Shown: positions 1-64,000 of the stretch, piece after piece
How positions within the stretch are numbered: position 1 is the first letter of the stretch
How the letters are laid out: every line of letters begins with the position of its first letter
Assembly (NCBI GenBank): GCA_015227615.1
Contig: JAALGZ010000009.1
Location: 1,178,001-1,242,000 of the forward strand
Length of the DNA stretch: 64,000 nt
Source of the DNA: Labyrinthula sp. Ha
Lineage: Eukaryota; Sar; Bigyra; Labyrinthulida; Labyrinthulaceae
Direction of reading: 5' to 3'
The notes under the pieces: model-generated
Seen by the model: only the letters and a program-made list of their open reading frames with translations
Told to the model about the DNA's origin: nothing
Databases searched by the model: none
Position numbers and translations under genes: made by a program

Positions 1-3000
1 TAGGTTGCTTGAAAGGGCGGTGTCTATGCCCAATCTAAAATTTAACTAGGAATGTTAGTGTTATTCTAAATAACATAATCATGTTTTACTGTCTTATGAG
101 TATGGCCACATTCAATAATTAGGCTGGTACATATTTTTAATCAAAAACATCTGGGCTATATCTATCATAAGGATAGTATGATAACTAATTTGGATCTATA
201 ACACCGGGACACATATTTTGCAATGTGAAAATACCAATGTATAAAGCTTGTTATAATCACAAGCACATCACTTTTAAGTTTCGTATAAATAATAGCTGTT
301 TCATAACTTAAGAGATCTCTCAAATTCTAATAATCTAAAACTGGGCCAAACACTTTTTTAATCTCTCAGTTATGGAAATGATTCACCTTTTATGTATTGG
401 GCACCAAAGTGGTATCATTAGCTCAAAAATGTCATTTAAGATAAAATGTAACCATACTCTTAGGTACATAGCTAACAAACTCAACTCTTCTTTATAATTC
501 AAATAATCATTTCACAAACCTTGCAGTTTATTGTCATCAGATTTGGAACGCCTTGGTGGCATATTTAGTATTCCTACCTAGTAGTGAAGTTTTATCAATG
601 GGTTGGCATACCCGAGTCTTAAATTTATTTTAGTATTTTCTCAAAAACTCTGAAATTAACTATTATAATAAATACATTTTCTTAACAACAATCAAAATGC
701 AGAGGGTTTCTCTTCTCTATATCCAAGAAATTTATCAAATAACTCATTACTATGTAAATGTAAAAATACTTAATAATATGTTTTAATTGTTTATTATGGC
801 TTTGATCTCGATCGGGACTTTGTAAATTTGTTTCAATGTATAAAATACTTTGTTCAATCAAAAAGATAGTATTTAAACTATAATTGTTTTATTTGAATAC
901 TAGCTAAGTTTTTTCTCGTAATCTTCTTTTTATCTATTTTGAAATTCATTGAGAACCTGATGCAAATTTCGAGTTTAATTGCTTTAATGCCTAGATTATT
1001 AAATATAATTTTTTTTCAACTCTCTTAAGGTGCTATGGAACTTAATCGTATTCTTATATATATGTGGTTAATGTAAGGGTTCTTTCATTTCTCTGATTTC
1101 TTGCCAAGATTTGAATTAATATATTGGCCCTAAGGTAACGATAACTGAAATCACAAGTGTTAATACATTATGTCTTAATATAGCATAATTTGATATATCC
1201 AGAATTGCAGATGATCTTACATCATAGATTAACTATAAATAACTTTATTTAGAAAGCTTAAAGTTATTTGTTTCATCAGAGTTTATATTGAGACTACTGC
1301 TTCTTATTTGGAACGAAAAAAGCCAGTAGTAAATTAGCTGCCATAAAAATATATCTCTTGTCCAATGATCCAAAATTTTAGTTCAAAGAAAGATGAAAAA
1401 AAGCTGTAACTCATTTATTATAGGTTTTAATCGAAAAATATTTCAATCTGCCAAGTAGTTTATAATCATCTTATTCAAGAAACATAAACCATTGAAGGCA
1501 TATATAGAAAAGATGGCCTCATGTTTTTTCAAGAAAAACAAAACAAAATATAAATATTCCAAGGTATGTGCTCTTAAGCTTTAAGATATTATTGGTCTAG
1601 ATTATGTTCGCATTATCACAGTTTATTATAGAATGACGATATTAAATGATAGTTTAGTATCTTTCAATAACTATGAACAAATCTTAGTATTTGAAAGTTT
1701 TCAGTTGTCAATTAAAAACATTTTTTAATAATACGTTAAATTATATAAAACGAAAATATCACTTAGAAAATTATAGACAAAGGCCTGGCTGTATAGTCAA
1801 GCTGGAAATAAAATGAAGAGTTCATGACTGGTTTGTAATGTTATTGCTTTCTGTCGCAAAAAATATACATAAGCTTAGGAATTTCACGTACAAATATGCT
1901 ATCCACCATAACTACAAACTATGAGCTATATATCATTCAAATTCGACAATTTGTTCTATGGCTTAAAGAAAGTAAAGTCATAAACGTAAGAAAAACCATG
2001 TTCTTATCTTATTTGTACTCTGGATGTAGAGTCTCTGATTTACATGTACCGAATAACAGCACTGTAGTTGCGATATGTATTTATTAATGACAAATCTCGC
2101 TTGCATCAATTGGTAGTGTATAATTTAACTGTTAGTTGGTCTATTCAGCCATATTGAGCTTACAGCAGAGCACATCGTGAAACTAGCTTCATTTGCCCTT
2201 GCACGCGGGAAATATACTTCCACTCTCAAAATTACTTTGAGACGAACCTTGTACTCTAAGAATTAGAATATAGCATCTGGTTTGTCAGAAATTTCTCTGT
2301 CATAGATAGTAGAAACATTGAGGGCTAAATGATCATACTATAGTGCCTTCGTGAGTATTTCTCCCGTACTAGTGTTTTCCCCTTGCATTAAGTATTGGTA
2401 GCACCCGGCCTCGGTGTTGTATGATCAATACTGGCTTTTGAATAATATATAAGTATATTAGAGCACATAGGACATCTATAAAATATTGTTTACTAGATGA
2501 GGGTCTTTTATAGAAGCACTAACTTGTGCAAGCAACAAGAATTAAACTGACTATGATATGCTTCTTAAAAAGATTACGAGATGTCTTATTCTTTTACTAA
2601 GTTATAATTACAAATCATCTGTGAGAAAATAGGCTTCATAAATTTTTATATTATCTTGCTTTGTGTGATTGGTTTTAAAGCAAAATTCTTGGGCGAGAAA
2701 GTACAATTTTGTTTACCTAGATATTATTGTTCTTTTCTAAGGTACTCTTTAAAAATTTCTGTAGATACTGGATATCCCTTATATTTTGCTGAGGATAAAT
2801 AGATTCATAGAAAGGACAAAGCTGTGCCGCATTTATTGTGCTGGTACAGAGACCTCTAGCTCCTTCCGGCAACGAGGTTTCAAGTATTGAGAAAGGATGT
2901 GGCTACAAGCATCACTAGAGCGCTTCATAAGAGCTAAACTTGTTCTGGGAAGTTGCTGAGGGAATTCTAGTTGAATGGTACATGTTTTTTCTATTTCACT

Positions 3001-4945
3001 AAGAAATTGACCATATGACTCTTATTAATGATACTTGCTCATCAGGGTGTTATTTTTTTGTAGTTCGATGCCATTGTCGTGATATCACAGCCTCTTGGGC
3101 CTATTACTTATTTTGGGCGCGACGTTGCTTTGTTGTAGTCCCTGATCATGGAGTAAAGATGCTTGATATTTAAGTGGCTACATTGCGTATGGATCCTATA
3201 ATTCCGCTTGAAAAAAAATTAGAGTTTACTAACAAATTCCCAACACCAATAGTTAAACTTGCTGGCGCGTGGAAAATATACAAATAATGATTTGGTCATT
3301 AATTCTAGCAAGACAACGTTTCGTGTCATTGGTAAGGTTAGGGTGGAACAGGGGCAAGGATGAAACCAGGAAAAGCATTCCAGGGTTATTATAACCCCAA
3401 CAGTAGTGAGTCTCGTAAATATGTAATAAACTACGAGTCGATGATTTTCGCATAGTGACTCCACCAAGAATAGTTTAAATAATAGGAGAGTGCTATTTTT
3501 ATTGGCCCAGAAGAGACAATCAACCAAGCTCACTAACTTGGACGTAAAAATCTGCTAGAGCAACAAGATTTTATGATAATTAGATGACTTAACAGGAACG
3601 AAACAAAATAGCTGCCACGGAAGTAGGATTGAATCTTATTTATTCTTATGTTATCAAGAGTTTTACAAACTTGATTTTTCCTATTGATACTCTTTAGTAC
3701 CTACAAATTTCGTTTGTTTCTTTACGCACATTCCTTGATAAGCAGTACAAGATTAGGTCAAATGCTCCATTTTTTCTTAATTTTATTCTTTTGCTGAATT
3801 AATACTTCCAACAAACGGGCCATATTTCCCGAATATATTCTACAAGTGAATATTCTCGAGCCATGCCACCATTCAATGAAGTTTTTGCATAAGGATGAGA
3901 ACTGAAATAATTTACTGCAGATAATTTGGGCCTACTCCATGTAAACCAATTTACTTTTGATAGACAAAAGTATGAATAATCTATAAAAATAATTTTGTAA
4001 GTATTAAAGAATAGTGATAAAAAGAATACGGGTAAAAACTAGCAGATAACTTATCAATTAATCATATCTGACCCCACTTGAGAGTCACACCGTTGGCACC
4101 TCTGCTAACGTGTCGACCTTGTCTTCCAATCGTTCAAACAATTTGCATCAACAGTACCAAACGTGATATTGCTTCGGTGCTTGCGACAAATAAAGATTGT
4201 GAAAGGATGAGAAATCCATTATTTTTTCCTAGTATAAGTTTCACACAAATTTTTTTGAGATTGAGTGTAAGGTGATAGGTTTCTTGTTTTCAAAGCGACA
4301 CGATAAATGGGGAAGAAGGATAGTAGAGAAACTTACATGAAGTCTGAGGACTACTTTCAGGGGAACTCTGTGAATAATGCAGCCTGGAAACAGCTTGAGC
4401 TTCAAGCTCTTCACAAAAAGGTCAATGATTCTTTCTAGTAGAGTCGATCCTAGTCCCCTTTACTGGTTGCGCCTAATTTCAACCAAACAAGTTATAAAAT
4501 GTAAACCAGGAAAACGGTTTCATCCAGGGTGAAGGATTTGTAAACCTTTTAAGATGACCAAGAAATACCGGGCAATTATCTAGAAAATGAATTCTCTTCA
4601 GTAATGCAACATTTGTGTGCGTCTGTTTCCTTCAAATTACGGGATAACAAAGATGTGCGTTCTATATCCACCCATGAAACTACAATATCTATATCTTACA
4701 TGAAGAAATTTCTATCGCAATGAATTAATGGATCTTATTGGAACATAGGTATCAATATATTGTATTTAAGAAGGGATATGGTACAAAACAAAAGACTAGT
4801 TATTAATTTGATTAATTCCTACCCGGTTCAAGATAAAGTAATTTGTAAGTTGGAGAAATCGGAACATAAAACAATAACTAATCAAACAAAAACTATTTCC
4901 CAATACGCAAAGACAGACTATAGCTATAAGCTTTAAATTCAGCAA
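1..4945. other. Gene-poor AT-rich stretch
   Basis: I see no convincing gene here. Open frames are short (up to 104 codons) and appear on both strands without family motifs. A 44-codon frame at about 4302-4436, beginning MGKKDSRETY, and GC-richer patches near 2.8-3.5 kb and 4.07-4.2 kb read as if once coding, but I cannot assign a family. The 3' end of the stretch is the upstream flank of the first lipase gene; I see no ATTTTGGGC promoter word there. One TTTTGGGC occurs near 3110 with no gene beside it. Confidence 0.5.
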
Positions 4946-6346
4946 ATGTTAAAGTTTCTTTCTCTGTTTCTAGCCTTGTTTGGGTTGGAAGTCTCTGCAG
5001 AAACTTCAGATACAATTATTTTTGTACACGGTCTCGGAGGATGGGGTCCAGAAGAATTCTTGGGTTTTCCATATTGGGCATATTTAGATGTCTTTGAGAA
5101 TCAAGGGTTTAATACAAAAGTTGCTGTGATGGGAAAGTTTACTTCTAATTGGGATAGAGCAGCGGAATTATATGCACAGATTATGGGAGTAAGAACAGAT
5201 TATGGCGCTTGTCATTCAACAGAGTTTGGTCATGATAGATATGGAAAAGATTATACTGGAAAAGGTTTATATCCTCAATGGAGTGAAGAAAATAAAGTTC
5301 ATCTGATTGGACACTCAATGGGTGGACAAACTATGAGAATGTTGGAAATATTATTACGCGAAGGTTCAGATTGTTCTTCAGATGTATCTCCACTTTATCA
5401 AGGTAATAAAGTATGGATTAAAAGTATATCTCCAATAAGTGGAACACTAGATGGTACAACTTTTGTAGACATAGCAGGTGATGATTTTATTGATTTTGTA
5501 AGAGATCTTCATGTATCACTTGCTGGATTAGTAGATAACACTATTATTGATGATATTTACACTATTGATTTAGAATATTGGGGATTAGAAAGAGAAGAAG
5601 GAGAAAGTTTTGTTGAATATTGGGAAAGAGCTCAATCTGCAGGGATTATTTCTCCAGATAATAAAGATTTTAGTTTATATGACTTATCTTCAGAAGGAGC
5701 AAGAGAATTGAATAATAAAGGACCAGTTGCATATTCAGAAACATATTATTTTGCTATTGGTACAGAAAGAACATACGCAGCAATTAATTGTATTCTTCTT
5801 CTGTGTGGTGATTGGTATCAAGCTCCTAGTATTTTTATGATTCCTTTTCTTTGGGGTCCATCTTTAATTATTGGAAAAGAATCTGATCCTATAAACCAAG
5901 TGAATGATGGTTTAGTTCCTTTGAATAGTCAAATCTGTCCAACAAATGATATTTCAAATAATAAAGATGACTGTGAAAGATATTCTGGTGGATCAAGTGC
6001 AAATAACTGGCAAGCAGGAAAGTGGTATCATACTGTATTTGATGAACTTGATCATATACAAGTTATTCTTAGGGATGTAGTTGATGATACACTAGATTTT
6101 AAAGATAGTGCACTTAGATTATACTCTGATCATGCACAAAGATTAGCTGAATTATCTTTTGGAGAGCAAGCAAGTAGAGAAAGATTTCGTATGTTGGAAG
6201 AAAAGTACAAAAAAGAACACGAAATGAAAAGAACTTTATCGTTTGAGGCAAAGAAAATGGCGTTGGTGAAGAATTTTGGATTTCTCAGTATTGGTATTGG
6301 ATTTTTAATGTTTTTGGCAGTTGTTGTAACGAAACACATTAAATAA
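4946..6346 (+). CDS. Secreted/membrane-anchored bacterial-type lipase (family I.5-like), copy 1
   Basis: Predicted 466-residue alpha/beta-hydrolase that should hydrolyse acyl esters such as triacylglycerols. An N-terminal hydrophobic signal segment (residues 3-18, FLSLFLALFGLEVSA) is followed by the oxyanion-side motif FVHGLGGWG (about 26-34) and the nucleophile elbow GHSMGG with Ser124. NDGLVPL gives a likely catalytic Asp321 and ELDHIQV a likely catalytic His370. The run from WDRAAELYAQIMG through HDRYGKDYTGKGLYPQW closely resembles Bacillus and Staphylococcus lipases of families I.5/I.6, so a bacterial source by ancient transfer is plausible (inference). A coiled, charged segment (about 390-440) leads to a C-terminal membrane helix (about 445-462), suggesting anchoring at the cell surface or endomembranes. 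The gene has no intron. It faces a near-identical copy at 11823-13256 tail to tail. The first ATG is chosen because the signal peptide starts right after it. Confidence 0.9.
   Translation: MLKFLSLFLALFGLEVSAETSDTIIFVHGLGGWGPEEFLGFPYWAYLDVFENQGFNTKVAVMGKFTSNWDRAAELYAQIMGVRTDYGACHSTEFGHDRYGKDYTGKGLYPQWSEENKVHLIGHSMGGQTMRMLEILLREGSDCSSDVSPLYQGNKVWIKSISPISGTLDGTTFVDIAGDDFIDFVRDLHVSLAGLVDNTIIDDIYTIDLEYWGLEREEGESFVEYWERAQSAGIISPDNKDFSLYDLSSEGARELNNKGPVAYSETYYFAIGTERTYAAINCILLLCGDWYQAPSIFMIPFLWGPSLIIGKESDPINQVNDGLVPLNSQICPTNDISNNKDDCERYSGGSSANNWQAGKWYHTVFDELDHIQVILRDVVDDTLDFKDSALRLYSDHAQRLAELSFGEQASRERFRMLEEKYKKEHEMKRTLSFEAKKMALVKNFGFLSIGIGFLMFLAVVVTKHIK
4955..6185 (+). repeat. Near-identical lipase core, inverted partner of 11995-13250
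   Basis: From the eighth or so nucleotide after the start codon to codon ~413, the two lipase genes are almost identical at DNA level; over one 260-bp stretch I compared base by base (about 5281-5540) I saw a single silent change. Outside this core, at both protein ends, the sequences are unrelated or strongly diverged. The partner lies inverted at about 11995-13250. This is a protein-coding inverted repeat, most simply explained by duplication and continuing gene conversion. Confidence 0.85.
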
Positions 6347-6609
6347 TTTTTCAGTATAAGAAATGAAGTGTCAAACAATGCTTGAAGCTGAGTTTAACAT
6401 ATTTTGAAAACAAATTTTATTTATTTTATGGGAATATAAGAAATAAGTTGCACATTTTGAAATAATTCTACTTAGTGCGGAAACACACTTTGTTTCATTG
6501 AAACAACACTTAATAGCTTCAATTTTATGGTTCTGAACAAACTTATTATTCTCTTATTTTATTTGCACTTTTAAAATATTATATTTTGGCATGATTTTTA
6601 TAGTCAAGG

Positions 6610-6755
6610 AAATTTATTGACAATTTTTTTTTTATATCTTATGTTCACATATTAAGGTCGATGATACCAAAATAGAAAACCCAAACTAACTCTCATTATA
6701 TTGCTCTAACTCTACAATATAAACAACTAAACTTCAACATATTTTATTATGAAAC
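6610..6755 (-). repeat. Candidate LTR of the copia fossil (left copy)
   Basis: This segment matches 11500-11640 in the same orientation. Shared landmarks are attgacaa, then ttatgttcacatattaag, gatgataccaaa, and finally a stretch like aacaact...aacatatt. Two like-oriented copies bracketing copia-type coding remnants are best read as degenerate LTRs. Exact borders are uncertain. Confidence 0.55.
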
Positions 6756-9700
6756 CTCCCCTTAGTTATTGTAATACTTTTCCAGAAACTTAGTAAGCAA
6801 TTTCTTTCCACAAGGTTTGGGCATTATATGAGACCAGTTATTATCAGAAGTCCCATATTGTAACCTCGCTCTCATCTCAACAACTTCTTGTGGTACATAT
6901 TTCTGGTATCTTAAAGCTTCAAACATTCTGCTGCTACCTCACTTTGACATAATCTTAATGCAAGTTGATTGTCCATTAAGATCGCCATTGTAAAATCTAC
7001 ATTCAGGTCTACTAGCACGCTGAATATCAGTCAAAAATATTTAATCTGAGAGCTTACTCAGACATGTTTGGCTTCAGTATATGACGTAGGTATAATGGGC
7101 CTTGCTTTACCTCTACAGCTGATGATCTTCTTATTCAAAAGTATAATATTTCCGTAGGAAATCTTTCTATCCTTAATGTTAGTATAGGAACTATCTGTAA
7201 CCATATAAGTTGTGTTTCTTGAATCTTTTACAACCTCGTATTTAATCTTCTTACTCTTCGTTTTTAAGAAACACATGAGAGTTCTTATTGATTGTTCCAA
7301 ACATTCCTGGCTTGGATTCTGAAGTATGATTGATAACATTTGAGTGCAAGAGCTTATTTCAGGCCGTTTGTAAACTGAAATGTAGTTTAGCAAACCAATA
7401 ATTTACTGTTTTTCTTTAAAGGCTTAGAGATACTCGTGTCATCCAAAAGTTAATCTTTTTTCATTGGCATATCTAGTTTGTTTTTCAGAAATTCCAGACA
7501 GCTTCGTTAGAAAGCTTTAAAATTGTGTATCACAGAGTCTATGTAATATGACTAATTCTTGCCTCATGTCAAACAAAATTCTACATAAGTCTCAGCAACA
7601 GTATTAAAATTTGACTTAAACCTCTCCGATATCATATTCTTAAATGCATCCACTTCTTTATCTTCACTTTTATACCGCAAGTTGTCCACATACATTATTA
7701 AGAGAAATCTGTTCTACCTTCCCTCACTTGTGAATAAGAACCTGTCAGTTGGTACTAGTCTTAAACTGGCTGGTTTCAACTCTTCTGTGCTTAATTTTTA
7801 CTATATCTTCGATGCTTTTCGCAACCTGTGTATCAATGTACAGCTTTTCCAGATATATTTCTTATCTTATCTTCTGGGACTACCTTTCGGGAGTTCAAAA
7901 AAGCTTAATTTATCCAATTTGCCATAGATGAATTATTCGATCTTGTCTAACTAACGTAGCAAGGTTTTAACCTGTAGTGCCAAACATAGAATGAAATGGA
8001 TAGTTGCTACTGCTGCATAAACTTCTGGTACTTTACTGTGGGTGTACTTTCCACACCTGTGGTTGTTGGCATATAGCGAGACTTTTCCCATGACCTCGTT
8101 CTTCATGTATCATTTAACTTTGAATATTTCAACAAGTTGAATAATTTGGGCAGCGTGATTCAGGGTTGAAATAACTCCAAACTTCTCGGTAGTTATTAGA
8201 GAATTGTTTTTCTTGGTTTAAGACGCGCACCAAGCTGATGCGTCATATCTATCGTTAATCTGTCCGAAAATTTCCTGGCGTAATGGTTGATATATCAGTA
8301 TTTATAGACAAAGAAGAACTTAAAACATGAAGCTTTGTGTGATATCTCTGGCCACTGAAAATCTCATTTCATGATATTCATAAAAGCTTCCTAATGTCTT
8401 ACTAATGTCTTACTGGAAGATTTTTATGGGATATTTGTGCCAGAAGTTTCCGGTGGTGTTTTTATGAGTCCAAGTTCCTTCCACTTTTCCTGTAGCTCTT
8501 CATCCTAAACTAATTCCACGGGTTCTTCCTCATCCTCATGAATCCGAATGATAGCTTTGGTAATATGTCGAATAAGTTTAGTTATTCTAGGTAAGTCAGA
8601 GGATATGATGTATCTTGAAGTCTGTTGGATGAATTTTTCACATGTTACATTGATGGTTCCTATCTCATTCAATTTGACGGTTCTTGCGTGTATTATACTT
8701 CCGCTATTGCAGTTGATACAAATAAAAGCTTTAGACTCGCCATCTTGTCCCAAATATATTATCGATCTTGTGGTTTGGATTCTTTTCTTTGATAAAAGTG
8801 CATGAGCTCTAGCTCTAAATAATTTTATATCCTTGAGATTGGGAACTCCATTGAATAATGGCTTATATGAGGAAGCTCCATGTTTGCTTGAAACCAAAGT
8901 ATATGATATTGCAGCTGTGGTTTGCACAACAGTACCAATGCTTTTCCGACATATATGCTTGGATTAAGAATGCTCCCATGATCTCAAGGAGCATCCTATT
9001 CTGACTTTTTAAACTTCCATTTTCGGAAAGAAAGTGTTCATTTGTGTATTCTCCTTTAATATTCCTTCTTGCACAATATTCATTCAACTTTGGAAACTCT
9101 GTGCATCTGTCACTAGAGATATATTTGATGCGTTCATTATAAAGCTTCTTTATTTTCTTAATGATTTCCTTACTAAGCCAGATATGTGAGATTTCTTCTT
9201 GACCATGATAGGTGTTAAACATCCTGAGTAGTTACAAAAGATGGGGCAGAGGTATTGAAAGTTATTGTTAGAAGTAGGAAGTTTTCAAATAGTTTCCATT
9301 TGAATCTTTTCTCAAGGATATGCTGCAGTTCAGAGAGTGGAGTTCTCATGATTTAACTTTTCCTTGTTCTTCCTGGACCAACTTTCCTGCTGAATATCTG
9401 ATTCAGTACAATTGCGTCATTGGCTTGAATCTAGGAGACAGTATGCATCTATCGGTAACATGACCAAGCCTATAATGCATAAGATCTGTGCTAGATATGT
9501 TTAACTTCAAGATACCAATCCTGTTATTGGGATTATTTATTCCATGTAGAAAGAAATTTCCACTTTATCATTTAAAACTTGCTAAAGTGTAGCCATGTTG
9601 AGTAAGTGTACTCTTCTTTCTACATTTATCAATAGCATAACCCGCATCTACAAGCATTGACTCATTAATGATGGCTTGCATTTCTCTTAGCATTGGGACA

Positions 9701-11499
9701 TAGACTACATCCTTAAGTTGTAAAATGATGCTGTTTATCAAAAGAATACAGATATCTGCTTTTACTGTATCAAACTAAACTTCTTCCAGTGCTCCTGATA
9801 AAGGTACACGACTCTCGGGTGTAGTACAGCGCAAGAGATGTTCATGACCTGTGACATGGCATGTGGCTCCCGAGCCTATTAGTGCCTTCATACAATTGAG
9901 TTTAAATCCGAAACTGCAAACTTGGTTCCTCAACTTGGTTTCTTGAATGCTTAACTTAATTTTTGGAATATTGAAGCTTAGATGAGAAGTAGTGATTTTG
10001 TCTTCATTATCAGATGAAGTGAAATGTTGTTCGAAGCTTGATTCTTCAACATCATGTTGTTTCGGTGGATTTCTATCTTCTTCTTCTTCCTGAAGAATCT
10101 TAATCTTATTGACCATGATGACTTGGATGGAACACATTTTCCATTTATGATCCTTGCTGCCACATTTCCAGCATACATAGTCTTCATTGGCGCAAGAAGT
10201 AAGTTTATGGCCGAATCCTCCGCAGTTCATGCAAGTTTTCTTTGGTTGAAAGGTTTTGGTACTAGTTACTTCTGTCTTGCTTATGCTTATTTGCTTCGTT
10301 CTTGAAAATGTATGTTATGGACATCGTAAAGTTATATTGGCTGCTACTCTCAAAATGTAGGATATGGTTTCATTCAACGTCTCAGCATTGCTGAAGGATT
10401 TCTGAAGTTTGAACTTATTATCAGGAAGGTTTTACATAAAAACTTCAATGATTTCCCTGCTGCCAGTTCCTTTATGTAATTTGAATTCTGCAATTCTTTT
10501 TCTGAACATGTTTATACAGGAGCTTAGATCTTGGTATTGAGTCTTTTCAGGAAGTCTCATTGATTATAGTTTTGAAGTTTGCATATCTTTCTCATAATGA
10601 ATTTTTTTCGAGTTTAGCCTTGGAAAAATGTTTCTGCACAGTCAATATAATGGATCAATTCAGCTGTCATTGTCATTCTTAAAATATGTTTGACTTCATT
10701 GATGCCACTTGCATATTGATTTTTTTTGCTTCACAGAAACACTTTTCATCATCATAGCAAGCTACTATATCGTGGCTGATCTTGTATAAATGTGCGTTCC
10801 TGTAAAGTTTCATTAAATCAATACGGGTCTTGTTGGAGGTTTTTGTATAATGTTCCACTGTAGCTATGCTAAATGGTTTTGAGCCTTTGGCTTTAGATAT
10901 CATTTCTTTAGCTACCTGAAATTGGTCTCCTTCCTTTCAACTAGTTGAGATGCAGGGACTTGATAGTTGATGTGCATTGAAGGATGCTTCTTTCCAACAT
11001 AGGCCAAAATTGATGCCTGCCAGTCTCCGAAGTTAACTCTGGGCTCCATGTTTTCGTACTTTGTCGCTTGCGTTTTATGGTTCATATTTGCTAAGTTTCT
11101 TATTTCTTCATTTGTGTTTTAGTCATTTTTATATCTTTACTTGAATGGTACTCGTTTTATTTCCTAATTTACCAGGGAATATGAATAAAACCCTGAGTTT
11201 ATGAGATCATAGCCAACAATTGACATGCACAAAACACAAGCTCTACCAAAATCTCCAGTGAATCTAGCTAGAATTGCATAGAAATATTAAAAGAGAAATA
11301 TGACAACTTATTCAGTTCTATATCTCAGTGGAAGTTCTGCTCTTGATATATATGGTGTTAATTTAAGAATCCTTATTTAAACAGTGAAATAGGATAAGAA
11401 TTCTGCTCTTGAGTTAATGTCTCTTACTTTCCCATACCTTTAGAATCTGACTTATCTCAATTTTTGGTTCTTCTCTTGGATACTTTTAGGCTATTAACC

Positions 11500-11640
11500 T
11501 ATTGACAAAAGTTACGTTTTCTCTTATGTTCACATATTAAGTCTGATGATACCAAACTACTAAAAAGAAAATTAAGCCTAAAGTTATTAGTTTAATTAGA
11601 TACAACATAAACAACTCAGCTTTAACATATTCTACTAGAA
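11500..11640 (-). repeat. Candidate LTR of the copia fossil (right copy)
   Basis: Direct-repeat partner of 6610-6755, with the same ordered landmarks (attgacaa, cacatattaag, gatgataccaaac, aacaactcagc, aacatatt). For an element on the minus strand this would be the upstream LTR. It is degenerate, and its borders are approximate. Confidence 0.55.
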
Positions 11641-11822
11641 AAAAATTAAGCAAAGGATATTTGAAATTTTATATATTTTCATTTTATTGTTAAATATACG
11701 TGGTCTTAAAAGCAATTGAATCTTAAAGTATACTCAATAAAAACTCAACTTTTCCAAAATTGTAAAATCATAGAAAAATAAATATATCAATATTCATTGA
11801 AATACGAATTTCAAGAAAGAAA

Positions 11823-13256
11823 TTAAACCTCATCTTCTACCTTGTCCAATCTCACCTTCGCAACCACAAAATTGGCAACAATAGATAATAGAAGAAGAAA
11901 AATGCCACCAAGTGGGAACATTAATTTATTCTGCAGTCTTATCACTTTTTCTTTTTTTACCTCCATTTGACGCTCTTTAAATTCACGCTTGTAACTTTGT
12001 TCCAGCATCCTAAATCTTTCTCTACTTGCTTCTTGTCCAAAAGATAATTCAGCTAATCTTTGTGCATGATCAGAGTATAATCTAAGTGCACTATCTTTAA
12101 AATCTAGTGCATCATCAACTACATTCCTAAGAATAACTTGTATATGATCAAGTTCATCAAATACAGTATGATACCACTTTCCTGCTTGCCAGTTATTTGC
12201 ACTTGATCCACCAGAATATCTTTCACAGTCATCTTTATTATTTGAAATATCATTTGTTGGACAGATTTGACTATTCAAAGGAACTAAACCATCATTCACT
12301 TGGTTTATAGGATCAGATTCTTTTCCAATAATTAAGGCTGAAGGATGAAGAAAAGGGATCATAAAAGCACTTGGCGCTTGATACCAATCACCACACAAGA
12401 GAAGAATACAATCTCTTTTAGCATAAGTTCTTTCTGTACCAATGGCAAAATAATATGTTTCTGAATATGCAACTGGTCCTTTATTATTCAATTCTCTTGC
12501 TCCTTCTGAAGATAAGTCATATAAACTAAAATCTTTATTATCTGGAGAAATAATCCCTGCAGATTGAGCTCTTTCCCAATATTCAACAAAACTTTCACCT
12601 TCTTCTCTTTCTAATCCCCAATATTCTAAATCAATAGTGTAAATATCATCTATAGCTGAGTTATCTATAAATCCAGCAAGTGATACATGAAGATCTCTTA
12701 CAAAATCAATAAAATCATCACCTGCTATGTCTACAAAGGTTGTACCATCTAGTGTTCCACTTATTGGAGATATACTTTTAATCCATACTTTATTACCTTG
12801 ATAAAGTGGAGATACATCTGAAGAACAATCTGAACCTTCGCGTAATAATATTTCCAACATTCTCATAGTTTGTCCACCCATTGAGTGTCCAATCAGATGA
12901 ACTTTATTTTCTTCACTCCATTGAGGATATAAACCTTTTCCAGTATAATCTTTTCCAAATCTATCATGACCAAACTCTGTTGAATGACAAGCACCATAAT
13001 CTGTTCTTACTCCCATAATCTGTGCATATAATTCCGCTGCTCTATCCCAATTAGAAGTAAACTTTCCCATCACAGCAACTTTTGTATTAAACCCTTGATT
13101 CTCAAAGACATCTAAATATGCCCAATATGGAAAACCCAAGAATTCTTCTGGACCCCATCCTCCGAGACCGTGTACAAAAATAATTGTATCTGAAGTTTCT
13201 GCAGAGACTTCCAACCCAAACAAGGCTAGAAACAGAGAAAGAAAGTATAGATTCAT
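11823..13256 (-). CDS. Secreted/membrane-anchored bacterial-type lipase, copy 2
   Basis: Paralogue of the lipase at 4946-6346, 477 residues, with the same signal peptide (FLSLFLALFGLEVSA), FVHGLGGWG, GHSMGG nucleophile elbow, NDGLVPL and ELDHIQV. It differs from copy 1 in small clustered patches (LVDNTII versus FIDNSAI; YAAINC versus YAKRDC; FLWGPSL versus FLHPSAL; GEQ versus GQE) and in its whole C-terminus, which still forms a charged stretch plus a membrane helix (LMFPLGGIFLLLLSIVANFVV) but then ends in an acidic tail (KVRLDKVEDEV). The first four residues also differ (MNLY versus MLK). Both copies look intact, so both are probably expressed. Specific substrates are unknown. Confidence 0.9.
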   Translation of the reverse strand: MNLYFLSLFLALFGLEVSAETSDTIIFVHGLGGWGPEEFLGFPYWAYLDVFENQGFNTKVAVMGKFTSNWDRAAELYAQIMGVRTDYGACHSTEFGHDRFGKDYTGKGLYPQWSEENKVHLIGHSMGGQTMRMLEILLREGSDCSSDVSPLYQGNKVWIKSISPISGTLDGTTFVDIAGDDFIDFVRDLHVSLAGFIDNSAIDDIYTIDLEYWGLEREEGESFVEYWERAQSAGIISPDNKDFSLYDLSSEGARELNNKGPVAYSETYYFAIGTERTYAKRDCILLLCGDWYQAPSAFMIPFLHPSALIIGKESDPINQVNDGLVPLNSQICPTNDISNNKDDCERYSGGSSANNWQAGKWYHTVFDELDHIQVILRNVVDDALDFKDSALRLYSDHAQRLAELSFGQEASRERFRMLEQSYKREFKERQMEVKKEKVIRLQNKLMFPLGGIFLLLLSIVANFVVAKVRLDKVEDEV

Positions 13257-13674
13257 TAGGATAGGAAGAATATGTTTCTTAGTTATTGTGTTTAAAATTT
13301 TGAAATGTTTTGTTTTTTCCGACTCTAGTTTATAGAAGAGTTTGCTTTGCCATAGGTGAAAAATGGAAAAGTGTGTGTTCTTGTATATTGCGTGGAAATA
13401 CGAAGTTTCTTTTTCCGACTATTTAGGGGTGGGTTTATCCGGTAATAGAATCGCATAAGGGTGAATTTAGACCGCTCGATTAAAGATTGTTATCGTAACA
13501 CGATAATTAACGGTAACACATTCTACCATTAAGCATGGGAAACTACAATTTAATTGTTAATTAACCGGAACTTACTTACTTAAACAGGGAGTTATTTGGG
13601 ATAAGTATCCTAACCCTCACGCTCGCCCTGGTCTTACTACCTAGTTATATTACATATTTTAGATAACATTTATT

Positions 13675-13955
13675 CCGGTAACTTCCATTAAATCTTGCAT
13701 CTTTTCACACTTCATTCTATACCGGTATTTTCCATTAAGTTCCGTTATATCGTGTATGTTTCCTTACTTGGTCTGTTACTGGTATCTTCCATTAAGCTTT
13801 GCTCCTTTGTGCTGGTTTCTTGCTTGTTCTGTTATTGGTACGTTCTGTTAGGTTCTTGTTCTTGTATTCTGGAATCTTATGGTATCTTTCTTGTACATAA
13901 TCTTGCCTTGGTCTTATCTTACTGTTATCTTCCGTTAACTCCAGTGACAGGTTCC
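13675..13955. repeat. Degenerate tandem repeat (unit about 45-57 bp)
   Basis: The phrase ggta(a/t)cttccattaa recurs at about 13675, 13722 and 13779, then more degenerately near 13835, 13880 and 13922, each followed by a T-rich filler. On the minus strand the repeat is A-rich (TTAATGGAAGATACC). Because it lies on the 3' side of the minus-strand LINE, it could be that element's A-rich tail or a satellite it landed in; I cannot tell which. Confidence 0.6.
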
Positions 13956-14514
13956 TAAAAAGTATGTAGTAATGCCTTATTGGAGCTCAATTTGTAAATA
14001 TGCCCAAAATTTTCAATATCTGGAATAAGTTGAAATCAAATCAAATACAACAACATCGGATAGAAAAAAAAGAAAAAAGATTGAACCGTTCTCTCACGAC
14101 CTCCTGATTCGCGATTTCCGGCATGTTAAAGATTCTGAAGATGTATTTATGATGATTGATGAGTGATTTGGCTGCATCCTGGAAAGTTTTGATTGATTTC
14201 GTGCGCAAGAATGTTCAAGATCAGGTTTTGGATCAGTTTGGAGGAGGATAAGGGGGATTTGTGTATAGCTTATAGGGAGGTCAAGAAGGATAGTTTTTCG
14301 GAGGAAGATGTTTATCGTGTCTGCTTTGTGGTGCTTATCGTGGGTATGTTGTCTTTTGGTGGCTCTTGGTTATGATGAAGTTTTTTGCTTTGGACTTATT
14401 CTAGTGAAGTCAATGAGGATCTGAATATGAATATGGGTTGTTTGCTTTCAGGGGGGATCAGCGTTTGCTCCAGCTACTTCTGAACCTTTCTTGCTTCGCT
14501 TCCGCTTATTTTTC

Positions 14515-16701
14515 TTAGGGGTTCTGGTTACTTTCGTTCACAGCAAGCATCGTTTGAATATATTCAAGGGGATTTATTGTGGCCAGTCTTTGCCTTTTGT
14601 ATCTGGACATGGTTCTGGCGATGGCTATCGGGGATATTCTGTTTGGAGTTGGAGGTGTATTTGACAGGTTGCTTTCTTCTTGTTGTGATTGTTCAGGTGG
14701 TGGTTCAGTAGGAGGTGTTGGGTTCCAGTTGAGCCGATCCTGAGCTTCTAGATATGATATTTCCCTGGGCCTCTTGGGTTGTAGGTTGTTGTTGATGTTT
14801 GAGAGTCTGAGGGAGGTAAGCTGCTCATCGTGGAGCGTTTTTTCTGTCCTGTTGTATTTATCTTTTAGGTCTTGGACAATCTTGCACACATCTAGATCGC
14901 CTTCTTGGATTCTCACATCCTTTATATGAATATTTTCAATAGGTGCTTTGATCTTCCTCGATAACATATGAAGTTTTTTATTTATTCGTTCATCCTCGGG
15001 CCAGTTGACAAGGCTATACAATCCAGGAGAGAGTACAAGAGCTCGTACAAGATTTCGTTTTGTTGCGTTCCAGATTTCAGGAGATTGAATAATGTCCCGA
15101 TATTTGTTCAGTCTTATTTCGCAGAGTTCCAGTTTTTGTAAGATACTATTTACTGAGATACCAGCTGAATTAAATTCCATTCCCAAGTATTTATATGACT
15201 TCACTGGCTCTATACACTCGCCATTTACTGTTACTGGGACTGCTGAAGGTTGCAACTTTTGTTCCAGAATATCTTTAGTATGGAGAACAGCTAACGTACC
15301 TTTACGACTGCGGTTACGTGTGCCGTCACAGAATCTACTTCTACAATGGGCATCATAACTTTTCTTGGCTTCAAAATATCTGTCACAGGTTTCGCAGTAG
15401 AATTTGGATAAAATGAGGTTGATGTCTTTGTCAGGTATATCTTCATTTATTTCATAGCCTTCATCTGTTAGCAAGATTTTGGTTTTTGATATGTTTATTC
15501 TCAATCCAGACACAGGTTCCAGAGTTTGAAGTTGATTCACGAAGTTTGATATTTGTTCATCTGAGTCACATATTGTGGCTATATCATCTGCAAACGCTAA
15601 GTAATTGAACTTCATTCCCGCTACTGTCAGGTTGGTCAAGGTACTATGGTTTATTCTTTTCATTACTGAATTTAAAACTACTACGAAGATAGCTGGAGAC
15701 AACGAATCCCCTTGTAGAACCCCACGTCTTAAGTTTACACTTCCTGAAAGTTTGTTTCCTTCTGCTGCTCTTATCTCTGCTGCTTCATATAGGCTTTTTA
15801 TTATCTTTCTCAGTTTCTTTGGCACATGGTGTTCTTTCAAGGATATTTGGATAAATCTATGGTCAACCGAGTCGAAAGCTTTCTGGAAATCTACAAAGAG
15901 TAACTTCAGCTTTTGGTTTCTTCTAAGGCAATGCTTGACTATGCTATTGAGAATTTCAATTTTATTCATTGTACTGAAGTTGGATCTAAAACCTGCCTGG
16001 TATGATGGCAGTTTCTCTAGAATGTGTGTCAATCTATTATTAATGATTTTTGTAAGAAGCTTGAATGTTGTATTTAGCAGCGCAATGGGACGGTAACTAC
16101 TAGGTTCATTTTTGCTTCCTTTTTGTTTGTAGATGTGGATTATTTTGCTACTACACAATATTTTCAGATCCTTATTTGGGATGAAGTCATTTCTAAAGAT
16201 GTTTTGGATCTTCTTGGTGATGAGTTTTTGGACTTTTACTGAAGTTTTTAGGAGTTCGTTTGGAATGTTGTCTAGTCCTGGTGCACGGTTGTTCTTGAGC
16301 TGTCTGATGGTTGTTAGCACTTCATCCGAAGTTGGCGGATGAACATCGATACTTTCCTGGAGAGCCGGTTCAAATATCGGTCTGTGGTAATGTTCCATCT
16401 GACTTTTTGAAAGTTGTATTTTTGGAGTAGGAGGTATTTGCTGTTTTTCCATATATTCTTTCAGAATACGAAGTCTGGAGCCTACATCCACCCTGTTCCC
16501 GGCTGAATCGGTATTTATTCTTGCTTGCAGTTTCTTCTTTGGTTTCAGTCTGTTTACTATTGCATAGGCTTCCCTTGTTCTATTGGATCTAAAAAACTGC
16601 TGAATCTTGTTGGAGACTTTGTTTAGCCAGATGTTTCTGTCTACTAGCGCGCTTGCTTTTACTGCTTCCGTTAAATCCTTCTTTTGCTGGCGTGTGGCTG
16701 T
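14515..16701 (-). CDS. LINE reverse transcriptase domain
   Basis: This reading frame continues directly from the endonuclease part after the TAA at 16702-16704; the first ATG after that stop is at 16491, giving 658 residues. Reverse-transcriptase hallmarks are YRPIALLNTTFKLLTKII, FVDFQKAFDSVDH, RRGVLQGDSLSP and the catalytic box LAFADDIA. After the GLRINISKTK block there is an insertion of about 90 residues with a C-X2-C-X12-H-X5-C zinc finger (CETCDRYF...HCRSRFC) before KSYKYLGM, where many LINEs have none or a different finger. The C-terminus is proline- and glutamine-rich and I see no RNase H domain. It would reverse-transcribe the element's RNA at a nicked target. Confidence 0.85.
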   Translation of the reverse strand, partial: TATRQQKKDLTEAVKASALVDRNIWLNKVSNKIQQFFRSNRTREAYAIVNRLKPKKKLQARINTDSAGNRVDVGSRLRILKEYMEKQQIPPTPKIQLSKSQMEHYHRPIFEPALQESIDVHPPTSDEVLTTIRQLKNNRAPGLDNIPNELLKTSVKVQKLITKKIQNIFRNDFIPNKDLKILCSSKIIHIYKQKGSKNEPSSYRPIALLNTTFKLLTKIINNRLTHILEKLPSYQAGFRSNFSTMNKIEILNSIVKHCLRRNQKLKLLFVDFQKAFDSVDHRFIQISLKEHHVPKKLRKIIKSLYEAAEIRAAEGNKLSGSVNLRRGVLQGDSLSPAIFVVVLNSVMKRINHSTLTNLTVAGMKFNYLAFADDIATICDSDEQISNFVNQLQTLEPVSGLRINISKTKILLTDEGYEINEDIPDKDINLILSKFYCETCDRYFEAKKSYDAHCRSRFCDGTRNRSRKGTLAVLHTKDILEQKLQPSAVPVTVNGECIEPVKSYKYLGMEFNSAGISVNSILQKLELCEIRLNKYRDIIQSPEIWNATKRNLVRALVLSPGLYSLVNWPEDERINKKLHMLSRKIKAPIENIHIKDVRIQEGDLDVCKIVQDLKDKYNRTEKTLHDEQLTSLRLSNINNNLQPKRPREISYLEAQDRLNWNPTPPTEPPPEQSQQEESNLSNTPPTPNRISPIAIARTMSRYKRQRLATINPLEYIQTMLAVNESNQNP

Positions 16702-17816
16702 TTAGAACTCTCTTCTTTTCCTTGTGACTAGTTCGATGGTTCCTGCTGAGTTCTCCCTTTCGTGGATTTGTAAGTTTAGTGGGGGAATGTTTTCTTTTAG
16801 GATTTTACTGGCTAATGGGATAAGATCTTCGTACGCTGCCTCTTCGCCGGTCAATTCACGTAGTTTTTCTCCGATTTTGTCATCTACTAGCTGTGCCAGG
16901 TTGCGGTCTTTAAGGAGCAGACTTACATCTGGTTTTACCTTGTGGACAAAAGACTTGTGTGTCAAATTGGTCAAGAATCTGGCTTCAATTGCTTGGTGGT
17001 CAAAGTTTGTACCACCGTACAGTTTCGCTGAGATGTTTTTTACAATTCTGAAGGATGTCAACAAGGGTAAATCGTTTGTTACGAAGAAGTCAATTTCTGA
17101 TTTTATCTTGGAGTTGCCTTTCTGGTAGTATTTTGCATGTTTATTTTCCTTTTTCCTTCCCGTTTTGAATTTAAAGTTAACAACCTCATATTCATGCTGT
17201 AGCAGCCATCTTTCCAGCATCTTTCCGTTCCTGTTCGATCTATGCGAATATCCATATCGATTGTTATCTTGTTTAAAGTTCCGGTTCAACTGCGCGTTAA
17301 GGTCACCTCCAATGATGATGAGCCTTCTCTTGTTTACTTTAGAAGTCACTTTTGTTAATTGAGAGAGAAATTTTTTGTAATCATCTGCGCTTTTCCCGAG
17401 TGTGGGGCGTAACAATTTACTAAAACAGCTTGAGCTTTACCATTTAGGCTTACTACAACTTTTAGGATCCTGTCGCTCGGAGTCTGAACTCCAACAACCC
17501 TCTCAGAGAGTTCTTGGCACAGAAACGTTGCTACGCCTTCGGAGCAGTTGGGCTGTTTTGACAAAAACCACCTTCCTGCTCTTTGGCTAACGTTCACCTC
17601 TTGTTCTAGTCTCTTGTAACCTTGCTTGTTCACTTCTTGTAGCATCAGGACGTCTGCATCCCTGGAAAGTTCACGAAGTACGTTTAGTTTGAAGGTAGTA
17701 AGACCACCAACGTTCACACTCAGTACAGAGACTGAGTGTCTTCGAAGGCTCGCGTGCTCTGGGACCTCTGTTGAGGCTTGAACGGAGCGGTTCAAAGAAG
17801 AACTAGAGATTTGCAT
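16702..17816 (-). pseudogene. LINE apurinic endonuclease-like domain (frameshifted)
   Basis: Two overlapping frames make up the domain: 17816-17355 (VLSVNVGGLTTFKLNVL, then LMLQEVN, NCYAPHSGK) and 17415-16702 (IIIGGDLNAQ, SEIDFFVT, GTNFDHQAIEAR). These are the LQEVN, GGDLNAQ and DHxxI signatures of the EEP endonuclease/phosphatase fold used by LINEs to nick their target. The two frames join at the NCYAPHSGK stretch near 17.4 kb, so one indel has broken the frame. The TAA at 16702 then ends the frame before the reverse transcriptase. This is ordinary LINE decay. Confidence 0.8.
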
Positions 17817-17845
17817 CTTTTTGTTCAGTTTCCCAAATTTTAATT

Positions 17846-18009
17846 AACCGGAAAAAGTATGACAAAATTACCCAAAATTGGCATTTTGCATGACAGAAGG
17901 TCATACGAATTCCGGTAAGTCATATTTTTTTTTCAAATTTTCGTGCTAGAATTTCCCTAGGTAAAAATTAAGCCGGTTTTAACCGGAATTTGTATGACCG
18001 CTGTCATAC
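17846..18009. repeat. Cluster of three recombination-site-like palindromes
   Basis: A 29-bp site with core GCATGAC-5 nt-GTCATAC followed by RAATTCCGGT lies at 17888-17916 (+). An inverted copy lies at 17981-18009 (aaccggaatttgtatgac then cgct then gtcatac). A more decayed inverted copy lies at 17846-17870 (aaccggaaaaagtatgac). The paired 7-bp arms around a 4-5 bp centre are the architecture of tyrosine-recombinase core sites. The cluster lies just outside the LINE 5' end and just upstream of the recombinase-like gene. Confidence 0.65.
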
Positions 18010-18448
18010 TTTTTTTAAAGAGCCAATGAAAAGACATTTTTGTTTTGCGAACCTTTGCAGAAGAGAACACCGGATAAAATCACAGTGGAGAGTTACCATA
18101 CAGTTCTAATTTGCTGAAAACAAACACAAATCAAACAAAGAGTGCTCAAAAAAAAAGAAATAGGTAAAACTCGGCGAATGTTTCATCTTTTTTAACGATT
18201 TTTGGCTTGTTGGAAAGCTCTTTTAAAGTTGCTTCATTTTAGAAATTTTACTTTGTGATATCTTCTGTACTTTTTGACGATACGCGATTTTACTTTTTTC
18301 CTAAAATGCGAGCAAAAGAAGAAAAAACAATGGGTTACACTTTGTTGCTTTCCTTGTTTGTGTTAGGGAAAAGTAATTTTATGTTTCACCTAATATCTAA
18401 ATTGTTGCTAGAACCTGTTTCCTAATTAATTTTTTAGTTCGAAGAAAA

Positions 18449-19152
18449 ATGGACGATCGTTTGAATGAAGAGGATTGGGCAGAGATTTCACAACATGTTT
18501 CTGAAATCAGAGCAAACACAATTGCAAAAAACTCTCAGAGCTCGTACGAGGGTTCTTACACCCAATTTCTAGCTTGGTGCTTAAGAAACAAACCCAATGT
18601 TTTTGCTGAAGATTTTCTTAACAAGTTGAAGGAAGGAAGTGATGCTGAAGCGCCAATGTGTTTAAACTCATTAGGAAAACAATTAAAACCTTTCCGAATT
18701 TACCACCTTTGAAATTTGATGATCTTGATGTAGAAACCTTCATGTCATGGATTGTAACTAAGAAACGAAGTGATGGGAGCTTTTTCAGTTTTTCTAGTTA
18801 CTCAACTCACCGTTCTGCTCTTTACAGTCTTTACCGTCAACACAAAGTTCGTTTTAGTTCTGAGTTCGAGAACGAGTTAAAAAATCATTTTAGAGGTTTA
18901 AAAAGAAGAATTGCTTCAGAAGAACAAGCAGGTCAAGGTGTGATTAAACGTAGGAGATATCCTCAAGATCCAACTCAAGTTCAATCAGTGCATCAATTAT
19001 GTGAATTCATATCTTGCCTCGAACGAAGCATCTATATCCAGTTCTCGGCTCTACTTGTCATGTCGCAGAATATGATAGTTATTAGTTTCAATTGCAACCT
19101 CCTAAGTGCTCATTTCATTTTGAGTGTTAATTTTTTTTTCACTTTCGGTTGA
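18449..19152 (+). pseudogene. Tyrosine-recombinase N-terminal (core-binding) domain, Crypton-like fragment
   Basis: Two overlapping frames (18449-18712 and 18658-19152) form about 220 residues. ANTIAKNSQSSYEGSYTQFLAWC and VETFMSWIVTKKR...SSYSTHRSALYSLYRQH look like the SAM-like core-binding domain that precedes the catalytic domain of phage-integrase-type recombinases, including Crypton transposons. The frames meet near the A-rich stretch at 18675-18695 and differ by one base; a frameshift is likelier than an intron, because the only GT...AG option there is about 17 nt. After QLCEFISCLERS..IQFSALLVMSQ, where the first catalytic helix would begin, similarity stops and no R...HxxR...Y catalytic set follows. 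It is thus a truncated transposon gene or a DNA-binding-only derivative. A possible 5'-UTR acceptor (ttttttag) precedes the ATG by about 12 bp. Confidence 0.55.
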
Positions 19153-19192
19153 ATTCCTCTTTCCAGAGTTCAACCAATGAAATTGCACTATT

Positions 19193-19238
19193 CGGTATTG
19201 GAAATCGCATGACAGCCTGTCATGCAAATTCCGACCAC
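19193..19238. repeat. Downstream recombination-site-like palindrome
   Basis: GCATGACAG-c-CTGTCATGC at 19207-19225 is a perfect 9-bp-arm palindrome. It extends outward with near-symmetric arms (ggtattggaaatc on the left, aaattccgacc on the right). It has the same orientation and consensus as the site at 17888-17916, so the two like-oriented copies bracket the recombinase-like gene about 1.3 kb apart. Confidence 0.65.
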
Positions 19239-19447
19239 AAGTAAGTTATCAACTTAAAGGAAGAAAACGTTCTTTACAAAAAAGTAATATGCTCCAAGGT
19301 TTATAATAGGAAAAGATTGAAATACCAAATTCTAAAAAGTAGCAAGAATGAACAGATGGGATGAATTCCTTAGTTTTCCGAGTTTATTTATACGAATATT
19401 CCTCTGCTTCTATTTGCAAAGAACAAAGAGATAGGGTTTTAGAGGCC

Positions 19448-19468
19448 GACCTTTAGAAGGTCAATTCC
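19448..19468. repeat. Possible fourth, diverged palindromic site
   Basis: GACCTT-tag-AAGGTC followed by AATTCC. The AGAAGGTCA...AATTCC part resembles the site at 17888. Similarity is partial, and it could be an unrelated hairpin. Confidence 0.3.
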
Positions 19469-20589
19469 AGCAAAAAAATTAATTGATCAAATTTTTTTAT
19501 TGGTTAAAATAATTGCCCCAAATATAATTTGGACACCAACAAAGAAGTAGATGAATCCAAGATTGCACGAAGGAAGAGAAAATAACGCAATGAACAAAAA
19601 AATTAAAGAAGAATATAAAGAATATATATTTTTTATTGAAAGGGGAAAACTATTGGTGAGGTTTTTCATGATGATTCAAGTTTTTATGTTGTTGTCAGAA
19701 TGAACTTTAACTCCTGCTGTAACTCTATTTTCGTAGGTCACGTTAGAATGATGGTTAGGCCTCCCGTAACTAACAAGGTACCTCAGTTGAAGTGCAAAAA
19801 TAAATATTTCCTGAGATATTTCCCAAAAGAATTAAACAAGATTAACAGAAATAGAATATGGAGCCAGGGTTAGGCAATACCAAGAACCTAGCTATAGTCC
19901 TTACCACATATACGACGGAAGATGGAAAACGCTTGGATGCGTGTTAGGTTTAGTCTTTTTTCTATTTATACATATAGAGCGAGGCTGGACATATGGATCA
20001 GAATATTTCTACTATTTAAGTTCATATCAAGACTAGTTTCAGCACCTATTTTGACGACGGCTTTTTTCATGAAACGCCTTACACCTCACGATGTAAATGT
20101 TCTTTTCTAATTTCTATATGGGCAAGCATAATACCATCAGCGCAGATGAGTAAGCAACTTTCCTACTCAGAATTTGCCTCATGATGTGAATTTTTGTATC
20201 TGTTTAATTTATTGACAGAGATGATACCACGAGCTAAAGTGCCTAAAGATATTTCCCTTGTTAAAATTTACGTCATGATCTATGTTTCTATATGTCTTAT
20301 TTATAGGCAAATATAATACCATGAGCAAAAATTTGAGGTGTTTTTTTATGGAGCGGCTTAATTCTGATTAAGTCTAAAAACTTGTTATGGAAGGGTGTCA
20401 TTTTGATTATGATTAAACAGTTATTATTGAGGGGCTTATATACATGAAGCACATGATATTAAAGAGATGAACGGTGAAGTATGTATTCTTGGAAAACTTT
20501 ACCGAGGAGGAACCAAAAGAATTTGAATTGGATATGTAACATCAGAAAATCCAGTTATTTAATCAAGTCCAGTCCACCTCGAATTCGAA

Positions 20590-22685
20590 GAATACTGCCT
20601 TCTCTGCCTATGTTTAATTTCTTCAGAGATAGAATCGTTGACACTGAATTCTGCGACAGGGTGATATCTGTTTCATAAGAATTTACATCGAAGTTTTCAT
20701 TCAAGGCCTCTGTCATTCTTATGACAGTCACATACCATTTTTTTTAACTCTCATTCACACTATCATGAGTTTCTTCACACGGTTTTTTGCAAGCTGTCTG
20801 GAGCATCGAAAATCTTACAGCTGGCTTCTTCGGCACCTTCAGATGTTTGAACTCTGGTGCCTTGGTATTAAAATATAGAGCTCCATCCTTAAAATATCCA
20901 GAGTTTCTGCAATCCTTCAGCACCCTTTCAACGAGAGGTTAACTATGATAGTATTATCTTTCAAGTAGAGTCATTTTATCAATACAGCCCATCTCCAGCT
21001 TCATAAAGGTTCTTGCAAAATGGCGAGAGAAGATATTTTTGTTAATTCAAGTGGAACAGCTACATTCAGCGCAAAAAATATAAAAAATACGGCTTATTGC
21101 AAAATGAAAGCTCGTTGATGCACATTCTATGTTTTCTGTGACGATGTGCGTTATATCTCCCCTATCCATGCTAAAGAAGCGCCCATTGACTTGTTTATCT
21201 TCTTGATCATGGCTTCATTCACTTGCTCCGATAGAACCTCACCGTTGGAAATTAGCTGCTTCAACACTCTTAAAGAGAGGTCTCTATAGTTAAAACCTGT
21301 TTCTCATGGCATATAGTCAGCTGATCAATTGTCAATCCTTTGTGTATTAATGAGGTTTGACCTTTTCCTTGATCTTGAAATGCAACTCTTCAAAAGATTT
21401 TGCCGAAGCATGTCTAATAACGAGGTGTTTCTTAACCTATGTTCAGCAAATAGTTTTTGTTTTCTTTAATGTGTTGTAAAAATATCTGTTTTCGAGTTTT
21501 AGGAAAGCCCTTCGCAATATTATCAAGCCACTGATGTAGATTTCCTTCCCGGGCAAAGTCTTCCCTAACAGCTTTATTTATTTGATCTATGAAGTACTTG
21601 AATCTGGATCCTTCACACTTTTTGCTCCTGACCTGAGTGATGTCGAAATATGTTTTACGCAACAAAAATATGTAGATCCTAGTTAATATGTCGCTTTTAC
21701 TTAGGTTAAAAACGAATCCTAAATATTATTCCAATTGACTAATGCTCAAAATTTTTAGGGCCACCATTAATCTCAACATGACTATAGGTATACATCAGTG
21801 TGAAACCGAGATTGACTGTCTTCATAAACAGTCAACGCAAATGGTGAAAATTGCCACAAGTTTATAGCGAGATAGTCTGTGGGTATTATCGATCTTAATA
21901 GAATCCAAATACAGGTCAGTAAATTTTGTTTGTAGTTCTTCTTGCAGATTTAGCTTTGTCAGCCTAGGTCTTGCTTGTGTTCCATTTGAATAGTATAATG
22001 TAAACGTTCCACCTTTAGCCAAATAGATTTGACCGACTCTAATTAATATTCGAATATTTGTGTCTTATGATATTTTTACTGCTTCTCTAACTCTCTTTAA
22101 TACAGTCTTGAGTAAATCTTTGTTGAAGCAAATTCCTGTAAGTTCATGATAAAGTATAACTACCGCCAGTTTTAAAGTTGTGTCAGAAATTCCTAGGCAT
22201 CTAATCATCTGCATTTCTTCTGATATTACTTCAGAACAAAATCTGCTTTCGTTTTTATTAAGTTGAGTTATATGAACTGACTGACCTAAGCACTTGACTT
22301 GAAAGATGTATTCTCAAACTTCAAGACCAAGATTTATGTTGATTCCAAAACTAAAGGCCTACAGGAAGTGTAATTAAACCTACACTTTCATATCATTCTT
22401 TCAGTAACTATGAGCATTTTTTGTACCTTTTCTTCTTAAAAGTGAGGGTACAAAACTTTTCTTCATTTGAAGTGGTTTGAAACTACTTTTTAAGCACTTC
22501 TAATGTTGATTTTGATGTGTATGCTCTCTAAAATGTCCATAATATGGTATAAGGACTTATTCTTGGTGTTTAAGATGTATTACTTCACTTTCATGCTCAT
22601 TTTGTGTCTCTTTTTGCATGTAATTTGCATTCTCCCTTTTCACAAACCCCAGGTTATATTGCTACATAACCTCTGAATCATGTGC
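20590..22685 (-). repeat. Unrecognised decayed coding repeat, copy 1 (inverted partner of 36015-37965)
   Basis: The minus strand matches the plus strand at 36015-37965 over its whole length, with only short gaps. The best-kept tract is a 77-codon frame at 21432-21665 (containing KKCEGSRFKYFID and LHQWLDNIAKGFP), which differs at 9 of 77 residues from its partner at 37038-37271. Another shared tract is RPRLTKLNLQEELQTKFTDL (about 21870-21980). No known family is evident and the copies carry several interruptions. There are no clear terminal repeats or target duplications. It may be a duplicated host gene or an unknown mobile element. Confidence 0.7.
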
Positions 22686-22689
22686 TAAA

Positions 22690-25600
22690 AGTGGTATTAT
22701 AAATGTTGATATTTAAATACCTAGTCCCATTTGTTAAACTAAGAAACCCGGTGTGAAAGGAAGTGTCAAAATAAGGACATATCAACTACTTCCCCCCAAG
22801 AATAAAAATAATATTTAAACCAGTGGGACGTTCCCTATAGTATGATTTTATTGCTTTTAGTCAACTCACCGTGTATTAACCCATAAGGTGGAATATAGTA
22901 GAAGCCCAATTTGGACAGTGAAGAAAGACCAAGATCCAACTTTAGATGGGCTAATACATGTGTCAACTCTAGAATAAAAAGAACTGTAATAGTGAATAGG
23001 CCCAGTAAAAGGAGTACTGAAACAATTAGAATATATTTCAGAGTGATTAGTAGAGTTAGAATATAGATATAAGAGATTTAAATTAAGAAATCGAAACAGA
23101 AGAAACAAAAGTTCAGTAGGTTTAGTAGCCACTTTCTTATCTTGTGTAAATATCCTCTATACTTTGAGATAGAGGTTAATACGTGCTGAAATTAATTCCT
23201 TTTAGGCTGAATCTCAACAAACTAAACGTATAACTGACTGCAGTTCACTCAACTTTCATTCCTTCGCAATAATTTAGTATTGATATCGATTGCATGGATT
23301 TGTAAATAGTATTCCAAGTTCTATTATCTTCAAAACTATCTGTTTTTTTCTTGAGAAGAAAATACCGATATGTGGACTGCTGTGAAAAATTTGGATAGAA
23401 GGTGAACTCAAAAAAAATTGGGACCGGTGTCTTTGGTATGCTTATATTTTGTCATAAATTCCCAGTTTATTCCTTTGCAGACGAACATTGTAGGAAGGTT
23501 TGTGAGTTCCAGTGAATCTTTTTAAGATACAGAAAATAGTCAAGCCAAAATTGAAAAGTATGACAATAACTACTGGGTGATACTTTAGAGTTTGAATATG
23601 TTAAGATAGGTAAAACCATTATTTCATGCCATAATATGACTTCAATAACAGTCCCAGCTGCTGCTTAACTATGTTTTTCAAGAAACACATTTTGTAAAAC
23701 CGTTATGGAAATTTAGAAATCACTAAACTTATTTTGTATGATACATGTAATTGTGTAGTGGAGAATGGTGAACTTGGTTTTGCAGAAAGATCAGTTTATT
23801 TAAGCAATGCATACATGTGGTATCTGCCGAACCACACTGTAGAAGACAAGAAGATGTATCCTGAAAATGAATATAAGTTAAAAATTTCCCGATAAACTCT
23901 TTTTATCGTTTTTACGGAAGTAACATATCAAAATTTATATTCTCAGGGAATTTTATAGAGTAATTCATAAAAAATATCTGGATTTCTTTTCATTATTTAT
24001 TTTCTCGGTGTCGAAAAATCGAATTTGGAAAAGTGTTGTCTTCATCTATTTATATACAAAATTTCTCGTGTTCATTTTCTGGGATAGATTTTTCGAAATG
24101 TTTTTTGTTCACATCCCTGTTATCATATTTAGCCCTGCAAACTATAGATATCTAAGGTCTTCATATATATCTTCCAAAATAAAATTGAAAACTTCCCTTT
24201 GCCCACTTTCTCCAAAAACTGTACTTAAAATAGATTGGATGTTTTTTGACAAAGTAATTAATAAAAAGTAACGAAACTTTTCTAAATCTTAATCCAGAAT
24301 TATTGGGATTTATTGAGAACTTTGACAGTGTTGACTTCTAAAATTGACTAACCTCGAGTACGTCTCATACTGCAAGAGGTCTCTTCCCCAGAAATATTTA
24401 GTTAGTGTTAGTGACATTAAAAGCACATATCAAGTTTCTACTAACGCGAACATATATTTTAGTACTGACACACCTCTTGAATCGTTAATTTTCATATTAT
24501 CTTAAAATAAGTAATAGCTTTATATATATTGCTTTATGTGTACTCAGTGATACAAATATTTAGAAAAAAAGACGGCATCTTTGCTTATTTCTGTAGAAGC
24601 TATAAGAGGTATTGTAATCAGCCTTTACCTTAGCAATTAAAGCACGGGAGACTTATTTAGAAAAATAGCATAATCAGAATAACCCTGGACTGGATTTTCC
24701 ACTAACCTCTGGATTTTTTAACAAGATACACACATCGAGATTGAATATTATTTTATTCCCTGCAAAACAACTCTAGCCACTTTTATGAAGTTTATTGTTT
24801 TATTACTTCAACGTGGAGACTAAAAAAGTAATTCATCACATATATTCTTGAGAATTTGAGAAAGCCAGAAATTTAGGAAGTTCAAATATGAAAATATAGC
24901 GGAAACAGAGTGTAATTTAACTGTAATATTATACAGGGAACACAACATATATTAAAACCATATACTACCTTTGAAAATTAACTTGGACAAAGAATCGAAT
25001 TATAACCTTTATGTAAAGTAAGCTAAACTTTCTTCATTTGGCAATCTAGTGGTAATGTGAAGACAAACTTCGCTCACGCAACTATTTACCGAAACAAGCC
25101 CCAGAAATTCCTAACCAAAATTGCCTTTCAGTATCTCTCTAAGCAGTTTTGCTAATGTTTAAATTACTTTGAATCTAGTACATTAGCTCGATCTTGGAAT
25201 TAACTATTAATTTTAATTTGTAGAGTGAGACGGTTTCAACGTTTGAATTCGTACATAATCAGTGAAACGAGGTAAGTAGAATTTTTAACGACGCATCTAT
25301 TAAATTTCACCAGTTTTTTTCCACATGTGCTCAATAATTGACTCAAAGTTTTGACGTGAAAAAAATAAAGGTGTACAATCCGTTGGTTTTTTCGCAAAAA
25401 AAATGGAGCCTTAGAATATACGAATCTTTTAATCTGTACTAGTTGTATCCGAACAATTAGTTGTTTTACCTCACTCTTTTTATAGGTTTTTCCTGTTCTT
25501 TCACTTCCATAAAACAATTTTTATGAACAGCGTTCATAATGCAACATTTTCTAGATCTAGCGTCTATGGTGCGAGATAGTTACCACTTCCAAGAAAATAT

Positions 25601-28600
25601 CTAATTCTGAATTATTTTAATTAAGACTTTCTCTACTGTTTTCCTTTTAATATCGCTATGGATCCAAGTTACTCAACATATTTAGCTGAAGCGGTTTCTT
25701 ATGGCTGGGTTGCTTAAGGGGTTGGTCAAGAAGTCAGTTATATATCTAGACCCAGTTTCAATTATTTGTCCTTTCATAGCAACACTTAAATGAATAGCGG
25801 TATCAAACGTTGAGTAGAACCCATGAGTAATACCAAGAATCCATAGAACTAAAAAAAACAATTAGATTCCTCAAATTTTGTAACTGTAAATAACATATTT
25901 TTTTTTCATAAGTTGCCTGGAAATACTCAAAATAGTTTAAATTGTATACGTGAAATCCTTTTAACCTTATTTTCTTTAACAATTTTACGTAAATGTGAAA
26001 GCAAACATAAACTATATCTCCTATGCAGCATATCCTCACTCAAAGACTTCCTTTGATAGTTACATACTATTATATCAAAGTATGACATTACTGTAAATAC
26101 CGCCTAACAATTACCCTATCAATCAAAGACACAAACTTACAAATTATTCATTGACTCGTATCTCAACAAATACTGTGAGTTAGAAGACATTATTTACATC
26201 AATTTAAAGCTCTAAACTTGAACTTTAAGCTTCTACACTTTTCTAAGTACTTATCTAAATCTCTACTTAGTATACGCCTTTTCTTTTCTCTCAATTCCTC
26301 TGTTCAATTCTATTCTTAACACGATGAACATGTATCCACGGTTTTACCTTGCAATATCAAAGTATAATCTTTGTGCTTTGAAAGATAGGTTATTACAAAA
26401 ACATAGAGGAATATAACGAGTGATAAGACTTACCACCTTAGAGTGCAAAACAATAATCTCATCCTGCCCTGCATTAGTAAACAATTTTAACACTTATTTT
26501 ATCCGAAAACTCTTACTATTCCATATTTTGTAAAATTGAAATTTTGTTCCCTAATGCGTTAGAGTCATTCTCCTTTTATGCTAAATGAATTAACTTAGTA
26601 CGAACATGTTAAGATTATACCTATTCACCATCCTTCTTATTAATTGAGTTCTTAATACTTTCGCAACCTTCAATTTATGTATATATACATTCTCTTGATC
26701 TTGTTTTCGTTGGCTACTGGTACAGTTCATGTCTTATAAATTTAATCAGATCTTCATCTTTTGGTGCGACCTTGCCGATATATCTCGCTACTATATTTTT
26801 TATTCTTCATTTTTTGTACTCAGTGCGATAGCAAATTCTTTGCATTTCATACTTTTGTGTCATCATTCATTCTCTCTGTTTTTCTTAGCCTCGAGCTCGA
26901 TTGAATCCATACATGATAAGCAAGGTGTTCAGGAACAAGTATGAACAAAATTCATGTTTTTGTACCAGAATTTTCGATAACTGTGAGCATAAGAACGCTA
27001 CTCTGGGGGGAATTCTGGGGTTCTTGTGACTTGGCAAGTTGTTTCGCGCGAATAATCGCTAGAAGCTTCTAAGAAATTCATGAGATACTAAGAATTTAAT
27101 AGCTATATTGTAGTAGAGCAGTTATACCTATATTTCAGGTATATTTTACCGATAAACTCTGGATCTTGATTTTCTTTATCTCGCGGTGTATCATAGCCAA
27201 AGATTTTTTTTTTGCAGAACTCTGCATTTGAAATGCCCCGTTTCAATATTCCTGGCTCAAGTTCCAAGACACTTTTCTACTGGCACTCCATATAAGCTGA
27301 TTATTACTACTAGCAGAGTTTATTTTGCGATTTTATTCATTTTGAGAAACTTTCTTGACGTTGTTTATTTCTGCAATCAAAGTGGAATATTTTTACTCTT
27401 CTTTAACAACAAATAAACCAAATTTGATTCATGTTCCTATCTTGGATGCTTTGGAGATCCCTTCTTAGACAAGTTTCTCAAATATTTGAAAAGTTTTTTA
27501 CAATGTTTTATTAGTTGGTTTAGCTAACACAAATTCTTCTGGGTACCTGGTCTTTTATTTCGATGCATTAGATAGGAAAATATTAGAGATTAGGAAATAG
27601 GCCTACTTCAAAGTCACAGAAAATTTTTTTATTACAGACCTTAGTTTAAAAATGTCAATAAAATTAAGTTATAAATGTTATATTGAATTAATTTCTTACG
27701 TAACTGTTATTAGTTGATTCAGAGTAAAGTTGCTTTTTCAGTGCGTAAGTTGAGCGATACAAACAAGTTTGTTTTTTTTGGTCCCGGAATCAGATACCCC
27801 ATGATCTAATTGGACGCAACAACTTCCAACAGACTAACTCTGCGATACCCAGAATCTTTTTTAACTCACTTATGCAAAATATAGAGCTGGTTAAGAGAAA
27901 TATTAGGATGGCTATAAGGTAACAAGTAAACACTAAAGATAAAGAACTAAATTCTAAAGTGTCTTCTTCTATTTATGCTCTTGAATTACATCAATTCCTG
28001 CTATTAATCAAATTTAATCCTTCAAGTTAGGGGTTGTTTACGTATTCAAGAATTTGTCTTAATAACTCAAACCTCCTTTTACACTCGGCCCTATATGCAG
28101 ATGTGGCTGCATTTGCACAGTTTTCCTTCTATTGAACAGAGATACCTTGGAGAGTGTGCATAAACAATAAAAAAGGGCTACGAGAAAAGAAATTACAGTT
28201 TCAATAACCAGGGATTAAATTTCGGTGAGAAAAAAAATCATATTCTAATGAATAAGAATTAAAATTTATGCTTAAAAGATCGCCGTTAACACGTTATATA
28301 TTGCAGGTCTTTGAAGAAACGCTTAATCCAGAGACTTTGTTGTAAACAGAGTATCTGACAAATCTAGAATACGATATTCAAAGTTTTTATTTAAAACCGA
28401 TTAAAAAGGTTTTTATCCATTATTTGACAAGGGTGAAGTATATGAAGCTTGACATTAGTAGATATTATGCAAACCAAGACGTTTATTTAAGTACAGCGAC
28501 TGCTTGATCTATTTTCTAACATTTATAATTCTCTTCTTTGAAAATCCGTGAAATTCGTTGTCAAAGTAGATGATGCTTTGAAATAGAAAAAAAACGGGTT

Positions 28601-29067
28601 TTAAACGTCCATAATTGTTAAAGAAATAGAATAAATTATCATAACTATACCTTGGGCTCTTCTTGGCAAGATCTACTGAACCTCTTTGTCTTTCTTCAGG
28701 GTTCTGTTTTATTATTTATCTATTTTCTCGTTTTTGTGAGTTTTATTATTAGTTAATTAAAATGTTGAGTAAGTAAGAATTAGGATTATCTGATATTGGA
28801 GTGAGAAACTCCTATTCTGATGTTAACTGCTGCTAGAATGAAAGGAAAATGATTGTTTTGGTGCAGCATTAGTTCAGAGACTTCAAGGAAAAGAAATCTT
28901 TCTCATAATCTAGGTATATCAATACTACATTACTGTATAGTTTCTAAGCCTAAGTAGGCAAGAAATAAAAAGTATATTTGAATAACTTGATCAATTTACT
29001 AAAATACTACAAGTTGCAAGTCTTACCAGAATAATAAACCCTGCTGTATACTTTATTAGGTTAAGAG
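22690..29067. other. Gene-poor AT-rich stretch
   Basis: No gene that I can support. Open frames are all under about 95 codons and low in complexity. Poly-A/T runs are frequent. I looked for tRNA-like B boxes and found none with a matching A box. Part of 19.5-20.5 kb is equally empty. Confidence 0.5.
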
Positions 29068-29757
29068 ATGACAGAACAAAACTTTAATACGAACTATGCA
29101 GGCAAGAACCCACCAGTTGCCTCCAAAACGCCACGGGTTACCCTCTCCTCATCTCTTAATCTCTATACTCAGATACAGGATAACAGTATCACAAATAATT
29201 TCCCTAAGTTCAGAGTTAGCCCAGATGTGGTTATTACCTCTGCTACGACTCCAACTATATCTGAACAAAATGCATCGCATGTGAAGAAAAAGGTGGAGAA
29301 AAGAAGAGGAAGAGCAAAAAGAAAAAAAAGAAGTCCTTGGCATGACTATTTCGAAGCAAGTGAGAAAGAAGAAGGAATTGTTCTTTGTAAAAGTTGTGGA
29401 GAAGGTGTTAAACACACTACCAAAACAGGAACTGGAGGTCTTAGACATCATATTCTTAAACAGTGCAAGAACGGTCTTAAAGTTCATAATGCAAGAATAC
29501 TTGAAGATTGGGAGGAATTAACTCCAACACAGAGAATTGGAAAAACAGCTTATAAAGGAAAAGATTTAACTGCTGCAAAGCGAGAACTTTTGAAGACACA
29601 GGTTGAGTGCATGAAGAAAAACAAATTGCCTTTCAGCTTTTTCGCTAAGCCTGAAGTTGTGGCAATGTTTCAGTTATTTCTTCCAGACTACAAAGGAACT
29701 TCTGGAGATACTTTAAAGCTTCATTCTCTGAGTCAGGATGAGAAAGAAAAGAAGTGA
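29068..29757 (+). CDS. BED-type zinc-finger protein
   Basis: A 229-residue intronless gene. After a Ser/Thr-rich start (1-70) comes a basic stretch (KKKVEKRRGRAKRKKRSPW, about 73-91) that would serve as a nuclear signal. It runs into a BED finger: WHDYF...CKSCGEGVKHTTKTGTGGLRHHILKQC, with aromatic residues, CX2C and the H/C ligands in the expected order. BED fingers bind DNA and are typical of hAT transposases and of chromatin proteins derived from them. The rest (PFSFFAKPEVVAMFQLFLPDYK) resembles the first few tens of residues after the finger in hAT transposases, but the protein stops there. It may be a domesticated, shortened transposase or a truncated transposon gene. The intact frame favours a working gene. 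Confidence 0.75.
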   Translation: MTEQNFNTNYAGKNPPVASKTPRVTLSSSLNLYTQIQDNSITNNFPKFRVSPDVVITSATTPTISEQNASHVKKKVEKRRGRAKRKKRSPWHDYFEASEKEEGIVLCKSCGEGVKHTTKTGTGGLRHHILKQCKNGLKVHNARILEDWEELTPTQRIGKTAYKGKDLTAAKRELLKTQVECMKKNKLPFSFFAKPEVVAMFQLFLPDYKGTSGDTLKLHSLSQDEKEKK

Positions 29758-30057
29758 TGGAACACTATCTGAGTTTAGTTCAATATACTTGTGGGGAAAA
29801 AGAAGAAAGACTATTGTGTTTAAAGAAAATTAAAAGATACGCTTTGGTACAAGTAGTTTTAGGTTTATAACTCTTCGAATTTTACATGCCAAGGGTGATT
29901 GTTAATTCTAGATTGAGTAAGAGAAAGAGCTTCTCAGTTGATAAGAGACAAAAATATAAATACATGATGAAGAAATAACAACGCAACAGAAACTACATAA
30001 AACATCTACCTGAACTAGTTACTATAAAGCAGTGTGCTATTAGTAAGGTAACATCCC

Positions 30058-30807
30058 CTAGACGCATTGAGATCCTTTAAAATCTCCAATAACAGTTGCT
30101 TCAGATCTTAATCCCGTGCGGCTCTTGAAATCCGACTCAGTTTCTGCACAAAGCACATCATCATTTCCAGTGAGGTCAATTCCTTGAACAGCACTCAGAC
30201 CTTGCAGCGAGTTACTAGCAAAGTCAGATTCAACTAATCCCAAAGCTTTCAAACTCAAGTTTTCAATATTCTCCAACTTCTGAATCAACCCAATCAAAGG
30301 TTCTTTTTCTGCAATTATTGCACCAGTAATACTAAAGCTTCTAATTTGTGCTTCGTTTCCTGTTAACACCGATTCAGAAATAGTATATGTCTGACCTTGT
30401 CCATATCCTATGATCTCAATCTCACGTAGTTCTGGTAGATTTGCACTGGACAGCCATCCATGTGGAAGAACGTTGCTTTCAAACGAATGAAACTCAATCC
30501 TTTCAACTTTACAAGGCAGTTGATCTGGCATCTTTGCATGAGTACAACTTCGTGCAGTTTTAAAAGCTTCTGGACTTATATACTTTGTATCAAAGGCAAA
30601 AATCTGTAAGCCATTGTCACTGTCAGCCAATCGCATACCTTCAAAGAAATGTGGTGGTATACAAGTTACTCCATTAAGACGAATTTCACCAAGGTTCACA
30701 CTTGTTGCAGCAGCTTCAGTTGCAGCTCTATTTTCATCAACAGTACAAAAGTCAGCTTGTACAAGTGATCCAATAATAAAGAAAAAAATAAACATAAAAC
30801 TCTTCAT
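30058..30807 (-). CDS. Secreted leucine-rich-repeat-like protein A
   Basis: A 249-residue protein with a clear signal peptide (MKSFMFIFFFIIGSLVQA, cleaved around residue 18). The mature part holds weak leucine-rich repeats (LPELREIEIIGYGQ, LENIENLSLKALGL, LSAVQGIDLTGND) and a cysteine in the cap, CAETESDFKSRTGLRSEA. This cap block recurs almost unchanged in the divergent neighbour at 31722-32465, so the two are paralogues of one secreted family. Six cysteines in the mature part fit an extracytoplasmic protein with disulfides. The function is unknown; surface recognition or adhesion is only a guess. Confidence 0.8.
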   Translation of the reverse strand: MKSFMFIFFFIIGSLVQADFCTVDENRAATEAAATSVNLGEIRLNGVTCIPPHFFEGMRLADSDNGLQIFAFDTKYISPEAFKTARSCTHAKMPDQLPCKVERIEFHSFESNVLPHGWLSSANLPELREIEIIGYGQGQTYTISESVLTGNEAQIRSFSITGAIIAEKEPLIGLIQKLENIENLSLKALGLVESDFASNSLQGLSAVQGIDLTGNDDVLCAETESDFKSRTGLRSEATVIGDFKGSQCV

Positions 30808-31721
30808 ATTCTTATATTTGGGTTTGTATTTTTAGAAGTGTTTAAACTATACAAATAAACGTCCCTTTTTTTACAAAACAAGAAGCCGAGTTACACAAAG
30901 GAAACCTCTTTTGGGCGGGTTTTCTAGTGTTCTAACATTTTACACAAATACAAGAGTTGTCTTTCTTTCTGTGTACAAAGTCCAAACTTTAGTCGTAGTC
31001 AAACACTGTCTTCCATAAAGCAAACTGCAGTTCTTCTTAAAACGTTAAACTTGCAGTTGGTAAGAAAGTTTCTGTCTGTGTTGTTCTTGTGAAAGCATGT
31101 CCTGTTTAGGCTTGACAAAGCTGTTTTGTACTAAAGTTCACTGGGCACTGGTTGTTCGAAACCAACAACCCCGGAAACACAAAACTGAGCGGTTTCGCAG
31201 TTTTTTTTTTGCATACAGCATTCGGCTCTTAGAAACTGGGAAAGTGTAAGATTCCATGCGTAATTGTTATGTTCACGATGAGCTGGACACAGTTCCGTCT
31301 TCCTTTTCACTTTTCGTCATATTTTTTTCGTAACAAGAAACATCAACGGACTCTTATCAGAATACAGTCTGGGATAATTAATGGTGTTATACGGGAACTA
31401 ATGGTAATAATATTATTTACCACACATTGGATTATATAAACACAACTGCATGGAAAATATATTTTACTATAGGCGTGCAAAAAGAATATTGAATAAAATA
31501 CAAATGTACAAAGTAGAAGATGTAAGTTTCGGGCAAATCAGAAATAGCTTAAGATGTGTATTACCCGCGTTGAAATAAGTCCCCGGAATAAATATACTTT
31601 AAACTCCATGATGTTCACATTTATTTCTTTGTGTACAAAGGTGTTCATTCAACTCTATTCAAAAACAACTGGCTATTAGTAAAGGTAAATACAAAATATA
31701 TTCAAAACTAAACTAGAGATA
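30808..31721. promoter_or_regulatory. Shared upstream region of the divergent LRR pair
   Basis: This 914-bp spacer separates two divergent starts and must hold both promoters. It contains TTTTGGGC at about 30910-30917, about 100 bp from the start of the left gene. It also holds a small hairpin around gttgttcgaaaccaacaac (about 31149-31167) and several poly-T runs. I see no coding sequence. Confidence 0.4.
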
Positions 31722-32465
31722 ATGAACAAACTTTCTGTTACTGCTATCTTGTTTAAACTTTCTTTTGCAAGTATTTGCACAAGACCTGAAGCTAAGTCAG
31801 CTTTCAAGGAAACAGCCACTGCTTTGAGCCCAAGTGGCATTGATTTGCCTACAATCACTTGTCTTCCTGAATTTCTTTTTGATGGACTAAGACTTTCAGA
31901 AGATGACTTTATTGGAAATGTAGAACAAAACTTAGAGTTTCCCGATGTTGTAGATGTAAGTCCACATGCTTTTGGAACAACAACAACTTGTACTGAAGAA
32001 TCTATGGCGGATGCCTTTTCTTGTACTCTACATACTGTGACATTAAATTTTGGAGCAGTTGTTACACTTCCTCATGGACTACTTTCTAAAGCTAATCTAC
32101 CTGTTTTAAGAAAAGTTTTTATTGATGCAGATTCACAAGTTGAAGTTTCTGATTCTTTGCTAACTGGAAATGAGTTGCAAATTGACGAGTTCTCCTTTAC
32201 TGGACCTAATTTAGTTGACGGGGAAAAGTTAGTGAAACTTGTTGGTTTACTTAGAAATGCAGAGAGAATTGCTCTTTTGGACAATGGTTTAACTGGATCT
32301 GACTTTTATGATGGAATCTTCAACGGATTTAATAATATTGAGCTATTGAGGTTAGGCAGTAACACGGAACTTCTTTGTGGGGAAACTGAAGCTGCATTTC
32401 GTTCCAGGACAGGGTTAAGAAGTGAAGCTATTATTACGGGAGCCTTTACAAACAGCTGTGCGTAA
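31722..32465 (+). CDS. Secreted leucine-rich-repeat-like protein B
   Basis: A 247-residue paralogue of the gene at 30058-30807. It shares LPHGLLSKANLPVLRKVFIDA (versus LPHGWLSSANLPELREIEIIG), the TGNE(L/A)QI(D/R) block and the C-terminal CGETEAAFRSRTGLRSEA. The N-terminus MNKLSVTAILFKLSFAS is a weaker signal peptide than that of its partner. Around the shared frame the two are widely diverged, so the duplication is old. No introns are needed. Its stop codon is 154 bp from the converging glycosyltransferase gene. Confidence 0.8.
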   Translation: MNKLSVTAILFKLSFASICTRPEAKSAFKETATALSPSGIDLPTITCLPEFLFDGLRLSEDDFIGNVEQNLEFPDVVDVSPHAFGTTTTCTEESMADAFSCTLHTVTLNFGAVVTLPHGLLSKANLPVLRKVFIDADSQVEVSDSLLTGNELQIDEFSFTGPNLVDGEKLVKLVGLLRNAERIALLDNGLTGSDFYDGIFNGFNNIELLRLGSNTELLCGETEAAFRSRTGLRSEAIITGAFTNSCA

Positions 32466-32619
32466 AAAAAATACGTGTTCATAGCTAGAAACTATTTAAC
32501 TAATTTATCTGTGTATAAACTAGAGTCAAAGTTATTTGTAAGTATTAGACTGTGTATTTTTTTAATTCACGAATATCGGTGCAAATCAAGGTGGATTTCT
32601 TTGCAGAAAAAGGTAGACA

Positions 32620-35600
32620 TCAGTTCACAAAATCTAGAGATTGGTGTAAAAGATTTATGCCTGCATTTTCTACCATGAGAAAAGGGACTTCAATAACAGG
32701 CACATTGTTAAGTACGTATCGAAGAATCATCTCGTCACCACGAAACAGTTGTTCATCAAATTGTAAAGATATTCTTTCATAAGCATCTCTTTCAACTCGT
32801 GTTACAATATGAATATACTCTAAAACCTCACCATATGTTTCATTTAAAAAAGTAGATGATAAAATATTTTCAGAATTATCAATTGGATCTCCATGGTGGA
32901 ATAGAGAGTAATACATCTGAGGAATAGTTCGTTGATCCAAAAACACAAGTCTATCAAATACTTGCTCAGGAATATTAAGCTTGGAAGTATGAAATTTAAA
33001 AGTAGATGCTGCTTTAACAAAAAGACCATCTGAACCAGCTCTTTGTACTTTATATACTTTTGAAGATTTTTCTAATCTTGGTAGAAAAGTTATCAAGAAA
33101 GAGAACCTATCTTTTCTCGAAGGTTTTGTATTAAGTAACTCATGAAATAAATCGCTACCTAAAGATATTTGTCGAGTTCTTAATTTCTGAATTAACCCCG
33201 TCAAGACTGAAAAGAGAATATCTGACATTCGTAAAATGAACAAGGGATCCTCATCACAAATTTGAAGCCTTCCTAAGCGCGTAGAATCTACCTGACCTGA
33301 AAAAAAACAATCAGATCTTGTCGTGATGATTAAATCCTTTGCCAGAATAGTATTCTGAGAAATAAATTTTGTAAAGTTACCTAAATAAAAATTATTTGTT
33401 CCAGAATCTAAAAAAGAAATATGAGAATGTGTATTTGTATATTCAATAGTTTGTTTATTTGCTCTTAGATAATTGACAATGTAAAACATTAACAAGAGTT
33501 TTTCTGTCTTTTTCTCAGTTAATAAACTACTTTGAGATTCAGAAGAGGAAACTGATGGTGTAGAAAATGATTCAACATAATCTGCAAACCCCTTGAGACA
33601 AGTTTCTTTATTGAATATCAAAATAATAATATTCTCCACTTGATGAAACTGAGCAAAAGCTTTTAGTTCTTCTTCTTGTTTGCTTACGGTTTCATCGATT
33701 AACAACAGAAGAGAAGCAAACTCTTCCTTCCCTTTGAAAGAGATTAAAGTTTCCCATAAGGAACTAGTTCTCTCTTGTTTTCTTGAAATAACTTTAACAA
33801 ATAATATCTTTCCCAAATTATTAAAGACCTCTTTTTTCACAATATCTGTCGCCACTTGTGAAATTTCTTCTAAAGCTAATCCAAAGTTTTTTCTATATAG
33901 AACATTTACAAAATTCACACCTGTAATGAAAGCCATATGAGAATAAATATCTGAATTAGACGTATACTTTAAACTAATTGCATACGAACCTTCTTTCATA
34001 AACGTCAAATGTGAAAATCCAGCTCCATGAGCGCCTATTATCAGATCTTTATCACGAAAACTTGCAAGTTGTTCATGCATACTCCCCATAAGAGTTTTAT
34101 TTGAGTCATCATATAAAGAAACAACAACTTTTTTCTGAGAAATCATCCCTGTGAATCTCTTCTCCAATTCAAGTACTAAATTATCATACATTGAAGCTGA
34201 AAAGTAGGATAATCTAGTGACTTGTCTCTTCAGCACCATAATTTTAAAAACCTCTTCACTTCTAGATACCCTTGTTGGTAATTTAGAAGAAAACAGTTTT
34301 GAATCAGCATATTTTTTCCACAGCTCTAGTTCAAAGAAACTTTGAAGCGGATCATGATCAGCACCTGGTGCAAGTAGTAATACATTTTCTGCAATTACAT
34401 CATCAAATACAATCTGGTTCGGATTAATTTTCAAAAAATATTCCAAAGATCTTTTGACAATTGTTTTATTAGCAGCTACATGAAACTTAACTGAGGGATC
34501 AAGAACACCTTTTGACTCCTTAGTTAAAAGAAAGGGAGCAATTCTAGGTAAACCTTCTACTAGAAAATGATATACTGCAAAACCCATTGGTTGAGCAAGA
34601 ACAATAACTTTTTTATAACACTGGATTGGTCCTTTAGAATTTCGTACCTAAAGAATTAATATTAAGGAAATAGTACCTTTGAAGAATCGCAGTTTTCACA
34701 AGAAAATTTTCCTTCTTTGAAACATGAGGAGAAATCTATTGTTTCTGATAAACGTCGACCTTTAACTTTCGCTCGTCTTGTATCAAATCCTTTCACATAA
34801 GATGCTTTCTTACTCAAGTAAACTTCTCCTGTAATTAAAGAACGAGTTAATCCAGAATAACCAGTAATTAAAACAGGATGATTTTCAGCATTGTAAACAA
34901 ATTTTGGTATTGATGGGTTTGAATATTGGGTATAGGGAGTAGGAAGCAATGCATTGAATTCTTTAGAAAAAGTATATGGTTTGTTTCCATCATCTGTTTT
35001 ATATCTTTCAAGAGTGACATGGTGCATATTTTGAATTCCTGAGTAGTTGATACACTTTTTATGATCAAATATTATTGGCATTGAAGATAATCCCACTAAA
35101 TATAAAATAGAAGGGAGTATTACTGTATCCATTATTTTGAAGACAAGTTTCTTTTTCTTTATCATGAAACCCTTCGCAAGAGTATTTTAAACAATATGGT
35201 TTAGTAAACACTCCAATGCTTCTTTTCTTTTCTTCCAATCTAAAAAAATATAAAACGAAACTTTCAAATACTCTTTGAGAAATGAAGTAGAGAGTTCAAA
35301 CTGACCTATGACAAAGGAGCAACTGTTGTATCTTTCTATGTCAGAAAAATCAGCAAAATATGTCATACAATAATCAGAGAAACAACCTCGGTTCTTCCAG
35401 TCTCTGCTTTCATCCCAGCAAGTTTTTTTGGCAAGTGGATTATTTTCTTTATCAAATGGAGGATACTTTATCTGAATCGGAAAATCAAACACTTCAACTT
35501 TCTAAAATAAATCCAGCAAAAACAAATACCTCTTCTGCTGTACTTTCGTTTCTCACACTTATTGTTTCGTTTTGTTCAGAACGATTGTCGAAAGTTTTCG

Positions 35601-35853
35601 TTTCTGATTCTTTAGATATCTGGAACTCATCAGCAACTGTTTTTTCTACTTCTTTATTCTCATTCGTATCTTCAAAATCTACTTGTTTCTCCAGTAGATG
35701 TTGCTAGAAAGTAAGAAGGAGCTGCAGTTTTACAGTAGCCTCTGCTGTGTCTGTTTTTATCTTCATATAATTAGGAAGCTGTGTTGAAATAAAAACAATT
35801 GCACATATTAATGCAAACAGTCCAAAGTAGTTTGTCATCATCCTCATCTTCAT
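32620..35853 (-). CDS. GT61-family glycosyltransferase with a second C-terminal domain (6 exons)
   Basis: Reconstructed exons: 35853-35734, 35703-35530, 35501-35272, 35239-35124, 35095-34677 and 34647-32620, with introns of 30, 28, 32, 28 and 29 nt. The joins keep one frame for 1,028 residues. Residues 5-25 (MTNYFGLFALICAIVFI) form a signal anchor, giving a type II Golgi/ER topology, followed by an acidic, Ser-rich stem. The GT61 (DUF563) domain spans roughly 270-540: HFLVEGLPRIAPFLL, then GADHDPLQS and the signature LIIGAHGAGFSHLTFM near residue 460. Family members transfer sugars such as xylose or GlcNAc onto glycans or proteins in the secretory pathway. About 490 further residues follow that I do not recognise. 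The start is one of four in-frame ATGs lying right after the GCCCAAATT promoter word. Confidence 0.75.
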
Positions 35854-35862
35854 GCCCAAATT
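35854..35862 (-). promoter_or_regulatory. Promoter word (AATTTGGGC) abutting the GT61 start
   Basis: On the coding strand AATTTGGGC directly precedes the first ATG of the glycosyltransferase. This is a variant of the ATTTTGGGCAAT word found at other starts in the window. The word may overlap the transcription start, which would imply a very short leader or use of the next in-frame ATG (35847). Confidence 0.45.
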
Positions 35863-36014
35863 CTGCTTATCTTCTTTCACTGCAGTTTAAATTGTCTGGA
35901 ATTTTTTCACCAGTAATGCTACATCGTTATTAAGCTACATTTCCAACAGTACAAAAATAGGGAGATCTTAGAGATCAAATTTTTAGTGGCTACACTTTCG
36001 AAGGCTAATTGAAG

Positions 36015-37965
36015 TAAGTGATTCAGAGGATCTGTGGCCAAATGGCCCTGAACTTATGAAAATAACAAAACACACGGATGACAAGAACAAGAGAAGAGTC
36101 AAACGATCCTGAATGTGAGGTAATACATCTTAAACACCAAGAATAAGTCCTTATACTATATTATGGACATTGTAAAGAGCATACACATCAAAATCAACAT
36201 TAGAAGTGCTTAAAAAGTAGTTTCAAACCACTTCAAATGAAGAAAAGTTTCGTCCCGTCACTTTTAAGAAGAAAAGGTACAGAAAATGCTCATAGTTACT
36301 GAAAGAATGATATGAAAGTGTAGGTTCAATTACACTTCCTGTAGGCCTTTAGTTTTGGAATCAACATAAATCTTGGTCTTGAAGTTTGAAAATACATCTT
36401 TCAAGTCAAGTGCTTAGGTCAGTCAGTTCATATAACTCAACTTAATAAAAACGAAAGCAGATTTTGTTTTGAAGTAATATCAGAAGTAATGCAGATGATT
36501 AGATGCCTAGGAATTTCTGACACAACTTTAAAACTGGTGGTAGTTATACTTTATCATGAACTTACAGGAATTTGCTTCAACAAAGATTTACTCAAGACTG
36601 TATTAAAGAGGACTAGAAAAACAGAAAGAATATCAGAAGACAAAAATATTCAAATATTAATTAGAGTCGGTCAAATCTGTTTGGCTAAAGGTTGTACGTT
36701 TACATTATACTATTCAAATGGAACACAAGCGAGACCTAGGCTGACAAAGCTAAATCTGCAAGAAGAACTACAAACAAAATTTACCGACCTGTATTTGGAT
36801 TCTATTAAGATCGATAATACCCACAGACTATCTCGCTATATATGTGTGGCAATTTTCACCATTTGCGTTGACTGTTTATGAAGACAGTCAATCTAGGTTT
36901 CACACTGATGCATACCTATAGTCATGTTGAGATTAATCGTGGCCCTAAAAACTTTGAACATTAGTGAATTGGAATAATATTTAGAATTCGTTTTTAGCCT
37001 AAGTAAAAGCGACCTATTAACTGGGAGCTACATATTTTTGTTGCGTGAAACATCTTTCGGTATCACTCAGGTCTGGAGCAAAAAGTGTGAAGGATCCAGA
37101 TTCAAGTACTTCATAGATCATGTAAGTAAAGCTGTTAGGGAAGACTTTGCCCGGGAAGGAAATTTACATCAGTGGCTTGATAATATTGCGAAGGGTTTTC
37201 CTGAAACTCGAAAACAGATATTTTTACAACACATTAAAGAAAATAAAAACTACTTGCTGGACATAGGTTAAGAAACACCTCATTATTAGACATGCTTCGG
37301 CAAAATATTTTGAAGAGTTGCATTTTAAGATCAAGGAAAAGGTCAAACCTCATTAATACACAAAGGATTGACAATTGATCAGGTGACTATATGCCATGGG
37401 AAACAGGTTCTTGATTTGGCGAGCTCCATACTAAAAAAATTGAAAAAGCTGACTTCTAAAGGTGAGAAAATATCAAAGAAAGTGGATGACATCATGATCA
37501 AAGAAACCATCAAGGTCACTAGATGTTTCATCGGTATGAATCGGGGAGATAGAACATATTGCGTCGCGGAGGAAATGAAATGCATCTATTTTCCAAGATG
37601 AAGATTTCAAAATCACTATTTTTCCATACAGCCCTAAAAAAAATAGCACATGTCACAGTTTCTTACGATGGAGCTCTAAATTCTAATGTTATTGTTCCAG
37701 GGTTCAAGAAGCTAAGTCTATTTAAGACGCCAGGTGTAAGATTTTTGATACTCCAGACAGAGGGTTAAGAACTATGTGCAGATAGTAAACATAGTACCGA
37801 TGAGGTTTGGAAAAAGCCATACGCAATACTCATTAGAATGATAGACGCCTTGAGAGTAGACTCTGATGGAAAATTCCTTTATGCAGATATTTATCGCTCC
37901 TAAAACTCTGTGCCAATGGTTATATCTCCGGGAAAAATAGTTATCCATAGAGAAGGCAGTATTCT
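36015..37965 (+). repeat. Unrecognised decayed coding repeat, copy 2 (inverted partner of 20590-22685)
   Basis: The plus-strand copy of the repeat at 20590-22685. It begins near gattcagagg (36021) and can be followed to the phrase REGSIL (about 37960), which both copies retain. Better-kept reading frames are 36489-36881 (containing CLGISDTTLKLVVVILYHELTGICF and RPRLTKLNLQEELQTKFTDL), 37038-37271 and 37368-37601. The left edge abuts the 5' end of the glycosyltransferase gene. No family is recognised. The 13-kb interval between the copies holds the BED, LRR and glycosyltransferase genes. Confidence 0.7.
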
Positions 37966-40900
37966 TCAAAGTCAAAATAGACTAAACATAAACAACTAAA
38001 TAGACTTTCTAATAATATTCATTCAATTCAGCTTCCATTCCTTTCTCTAACGCGAAGTTTTTCTATATTGTTCTCGCTTCACCTCTCCTCATCTACGTGA
38101 TCGGCAACTTTGACACTAAAGATACCCTTCTTGACCCTCCACGGACTAAAATCAGTTTCAATCTATTCGGCACATACATGTTCAATTAACATGCCTCGCA
38201 TATGCTTAAATAGATTGAGCAAAAGAAAGAAGATAATGACAACACTAGCCAAGCACAAGTAAATCCCCTGGTTAGCAAACATTTTGAACTTGTATCTAAA
38301 ACCATGTGTGGAAATTGGCCTAAAATAGCAGAAATCTGGTTTCAGTGGCCGCTCAGGAATCTGGAAAACATTATTCGCCATGAAGCTTCTAATGTAGTAT
38401 TCAAAACCCATATAGGACAAAATATAGCTATGTATACTATTCAGTTAGCTGTTGGGAATAAAAATATACATATTTACATTTCATACCTTTTATTTTAGCT
38501 ACCATGGGTAAAAGTTATTCAGACATAGGGGTTAGATTTGATCTTATTCACCCTAATTTTAGTGCTAGAAACGCGCTTTATTCTTGGCTGTTTTTTTCAA
38601 AATATGAAATAAAGTTCCAATTCAGGAACCCATTTTCAGACAGGGACATATGCGTTTAATTTTTGTACACCAATACAGACTGGGTTTATCCCTCTATGTT
38701 TTTTATCTCTTTTCGGCTGTGATAAATTTATCGGAATCAGAAATCTTCGGGGAAATACAAAGAATAAGAAAAACAAAAATCTAGCAAAACAAGTCCACCA
38801 AAATCACAACACTTTAGCTATATGCTTTTTAAGCAAAAATTCTTTAATTACACAAAATTAATGAATAATTCTAATCCAGAAATCTGAGTTCCTTCTATAG
38901 AATCTGAGTACTACAGAAAGATTTATGTCCTAGTGCAATAAAGATAGAATGGTCTAAGGAATAAAATTGCAACGAATATTTTGATTCAATCTTGAAGTAG
39001 GAATTCATACGAGGAATTATATATTTGGAAGACCTGGGTCTTGGCACAGAGCTCAGAAATGATATTGTTGCATTTTTCTTTAACCTCACGACTGATAAGT
39101 ATATTTTACTGTAAATAAGAATCAGGAACCATTTTCCCACGCGAGTTTTGATTGGTGTGCCAAATGTAGCTTAAGAATAATCACCCTGTAACTGTACAAG
39201 GTACAATAAATTATTTATATTTTTGCTGTAGACAGTGATATTTGTATCTGTCTATTTGAATAGTTAGTTAACTAACTAGCTCTTTGAAGCGGAATATCAG
39301 TACCGATGAATAGAAATAAAATCTTAATAGCATAACTTCATTGATATATTTTTACTAATTAAAAATTACCCAAAATTCCAAATAGAATGAAAGTACTGTC
39401 ACCGCTACTTCTATAAGAAATCTCTATCAGAGTAGATGTCGTGGTATATTAACATAGCAACCAGCTTTAACGCACACATGATATGGCCTCTACTGCTAGA
39501 TAAGTCTATATTTATTGCCAAGCTGTGCCATGAGGAGCTCTGCGATAGATATTCTCTCTACTGTAGATCTTACTAGCTTCTGCTTAGGCTGGAGTTTAAT
39601 GAAATTTATTAAAAATTATTTGGTAATCATTTTGATTCTGATTATCAATAAAAGAATTGGGACTTTCATTTTTATCAAATGTTTCTGATTTTATTATGAT
39701 TATTAATTGATCATCATACTGAAGCTGGAATTTTGCGACCCTGTTTTAAATTGTTGAGAATTTCTCATTAGTTTTCTGTACCGTATGAAAAAATTTGAAA
39801 ACAGGACACCTGACATGGGAATAATTCAGTAACAGGATGTTGTTCAGACGTGTGGCTAATTTATTAAAGGGCTTGCGTACGCGCAAAAATGAAACAGTAT
39901 TACTATGGCTATTTGGCTAATGGCCTTGTGACGCAACCTTATATTCTTTATCAATTGATTATCAATACTCAAAATAAATGGTTAGGGAATTATTAGAATC
40001 AATCAATAAGAAAAATAGAGGGAGTTTTCTTATTGATAAATCATCAATGAATGAATTACCACCCATAGCTGACATAGAACCAGCAAACTCAAAGAGACTA
40101 AAGTTGCCTATAATTAGGGCAATTCAAAAGAAAATAAGATTTAATATCTTCTTTCATAGTAGAATGAGTTTAAGCATTCAGGCCCTACTGTCTATAGTTG
40201 ATAGAGCTACTATGCTCTTTGTACAAGAAAGCAAATTAAGATCTAGCTAACTGAGAAGTTTTTTATGCTCTTTGCCAATAGAATATATGAACTCCTTAGC
40301 GGAACGAGTGCAAGATGGGGTTTATCAGTTTAACATTACCAGAATCAATTCTCCTTCTCGTATGGTCGCCTTAAGATGATGCTCTGATTCTTATTTTCAA
40401 TTTTTATTCTAGCTTGCGTTCATTTTCGACAATTTTTTTTATTTTTGTTGATTTGTTTTCTTGATCTTTTTGATTGTACAAGTCTCCTGTAATTGCTCAT
40501 AAATGTTAGATATCGGGTAATGACCTTTGGAGGCTACTTGATATTCTACCTATAGTGTAACTATATACCCGCTGTAAGAATTAATCTGTAAATAACCATA
40601 AAGGTATTTTTACAAGCTTCAATGATCAACCACATCATGTCTCCTAGTCGATTCTTCAATATTGATCTTAACTTGATTCGACATTTTTCTCGGCAAAATT
40701 CACCAAGAAGATATAGGATCCAAGTATCCAAGTTTCTGGCGTTATATGGGCTAATTCGGAAAATGACAACTTTCAGCATCACTTTGACATCTGGCATTGT
40801 CCAAACCAATCATAAACTTCTAGCTTCATATCACCTTTTGCTAAGAAACTCAACTAGCTTCTCAAAAACTTATTTGGTATTAATTTTCCCATGGTACTTC

Positions 40901-42091
40901 CCCTTCTCTTTGATTGAGCAAGTCCATCTTTGGTTAAACCTGAGATGAAATAAAATTTCCATGCATGAGGATCCTTTTAGAGCAATTTTGTTTGCATGCG
41001 TAATTCATTCAAGACTTCAGCGAGGAGTTCTACTAACAGTGCTTTCTTCGGCTCAGATGATTTTAACAGAGAGACTACGTATTATAGATTTGATTTTTTT
41101 TCACATACTTCTTATTTCTCTGCTTTTTCAAGTATAATAATATGTTCAGATATCTATCTAATTATATACAGATTGAGCTTTCCTCTTAAGTAAGTCTACA
41201 AGCAGGCTAATAACATTTAGCTCAAATTATATATAGAGATATCTTATAGCTCATTTAAGTCATAGCTGTATTGTTCAAAAAGGTACTCAAGTAGATTTCC
41301 ATCTATCTAACAAACCAACGTAAAGGAGCTAAATCCGTCTGTATATCCTAAAACACTTTACTCAATGAGAAAACTTTCATTATATTTATTAAACCTAATT
41401 CTGCAGATAAATAAACGTTTTTTTTTGTCAGGTCTTTAAAAACTATTTCAAGTACAGAGTTTTAAACAATAACATTTTCTATTTCAAAAGAGGCCTTCAC
41501 ATGAATGTCTTTAAAAGATTGCAGCATCAATTCAAGCTCAACTTCTGTTATTTTCTTGCATAGGCTTTAAGCAACCAGTTTCAAAAACATTTCTCTCGAT
41601 TTTATGAAAAGAAACCCTAAGAGAGCGCAACAGAAACCACTTTCTTCCAAATGAGGTGACAAGTAAGAAATTGATGCGAAAATGAGAACTTACAATCACA
41701 TATGCAAAAATGAGCAAGCATATCCAAAAAAAATCATAAATCGGAAATTGAATTCACATATAAGGAAACAGATTCACAAAAACGGAAATGAAGTCAAAAA
41801 GTGTCAGATGGGGGTTCAAATGGTATGCAAAACACTAGCGATGATCTCTTTTTCATGAATATCTTGATGTGATTGGTATTGTTGGAGGTATTCTTCCTTC
41901 AGATATAGCCCTGTATATTAATACTAATTCTAACATCTCTTGTTAGTTCAAGCATGTCTTCCACAGGAAATCTCATCACCCATGGTTTCTTGTCTTCGCA
42001 ATTATGTAGAGATTTGAAGAAGAAGCCTGTCGACTTAAACTTAGCTGCAGGAGCTTTGAACAGCTTAAGTCTTACATGTTCAGAATATACT
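37966..42091. other. Gene-poor stretch with decayed repeats
   Basis: No supported gene. The longest protein-like frame is 39978-40250 (+, 90 codons, starting MVRELLESINKKNRG), which has plausible composition but no recognisable domain or promoter word. Frames around 40561-40948 on both strands look like decayed coding sequence. A segment near 39590-39830 recurs near 57500-57720. Confidence 0.45.
39590..39830 (+). repeat. AT-rich dispersed repeat, copy 1 (partner 57500-57720)
   Basis: Shared ordered landmarks with 57500-57720 in direct orientation are gattataattatcaataa-like sequence, then agaattggga, a second tatcaa/gattatta block, then gtac(c/t)gtatgaaaa and finally tgacatgg. The two are clearly related but diverged, consistent with an old non-coding mobile element. 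Confidence 0.5.
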
Positions 42092-44650
42092 TCAGGGCAC
42101 TTTTCTTCCCTCCAGTTCTCTTATGATGCTACTAGGGAACAAGTTGGTACCGCTGTGGTCCTTTTCAATTCCAAAGCAATGTTGACTCAAAGCCAAGAGT
42201 TCATCCCAGAGGTTGAGATTCTGCTCATACTTCTTAACTAGCTGAGCATCTATCTCGGCAGCAACTGATTCATACGGCGTCAATATATCTACAAAGAGAC
42301 TTTTTAACTTGTGAATATCGATCTTCATTTGTATGAAGCCTTCGTTAACATTTCCCGAAACATGAAGTGTCTTGAGCATTGCAAGAAAGCAGTCTCTTGT
42401 GACCCTTGAAAACTTCAGCAAAACTTGCAGTGTAATAACTCTTTCAATCTTGAATGTCTCCAATACATTACTGTACCTCTTGATGATGTTTAACATCTCA
42501 TCTACTGGCCTGGAATGAGTTATCTTGAGATAAAAATCATTTCTTTTTGGCGAAGTCGTATAGAAAACCAATCCCTGCATTTCTAGCTGGAACAGATAAA
42601 TAAAACTATTGACCCCTAATGAGTACGATTGCTCCGCAAACACTAAATACTTTTTTAATGCTAACTGAAAATCGGCACTTTCTGCATGGCTCTTTTCAGA
42701 CAAGAACATAAAAGCCTTTGAGATTGAATTGTACATTTTGTAAAAGCTTTCAAAATACAGCTGATAGTCGTTGAATTCAACCAAATTAGGAGAATCAGGA
42801 AGTCTTTCATCCCCATTTCTCATTTTCAAGAACTTCTGCTTTATTTCATGTTTAGCTTTTGTTACTAGATGATGTTTTTGTTTTATCAAGGCTAGCTGCT
42901 CTGGGTATAAGTGACAAAATAATAGGTTATTCACTGACTCGTAACCATCAAAGACTAAAACTTGTCCAACTAAATCCAAATCTGTGCTATTCTTGGTAAT
43001 TAAATCCATTTTCGGAAGCACAGAAAACATCAAACATACTAAATTAGCAAAAACATCCTCAAAAAATGCCAACCGGAAACTATAAAGAAACTCAGATTTA
43101 AAGGTACTCAATCTTTCAGCATCCAACAGAATGGAAGCTTTCTGCAGAGATCTCTGAAGGAGATTACTAATCTTTTCGAGTACATTAATATCTTGGATAA
43201 ATGCACGAATCATATCTTTTCTTGACTTAGTATCTTTCACACATTTCTTCAACTTCTCTATTTTGTTGCGCAAAGTTATTTCAAAGTTTTTTGCATTTTC
43301 AAGTGATTTCAAACTTGTGGTCTCAAAATCTTTGTGCAAGTACTCTTCAACAACATCAACGAAAGATTTGCTACCATGATAAGAGCTCAACAAAATATCA
43401 ACTTCTACATTGAAAGCGGCGAGTTCAAACTTTTCAAAGTCTGCTGAAAACTTTTGAAATAGTTGGTGAAAACTGTTCTTAAGCAGCTCAACATCATCTC
43501 TAGAAATAAAAGAGTTTTCCTCCTCAAACTGAATCAGCGTTTTTTCTAAAAGAGTTTTACATTTACTTAGCATTCCATAAAAATTATATTTCAATTTTGC
43601 ATCTTCCCTCTTCTGAGTTTTAAAGTCTAAATAAGCAAGGTTAATAAAAGCAAGTAGACTATTACTTTCAGCTTCAACCAGCTGGTTTATTAATAAAATC
43701 AGCAGCTTTTTACGTTCTCCCAAGGTAAGAAAATTCTTGGATATTTTTAAATGTGTATTGAACAAGGATTTAAGCCTGGAAAAGATTTGATCCAAGTTCG
43801 TTGAAACATCGTTAAATGACTTTAGTTCCCCTTCTAATTTCTGAATATTTAAATCCTTCAGGCAAAAGTCCACGTAGCTCTCCAGAAACTGATCAAATCC
43901 ATTTATAGGAGAGAAATATGACCGAATGGTATTTGATAGTTTATGAAGTTGTGACATGTTAACCTCAGGGGACTTGAACAAACCTTTTTTCCTCTTTAAT
44001 GTGTTGCCAAGTAACTGTTGCATCTTTTCCTGCAGAATTCTTTGTTGGCTTTCCTTCTTAGCTTCAATTTGGTTTACCTAAGGAATAATTGAGTTTGAAG
44101 ACTTACTAGAATAGTCAAATTATGACACTCGAAGAGCACGCGTGCTTGATACTCCAAGCCGACGCTGCTACTAGAAGTAGAATAAAAAAACTCTTCAATA
44201 TTATGATCATTCATAAGAGACTTGGATATCTTCAATATATCTCTAAATTCAGAACAGAACGAAGATGCACCTTGCAAGTGATAAGTTCTCCATTTTGTTA
44301 GTGAGCAATGATACTTCGGACGCAACATACCCAACATATTTTGTATTTTTCTGAAAATTTTTATTCCATGATTCATTATCTTGCTGAAGAATACTCCCAT
44401 CAGATTCTAGCAGGGATCTTATAGCTGAGTAATCCGTTTCCACTTGCGATTTCAATCGTTGAATTTTTATTTGATTGTCAACGATCTTTTTTGAGTTCAA
44501 CGCCTTTTCTCTTTCAAGGAACTCTTCCATTTTATCTATTTCAATAGATGAGATGTTAGTCTAAATGTTAAATGAATAAGATCAAAGTACAGATGTTTCC
44601 GCATCGCCTCTAGATAGATATTTCTCCAAAGATTTGTCCTCAACTTTCAT
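42092..44650 (-). CDS. Candidate exocyst Sec5-like (CATCHR) tethering subunit (4 exons)
   Basis: Exons 44650-44591, 44560-44271, 44242-44107 and 44077-42092, separated by introns of 30, 28 and 29 nt, give one 823-residue frame. The N-terminal 190 residues are charged and probably coiled coil (EEFLEREKALNSKKIVDNQIKIQRLK; NQIEAKKESQQRILQEKMQQLL). The rest is all-helical, as in the CATCHR subunits of exocyst, COG and GARP that tether vesicles before fusion. The end of the protein (QMKIDIHKLKSLFVDILTPYESVAAEID) resembles the C-terminal LTP region I remember from Sec5/EXOC2. This is a remembered family resemblance, not a search result; another tether or an unrelated coiled-coil protein is possible. 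The start was chosen because the spliced frame reaches an ATG 12 bp downstream of ATTTTGGGCAAT. Confidence 0.6.
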
Positions 44651-44702
44651 TTGATTTCACGATTGCCCAAAATAAGTATCACTTTAAACGGATATTAGAA
44701 AA
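44651..44702. promoter_or_regulatory. 52-bp bidirectional promoter with ATTTTGGGCAAT
   Basis: This spacer separates two divergent start codons (44650 minus, 44703 plus). It contains one copy of ATTTTGGGCAAT on the minus strand at 44662-44673, 12 bp from the left start and about 30 bp from the right start. One element must therefore serve both genes, or the promoters overlap the coding regions. Confidence 0.6.
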
Positions 44703-45744
44703 ATGCTATTGTACAAAGATTTTTATTTTAACATATAGAAAATTGTCAACAAGAAGCTTTATTCTAACTCGACAGCGTTTTATCCCTCCAAACAAAATCT
44801 TTTTCAGATATCTATCTACTCGACCAATCCCCCAATTAAGAAAAAAAACGTCTAACTCCAACACCATAAAATTCAAATTCTTGGCTCTTGGGATTGGCTC
44901 CTTGACTTTTGGTAGTTTTTTTTTTCTTTTATCTGTAGCGTATATTTTATTTCTACTCTTATTTCAGAAGTTTAGCATTAAGAGATGTAAGTATTTACAT
45001 TATTTCAGTCTTTAGGTTCAAGGAGATGAGTTGTTCCAGAAGTTTCCTCGATCAGAATCAGTCTCCTTTCAAGAAGAATCGAAAACAGGAACTAAATTTC
45101 CACTTACTCTAGAAGGATATGAGGCTCAAGATAGTGTGCATTGGCTTGTTGGTCACTCAGTTAGGTGCATGCTCGGCTTCTGTCGGTTTGAAATGGCTAG
45201 AGCTTATAGCTTTGCTCTGTATCTTTCTAACGAAGGTGTGTTACGATTGAAAGAAGAGAAAGAGATTGGTTTGAATTTTACTCAAGATCATGAAAAGTTG
45301 AATGAGTTTCTTTTTCCTTCTCCTTTTATGGAAAAAAGTGCAGATGTGGAACTTGCATATCCAAGTACGATTATGAGGTTGGTTATGCAAAGAACTGTTG
45401 ATGCAAGTCATATAGTTCATGGGTTTAAGACAAGTTTGGATCGTCGTGTAAAAGCTTCTAAGAACTCTTCTTTTGTATCTGAAAATGATCAAGTCGAGAT
45501 CCAGAGATTCCTTCAGTTCTTGACAGAAAGGGGAAAGTGGCAAAAAAATGATATGTTGCAATTATTAAGACTTCCTCATGGTTGTATTGAAGTTGAAATT
45601 AATGGAGAGAAAGATATATTTCTTCAATCAGAAGTTTTATCATGGTGTCTTTTTGACGCGTTTCATGGAAAAAGTGGACATTTTCAATCCAAAGGTAAAC
45701 AGGAAATCTTAGAGAGAACGAAGGAGCTTGTAGAAATAAGTTAA
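44703..45744 (+). CDS. Mitochondrial chalcone-isomerase-like protein (AIM18/AIM46 type, 4 exons)
   Basis: Exons 44703-44710 (8 nt), 44739-44939, 44968-44986 (19 nt) and 45016-45744, with introns of 28, 28 and 29 nt, give 318 residues. The N-terminus MLLKLSTRSFILTRQRFIPP is Arg/Ser-rich like a mitochondrial presequence, followed by RYLSTRP and a membrane helix around FLALGIGSLTFGSFFFLLSVA. The C-terminal domain follows the chalcone-isomerase fold order: VGHSVRCMLGFCRFEMARAYSFALY, MRLVMQRTVDASHIVHGFKTSLDRR, then LPHGCIEVEINGEK and LSWCLFDAFHG. Fungal homologues lie in the mitochondrial inner membrane region and their role is not settled; some bind heme. The stop codon lies 10 bp from that of the converging AspRS gene. 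Confidence 0.7.
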
Positions 45745-45754
45745 ACTATTCTCT

Positions 45755-47831
45755 TTATTTTATCTTTGTTGGTGCACCACTTAATGGATCTCTTCCAGTG
45801 AGAGTTTTTGGAAAAGGAATCACATCTATTATTGTATCTGTAGAACAGATTAAAGTCAAAAGTCGATCTAACCCAATAGCAAAACCACCATGAGGAGGAG
45901 CACCACTTGAAAGTGCATCTAACAAATGACCAAAGGAATCTTCTATATTTTCATCAGACATATCGAGAACCCTTTTAAATACTTTTTTTTGTATATCTGG
46001 TTCATGTATTCTTATACTTCCTCCTCCAAGCTCCATTCCATTGCAAACTAAGTCAAAAGATTGACTTTTTAAGGAAAGTAACCTTTCTCTATGTTTTATA
46101 TCTTTATTGATATTGGAAGATAGAAGTTTCTCAAAGATTGAATTTTGTTCAAGGCTAACTCTTGTAAAAGGATGATGAACGGATTGTAATCCTTCTGTAG
46201 TTGAATTAAACTCAAACATTGGAAATTCTTCAACCCAAAGAAATCGAAGAGTATGATTCTTCTCCAAGTAATACTCTGAATATTGACTAACGACTTGACC
46301 TAACCCATCAACTAAATATAAAAACAAAATAAAAACAATATACAATGTGCATATTTATCTACTGAAGATATATTTTCAGCAAAAAAGATTATATCGTTTT
46401 CTTTAATCTGTGCTGTTTGCAATTGTTTTCTCAATAATTGTTTGTCCTTCAACTGTGTAAGTTCTGAAATAGAGGAAGACAAAAACAGTTTTGGTTGCCC
46501 ATTCACAAAATGTGCAACTCCAAATCCACAGAAAGTACCATTTCGCTGCCCCAAGGTATTGATCCAATTTTCGAAAAACTTTCTACTAATTTTGATTTTT
46601 TCTTTTAATTTCGGGATTTTCAAGTAGGCAACTTCTTTTCCACAGTTTTCAAAATCAAGTGTGTTTATTCTCAACTTTGTACGTAAGTCTGGTTTATCTG
46701 ATCCATAACTACGCATAGCCTTATCATACGTTATCTTCTCAAAAGAAATCTTCTTCATTAAACTCTTTGGAAGAATTTGCTGCAACCAATTATCTAAATC
46801 ATCCCCAGCTCTTGGTATTCCATATTTTTCACCTGTTTTTATTGCAGACCTTTTTGCTGATGAGAATATTTTACTGATTAACTTCTCAATCAACTTCTGC
46901 AACTTTTCTTGACTAGCGTATGCCATTTCTAAATCTATTTGTACAAATTCTGGTTGTCTATCACTTCTACCAGATTCACATCGATAGCACCTAGCTATTT
47001 GAAAATACTTGGAAAATCCAGATGCCATTAGCATCTGTTTATATTGCTGAGGACTTTGTGTAAGTGCATATGCAACAGTTTCTTCTTTTTCTTTACCTTT
47101 AGATGGAGGATCAACAGGAACCAAAAATTCTCTAGCACCTTCTGGAGTTGACTTGAATAATGTTGGTGTATCTACTTCAACAAAATCTTCTTGAAAAGCT
47201 AAAAAGTTTCTTGCTTCTAACATAACTGCTGATCTTATTCTTATATTCTGCTGCATTATGGGATTTCTCAAGTCATAATATCGATACTTTAATCGAGTTT
47301 CAACATCCGTAGTTGTCTGCCTAGAAATAACAGGAAACAAAAAAATACATTTGGATATCTGATCTCTCAAGTCTTTTAGATATTTTCACCGGAAGAGGAG
47401 AAATTGAGTTGTTCAATATTTTTGTGTCATCAACCAAAATTTCAACTTCTCCAGTGCTCATAGTTAAATTCTTCATCTGTTGCGGTCTTTTAGAAACCTT
47501 TCCAGAAACTTCGACAACACTTTCAAGAGGAATTTTATCTATATGTGATTGTTTATCAGACCAAGATATTTGAACAAGACCTGTTTCGTCTCTAATTGTT
47601 GCGAATCTCTTTGCATTTTCTTTTCCAAGAACTCTTGATGACTCTAACCAACCCTTGAGTATTACATCTTGACCAACATGTTTCTTATTAATTTTTCCAC
47701 AACTAAATTTTAATGGTTATATGGAAATAAAACGATATTGCTTTTGTTGAAACGGTATTATATTGGAGATGTATGAGATTTAATCCACGTATCAAGTTTC
47801 TTGTTTTATTTGATATTATTGTATAAACCAT
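45755..47831 (-). CDS. DARS2: Bacterial-type aspartyl-tRNA synthetase, probably mitochondrial (4 exons)
   Basis: Exons 47831-47734, 47702-47349, 47320-46344 and 46311-45755, with introns of 31, 28 and 32 nt, give 661 residues. It charges tRNA-Asp (or tRNA-Asn in non-discriminating forms) with aspartate. After a presequence-like start (MVYTIISNKTRNLIRGLN) come the CGKINKKHVGQDVILKGW opening and OB-fold anticodon-binding domain. Class II motif 1 region is FVEVDTPTLFKSTPEGAREFLVP, motif 2 is RCYRCESGRSDRQPEFVQIDLEMAY, and motif 3 is GGFAIGLDRLL. A bacterial GAD-type insertion sits between motifs 2 and 3. The GAD insertion and HPF-TR-type block (HHPFTRVS) mark the bacterial/organellar class, not the cytosolic one. 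The symbol is by analogy to the animal mitochondrial enzyme. Confidence 0.9.
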
Positions 47832-47834
47832 TTC

Positions 47835-47847
47835 ATTTTGGGCAATT
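47835..47847. promoter_or_regulatory. ATTTTGGGCAATT word at the AspRS start
   Basis: On the plus strand ATTTTGGGCAATT lies 3 bp outside the AspRS ATG, so on the AspRS coding strand it reads AATTGCCCAAAAT. Plus-strand coding-like remnants lie on its other side (47924-48198), so it may have served a divergent pair. Confidence 0.5.
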
Positions 47848-47923
47848 ACATTTTCATGAAGTAAAATTTAGGATTGGATTATAGATACTAGTTTTTATAA
47901 GAATATTTCCATTAATATTGTCC

Positions 47924-48198
47924 ATGGATTCTGGGCCATATAACCAAAAAATTCATAAGAAAAATATTAGTAGCATTAAATTAAAATATAAAGATGAAGC
48001 ACCATTAAGAGTCTATATTGCTAGAAGAAGAGGGGAAAACTACGAGAGAATGTAAATAGATCTTATGGAAAGAGTGTGTCGCAGTTGAAATGATGGAAGC
48101 TATCTGAAATGTTATTTCCATCGGATTATGAAGGAGTGAAGAATTATCTCACTGAATATCAAAGGAAGAAATACAAAAAATTCCATAATGTTCAGTAA
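47924..48198 (+). pseudogene. Possible decayed small gene divergent from AspRS
   Basis: Two plus-strand frames lie about 80-360 bp from the ATTTTGGGCAATT word: 47924-48055 (43 codons, MDSGPYNQKIHKKN...RRRGENYERM) and 48109-48198 (MLFPSDYEGVKNYLTEY...). Both are basic and have codon-like composition. They are in different frames and I found no 28-32 nt intron that joins them cleanly, so this is either a broken gene or chance. No family recognised. Confidence 0.3.
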
Positions 48199-48199
48199 A

Positions 48200-50392
48200 C
48201 GATCTCAAGGAGATTCAGTTTAGCTTAAGCATATAGAATCCTTTAATGGTTTGCGTTATACTTTGACTATGGTCTGAAAGTTGGAATGCACAGTTTCCAA
48301 GTAAGTTTTTTAACAAGATAAATTACATGAAGAGAACAAGCACTTAAAAGGGAAAATCTTGTTCTCTACAGTTAAAGAAAATAATTTAAATTTCAAGAAT
48401 TTTTTCTTGTGTACGCTACAGTTTTACTGCTGAATGACTTTAGTCACTCAAGAAAACTTAAATAATAGCCCTTAATTTGGTTATGCATTCCTTCATTTGA
48501 ACCTGAGTTGAGTTTTATAATTTTTCCAATAAATCTTATCCCTAACTACTTTCCCAACATTCTTTTATTCTTCCACTTTCGCTGTTACTAGCGTTCAGTG
48601 GAATATTGATTGCCTTCTATTCATAACAGAATTCCCCACTTCAACTCTCTCGTGTGGCAGGATGTGTAAAATCAGTTACGGTTCCACGTCTTAATCTGAC
48701 AGAGAGCTTGAAATATTTTAGATTTTATTTTTGTGTACTTCCCCTATGAAGTAAATAATAATATACAATTATCAAATGTGGCTTATGTGTCTCCTTTGTT
48801 CTTTACTGTTTTCTTCGGTTTTATATCATGACTTACGATATCACTGTGTTTTTATTTATATTTTCAGTAACTACTCAAACTAATACGATAACTCAACCAG
48901 TCAGAATGGATTGGCCTTTGGAAGTCTAGCTTCGATAGAAGCTATGCCACAGGGTTTGGTCCAAAATTTGGTAGACAGTTGTCATAAAGCTGTTGTGAAC
49001 TCATTCTTAATCCTATTCTAGAACCAGCAGTTCAATTGCTCAAAATAGGTGATATAATAGTTTCTTATATTTTATTCAATGAAGTTGTAAGAGTTTATCT
49101 TTCCAAATCATCTTTTTTCAAGGCGCTTTTGAACTAGAGCTTTAATTTATTATTCAATACGAATTTTGTTCATAAGACTTGTCAAAAGCAAGCAAATATA
49201 AAGAATCAAATTGGAATTTCAAGCATTTCTAACTTTTACCCAGTTAGATATTATAACATTAGTATCTTTGGAACGCTTGACTCCATATATTCGTTATTAA
49301 TGACCAAGTTTAAAATTTTTCTAAGTAAAAAACTTGTATAATATGTCACACCATCAGATTGCAGAGACATATGGTCTTCCTATGTATTTTAGTAGTCATA
49401 TCTTGCAAGAAATTAGTGAAGGGCCTATAATGATAAGGCTATGGGACGTTCATAAGAGCTCCTTCTAAGTATTTTTCTTCATGAAATACAATTGGCATAC
49501 GCAAGGCCGCTGAGACAAAGTCAATCAAGTACTCATGAAAATGAAAGTCTTCGCGTATGAAACTCTTAGTAATTTGTATTAATATCCTTGTTTCAGTGTG
49601 AGAAGCATAACTAGATATGAATATAACACATCTAATTGAACGATGTAGTCAGCTCCTAGTTACATTCTCGATTTCCATAAGGCGGCAAGCAAGAGCAATA
49701 AAAAATATCATATCTCGAGCTCAATAGTTGAAAAATACTTTCTAGCTCAGGAGCACATGAATCGCAGTTTTACAATATAATTGTAATGTTTATTATTTAA
49801 GGAATAGATTGAAGATTGCCCTGAGTCAACTAATAACATTAACCAATTTGACAAGAATTAATTTTGTGCCTAAAGCTGAAATCTTAATAGATCAACTCAA
49901 ATATGGTGAGCTGGACTAATAATACCTACAGACACTTAGAAGATTTTTCAAAACTCCAATTTACTGATCTCAAGCTGGCTATTCTACATTACTAAACTTG
50001 TTTGCAAAGTCCTAGAATTGTTTCTAGAAACATAGCAGAAAATTAATATCATGGTATTGATAATCTTCTTCATCAAACAAGATTTTAACTTTTATCCTAT
50101 TTTTAGCCGAATTTACACCCTAATATCAAGTATAACCAATATAAAAGAACGGTTACTTTCCTATAGAAAAGAACAACCTTAAAATCGGGTTTTATAAGCT
50201 GCTACAGGTGCGACACTGAGCTACACCTCTTCATTTACTAGGCACTTAAATTTTCCTTATAGTAAGCTACTGTTGTGCATAATATTAATCTAAGTTGACT
50301 CATGGGCATGGTGAACAGTTAGTATTTCTTTTTTTCAGTCAAAACAGAAAATATTTTATTCTTGTTTCTTAAAAAATAAGTATAACTTAATC
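48200..50392. other. Gene-poor gap inside the gene island
   Basis: No reading frame in this stretch reaches 60 codons. I see no repeat shared with other parts of the window. Confidence 0.5.
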
Positions 50393-51058
50393 TTACTTAA
50401 AACTAATATCTTTTTGCACATATACTCTCAATAACTCTTTTTGAAATTTATCATCTAGAATTTTCTTCTTGAAGCATCGTGGTTGCCTGTTCCAATGGTA
50501 CTTCTGTACTTTGTGCATCAAATCAGATTGATTTCTGGAGTTTATAACTTGACATGCCGCTAATTCTTCTAATAACATGTTCTTAAAGAAAACATTAAGA
50601 TCTTGGCCGCCTGTAAAGTACCCTATTTCAATTAACAAGAGAAACACTTCAGATTGCTCTTGCTCAAATATGTCACATAAGGTCATTTTCCCATCTTTTA
50701 CTCCATGATTAAGTTTCCCTGGATGAGAAATCTGTGTTGATAATATGAGAGCACCTGTTTCCAATGGAAGAACTAAACTAAAGTTTTTAATTGGGATACT
50801 TGAAGAAACTTGCTGAAGCATGAGAAACTTAAGGTGCTTAATGTTCTCTTCCGGAGAAACTCTCAAGGTGAAAATTTTTGGTCCAAAACGGGGAGCGAGT
50901 TTAAAATGTACTGTAATCAAACCACTCATGGCTTCAGTTTCAGGGAGATCATTGTAATCTTTAAGTAGTTTGGTTTGTGTTTGCGGAACTAGTTTAAAGC
51001 AACCAGGGCATTCATTTTCATCACTTGTTTTTTTTAGACAAATTCGACAAACCGACAT
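50393..51058 (-). CDS. Zinc-ribbon protein with ubiquitin-like region, unrecognised
   Basis: 221 residues, no intron. It opens with a CX2C-X9-CX2C zinc ribbon (CRIC at 4-7, CPGC at 17-20). Residues about 45-85 (GLITVHFKLAPRFGPKIFTL...SPEENIKHLKFLMLQQ) have the strand-strand-helix pattern of a ubiquitin-like fold. The C-terminal half (VFFKNMLLEELAAC, then a basic tail) is helical. I do not recognise the family. The start codon is only 10 bp from the divergent LRR gene's start, with an in-frame stop just upstream, so the ATG choice is firm and the 5' leaders of the two genes must overlap or be nearly absent. Confidence 0.65.
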   Translation of the reverse strand: MSVCRICLKKTSDENECPGCFKLVPQTQTKLLKDYNDLPETEAMSGLITVHFKLAPRFGPKIFTLRVSPEENIKHLKFLMLQQVSSSIPIKNFSLVLPLETGALILSTQISHPGKLNHGVKDGKMTLCDIFEQEQSEVFLLLIEIGYFTGGQDLNVFFKNMLLEELAACQVINSRNQSDLMHKVQKYHWNRQPRCFKKKILDDKFQKELLRVYVQKDISFK

Positions 51059-51068
51059 TGATTAAGTA
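51059..51068. promoter_or_regulatory. 10-bp spacer between divergent start codons
   Basis: Only ten bases separate the two ATGs at 51058 (minus) and 51069 (plus). No ATTTTGGGC word lies here, so promoter elements must sit within the coding sequences, or transcripts start inside the partner gene. Confidence 0.5.
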
Positions 51069-51818
51069 ATGGATCTTGTACTTGTAGAAGATGAAACTCC
51101 TAGATTTTATTTAGATTTGAAAGACAGAAAAATTCAGGACTTAAGACAGTATTCCTTGTTCAACAAAATTATCCAAAAAAATGTAAGAACAATTCTCTCT
51201 CTAAATTTGAGTGGGAATAATTTAGATGAAGAAGTAATAAATTCCTTATTACCCTTGGAATCACTTCGAAAACTAAATCTCAGCAGATGTAACCTTAGAA
51301 AAATTCACCCTGAATGGAAATTACTAAGATATCTTAGGTCACTTAATCTCTCTTGCAACTTCTTGAAGGATCCTAGCTGCTTTGAAAATTTAAGAGGAAT
51401 CAGCAATCTAAGAAAACTAAATCTTACGAAAAACTTTTTCGAGAATACAATTTTTGGAGGATTTGATAATCTAGAAAAACTTTTGTTAAGAGAAAATAGA
51501 TTTCGTTCTATTGATCAACTTGAACATTTAATTTTACAATCACCGAATCTGAGATTACTTGACTTGCGCTCTAATTGCTTCTCAAAGAGCGAATGCAAAG
51601 AAATGTCATTGACAGAACAAAAGGATGAAAATCTAAATTTATTTCGAATGAAAAATGTCATTATTAAAGATGTGAACTTAATCAGATCCAAACTTCCTTG
51701 CAGCCTACTCTTCCCTACCAAAGAAGATATAAACAAAATCAAACAGTCTAAAAAATCTGCATTTATACCAGCACTAACATATATCCCACATCTAAATCTA
51801 CGAAAAAACTTCACGTAA
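51069..51818 (+). CDS. Leucine-rich-repeat protein (SDS22/U2A'-like repeats)
   Basis: 249 residues without signal peptide, so presumably intracellular. At least five repeats of about 22 residues are visible from residue 45 to 165: ILSLNLSGNNL, LRKLNLSRCNL, LRSLNLSCNFL, LRKLNLTKNFF and LEKLLLRENRF, closing with LRLLDLRSNCF. The LxxLxLSxNxL pattern fits the SDS22/U2A'/TBCE type of scaffold for binding other proteins. The C-terminal 70 residues (about VIIKDVNLIRSKLPCSLLFPTKEDINKIK) have no match I know. The start is fixed by an upstream in-frame TAA. Its function cannot be read from sequence. Confidence 0.75.
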   Translation: MDLVLVEDETPRFYLDLKDRKIQDLRQYSLFNKIIQKNVRTILSLNLSGNNLDEEVINSLLPLESLRKLNLSRCNLRKIHPEWKLLRYLRSLNLSCNFLKDPSCFENLRGISNLRKLNLTKNFFENTIFGGFDNLEKLLLRENRFRSIDQLEHLILQSPNLRLLDLRSNCFSKSECKEMSLTEQKDENLNLFRMKNVIIKDVNLIRSKLPCSLLFPTKEDINKIKQSKKSAFIPALTYIPHLNLRKNFT

Positions 51819-51919
51819 AACTCAATTATAAAATCTAAAATATCGCGCAACAGCACTCTAACTCTTATAATGATGTTTTCTTAATTCAAATGTGTTCTTG
51901 TTTTCAAAATGTCCATCCA

Positions 51920-52411
51920 CTATGTTCTACATGTTTCTCCTCTAAGTAAAAGTCGTATATTTATTTCATTTGAAACTTTTCTTCTAGACCATATTTTTCT
52001 TTTGAACTTTTTCAAACTCTTAATCCGGTTGATTTCGATCCTAGAACTAAACCTAACACGAGGAAACGAGGGACGGCGCTTTAAAGGCGCAAATCCATTT
52101 GGACTTTTTAAATCACCTATAGGACATTTTCTTTTTCCCCTTTTTATTGTTTGAACATAGCTTCGTTTGGGGATCTTTTCTCTACTGTCATCTACTTTTG
52201 GGGTAGCCAAATCTCTCCTCTTGCTTTTTTCACAGGGGTGCTTTGTAAAATATGCTGCAGATGAAACCTTTATATTCTCCAGTTTAAGTCCAAGTGATTC
52301 AATTGTATTTGTAGAGTTAGTTGACCTCTGGGACGTATTAAGCTGCATTAACTCTTTCTTTGATACTTCTTTCACGCCGTCCTGGACTTTATTTGTTGTC
52401 CCGATTCGCAT
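51920..52411 (-). CDS. Small basic protein, unrecognised
   Basis: 163 residues from the ATG at 52411 (MRIGTTNKVQDG); the frame is open further upstream to 52495 but would run into the neighbouring gene. I chose 52411 because GCCCAAAATT lies two bases upstream, as at other starts here. The C-terminal half is very basic (SYVQTIKRGKRKCPIG, APLKRRPSFPRVRFSSR, KSLKKFKRKIWSRRK), typical of a nuclear or RNA-binding protein. No domain recognised. Opposite-strand frames exist in the same interval but are shorter, hydrophobic and probably spurious. Confidence 0.5.
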   Translation of the reverse strand: MRIGTTNKVQDGVKEVSKKELMQLNTSQRSTNSTNTIESLGLKLENIKVSSAAYFTKHPCEKSKRRDLATPKVDDSREKIPKRSYVQTIKRGKRKCPIGDLKSPNGFAPLKRRPSFPRVRFSSRIEINRIKSLKKFKRKIWSRRKVSNEINIRLLLRGETCRT

Positions 52412-52484
52412 TGAATTTTGGGCAAATATTTTTTGAGCCCATGTAAGAACTATATTTTGGGCAATTGAGGAATAAAAGGATATT
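52412..52484. promoter_or_regulatory. Divergent promoter with two ATTTTGGGCAA words
   Basis: Two like-oriented copies of the word lie at 52414-52426 (aattttgggcaaa) and 52454-52466 (attttgggcaatt). The first abuts the start of the left gene, the second is 18 bp before the SDR start. One word per start fits a core-promoter role. Confidence 0.6.
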
Positions 52485-53496
52485 ATGAAAGACAAAAAAG
52501 ATGATGTTTATGTTATTGTTGGCGGAACAAGTGGAATAGGATTTTCCATGGTACTGAAAATTATTCATGAGGAACCCATGGCAAAGATTATAGCAACTGG
52601 CTCATCTGTTGACACTTGTAGACTTGCTGAGGAAAAGTTTCTGAAAGAATTGGGAGAAGAAAGAGGTCGAGTTCAGATTCTTCCTTGTAATTTAAACGAA
52701 AGAGAAAACATATTTCAATTAAGTAAATTAATTTTATTGAGATGTAAGTCTATTAAAGCTCTTTATTTAAACGCTGGTGCAATATATTTTCCAGGAAAGA
52801 ACAACACAAAAAATATTTTCAAAATAAATGCTTCAAATCAGTTTCTTCTTGCAATGGAACTTCGAAATATAGTTGAGAAGATTATTTTAACTTCATCTAG
52901 TCTTCTTTTAGCCCCTATATATTGTAATGAAAATAATATCTCTAATGTATTCAATCTTCGAGAATATGACAACTCAGGTATATTTTGTTTTCTTGTTTAT
53001 TTTAGGACTTCTTGCTGCAAAATATTATTCTACATCTAAACTTGCTCAACTTGTTTTTGCTGAATATTTTTGGAAAGAACATAAAACTCCTGTAGGAGTA
53101 TTTATTCCGGGAAGAGTTGCTACCAATCTAAAGAAAAGAGACAGATTGAAGTACTCTCCAATCCCCAGCGATTCTGGGTTCCAGCGTTTTACTGCATCGG
53201 AAGCAGCAGATGGTTTGTTTTTGTTTTCTAAGAACATCCATCCTGGTGTTACTCTTGGTTCAAAATATAATCTTGGCTTCTTTGTGTTGGATATTCTTCC
53301 GAGTTTAGGTCGTATTGCTGCAACTTCTGGATTTGATCTGTCATTTGTATTTTCTGCGCTTATATGGATTAACGAGGTTTTTCAAAAAGTTTCACTTTTT
53401 CATCCTGTGCAACCATTTTACAAGATTAATAAAAGATTTTTAACAGGACTTAAGTTGGAAGAGATGGAAAGGTTAGTGTCAAAGTGGATTGAGTAA
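52485..53496 (+). CDS. Short-chain dehydrogenase/reductase (2 exons)
   Basis: Exons 52485-52977 and 53006-53496, joined across a 28-nt intron, give 327 residues. Rossmann-fold NAD(P) binding is shown by VIVGGTSGIGFSMV (residues 9-22) and LYLNAGAI. The catalytic set is the serine in LTSSS and YYSTSKLA (the YxxxK pair), which is completed only when the intron is removed, confirming the splice. A hydrophobic C-terminal half (LGFFVLDILPSLGRI; FDLSFVFSALIWI) suggests membrane association, as in sterol or fatty-acyl reductases such as the Erg27/HSD17B7 group. Substrate is not determinable from sequence. Confidence 0.85.
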
Positions 53497-53867
53497 GACT
53501 CTTCTGCGTCTACGGTACACCCAAGTTTCAAAGAAGTGGTTTATTCTATGCGGAAATTGTTCTCTCTCTTTGTGATCTTGAAGAAATAACATCAGGATGA
53601 ATCTATACTATAAACTACCTATTGCATAATTTTAGAGGTGATGCTTCTCTTGTTGGTAAAAACAAGTTGATGTGAAACTACATTGAGAACCATAAAAGCA
53701 CCAAAGTTATATCGATATTAGAAAAACTTTATATATTTCATACAAAGTGATCAAAAGTCCCTCCTATATAAAGACTTGTACTACCTGGACTAACAAACCA
53801 TGTAGACCCAAAATAAAAATTTTACTATACAGTTGGTCCATTAAAGGATTACCTGCATTTACATATC

Positions 53868-54887
53868 TCAAAGACATTTTTTGTGAATATCAGGACCTAT
53901 TTGTTCATACTCAGTTCGAGAGATAACACTATTTAAGAATACATCTTGTGCTGCAATAATCTTTGCACCGAATATTGCAGATGAAACTCTTTCAGTAAGA
54001 GCAATGACATCAACTGTTGTTCCTCCAGAGTAATCAAGTTGTTCAATTTCTTTCTTAAGCCGCACTTCAAAATTTTCAAAGAGAGTATTTCCACCTGAAA
54101 CAACAATACTATTGTAAAGTTCAATATGAATATCAGCTTCACATTTCTTCACTGCAGAAAAAACTTGGTTATGGATCCCCATCGCTTTTGTTCCTAGTAA
54201 CGTAGGATCAAATAAAGCTTCAGGAACTTGAAGTCTTTCAACTCCTAGGGTACAAGAAAAACCAGATGATAAAGTAAAATCCTTTTGGAAAGGGATTATA
54301 TCTTTTTCCAAGAACCCATTTAACCAACTGTTTGCTACAACACATGCTTCTATTTTAAGTGTTTCAATTTCTTCTAAACTTGGCATATTTACGTGTTCAA
54401 AATTTCTTGCACGAAGGTATCGAAAAAAAAGCTCATCGAGATCGTTTCCACCGAGATTAAGGTTTTGTACAGCATGAAGAAGGGGAAATCCAAGGTAGAT
54501 TGGAACTATATTTGTTACTTCTGCTCCAGAATCTACCACAACCCCTGTTTCTCGTCCAGAGTGGATTAAAGAGAGAGCAGCGTTCAACTGAAAAGTTAAT
54601 CCTTGAACTCCGAAGGTTTCAAACATAATTTTTGTTGCTTTTTCTCTTGTTTTGTAAGGATTTAAAGGAGGTTCTATTAAGAGAACTTTAACTTCTTCTG
54701 GTTTTACTTGTATTTCGTTGAAAAAAGCGTGTTTCCAAACATTTTCTAGAGCCTCCCAGTTTATTACAAGACCTCTTTCTAAAGGAAATGATACTTTACT
54801 TGTTTGAAATGTTTTAATAGGACTTTTTTGGTTTTCTAAACTTGTTTTTGTATTTTTTGAACCAACTTCTATTATAATAGTTTTCAT
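53868..54887 (-). CDS. Divergent actin-related protein
   Basis: 339 residues with no intron, ending IGPDIHKKCL as actins end in VHRKCF. The second phosphate loop is good (VVDSGAEVTNIVPIYLGFPLLHAV), as is the adenosine motif (VVSGGNTLFENFEVRL). The first phosphate loop, DNGSG in actin, is replaced by VGSKNTK, and the DNase-I loop region is short. The WIGGSIL motif of actin near the C-terminus is replaced by SSAIFGAKII. It is thus not conventional actin and is shorter than the usual 375. It could be a fast-evolving ARP (cytoplasmic or chromatin-remodeller type); subfamily cannot be fixed by eye. Loss of the first loop suggests weak or altered ATP hydrolysis (inference). Confidence 0.8.
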   Translation of the reverse strand: MKTIIIEVGSKNTKTSLENQKSPIKTFQTSKVSFPLERGLVINWEALENVWKHAFFNEIQVKPEEVKVLLIEPPLNPYKTREKATKIMFETFGVQGLTFQLNAALSLIHSGRETGVVVDSGAEVTNIVPIYLGFPLLHAVQNLNLGGNDLDELFFRYLRARNFEHVNMPSLEEIETLKIEACVVANSWLNGFLEKDIIPFQKDFTLSSGFSCTLGVERLQVPEALFDPTLLGTKAMGIHNQVFSAVKKCEADIHIELYNSIVVSGGNTLFENFEVRLKKEIEQLDYSGGTTVDVIALTERVSSAIFGAKIIAAQDVFLNSVISRTEYEQIGPDIHKKCL

Positions 54888-57800
54888 TTTAGGAGTTATA
54901 ATGAATATTTTTACACCGCGAACTTGTATTAAATGATCCCTATTGTAATATAATGATAGAAAAGTCTTCAGAGTCCTGAGTTCGACTCTGGAATGAAATA
55001 TTTAGATGGTTCTTGTAACTGTTCGGTCTGGAAAAGGTTCAATATTAGGTTCTCACCTTATGATTCAATATATCCTACATTAAAAATGTTTCTCGATGAC
55101 AAAGAATATGCTGAGGATGAGAGAACATTCAAACATTAGTTTTTGAAGTCAACAAGTTAAGAAATTTAAAAGTTTGGAGATTGTAATAAGTGTTACATCG
55201 CTGGTTATCTTTCTGATGGAACTGTATGTCTAACAAGCAAAGGGGAAGGGTAAACCCTCAGCTACATTGAACTCGAATCTCTGTGGACTCACCTTGAATA
55301 TGAACAAACTTCATCCGTTTTCATCGGAAGGTAGATAAATATTTCTGTACCTGAAGTAGCCATTAGGTAGCAAGCTATAATGAAGAATAGTTTTATCATG
55401 CATGTGTTGGTACCAATGCATGAAGAATTTATTCTAAACTTTAGATCACAGTAAAAAGCACAAGGGTTCATGATGTCATGGTAGGGAACAAACAGAACTT
55501 CTTTTGTAACATTATGAAAACCTGAAGTGTACAATAGTTATTTGCGACCGAGTTCGCTGTAAATTTTGGTTACCTAATGAGGTTGAGTCAGCATACAAGT
55601 CGGTACGAAAACAGCAAAATGGGATATGTACAACCCTTAATAGCTGTACTTGGACCGGGCTTCTGTGATGACGGACTGAAATTACCCAATCAGAACTTCC
55701 AAGAGTAGTCTTGTGATAATCTGGTATCATCCAACAGAGCTTTAGAGATACATTCTTTCGTGAGAGATCTGATTCATTCACACAAATGCCCAGATTACCG
55801 GGGTTACAGATCGGAATCAACCACACAAATTAGGTTCCGACTTAAAATCATACTCAACCAGTAAAAAAAGTTATCGGTCCAGTTCGAGTAATATTATCCC
55901 ATTGCCATTGGGTTTTGGTTAAATTCCAGAATCTAATTGGTTCAATTGGAGTTCTTACAGGATGGGTGATGAAGTCAGCTTTTTCCAGAATGGTTAGTCG
56001 GTGAAAGCCGATAAAATTCTTACAATTAAAGTCAACCGTAATATCCATTTTATTGGAGGCGCAGCTATGAAAGGCCCTTCAGAGCGATCTATGTTGTCTC
56101 TTAATTATTGTTAAAGGAAAATGAGTTTGCTCAACTCCACTTGATTAATCCTGGAAATCTAACTTCTTCAAGCCTATCTCAAGTTTCTGAACTGTGCAAC
56201 CAATTAGTGTAGATGTCATTAAGCTTAAGAAAGAAGTAAATAATATCTTAGGATAGTACGTTTCTTCTTCAAAAAGTTCTTCTGTTGTTGAATGTAGCAA
56301 CTCACGAGACTCATCATAGCAGTTGAGTTCATATTAGCTCAAAATTTTTATTTCTATTTATAGTTTCTAGTTAACTCATGAAGATAAATACCTTGATGAG
56401 AGAGAGATACCATACAAAGAGAAAAAAGTATATAATAACCCTAGGAATAACCTCCCTATACGATTTCAAAATCTGCACTTGATAGTTCATCCGCCTATTC
56501 AAATAGGAGCAAAGTATATGAGATTAGTGCAGTCTTCAATATAACATACTACATATTTACTGCACAGAAACTAAGCAATGGGGCATTTGATTCACGGTAA
56601 ACTAGCTCATCCTTTCACAGTCAGTTCCAGAATCCATTACTAGCATTTCACACTGTATGTGAAATTCATTTCTTTACAAGAATAAGGTTCTAACGAAGAA
56701 TTCGAGAATTCACCTAAATTTATTTTCTTGAGCAGGAATAGGGTATGGAAAGGCTTGCCACACCCAGACTACTATAGCTAGTGTTAGTGAGAATTGTTGC
56801 AGTGAGCAGAGATGATATAAATGGATGAACCCTGATACATAGATAAGTCGGGGCGGTGTGAGGAGGTAAACTAGATATTTTACGTGCTGTAATATTTTCA
56901 ACTTGACTTCGGTGTTTGAAAAGAATTTATTTGGCTAGGAGTTCTAGTTCGACTCTTAAGAAATTCAACGCAAACAATAATTAATTCGTTTATCCTAAGG
57001 ACATCTTTCCATAGCGGAGAAGCTCCAGTCCATAGAGACATTCATTCAGTTTATCTGATAAAGAAACACCTAATATGGCTCTAAATCATCTGCATGCCAT
57101 ATATCTACATTTCCTAAGGAGCTAGGTTAACACGAAGACACTATACATTGACTCAAATTGCGATGCATCCGTGGGAAACTTTCTTCTCTAACCAATCCTA
57201 TATTAATAAAAATAGTTTCATCTTAACTATATTTCATGGATTCCAGAAAGATTCAGCTTACTAAATATGCTTACCTCACTATCTAGAGTGTAGTCGGAGT
57301 ACCGATGAAAATATGACTGCATCTTAACTTTGCAGAGTACTTTATTATGATTGCACAAAGTAGTTCTAACTTTGGAACGTTATCATTGTGCAACTGAGCG
57401 TAGAAATAGACTTCAGGCAAGGAATCCCAGTAGCAGTATTTTCGTGCATCAATAATCAGGCGGATATTGCGAAAAAATCACTCCTAAGTAGGTATCAAAC
57501 TTAATAAATATTATCAATAATTATTTGATAATTCTGTTGATTATAATTATCAATAACAGAATTGGGATATTGATTATTGTCAAGTGATTCATATTATCAA
57601 TTGATTACTAATTATAAATTGGGCTACATCACCTTGAGCAAGACGGTCCAAGAACATACATTTTATTCATGTACTGTATGAAAATCTTAGTTGAAGAAAA
57701 TTCATTGACATGGATAATGGATTTTGAGGTACTAAATATATGCTAAATTTCTCCTCTTGAACTTTTAAGTTGCTTCTTATCACTGACTTAGTTTTATCGG

Positions 57801-60800
57801 GGCTAGCATTGTTGTCTAACTCAACTCAATGGGTTCTCATATATAGAAACTATCTTTACATAAGAAAAGCATAAGTAAACCATATTTCGGAATCTATATT
57901 AAAAGCAAAACCATATTATTATATTTAAGTATGAGGAGCAAATATCATAGAATCATGGATTTAAGTGGGAAGAATGCGATAAAAAAATCAATTTTATTTG
58001 CACTGAATGATTCCAGCATATATCCGCCAAAATACTAAACATAAAATCTATGAAAATAATTAAAAACCTTAGCTTTATATATATGTGCTTTCTTTCGGTG
58101 GATCTATTCATTAATTAATAAGTTATTTTATAACTTTATTATTTTTTGTTATTATCATTTATTTATTAATCTTCCAGCTGGTAACAAAATCTACATTGGA
58201 GTAAATATTTTCAATTTGCAATTCGAGGTTTTCTTAGTTCTTAAATGACAAAAATACAGTTTGGAATGAAAGTAAAAAATATTTTCAAAAAATAGGTTTC
58301 TTTATTAATTCTTATACCCCAGATAAAATATAATTTTACCATTGAGGTTTCACAGTGAACAAGGGAACTTATAACATCCCTCCTGAGTGCTGTATTCTTA
58401 GGAGAATACTATTAAATCTGGAATCTAGTGGTCAAGTGAATTTGAAATTTAATTTGCCGGAGCTTACTTTGGCTGAATATGTTTACATTGTTTATGTCAT
58501 ATACCCCTAAATTAAACAAAATGTATTTTGAAGAACGTCAAACCTTTCTAAATGGTTGATTTTTCTTATTTCTTAAGTCTTATCTTGCATTATTATATGA
58601 TTTAACTTGGGATATTCTCGCTCAACTTTTTAAAGCATTTTTTTGCATTCTCATCTGCTGAAAAAAGGTTAGAATTGGTAAAAATCACTCTTATATGCAG
58701 GAATAGTGATTCAAGTGCTTTAACCGGGCATACAAGTAAATCATGGCGTTATTGAAGGGATTTATTTTTTACACTTTATTTTCTGGCTCCATCTATGGTT
58801 ATTCCTACTATAATTCGCACAGGGCCGTTAGCAATTCCGATTGGTTTATTTTTCTCGACCTTGCCAAGATATCCATTGTAGTGTTTTAGTTTACCGTGAC
58901 TCATATCTTGTATTTTATTCTATTTACTTAACTACATCGAGTATATTTACGTATTCAAGAACTGTTTCTAAAAATCTTAATATAAAACAGCTTTTATTAC
59001 CTCATCTAATAGTTTGTCAATTTTTTACCAATTAGAGAATGAGGGTGAATTTTCTGCAAACATTTGAAAGGAGAAGAAAACTATGGTTATGGTTTTTTTC
59101 TGGTATTCAACGAAAGTTTTAGCCATGTTTTAAGGAACTGATTTATATCTTTAGTACGTATCTCCAATATTTATAGCACTTCACTCTTAATTATCTTCAC
59201 CGCATAGAAGAACTTTCCCAGATATTTAACGTTATTAGCCCCTGCTATTATTTGGTCTTGTACATCATACCTAGTGATGTTGCTCTTAAAATATACAATA
59301 GTTAGTTCGCATATTGGACACAAAGACCCCGTTTATTGGGTTTGATTCTGTATCATCATAAATAACTTATAGATGTGTCAGAATAAAATTCTTTAAGTAG
59401 AATGGTAATTTGACTTGTTCGTCGAAATACTTCCAAAACGGTATATTTATGGTGAAACTGACCACTTCATGTTATCACTTCTTAAGTTTTTGACCTCGCC
59501 ATCTTAGTTTTCAATGATTATTTATAGCAAAGATAATATTTAAAAAGTCATAAGCAGCGCGGATAAGTTTATTAGTATACTTAACTTCTTAGTTAAATAA
59601 TGTCGTGTATTCCTACAATCCAGCTGGAATTATGTAAATATTGGGCATCGTTTAGTGTTACTAGTATGATGTGATACATTCTAACATATCTATTGTCTAG
59701 TTTCAAATAGAATTACTTCAAGTTAATAGAACTACTTTTTATAACCCTTGTATAACCACACCCTTTATATTTGCTCTGAAACTTTTTTATTTTAAATAAA
59801 GATTGCTGTAGATAAATGGACAGTTTAAATACATCATCAATTTGTGATCATCTAGATTTACTCTCTGATAATTCTCAAAATATTATGACCAATACCATCA
59901 AAATAATACTTCATATCCAATAAAAATAATCAAGTCTGTTCTCTTTTTGTTTATTTTAAGTCTGAATATTTCCCGGGGTTTTAATTTTGTTGGCCCTATT
60001 TTTCATGAGAAAACCTACTTTACAACAATTGCTACTATCGACAGATTTCTTAATTTTGCTTTAACAGCAAGAGCTTTTTTCTATGCAACATTATTGAGAC
60101 GTGTTGTCGCTCTATGGTCCCTAGATAAGTTTTTTAACCTTTTTCTCAAGTATACAGTACGTATGCACTTCATGGACTCAGTTTATTAACGAGTTAAGAT
60201 TTGCTTTGATGGAATTTTGTATGAATATTCTAGAGATATGTTAAATGGATTTGCGAAAACTCGAGGGTGATGTTTCTTAGTTTATAATATCTAATATTTG
60301 ATTAATTTGATCTATTAACGAGATTTTGATTGGATTAGAAAAAATTTTCCGTGTTTCGTAAACTAAATTCTTACAAGTTTACCCATTCATCATATATAAA
60401 TATATTGCTGGTGCAATAAAATTTCTTTTCTTTGGCAACCAGGTTAATCTCTTTAAAACAAGGTAGAGAATTTCGAATTTCGGAAAAGTTTTTATTTCAT
60501 CGAGCTACTGTTTTGAATTGGTATTAATATTTATTCTGGTCTTAATGTACTGCTTTTATTTGGATAATTTCCCTAGAAGAGTGGTATTACTTCATCAAGT
60601 TAGTATTATATAAGATTAGTGCTTTCAAGTGTAAAGTTTTTGTTTAATTTCTAAGGACTTCTTTATAAGATATATATTCTATGCTTAAGCAATTCTTTTT
60701 ATATTAGTACTCCAAAACCTTATCCTCTATTTTTTCTTGTTCTTGGGTTAGTAAGTCTGTTTTAGTGCCTCTTACAAAAGCCTGATTAACTGTTTTTGTA

Positions 60801-63336
60801 TACAACTTATTCAAGCTCAAGAAATTATTCTTCTTGTTCTTATTCAACATTATTTCCCACTTTGCACAGAAGAATGTTCTATGTTAAGTCCTGTTTTTAG
60901 TACTTTTAGTTCCCGCTTTTCCTTGAGGATACTTGTGTAGTAAACTCTATTACTACGCTTGAAGAACAAGATATGTGGTCTTTATATTTGTTCCTAAATA
61001 GAACTTAAGAGGTATTTTCTGTAAACTATAAACTCGAAGAAGAATCGAATCATGTTCATGAAGTAATAACACATTCCTTAAAGGTGAAACCTTTACTTTA
61101 TGAATAAGAGGTTAGATGATTGTTTTCCCATTTTTTTCTTCGGCTTACGCTAAGGCTTGGTTATTTTTAATTAGTTTTTACAGAGAATATTCTAAATTAC
61201 TCCAAATGTTTTCGGATCTATTTCAATATCTTTGGGTTTGTTTTGAATATATGAGATGGAACCGAGCCTGTGCATTGAAACCAGTTACTAGAAAGATTCC
61301 AGGGTATTTTTTATATAGTTTTCTCTGTAATATTTCTGTAGCTTAAGTACTAGTATTTTATAGTTGTCTCTAAATTGACCAGTATCGACCGACTAGATGT
61401 TATATATAATTAGGTTTCTTTTTTTCATTTTCAGACTCATTTGATAAATTTTATTTTTCTCCTTTGTGCTAGAAACTAGTCTTAAAAAGTTTTAAAAGTG
61501 AACGAAAAGGGTAACACCTGTGGATAATTCTGATTGCTTTGATTGGGGCCTCATTCTATTCCTACAGGAAGTATTATTAGGTACTCCGAATCTGTGAAGA
61601 TTACTTTTTACCAGTTGACCTAGATTTAGGGAAGTTTAAGTTGCATAAATTCCTATAGTTAGATAAATTCAATGGAAATAAAGGTTTACTTCCTCCTTTC
61701 ATACCAAAATACATCTAAGAGTTGTAGATCCCTTGTGCATATTTGATGCAGCTACTTCGGTTTGTCTATAAGAGATTATGATGGGTTCTAACTCAATGGA
61801 GAAGTTTATATACTCTTTGACAATGTATAATTTAGTAACTTTTTATTGAATCGAACATAAGAAATAATTTTCGACATAGTGGTAACGGACGGCGCCCTGT
61901 TTCGCGTAGATTCTTTCTATATGGGTGTTCAGTTATTCCAAATATTATCTTCGCCGAGTTCGTCCTTCTTACATGTTCCTTTTCTCTGATGAATTTACTT
62001 TTTTTAATCTCTATATTACTTGAAAATTTAAGTAGTTGCCTAAAACTCTTACATATACAGATGTTCCCTTAAGGGCTCTTATTGCTATTACTTTACGCTA
62101 AATGCACACCTACTGGGGGTACTAACTAGCACACGATTTCAAAGGTAGTTATTCACTTCATAGACTAAATGATAATCTAGATGCAAAGATTTGTTAACTA
62201 GTGTATGGACGAGTTTAGTTATAATAGAGTTAGAACGTCAACGTTCTAGTTCGTCGTGGTAAAGCTGTTCAATTTTCCACTGCTTTTTATGACAAGGAGT
62301 TACGCCTATTGTATCAGTCAATACCTAGAAAAGTGTACTAATCTAGTTCCTTATGTTATTCTTAAGATTTAGTAATTTATCTAAGTCAGTATCATCCTAG
62401 GCTGTTTTATGACTAAGCAGCCATATTAATGACAATTAATTATATTCTTTGCACAAACATCAAACAACTTACAACTCTAATAATCTAGTCAAAGAAAGGA
62501 AAAAAACTACATATGAGCTCTTCATCTGAGATCCTAACCTACATTGTACTTCGGCAACTTATAATCGGCCCATTCTAGTAAACATTAACATTGATGCAAG
62601 GATTCGGGTAATAGCTTAGGGAATCCTGTATAATTTTTACTTGCCTGACTGCATAATGAATATAAAATTTCTATTCAAGAAAATTAACATAGCTTACTTG
62701 CTATCATGGGCTTATAGTTGATATCATCAGATCAAGTATTGATTTATGAAATACATATTAACTACAAGTAATTTAAAACAAAGTAATAACTTAAAGTGCT
62801 AAGATTCTTAACAAGAATATCTTAATCAGCGAAATGAAAGTAGTGTGTTCTATGGAATCCATGGTATTCTTCAACCACTGTAGATAGAACTTCGAATAGA
62901 ATTATGGCAGTATACAGGGAATCGGATGTTAGATTTTTTTTTTATCATGTTGACAAGTTTTCTCACTCATGGAAGAATAATTTCGTTTTATAATTCTAGG
63001 AAACTTTATTTTACCTGCTAAGAGTTTGGTTATAAGAATTCCTTTGGCATCATAAAATTAATCTAAATCTCTTAGAGCACTCAATGCCTTGATATCTATG
63101 GCTATACCATGCTTTCTTATCTCACACAACAATCTTTTATTCTGATATATCAGGAAAGCATCCTAAGACTGAATCTTGAAACTCCCAACTTCACTATAAC
63201 TTCTCCGGTTCAATGATCACGTTTGACAAATAAGTGCCGATACGACATCGAACTAATACACACCTAAATTTGGCATGTGTTTGATAAATTCAAAAATTAT
63301 ATGTTAAATACATGACAGACAAAACCGATACAGCCA
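54888..63336. other. Long gene-poor stretch
   Basis: No supported gene across 8.4 kb. GC-richer, coding-like minus-strand frames occur at 55289-55534, 55512-55826 and 55854-56048 (Trp/Cys-containing, with IGFHRLTILEKADFI and VTKEVLFVPYHDIM). They do not join by 28-32 nt introns and match no family I know; they may be a decayed gene. One dispersed AT-rich repeat lies at 57500-57720. The rest is low-complexity AT-rich sequence. Confidence 0.5.
57500..57720 (+). repeat. AT-rich dispersed repeat, copy 2 (partner 39590-39830)
   Basis: Direct-orientation relative of 39590-39830 with the same ordered landmarks (attataattatcaataa, agaattggga, tatcaattgattac, gtactgtatgaaaa, tgacatgg). It has internal A/T palindromes around attatcaattgattac. 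Non-coding. Confidence 0.5.
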
Positions 63337-64000
63337 TCAAAAACATTTTCTATGAACAATTGTAGGTCCACATTCGTCATAAGCTTGTTTTGAAACCCAC
63401 ATTTCACTAAATGTAGATAGAGAAGCAAGGATAGAACCCCCAATCCAAGTCGAGTACTTCCTTCCTGGGGGTGCAATTATCTTTATCTTCATGCTAGAAG
63501 GTGCTAGTGCAGTTAGTTCCTTCGCAAATCTGTCACCAATCCCAAGAAACATAACATTCCCACCTGATAATACGACATTACTGTATAACTGTTCTCTAAT
63601 ATCTATATCACATTTCATAATACTTTGATATGTTTCATCAACAATGCCAGAACTTTCTTTCCCAATAAAACTTGGCTGAAACAATACTTCAGGACATCTA
63701 AATCTCTCACTCCCAACAGTAATTACTTCTCCATCTGGAAGCTCATAGGTTTTCTCTGCATCTGAACTTTCTGATGAACTTTTCATATCTGTATCAAAAT
63801 CAAGAGGAATGTAACATAATTTTTCTTTCACATCTCTCACAATCTCACGTTCAGCACTTGTTGTAAAACTATATCCTCTTTCTGTAAGGATCTTCATCAA
63901 ATATTCTGTCAAGTCTCTTCCAGATAAATCAAGTCTCTTAACAGCATGAGGAAGTGCATAACCTTCATAGATTGGCACTGTATGTGTTACTCCATCTCCA
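63337..64000 (-). CDS. ACT: Conventional actin, 3' part (runs off the window)
   Basis: The C-terminal 220 residues of actin, the frame staying open to the window edge. [20 protein letters not shown] is the second phosphate loop. It is followed by [43 protein letters not shown], the adenosine loop [36 protein letters not shown] and the terminal HRKCF. All conserved landmarks are present, so it should be a working actin that polymerises with ATP. It has minor lineage-specific changes such as [10 protein letters not shown] in the loop before YELPDG. No intron is visible in this part. Confidence 0.95.

Follow-up and report, generated by a model that had tools for sequence, protein, structure and literature searches.

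In the 64-kb window analysed here (C143:1178001-1242000, the whole stretch of Labyrinthula sp. Ha DNA), a short word recurs close to several start codons and reads in either direction, which raises the question of whether it is a promoter element and, if so, of what kind. We find that the word ATTTTGGGCAAT is over-represented throughout the genome, often lies near gene starts, is indifferent to orientation, keeps company with a second word and is biased towards proteasome genes. Judging from these sequence patterns, the word is probably an orientation-indifferent proximal promoter site for a putative factor, serving single genes or divergent pairs.

The word in the window and genome-wide

The original prediction placed the word, allowing two changes, at five sites. 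Four of these hold, three as exact copies and one with a single mismatch, while the fifth, assigned to the GT61 gene at 35854-35862, reads GCCCAAATT, which has three mismatches across the 12-mer and is no credible copy of the word. The copies and the genes beside them are listed below, with a variant, ATTTTGGGTAAT, that the original prediction had missed.

44662-44673, minus strand: exact word, 12 bp, between the divergent Sec5-like (ATG 44650, minus strand) and CHI-like (ATG 44703, plus strand) genes, the two ATGs being separated by 52 bp
47835-47846, plus strand: exact word at the start of the AspRS gene (minus strand), whose ATG is at 47831 or overlaps the word
46312-47370, minus strand: main exon of AspRS, the gene that the copy at 47835 would serve; open reading frame matching Pfam tRNA-synt_2
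52415-52426, plus strand: copy with one mismatch, 3 bp before the second ATG of a basic protein (52411, minus strand)
52454-52465, plus strand: exact word between the basic protein (minus strand) and an SDR gene (ATG 52485, plus strand)
52485-53039, plus strand: SDR open frame that the copy at 52454 would serve; Pfam adh_short
17867-17878, minus strand: variant ATTTTGGGTAAT, 50 bp before ATG 17816 (minus strand), which begins the first open frame of a retroelement

With splice sites chosen by hand, the word lies 19 bp from the ATG of SDR, 11 bp from that of the Sec5-like gene and 29 bp from that of the CHI-like gene. The copy at 52415 falls inside the basic-protein frame if the first ATG is the start; if the second is used, the copy at 52454 is 43 bp away from it. 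The first exon of AspRS is provisional, as an attempted exon join lost the frame, and the candidate ATGs are either in contact with the word or 3 bp away from it. AspRS is nearest to oomycetes (43% identity), and the CHI-like domain is supported by a Pfam match; a Pfam search with the Sec5-like gene gave no match, and its name is that of the original prediction. The orientations that had been claimed are correct for five genes (GGGC for Sec5-like and SDR; GCCC for AspRS, the basic protein and CHI-like), and the word is, as also claimed, absent at up to two mismatches near the lipase, actin-related and ZnR/LRR starts.

Within the window taken alone, enrichment is weak, with 19 matches to ATTTTGGGCAAT at up to two mismatches against 11.9 in shuffles, of which 1 in 100 reached 19, but genome-wide it is overwhelming. 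The exact word occurs at 827 places in the 50.84-Mb assembly (153 contigs), split 413/414 between the strands, against 6 for a control with the letters reversed. Since this control contains CG, we also used Markov models of order 1-4, trained on retrieved sequence with the word masked, which predict 16.5-20.6 places. At up to one mismatch there are 2909 places against 237 for the control, the former being perhaps a lower bound: the list misses some exact places, and our genome-wide counts in general may be lower bounds. These comparisons rule out a chance origin. The core TTTTGGGCAA is found 1568 times against 105 for its control, the variant ATTTTGGGTAAT 189 times against 17, and the heptamer GGGCAAT 4196 times against 1448, so that the full word accounts for about one fifth of the heptamers. 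Among the papers listed in a literature search with 10-mers of the word, none was on it, judged by title, and those listed in searches on GGCC words and on labyrinthulid promoters showed no report of it. Within the literature searched, ATTTTGGGCAAT is thus a new motif, albeit of a familiar kind.

Neighbouring genes and a partner palindrome

Of the 827 exact places, 89 were analysed together with their 250-bp flanks, all of them on contigs C1, C2, C13, C24 and C143. Comparison of the flanks gave 80 unrelated groups, nine of the 89 sites being dropped for related flanks, and because the flanks are mostly unrelated the word is not a repeat. The base directly 3' of it is T in 62 of the 80 independent sites. 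In 16 of the 80, an open frame of 100 codons or more has its first ATG no more than 60 bp away: upstream on the antisense side in 12, downstream on the sense side in 6, and both in 2. Random non-coding positions are as near to such an ATG in 406 of 12904 cases (3.1%; P = 3.7e-9). The coding pattern around 50 sites runs antisense upstream in about half and sense downstream in about a third, and it is interrupted at the word. Across the 80 sites, A/T skew falls as low as -0.33 upstream and rises to +0.21 downstream, flipping sign at the word; taken in 15-bp bins, it never rises above zero upstream or falls below zero downstream. This pattern matches a point from which genes diverge, and it may partly reflect coding strands.

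Several counts weigh against the promoter reading. The stricter test of an ATG within 60 bp is failed by 64 of the 80 sites, 24 of 80 show no credible gene in the 300 bp to either side according to a weak coding model, and 7 of 80 fall within an open frame of 100 codons or more. Some of the sites without a gene may owe this to short first exons, though not surely all. The exact word was found in 2 of 56 windows 180-300 bp upstream of starts, and TBP, represented by one locus with two matching exons, has no word within two mismatches.

Genes beside the word are of many kinds. Among those named by Pfam with an ATG within 60 bp of it are the genes for Spt4, a LYR protein, DHFR-TS, a DEAD helicase, cobalamin adenosyltransferase, an amino-acid transporter, apyrase, SMC, a RINGv protein and SDR. 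The word separates the two genes of the divergent pairs LYR protein/DHFR-TS (66 bp between the ATGs) and S10/Spt4 (L035), and of the pair around 44662 in the window; the first exon of DHFR-TS is supported by P0121 (EukProt). A mitochondrial gene class is suggested by some neighbours, namely the LYR protein, AspRS, cobalamin adenosyltransferase and the CHI-like protein with its mitochondrial-looking leader. As to the relatives of individual proteins, DHFR-TS is nearest to Aplanochytrium (54% identity), a Brassica cretica protein that came second by bits being set aside as one carrying the thymidylate synthase sequence in repeated copies, and DNA topoisomerase I has its closest named match in Mucochytrium quahogii (53% identity). 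Together with AspRS, these proteins indicate a stramenopile, perhaps close to Labyrinthulomycetes. One locus encodes an unusual dual immunophilin, an FKBP-TPR-cyclophilin fusion (L012:6770-8296, minus strand).

A palindrome, GGCCANNTGGCC, occurs at 369 places genome-wide against 1 for its control (for example at L018:5023, L095:34, L099:120 and position 36036 of the window). In 18 places the exact word is no more than 30 bp from it, when about 0.4 would be expected from the genome-wide counts. GGGC reads away in 10 of these, with gaps of 5, 5, 6, 6, 7, 8, 9, 15, 26 and 29 bp, and GCCC in 8, with gaps of 0, 9, 10, 10, 11, 17, 24 and 25 bp, so that most gaps are 5-11 bp. GGCCANNTGGCC is likely a second promoter element.

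Proteasome genes

A search of the genome with the PF00227 profile found 14 matches, as many as the 20S proteasome genes that a eukaryote should have. In the 300 bp upstream of all 14, with ATGs assigned by hand, the word is found at up to one mismatch in 8 and at up to two mismatches in 9, at spacings of 31-70 bp from the ATG. The genome-wide rate predicts 0.155 copies in the 2706 bases concerned, against the 8 observed (P = 7e-12). Five of the 8 copies read GCCC and three GGGC. Three proteasome promoters also carry GGCCANNTGGCC, two exactly and one with a mismatch, each time across the word from the ATG. Counting against the promoter reading, five proteasome genes (L096, L097, L098, L100 and L104) are without the word at up to two mismatches. 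The promoters at L096 and L104 contain several ATTGG/CCAAT words, an observation made without comparison to a control.

Other starts in the retrieved sequence were taken for comparison after exclusion of 8 among 56, whose copy of the word had selected the locus. Six of the remaining 48 have the word at up to one mismatch, including the retroelement start at position 17816 of the window and the start of the basic protein, which has the original prediction's own sites; the difference from the proteasome genes is significant (Fisher P = 0.0014). At up to two mismatches within 150 bp the figure is 8 of 48, and the word is thus not at nearly all genes. Taken together, the genome-wide counts, the 16 sites near ATGs, the skew switch and the proteasome starts bear out the original prediction of a recurrent word near gene starts in both orientations. 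Its further proposal, that the word marks a gene class, survives as a tendency: the spread is uneven, favouring proteasome genes over other starts, but neighbour genes are varied.

Possible functions of the word and comparison with known systems

In the reading that we favour, ATTTTGGGCAAT, often followed by T, would be a double-stranded DNA site for a sequence-specific factor, placed in the proximal promoter some 3-80 bp upstream of the ATG. Working in either orientation, a single copy could act for one gene or for a divergent pair. At a minority of promoters its partner would be GGCCANNTGGCC, most often 5-11 bp away. The putative factor would raise transcription of a broad set of housekeeping-type genes, and the 20S proteasome genes would use the site strongly.

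The word might instead be an initiator, as in the original prediction, with transcription starting in it or within a few bases of it, on one or both strands, and with leaders of 3-80 nt. We regard this as unlikely. Very short spacers are seen at AspRS (3 bp), L016 (2 bp), L036 (4 bp) and L013 (6 bp), and with only 2-6 bp between word and ATG transcription could hardly begin downstream of the word, which makes an initiator possible. Both strands of the word hold a C-A step, the A/T skew switches at it, and Encephalitozoon offers a precedent in which, in the sections cited, a CCC or GGG triplet stands just before the ATG and leaders are shorter than 7 nt (PMC2803860). The spacer to the ATG, at 3-80 bp, is unfixed, which speaks against an initiator, although this is a weak point, as leader length could vary. 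A directional initiator should not function in both orientations, and both are in use here, genome-wide as well as among the proteasome genes. The only annotated leader that we met also speaks against it. EukProt (P0121) holds an identical DHFR-TS protein with a MAKER header (scaffold_1, QI:203), the first QI field of which we take to be the length of the 5' leader; with a 203-nt leader, the transcript would start some 150 bp farther upstream than the word. This leader (L025) runs into the opposing LYR gene, which would be either a real overlap or merged transcripts, and it may be an artefact of merged unstranded reads. A bolder version, in which polymerase starts on both strands from one 12-bp word (at the C-A steps in GGGCA and CCCAA) with help from GGCCANNTGGCC, driving divergent housekeeping and proteasome genes as a separately evolved stramenopile counterpart of the microsporidian CCC/GGG signal, appears improbable.

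Yeast general regulatory factors clear nucleosomes, and the word could likewise be a nucleosome-clearing or boundary site that opens up the chromatin separating divergent genes and is not itself an activator. Its orientation-indifference, its placement between divergent genes and its presence at many kinds of gene would all suit such a role, and by sequence this is inseparable from a proximal factor site. The proteasome bias, however, suggests control of a gene class, and we consider a purely clearing role very unlikely. An element of the leader RNA acting in translation or mRNA stability would account for nearness to start codons, but it is disfavoured by the use of both orientations even in one gene family, the proteasome genes, and is highly improbable.

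That the main word is a dispersed repeat or transposon end is scarcely credible, and we rejected it as flanks are unrelated beyond the word: despite 7 small groups of related flanks among the 89 sites, contexts are for the most part unrelated and the word adjoins conserved cellular genes. What such a reading has in its favour is the variant ATTTTGGGTAAT, whose copies pair up on the same strand at a spacing of 4726-4729 bp, as long terminal repeats would, with at least five pairs among the first 100 of its 189 places.

C46: 715617 and 720345
C46: 1188091 and 1192819
C69: 448875 and 453604
C67: 119 and 4846
C72: 360618 and 365344

Judging from their spacing, the paired copies look like the two long terminal repeats of one retroelement family. 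A retroelement also lies in the window.

14515-17816, minus strand: non-LTR-type retroelement (RVT_1, endonuclease-like), with ATTTTGGGTAAT 50 bp before its first open frame

Here ATTTTGGGTAAT is perhaps an internal promoter. Retroelements, too, seem to carry the word, which hints at the borrowing of a host promoter.

To our knowledge, promoter grammar is barely known beyond a few model stramenopiles, and we know of no master factor of proteasome genes described in this lineage. A proximal factor site of the kind that we favour, as a strong and simple two-way word paired with a palindrome, would make start codons in this genome easier to place, could serve transgenes in this organism as a compact divergent promoter and would point to such a master factor. 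The oomycete Inr is a TCAYT-type word, unrelated to ATTTTGGGCAAT. It resembles our word in being a stramenopile promoter element, one described in the part of the source cited as lying near the transcription start (PMC3597505).

Closer parallels come from other lineages. In Microsporidia, a CCC-like or GGG-like triplet lies just upstream of the ATG of nearly every gene, RACE showed leaders shorter than 7 nt, and a divergent pair 35 bp apart has a palindromic signal in common, according to the sections cited (PMC2803860). A C or G triplet near the ATG is found in both systems, and in Microsporidia too GGG replaces CCC at some genes; there, as far as the cited sections go, only the triplet is conserved, whereas here a 12-13-bp word, recognized from sequence alone, lies at a minority of genes in an unrelated lineage (PMC2803860).

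The site of THAP1, THABS, is TNNNGGCA, and THAP1 occupies thousands of promoters; it activates PSMB5, a proteasome gene, through a site shortly before the PSMB5 start, and in human cells PSMB5 and PSMD8 are the only proteasome genes that it occupies, all as given in the passages cited (PMC11811203, PMC4177242). The portion TTTGGGCA of our word fits TNNNGGCA, and a published THAP1 probe, AGTAAGGGCAA, also has GGGCAA. Unlike THABS as so described, the word has a GGGTAAT variant in use (at L094, and as ATTACCC at L093) that breaks the GGCA core. By analogy, THAP1 and PSMB5 would form a striking parallel with the proteasome bias of the word. A search for the THAP domain (PF05485) gave no match in the genome, and none of 14 control genomes matched either.

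The yeast element PACE, GGTGGCAAA, is bound by Rpn4 and common to many proteasome genes, in the text cited (PMC7672625). Like PACE, our word is a short element at many proteasome genes, and GGCAA is common to both; it differs from PACE, as described there, in being a different word, in occurring at many non-proteasome genes too and in having a putative factor (PMC7672625). The nearest working analogues are therefore the microsporidian CCC/GGG signal, the THAP1 site and yeast PACE, and the word is filed under none of them.
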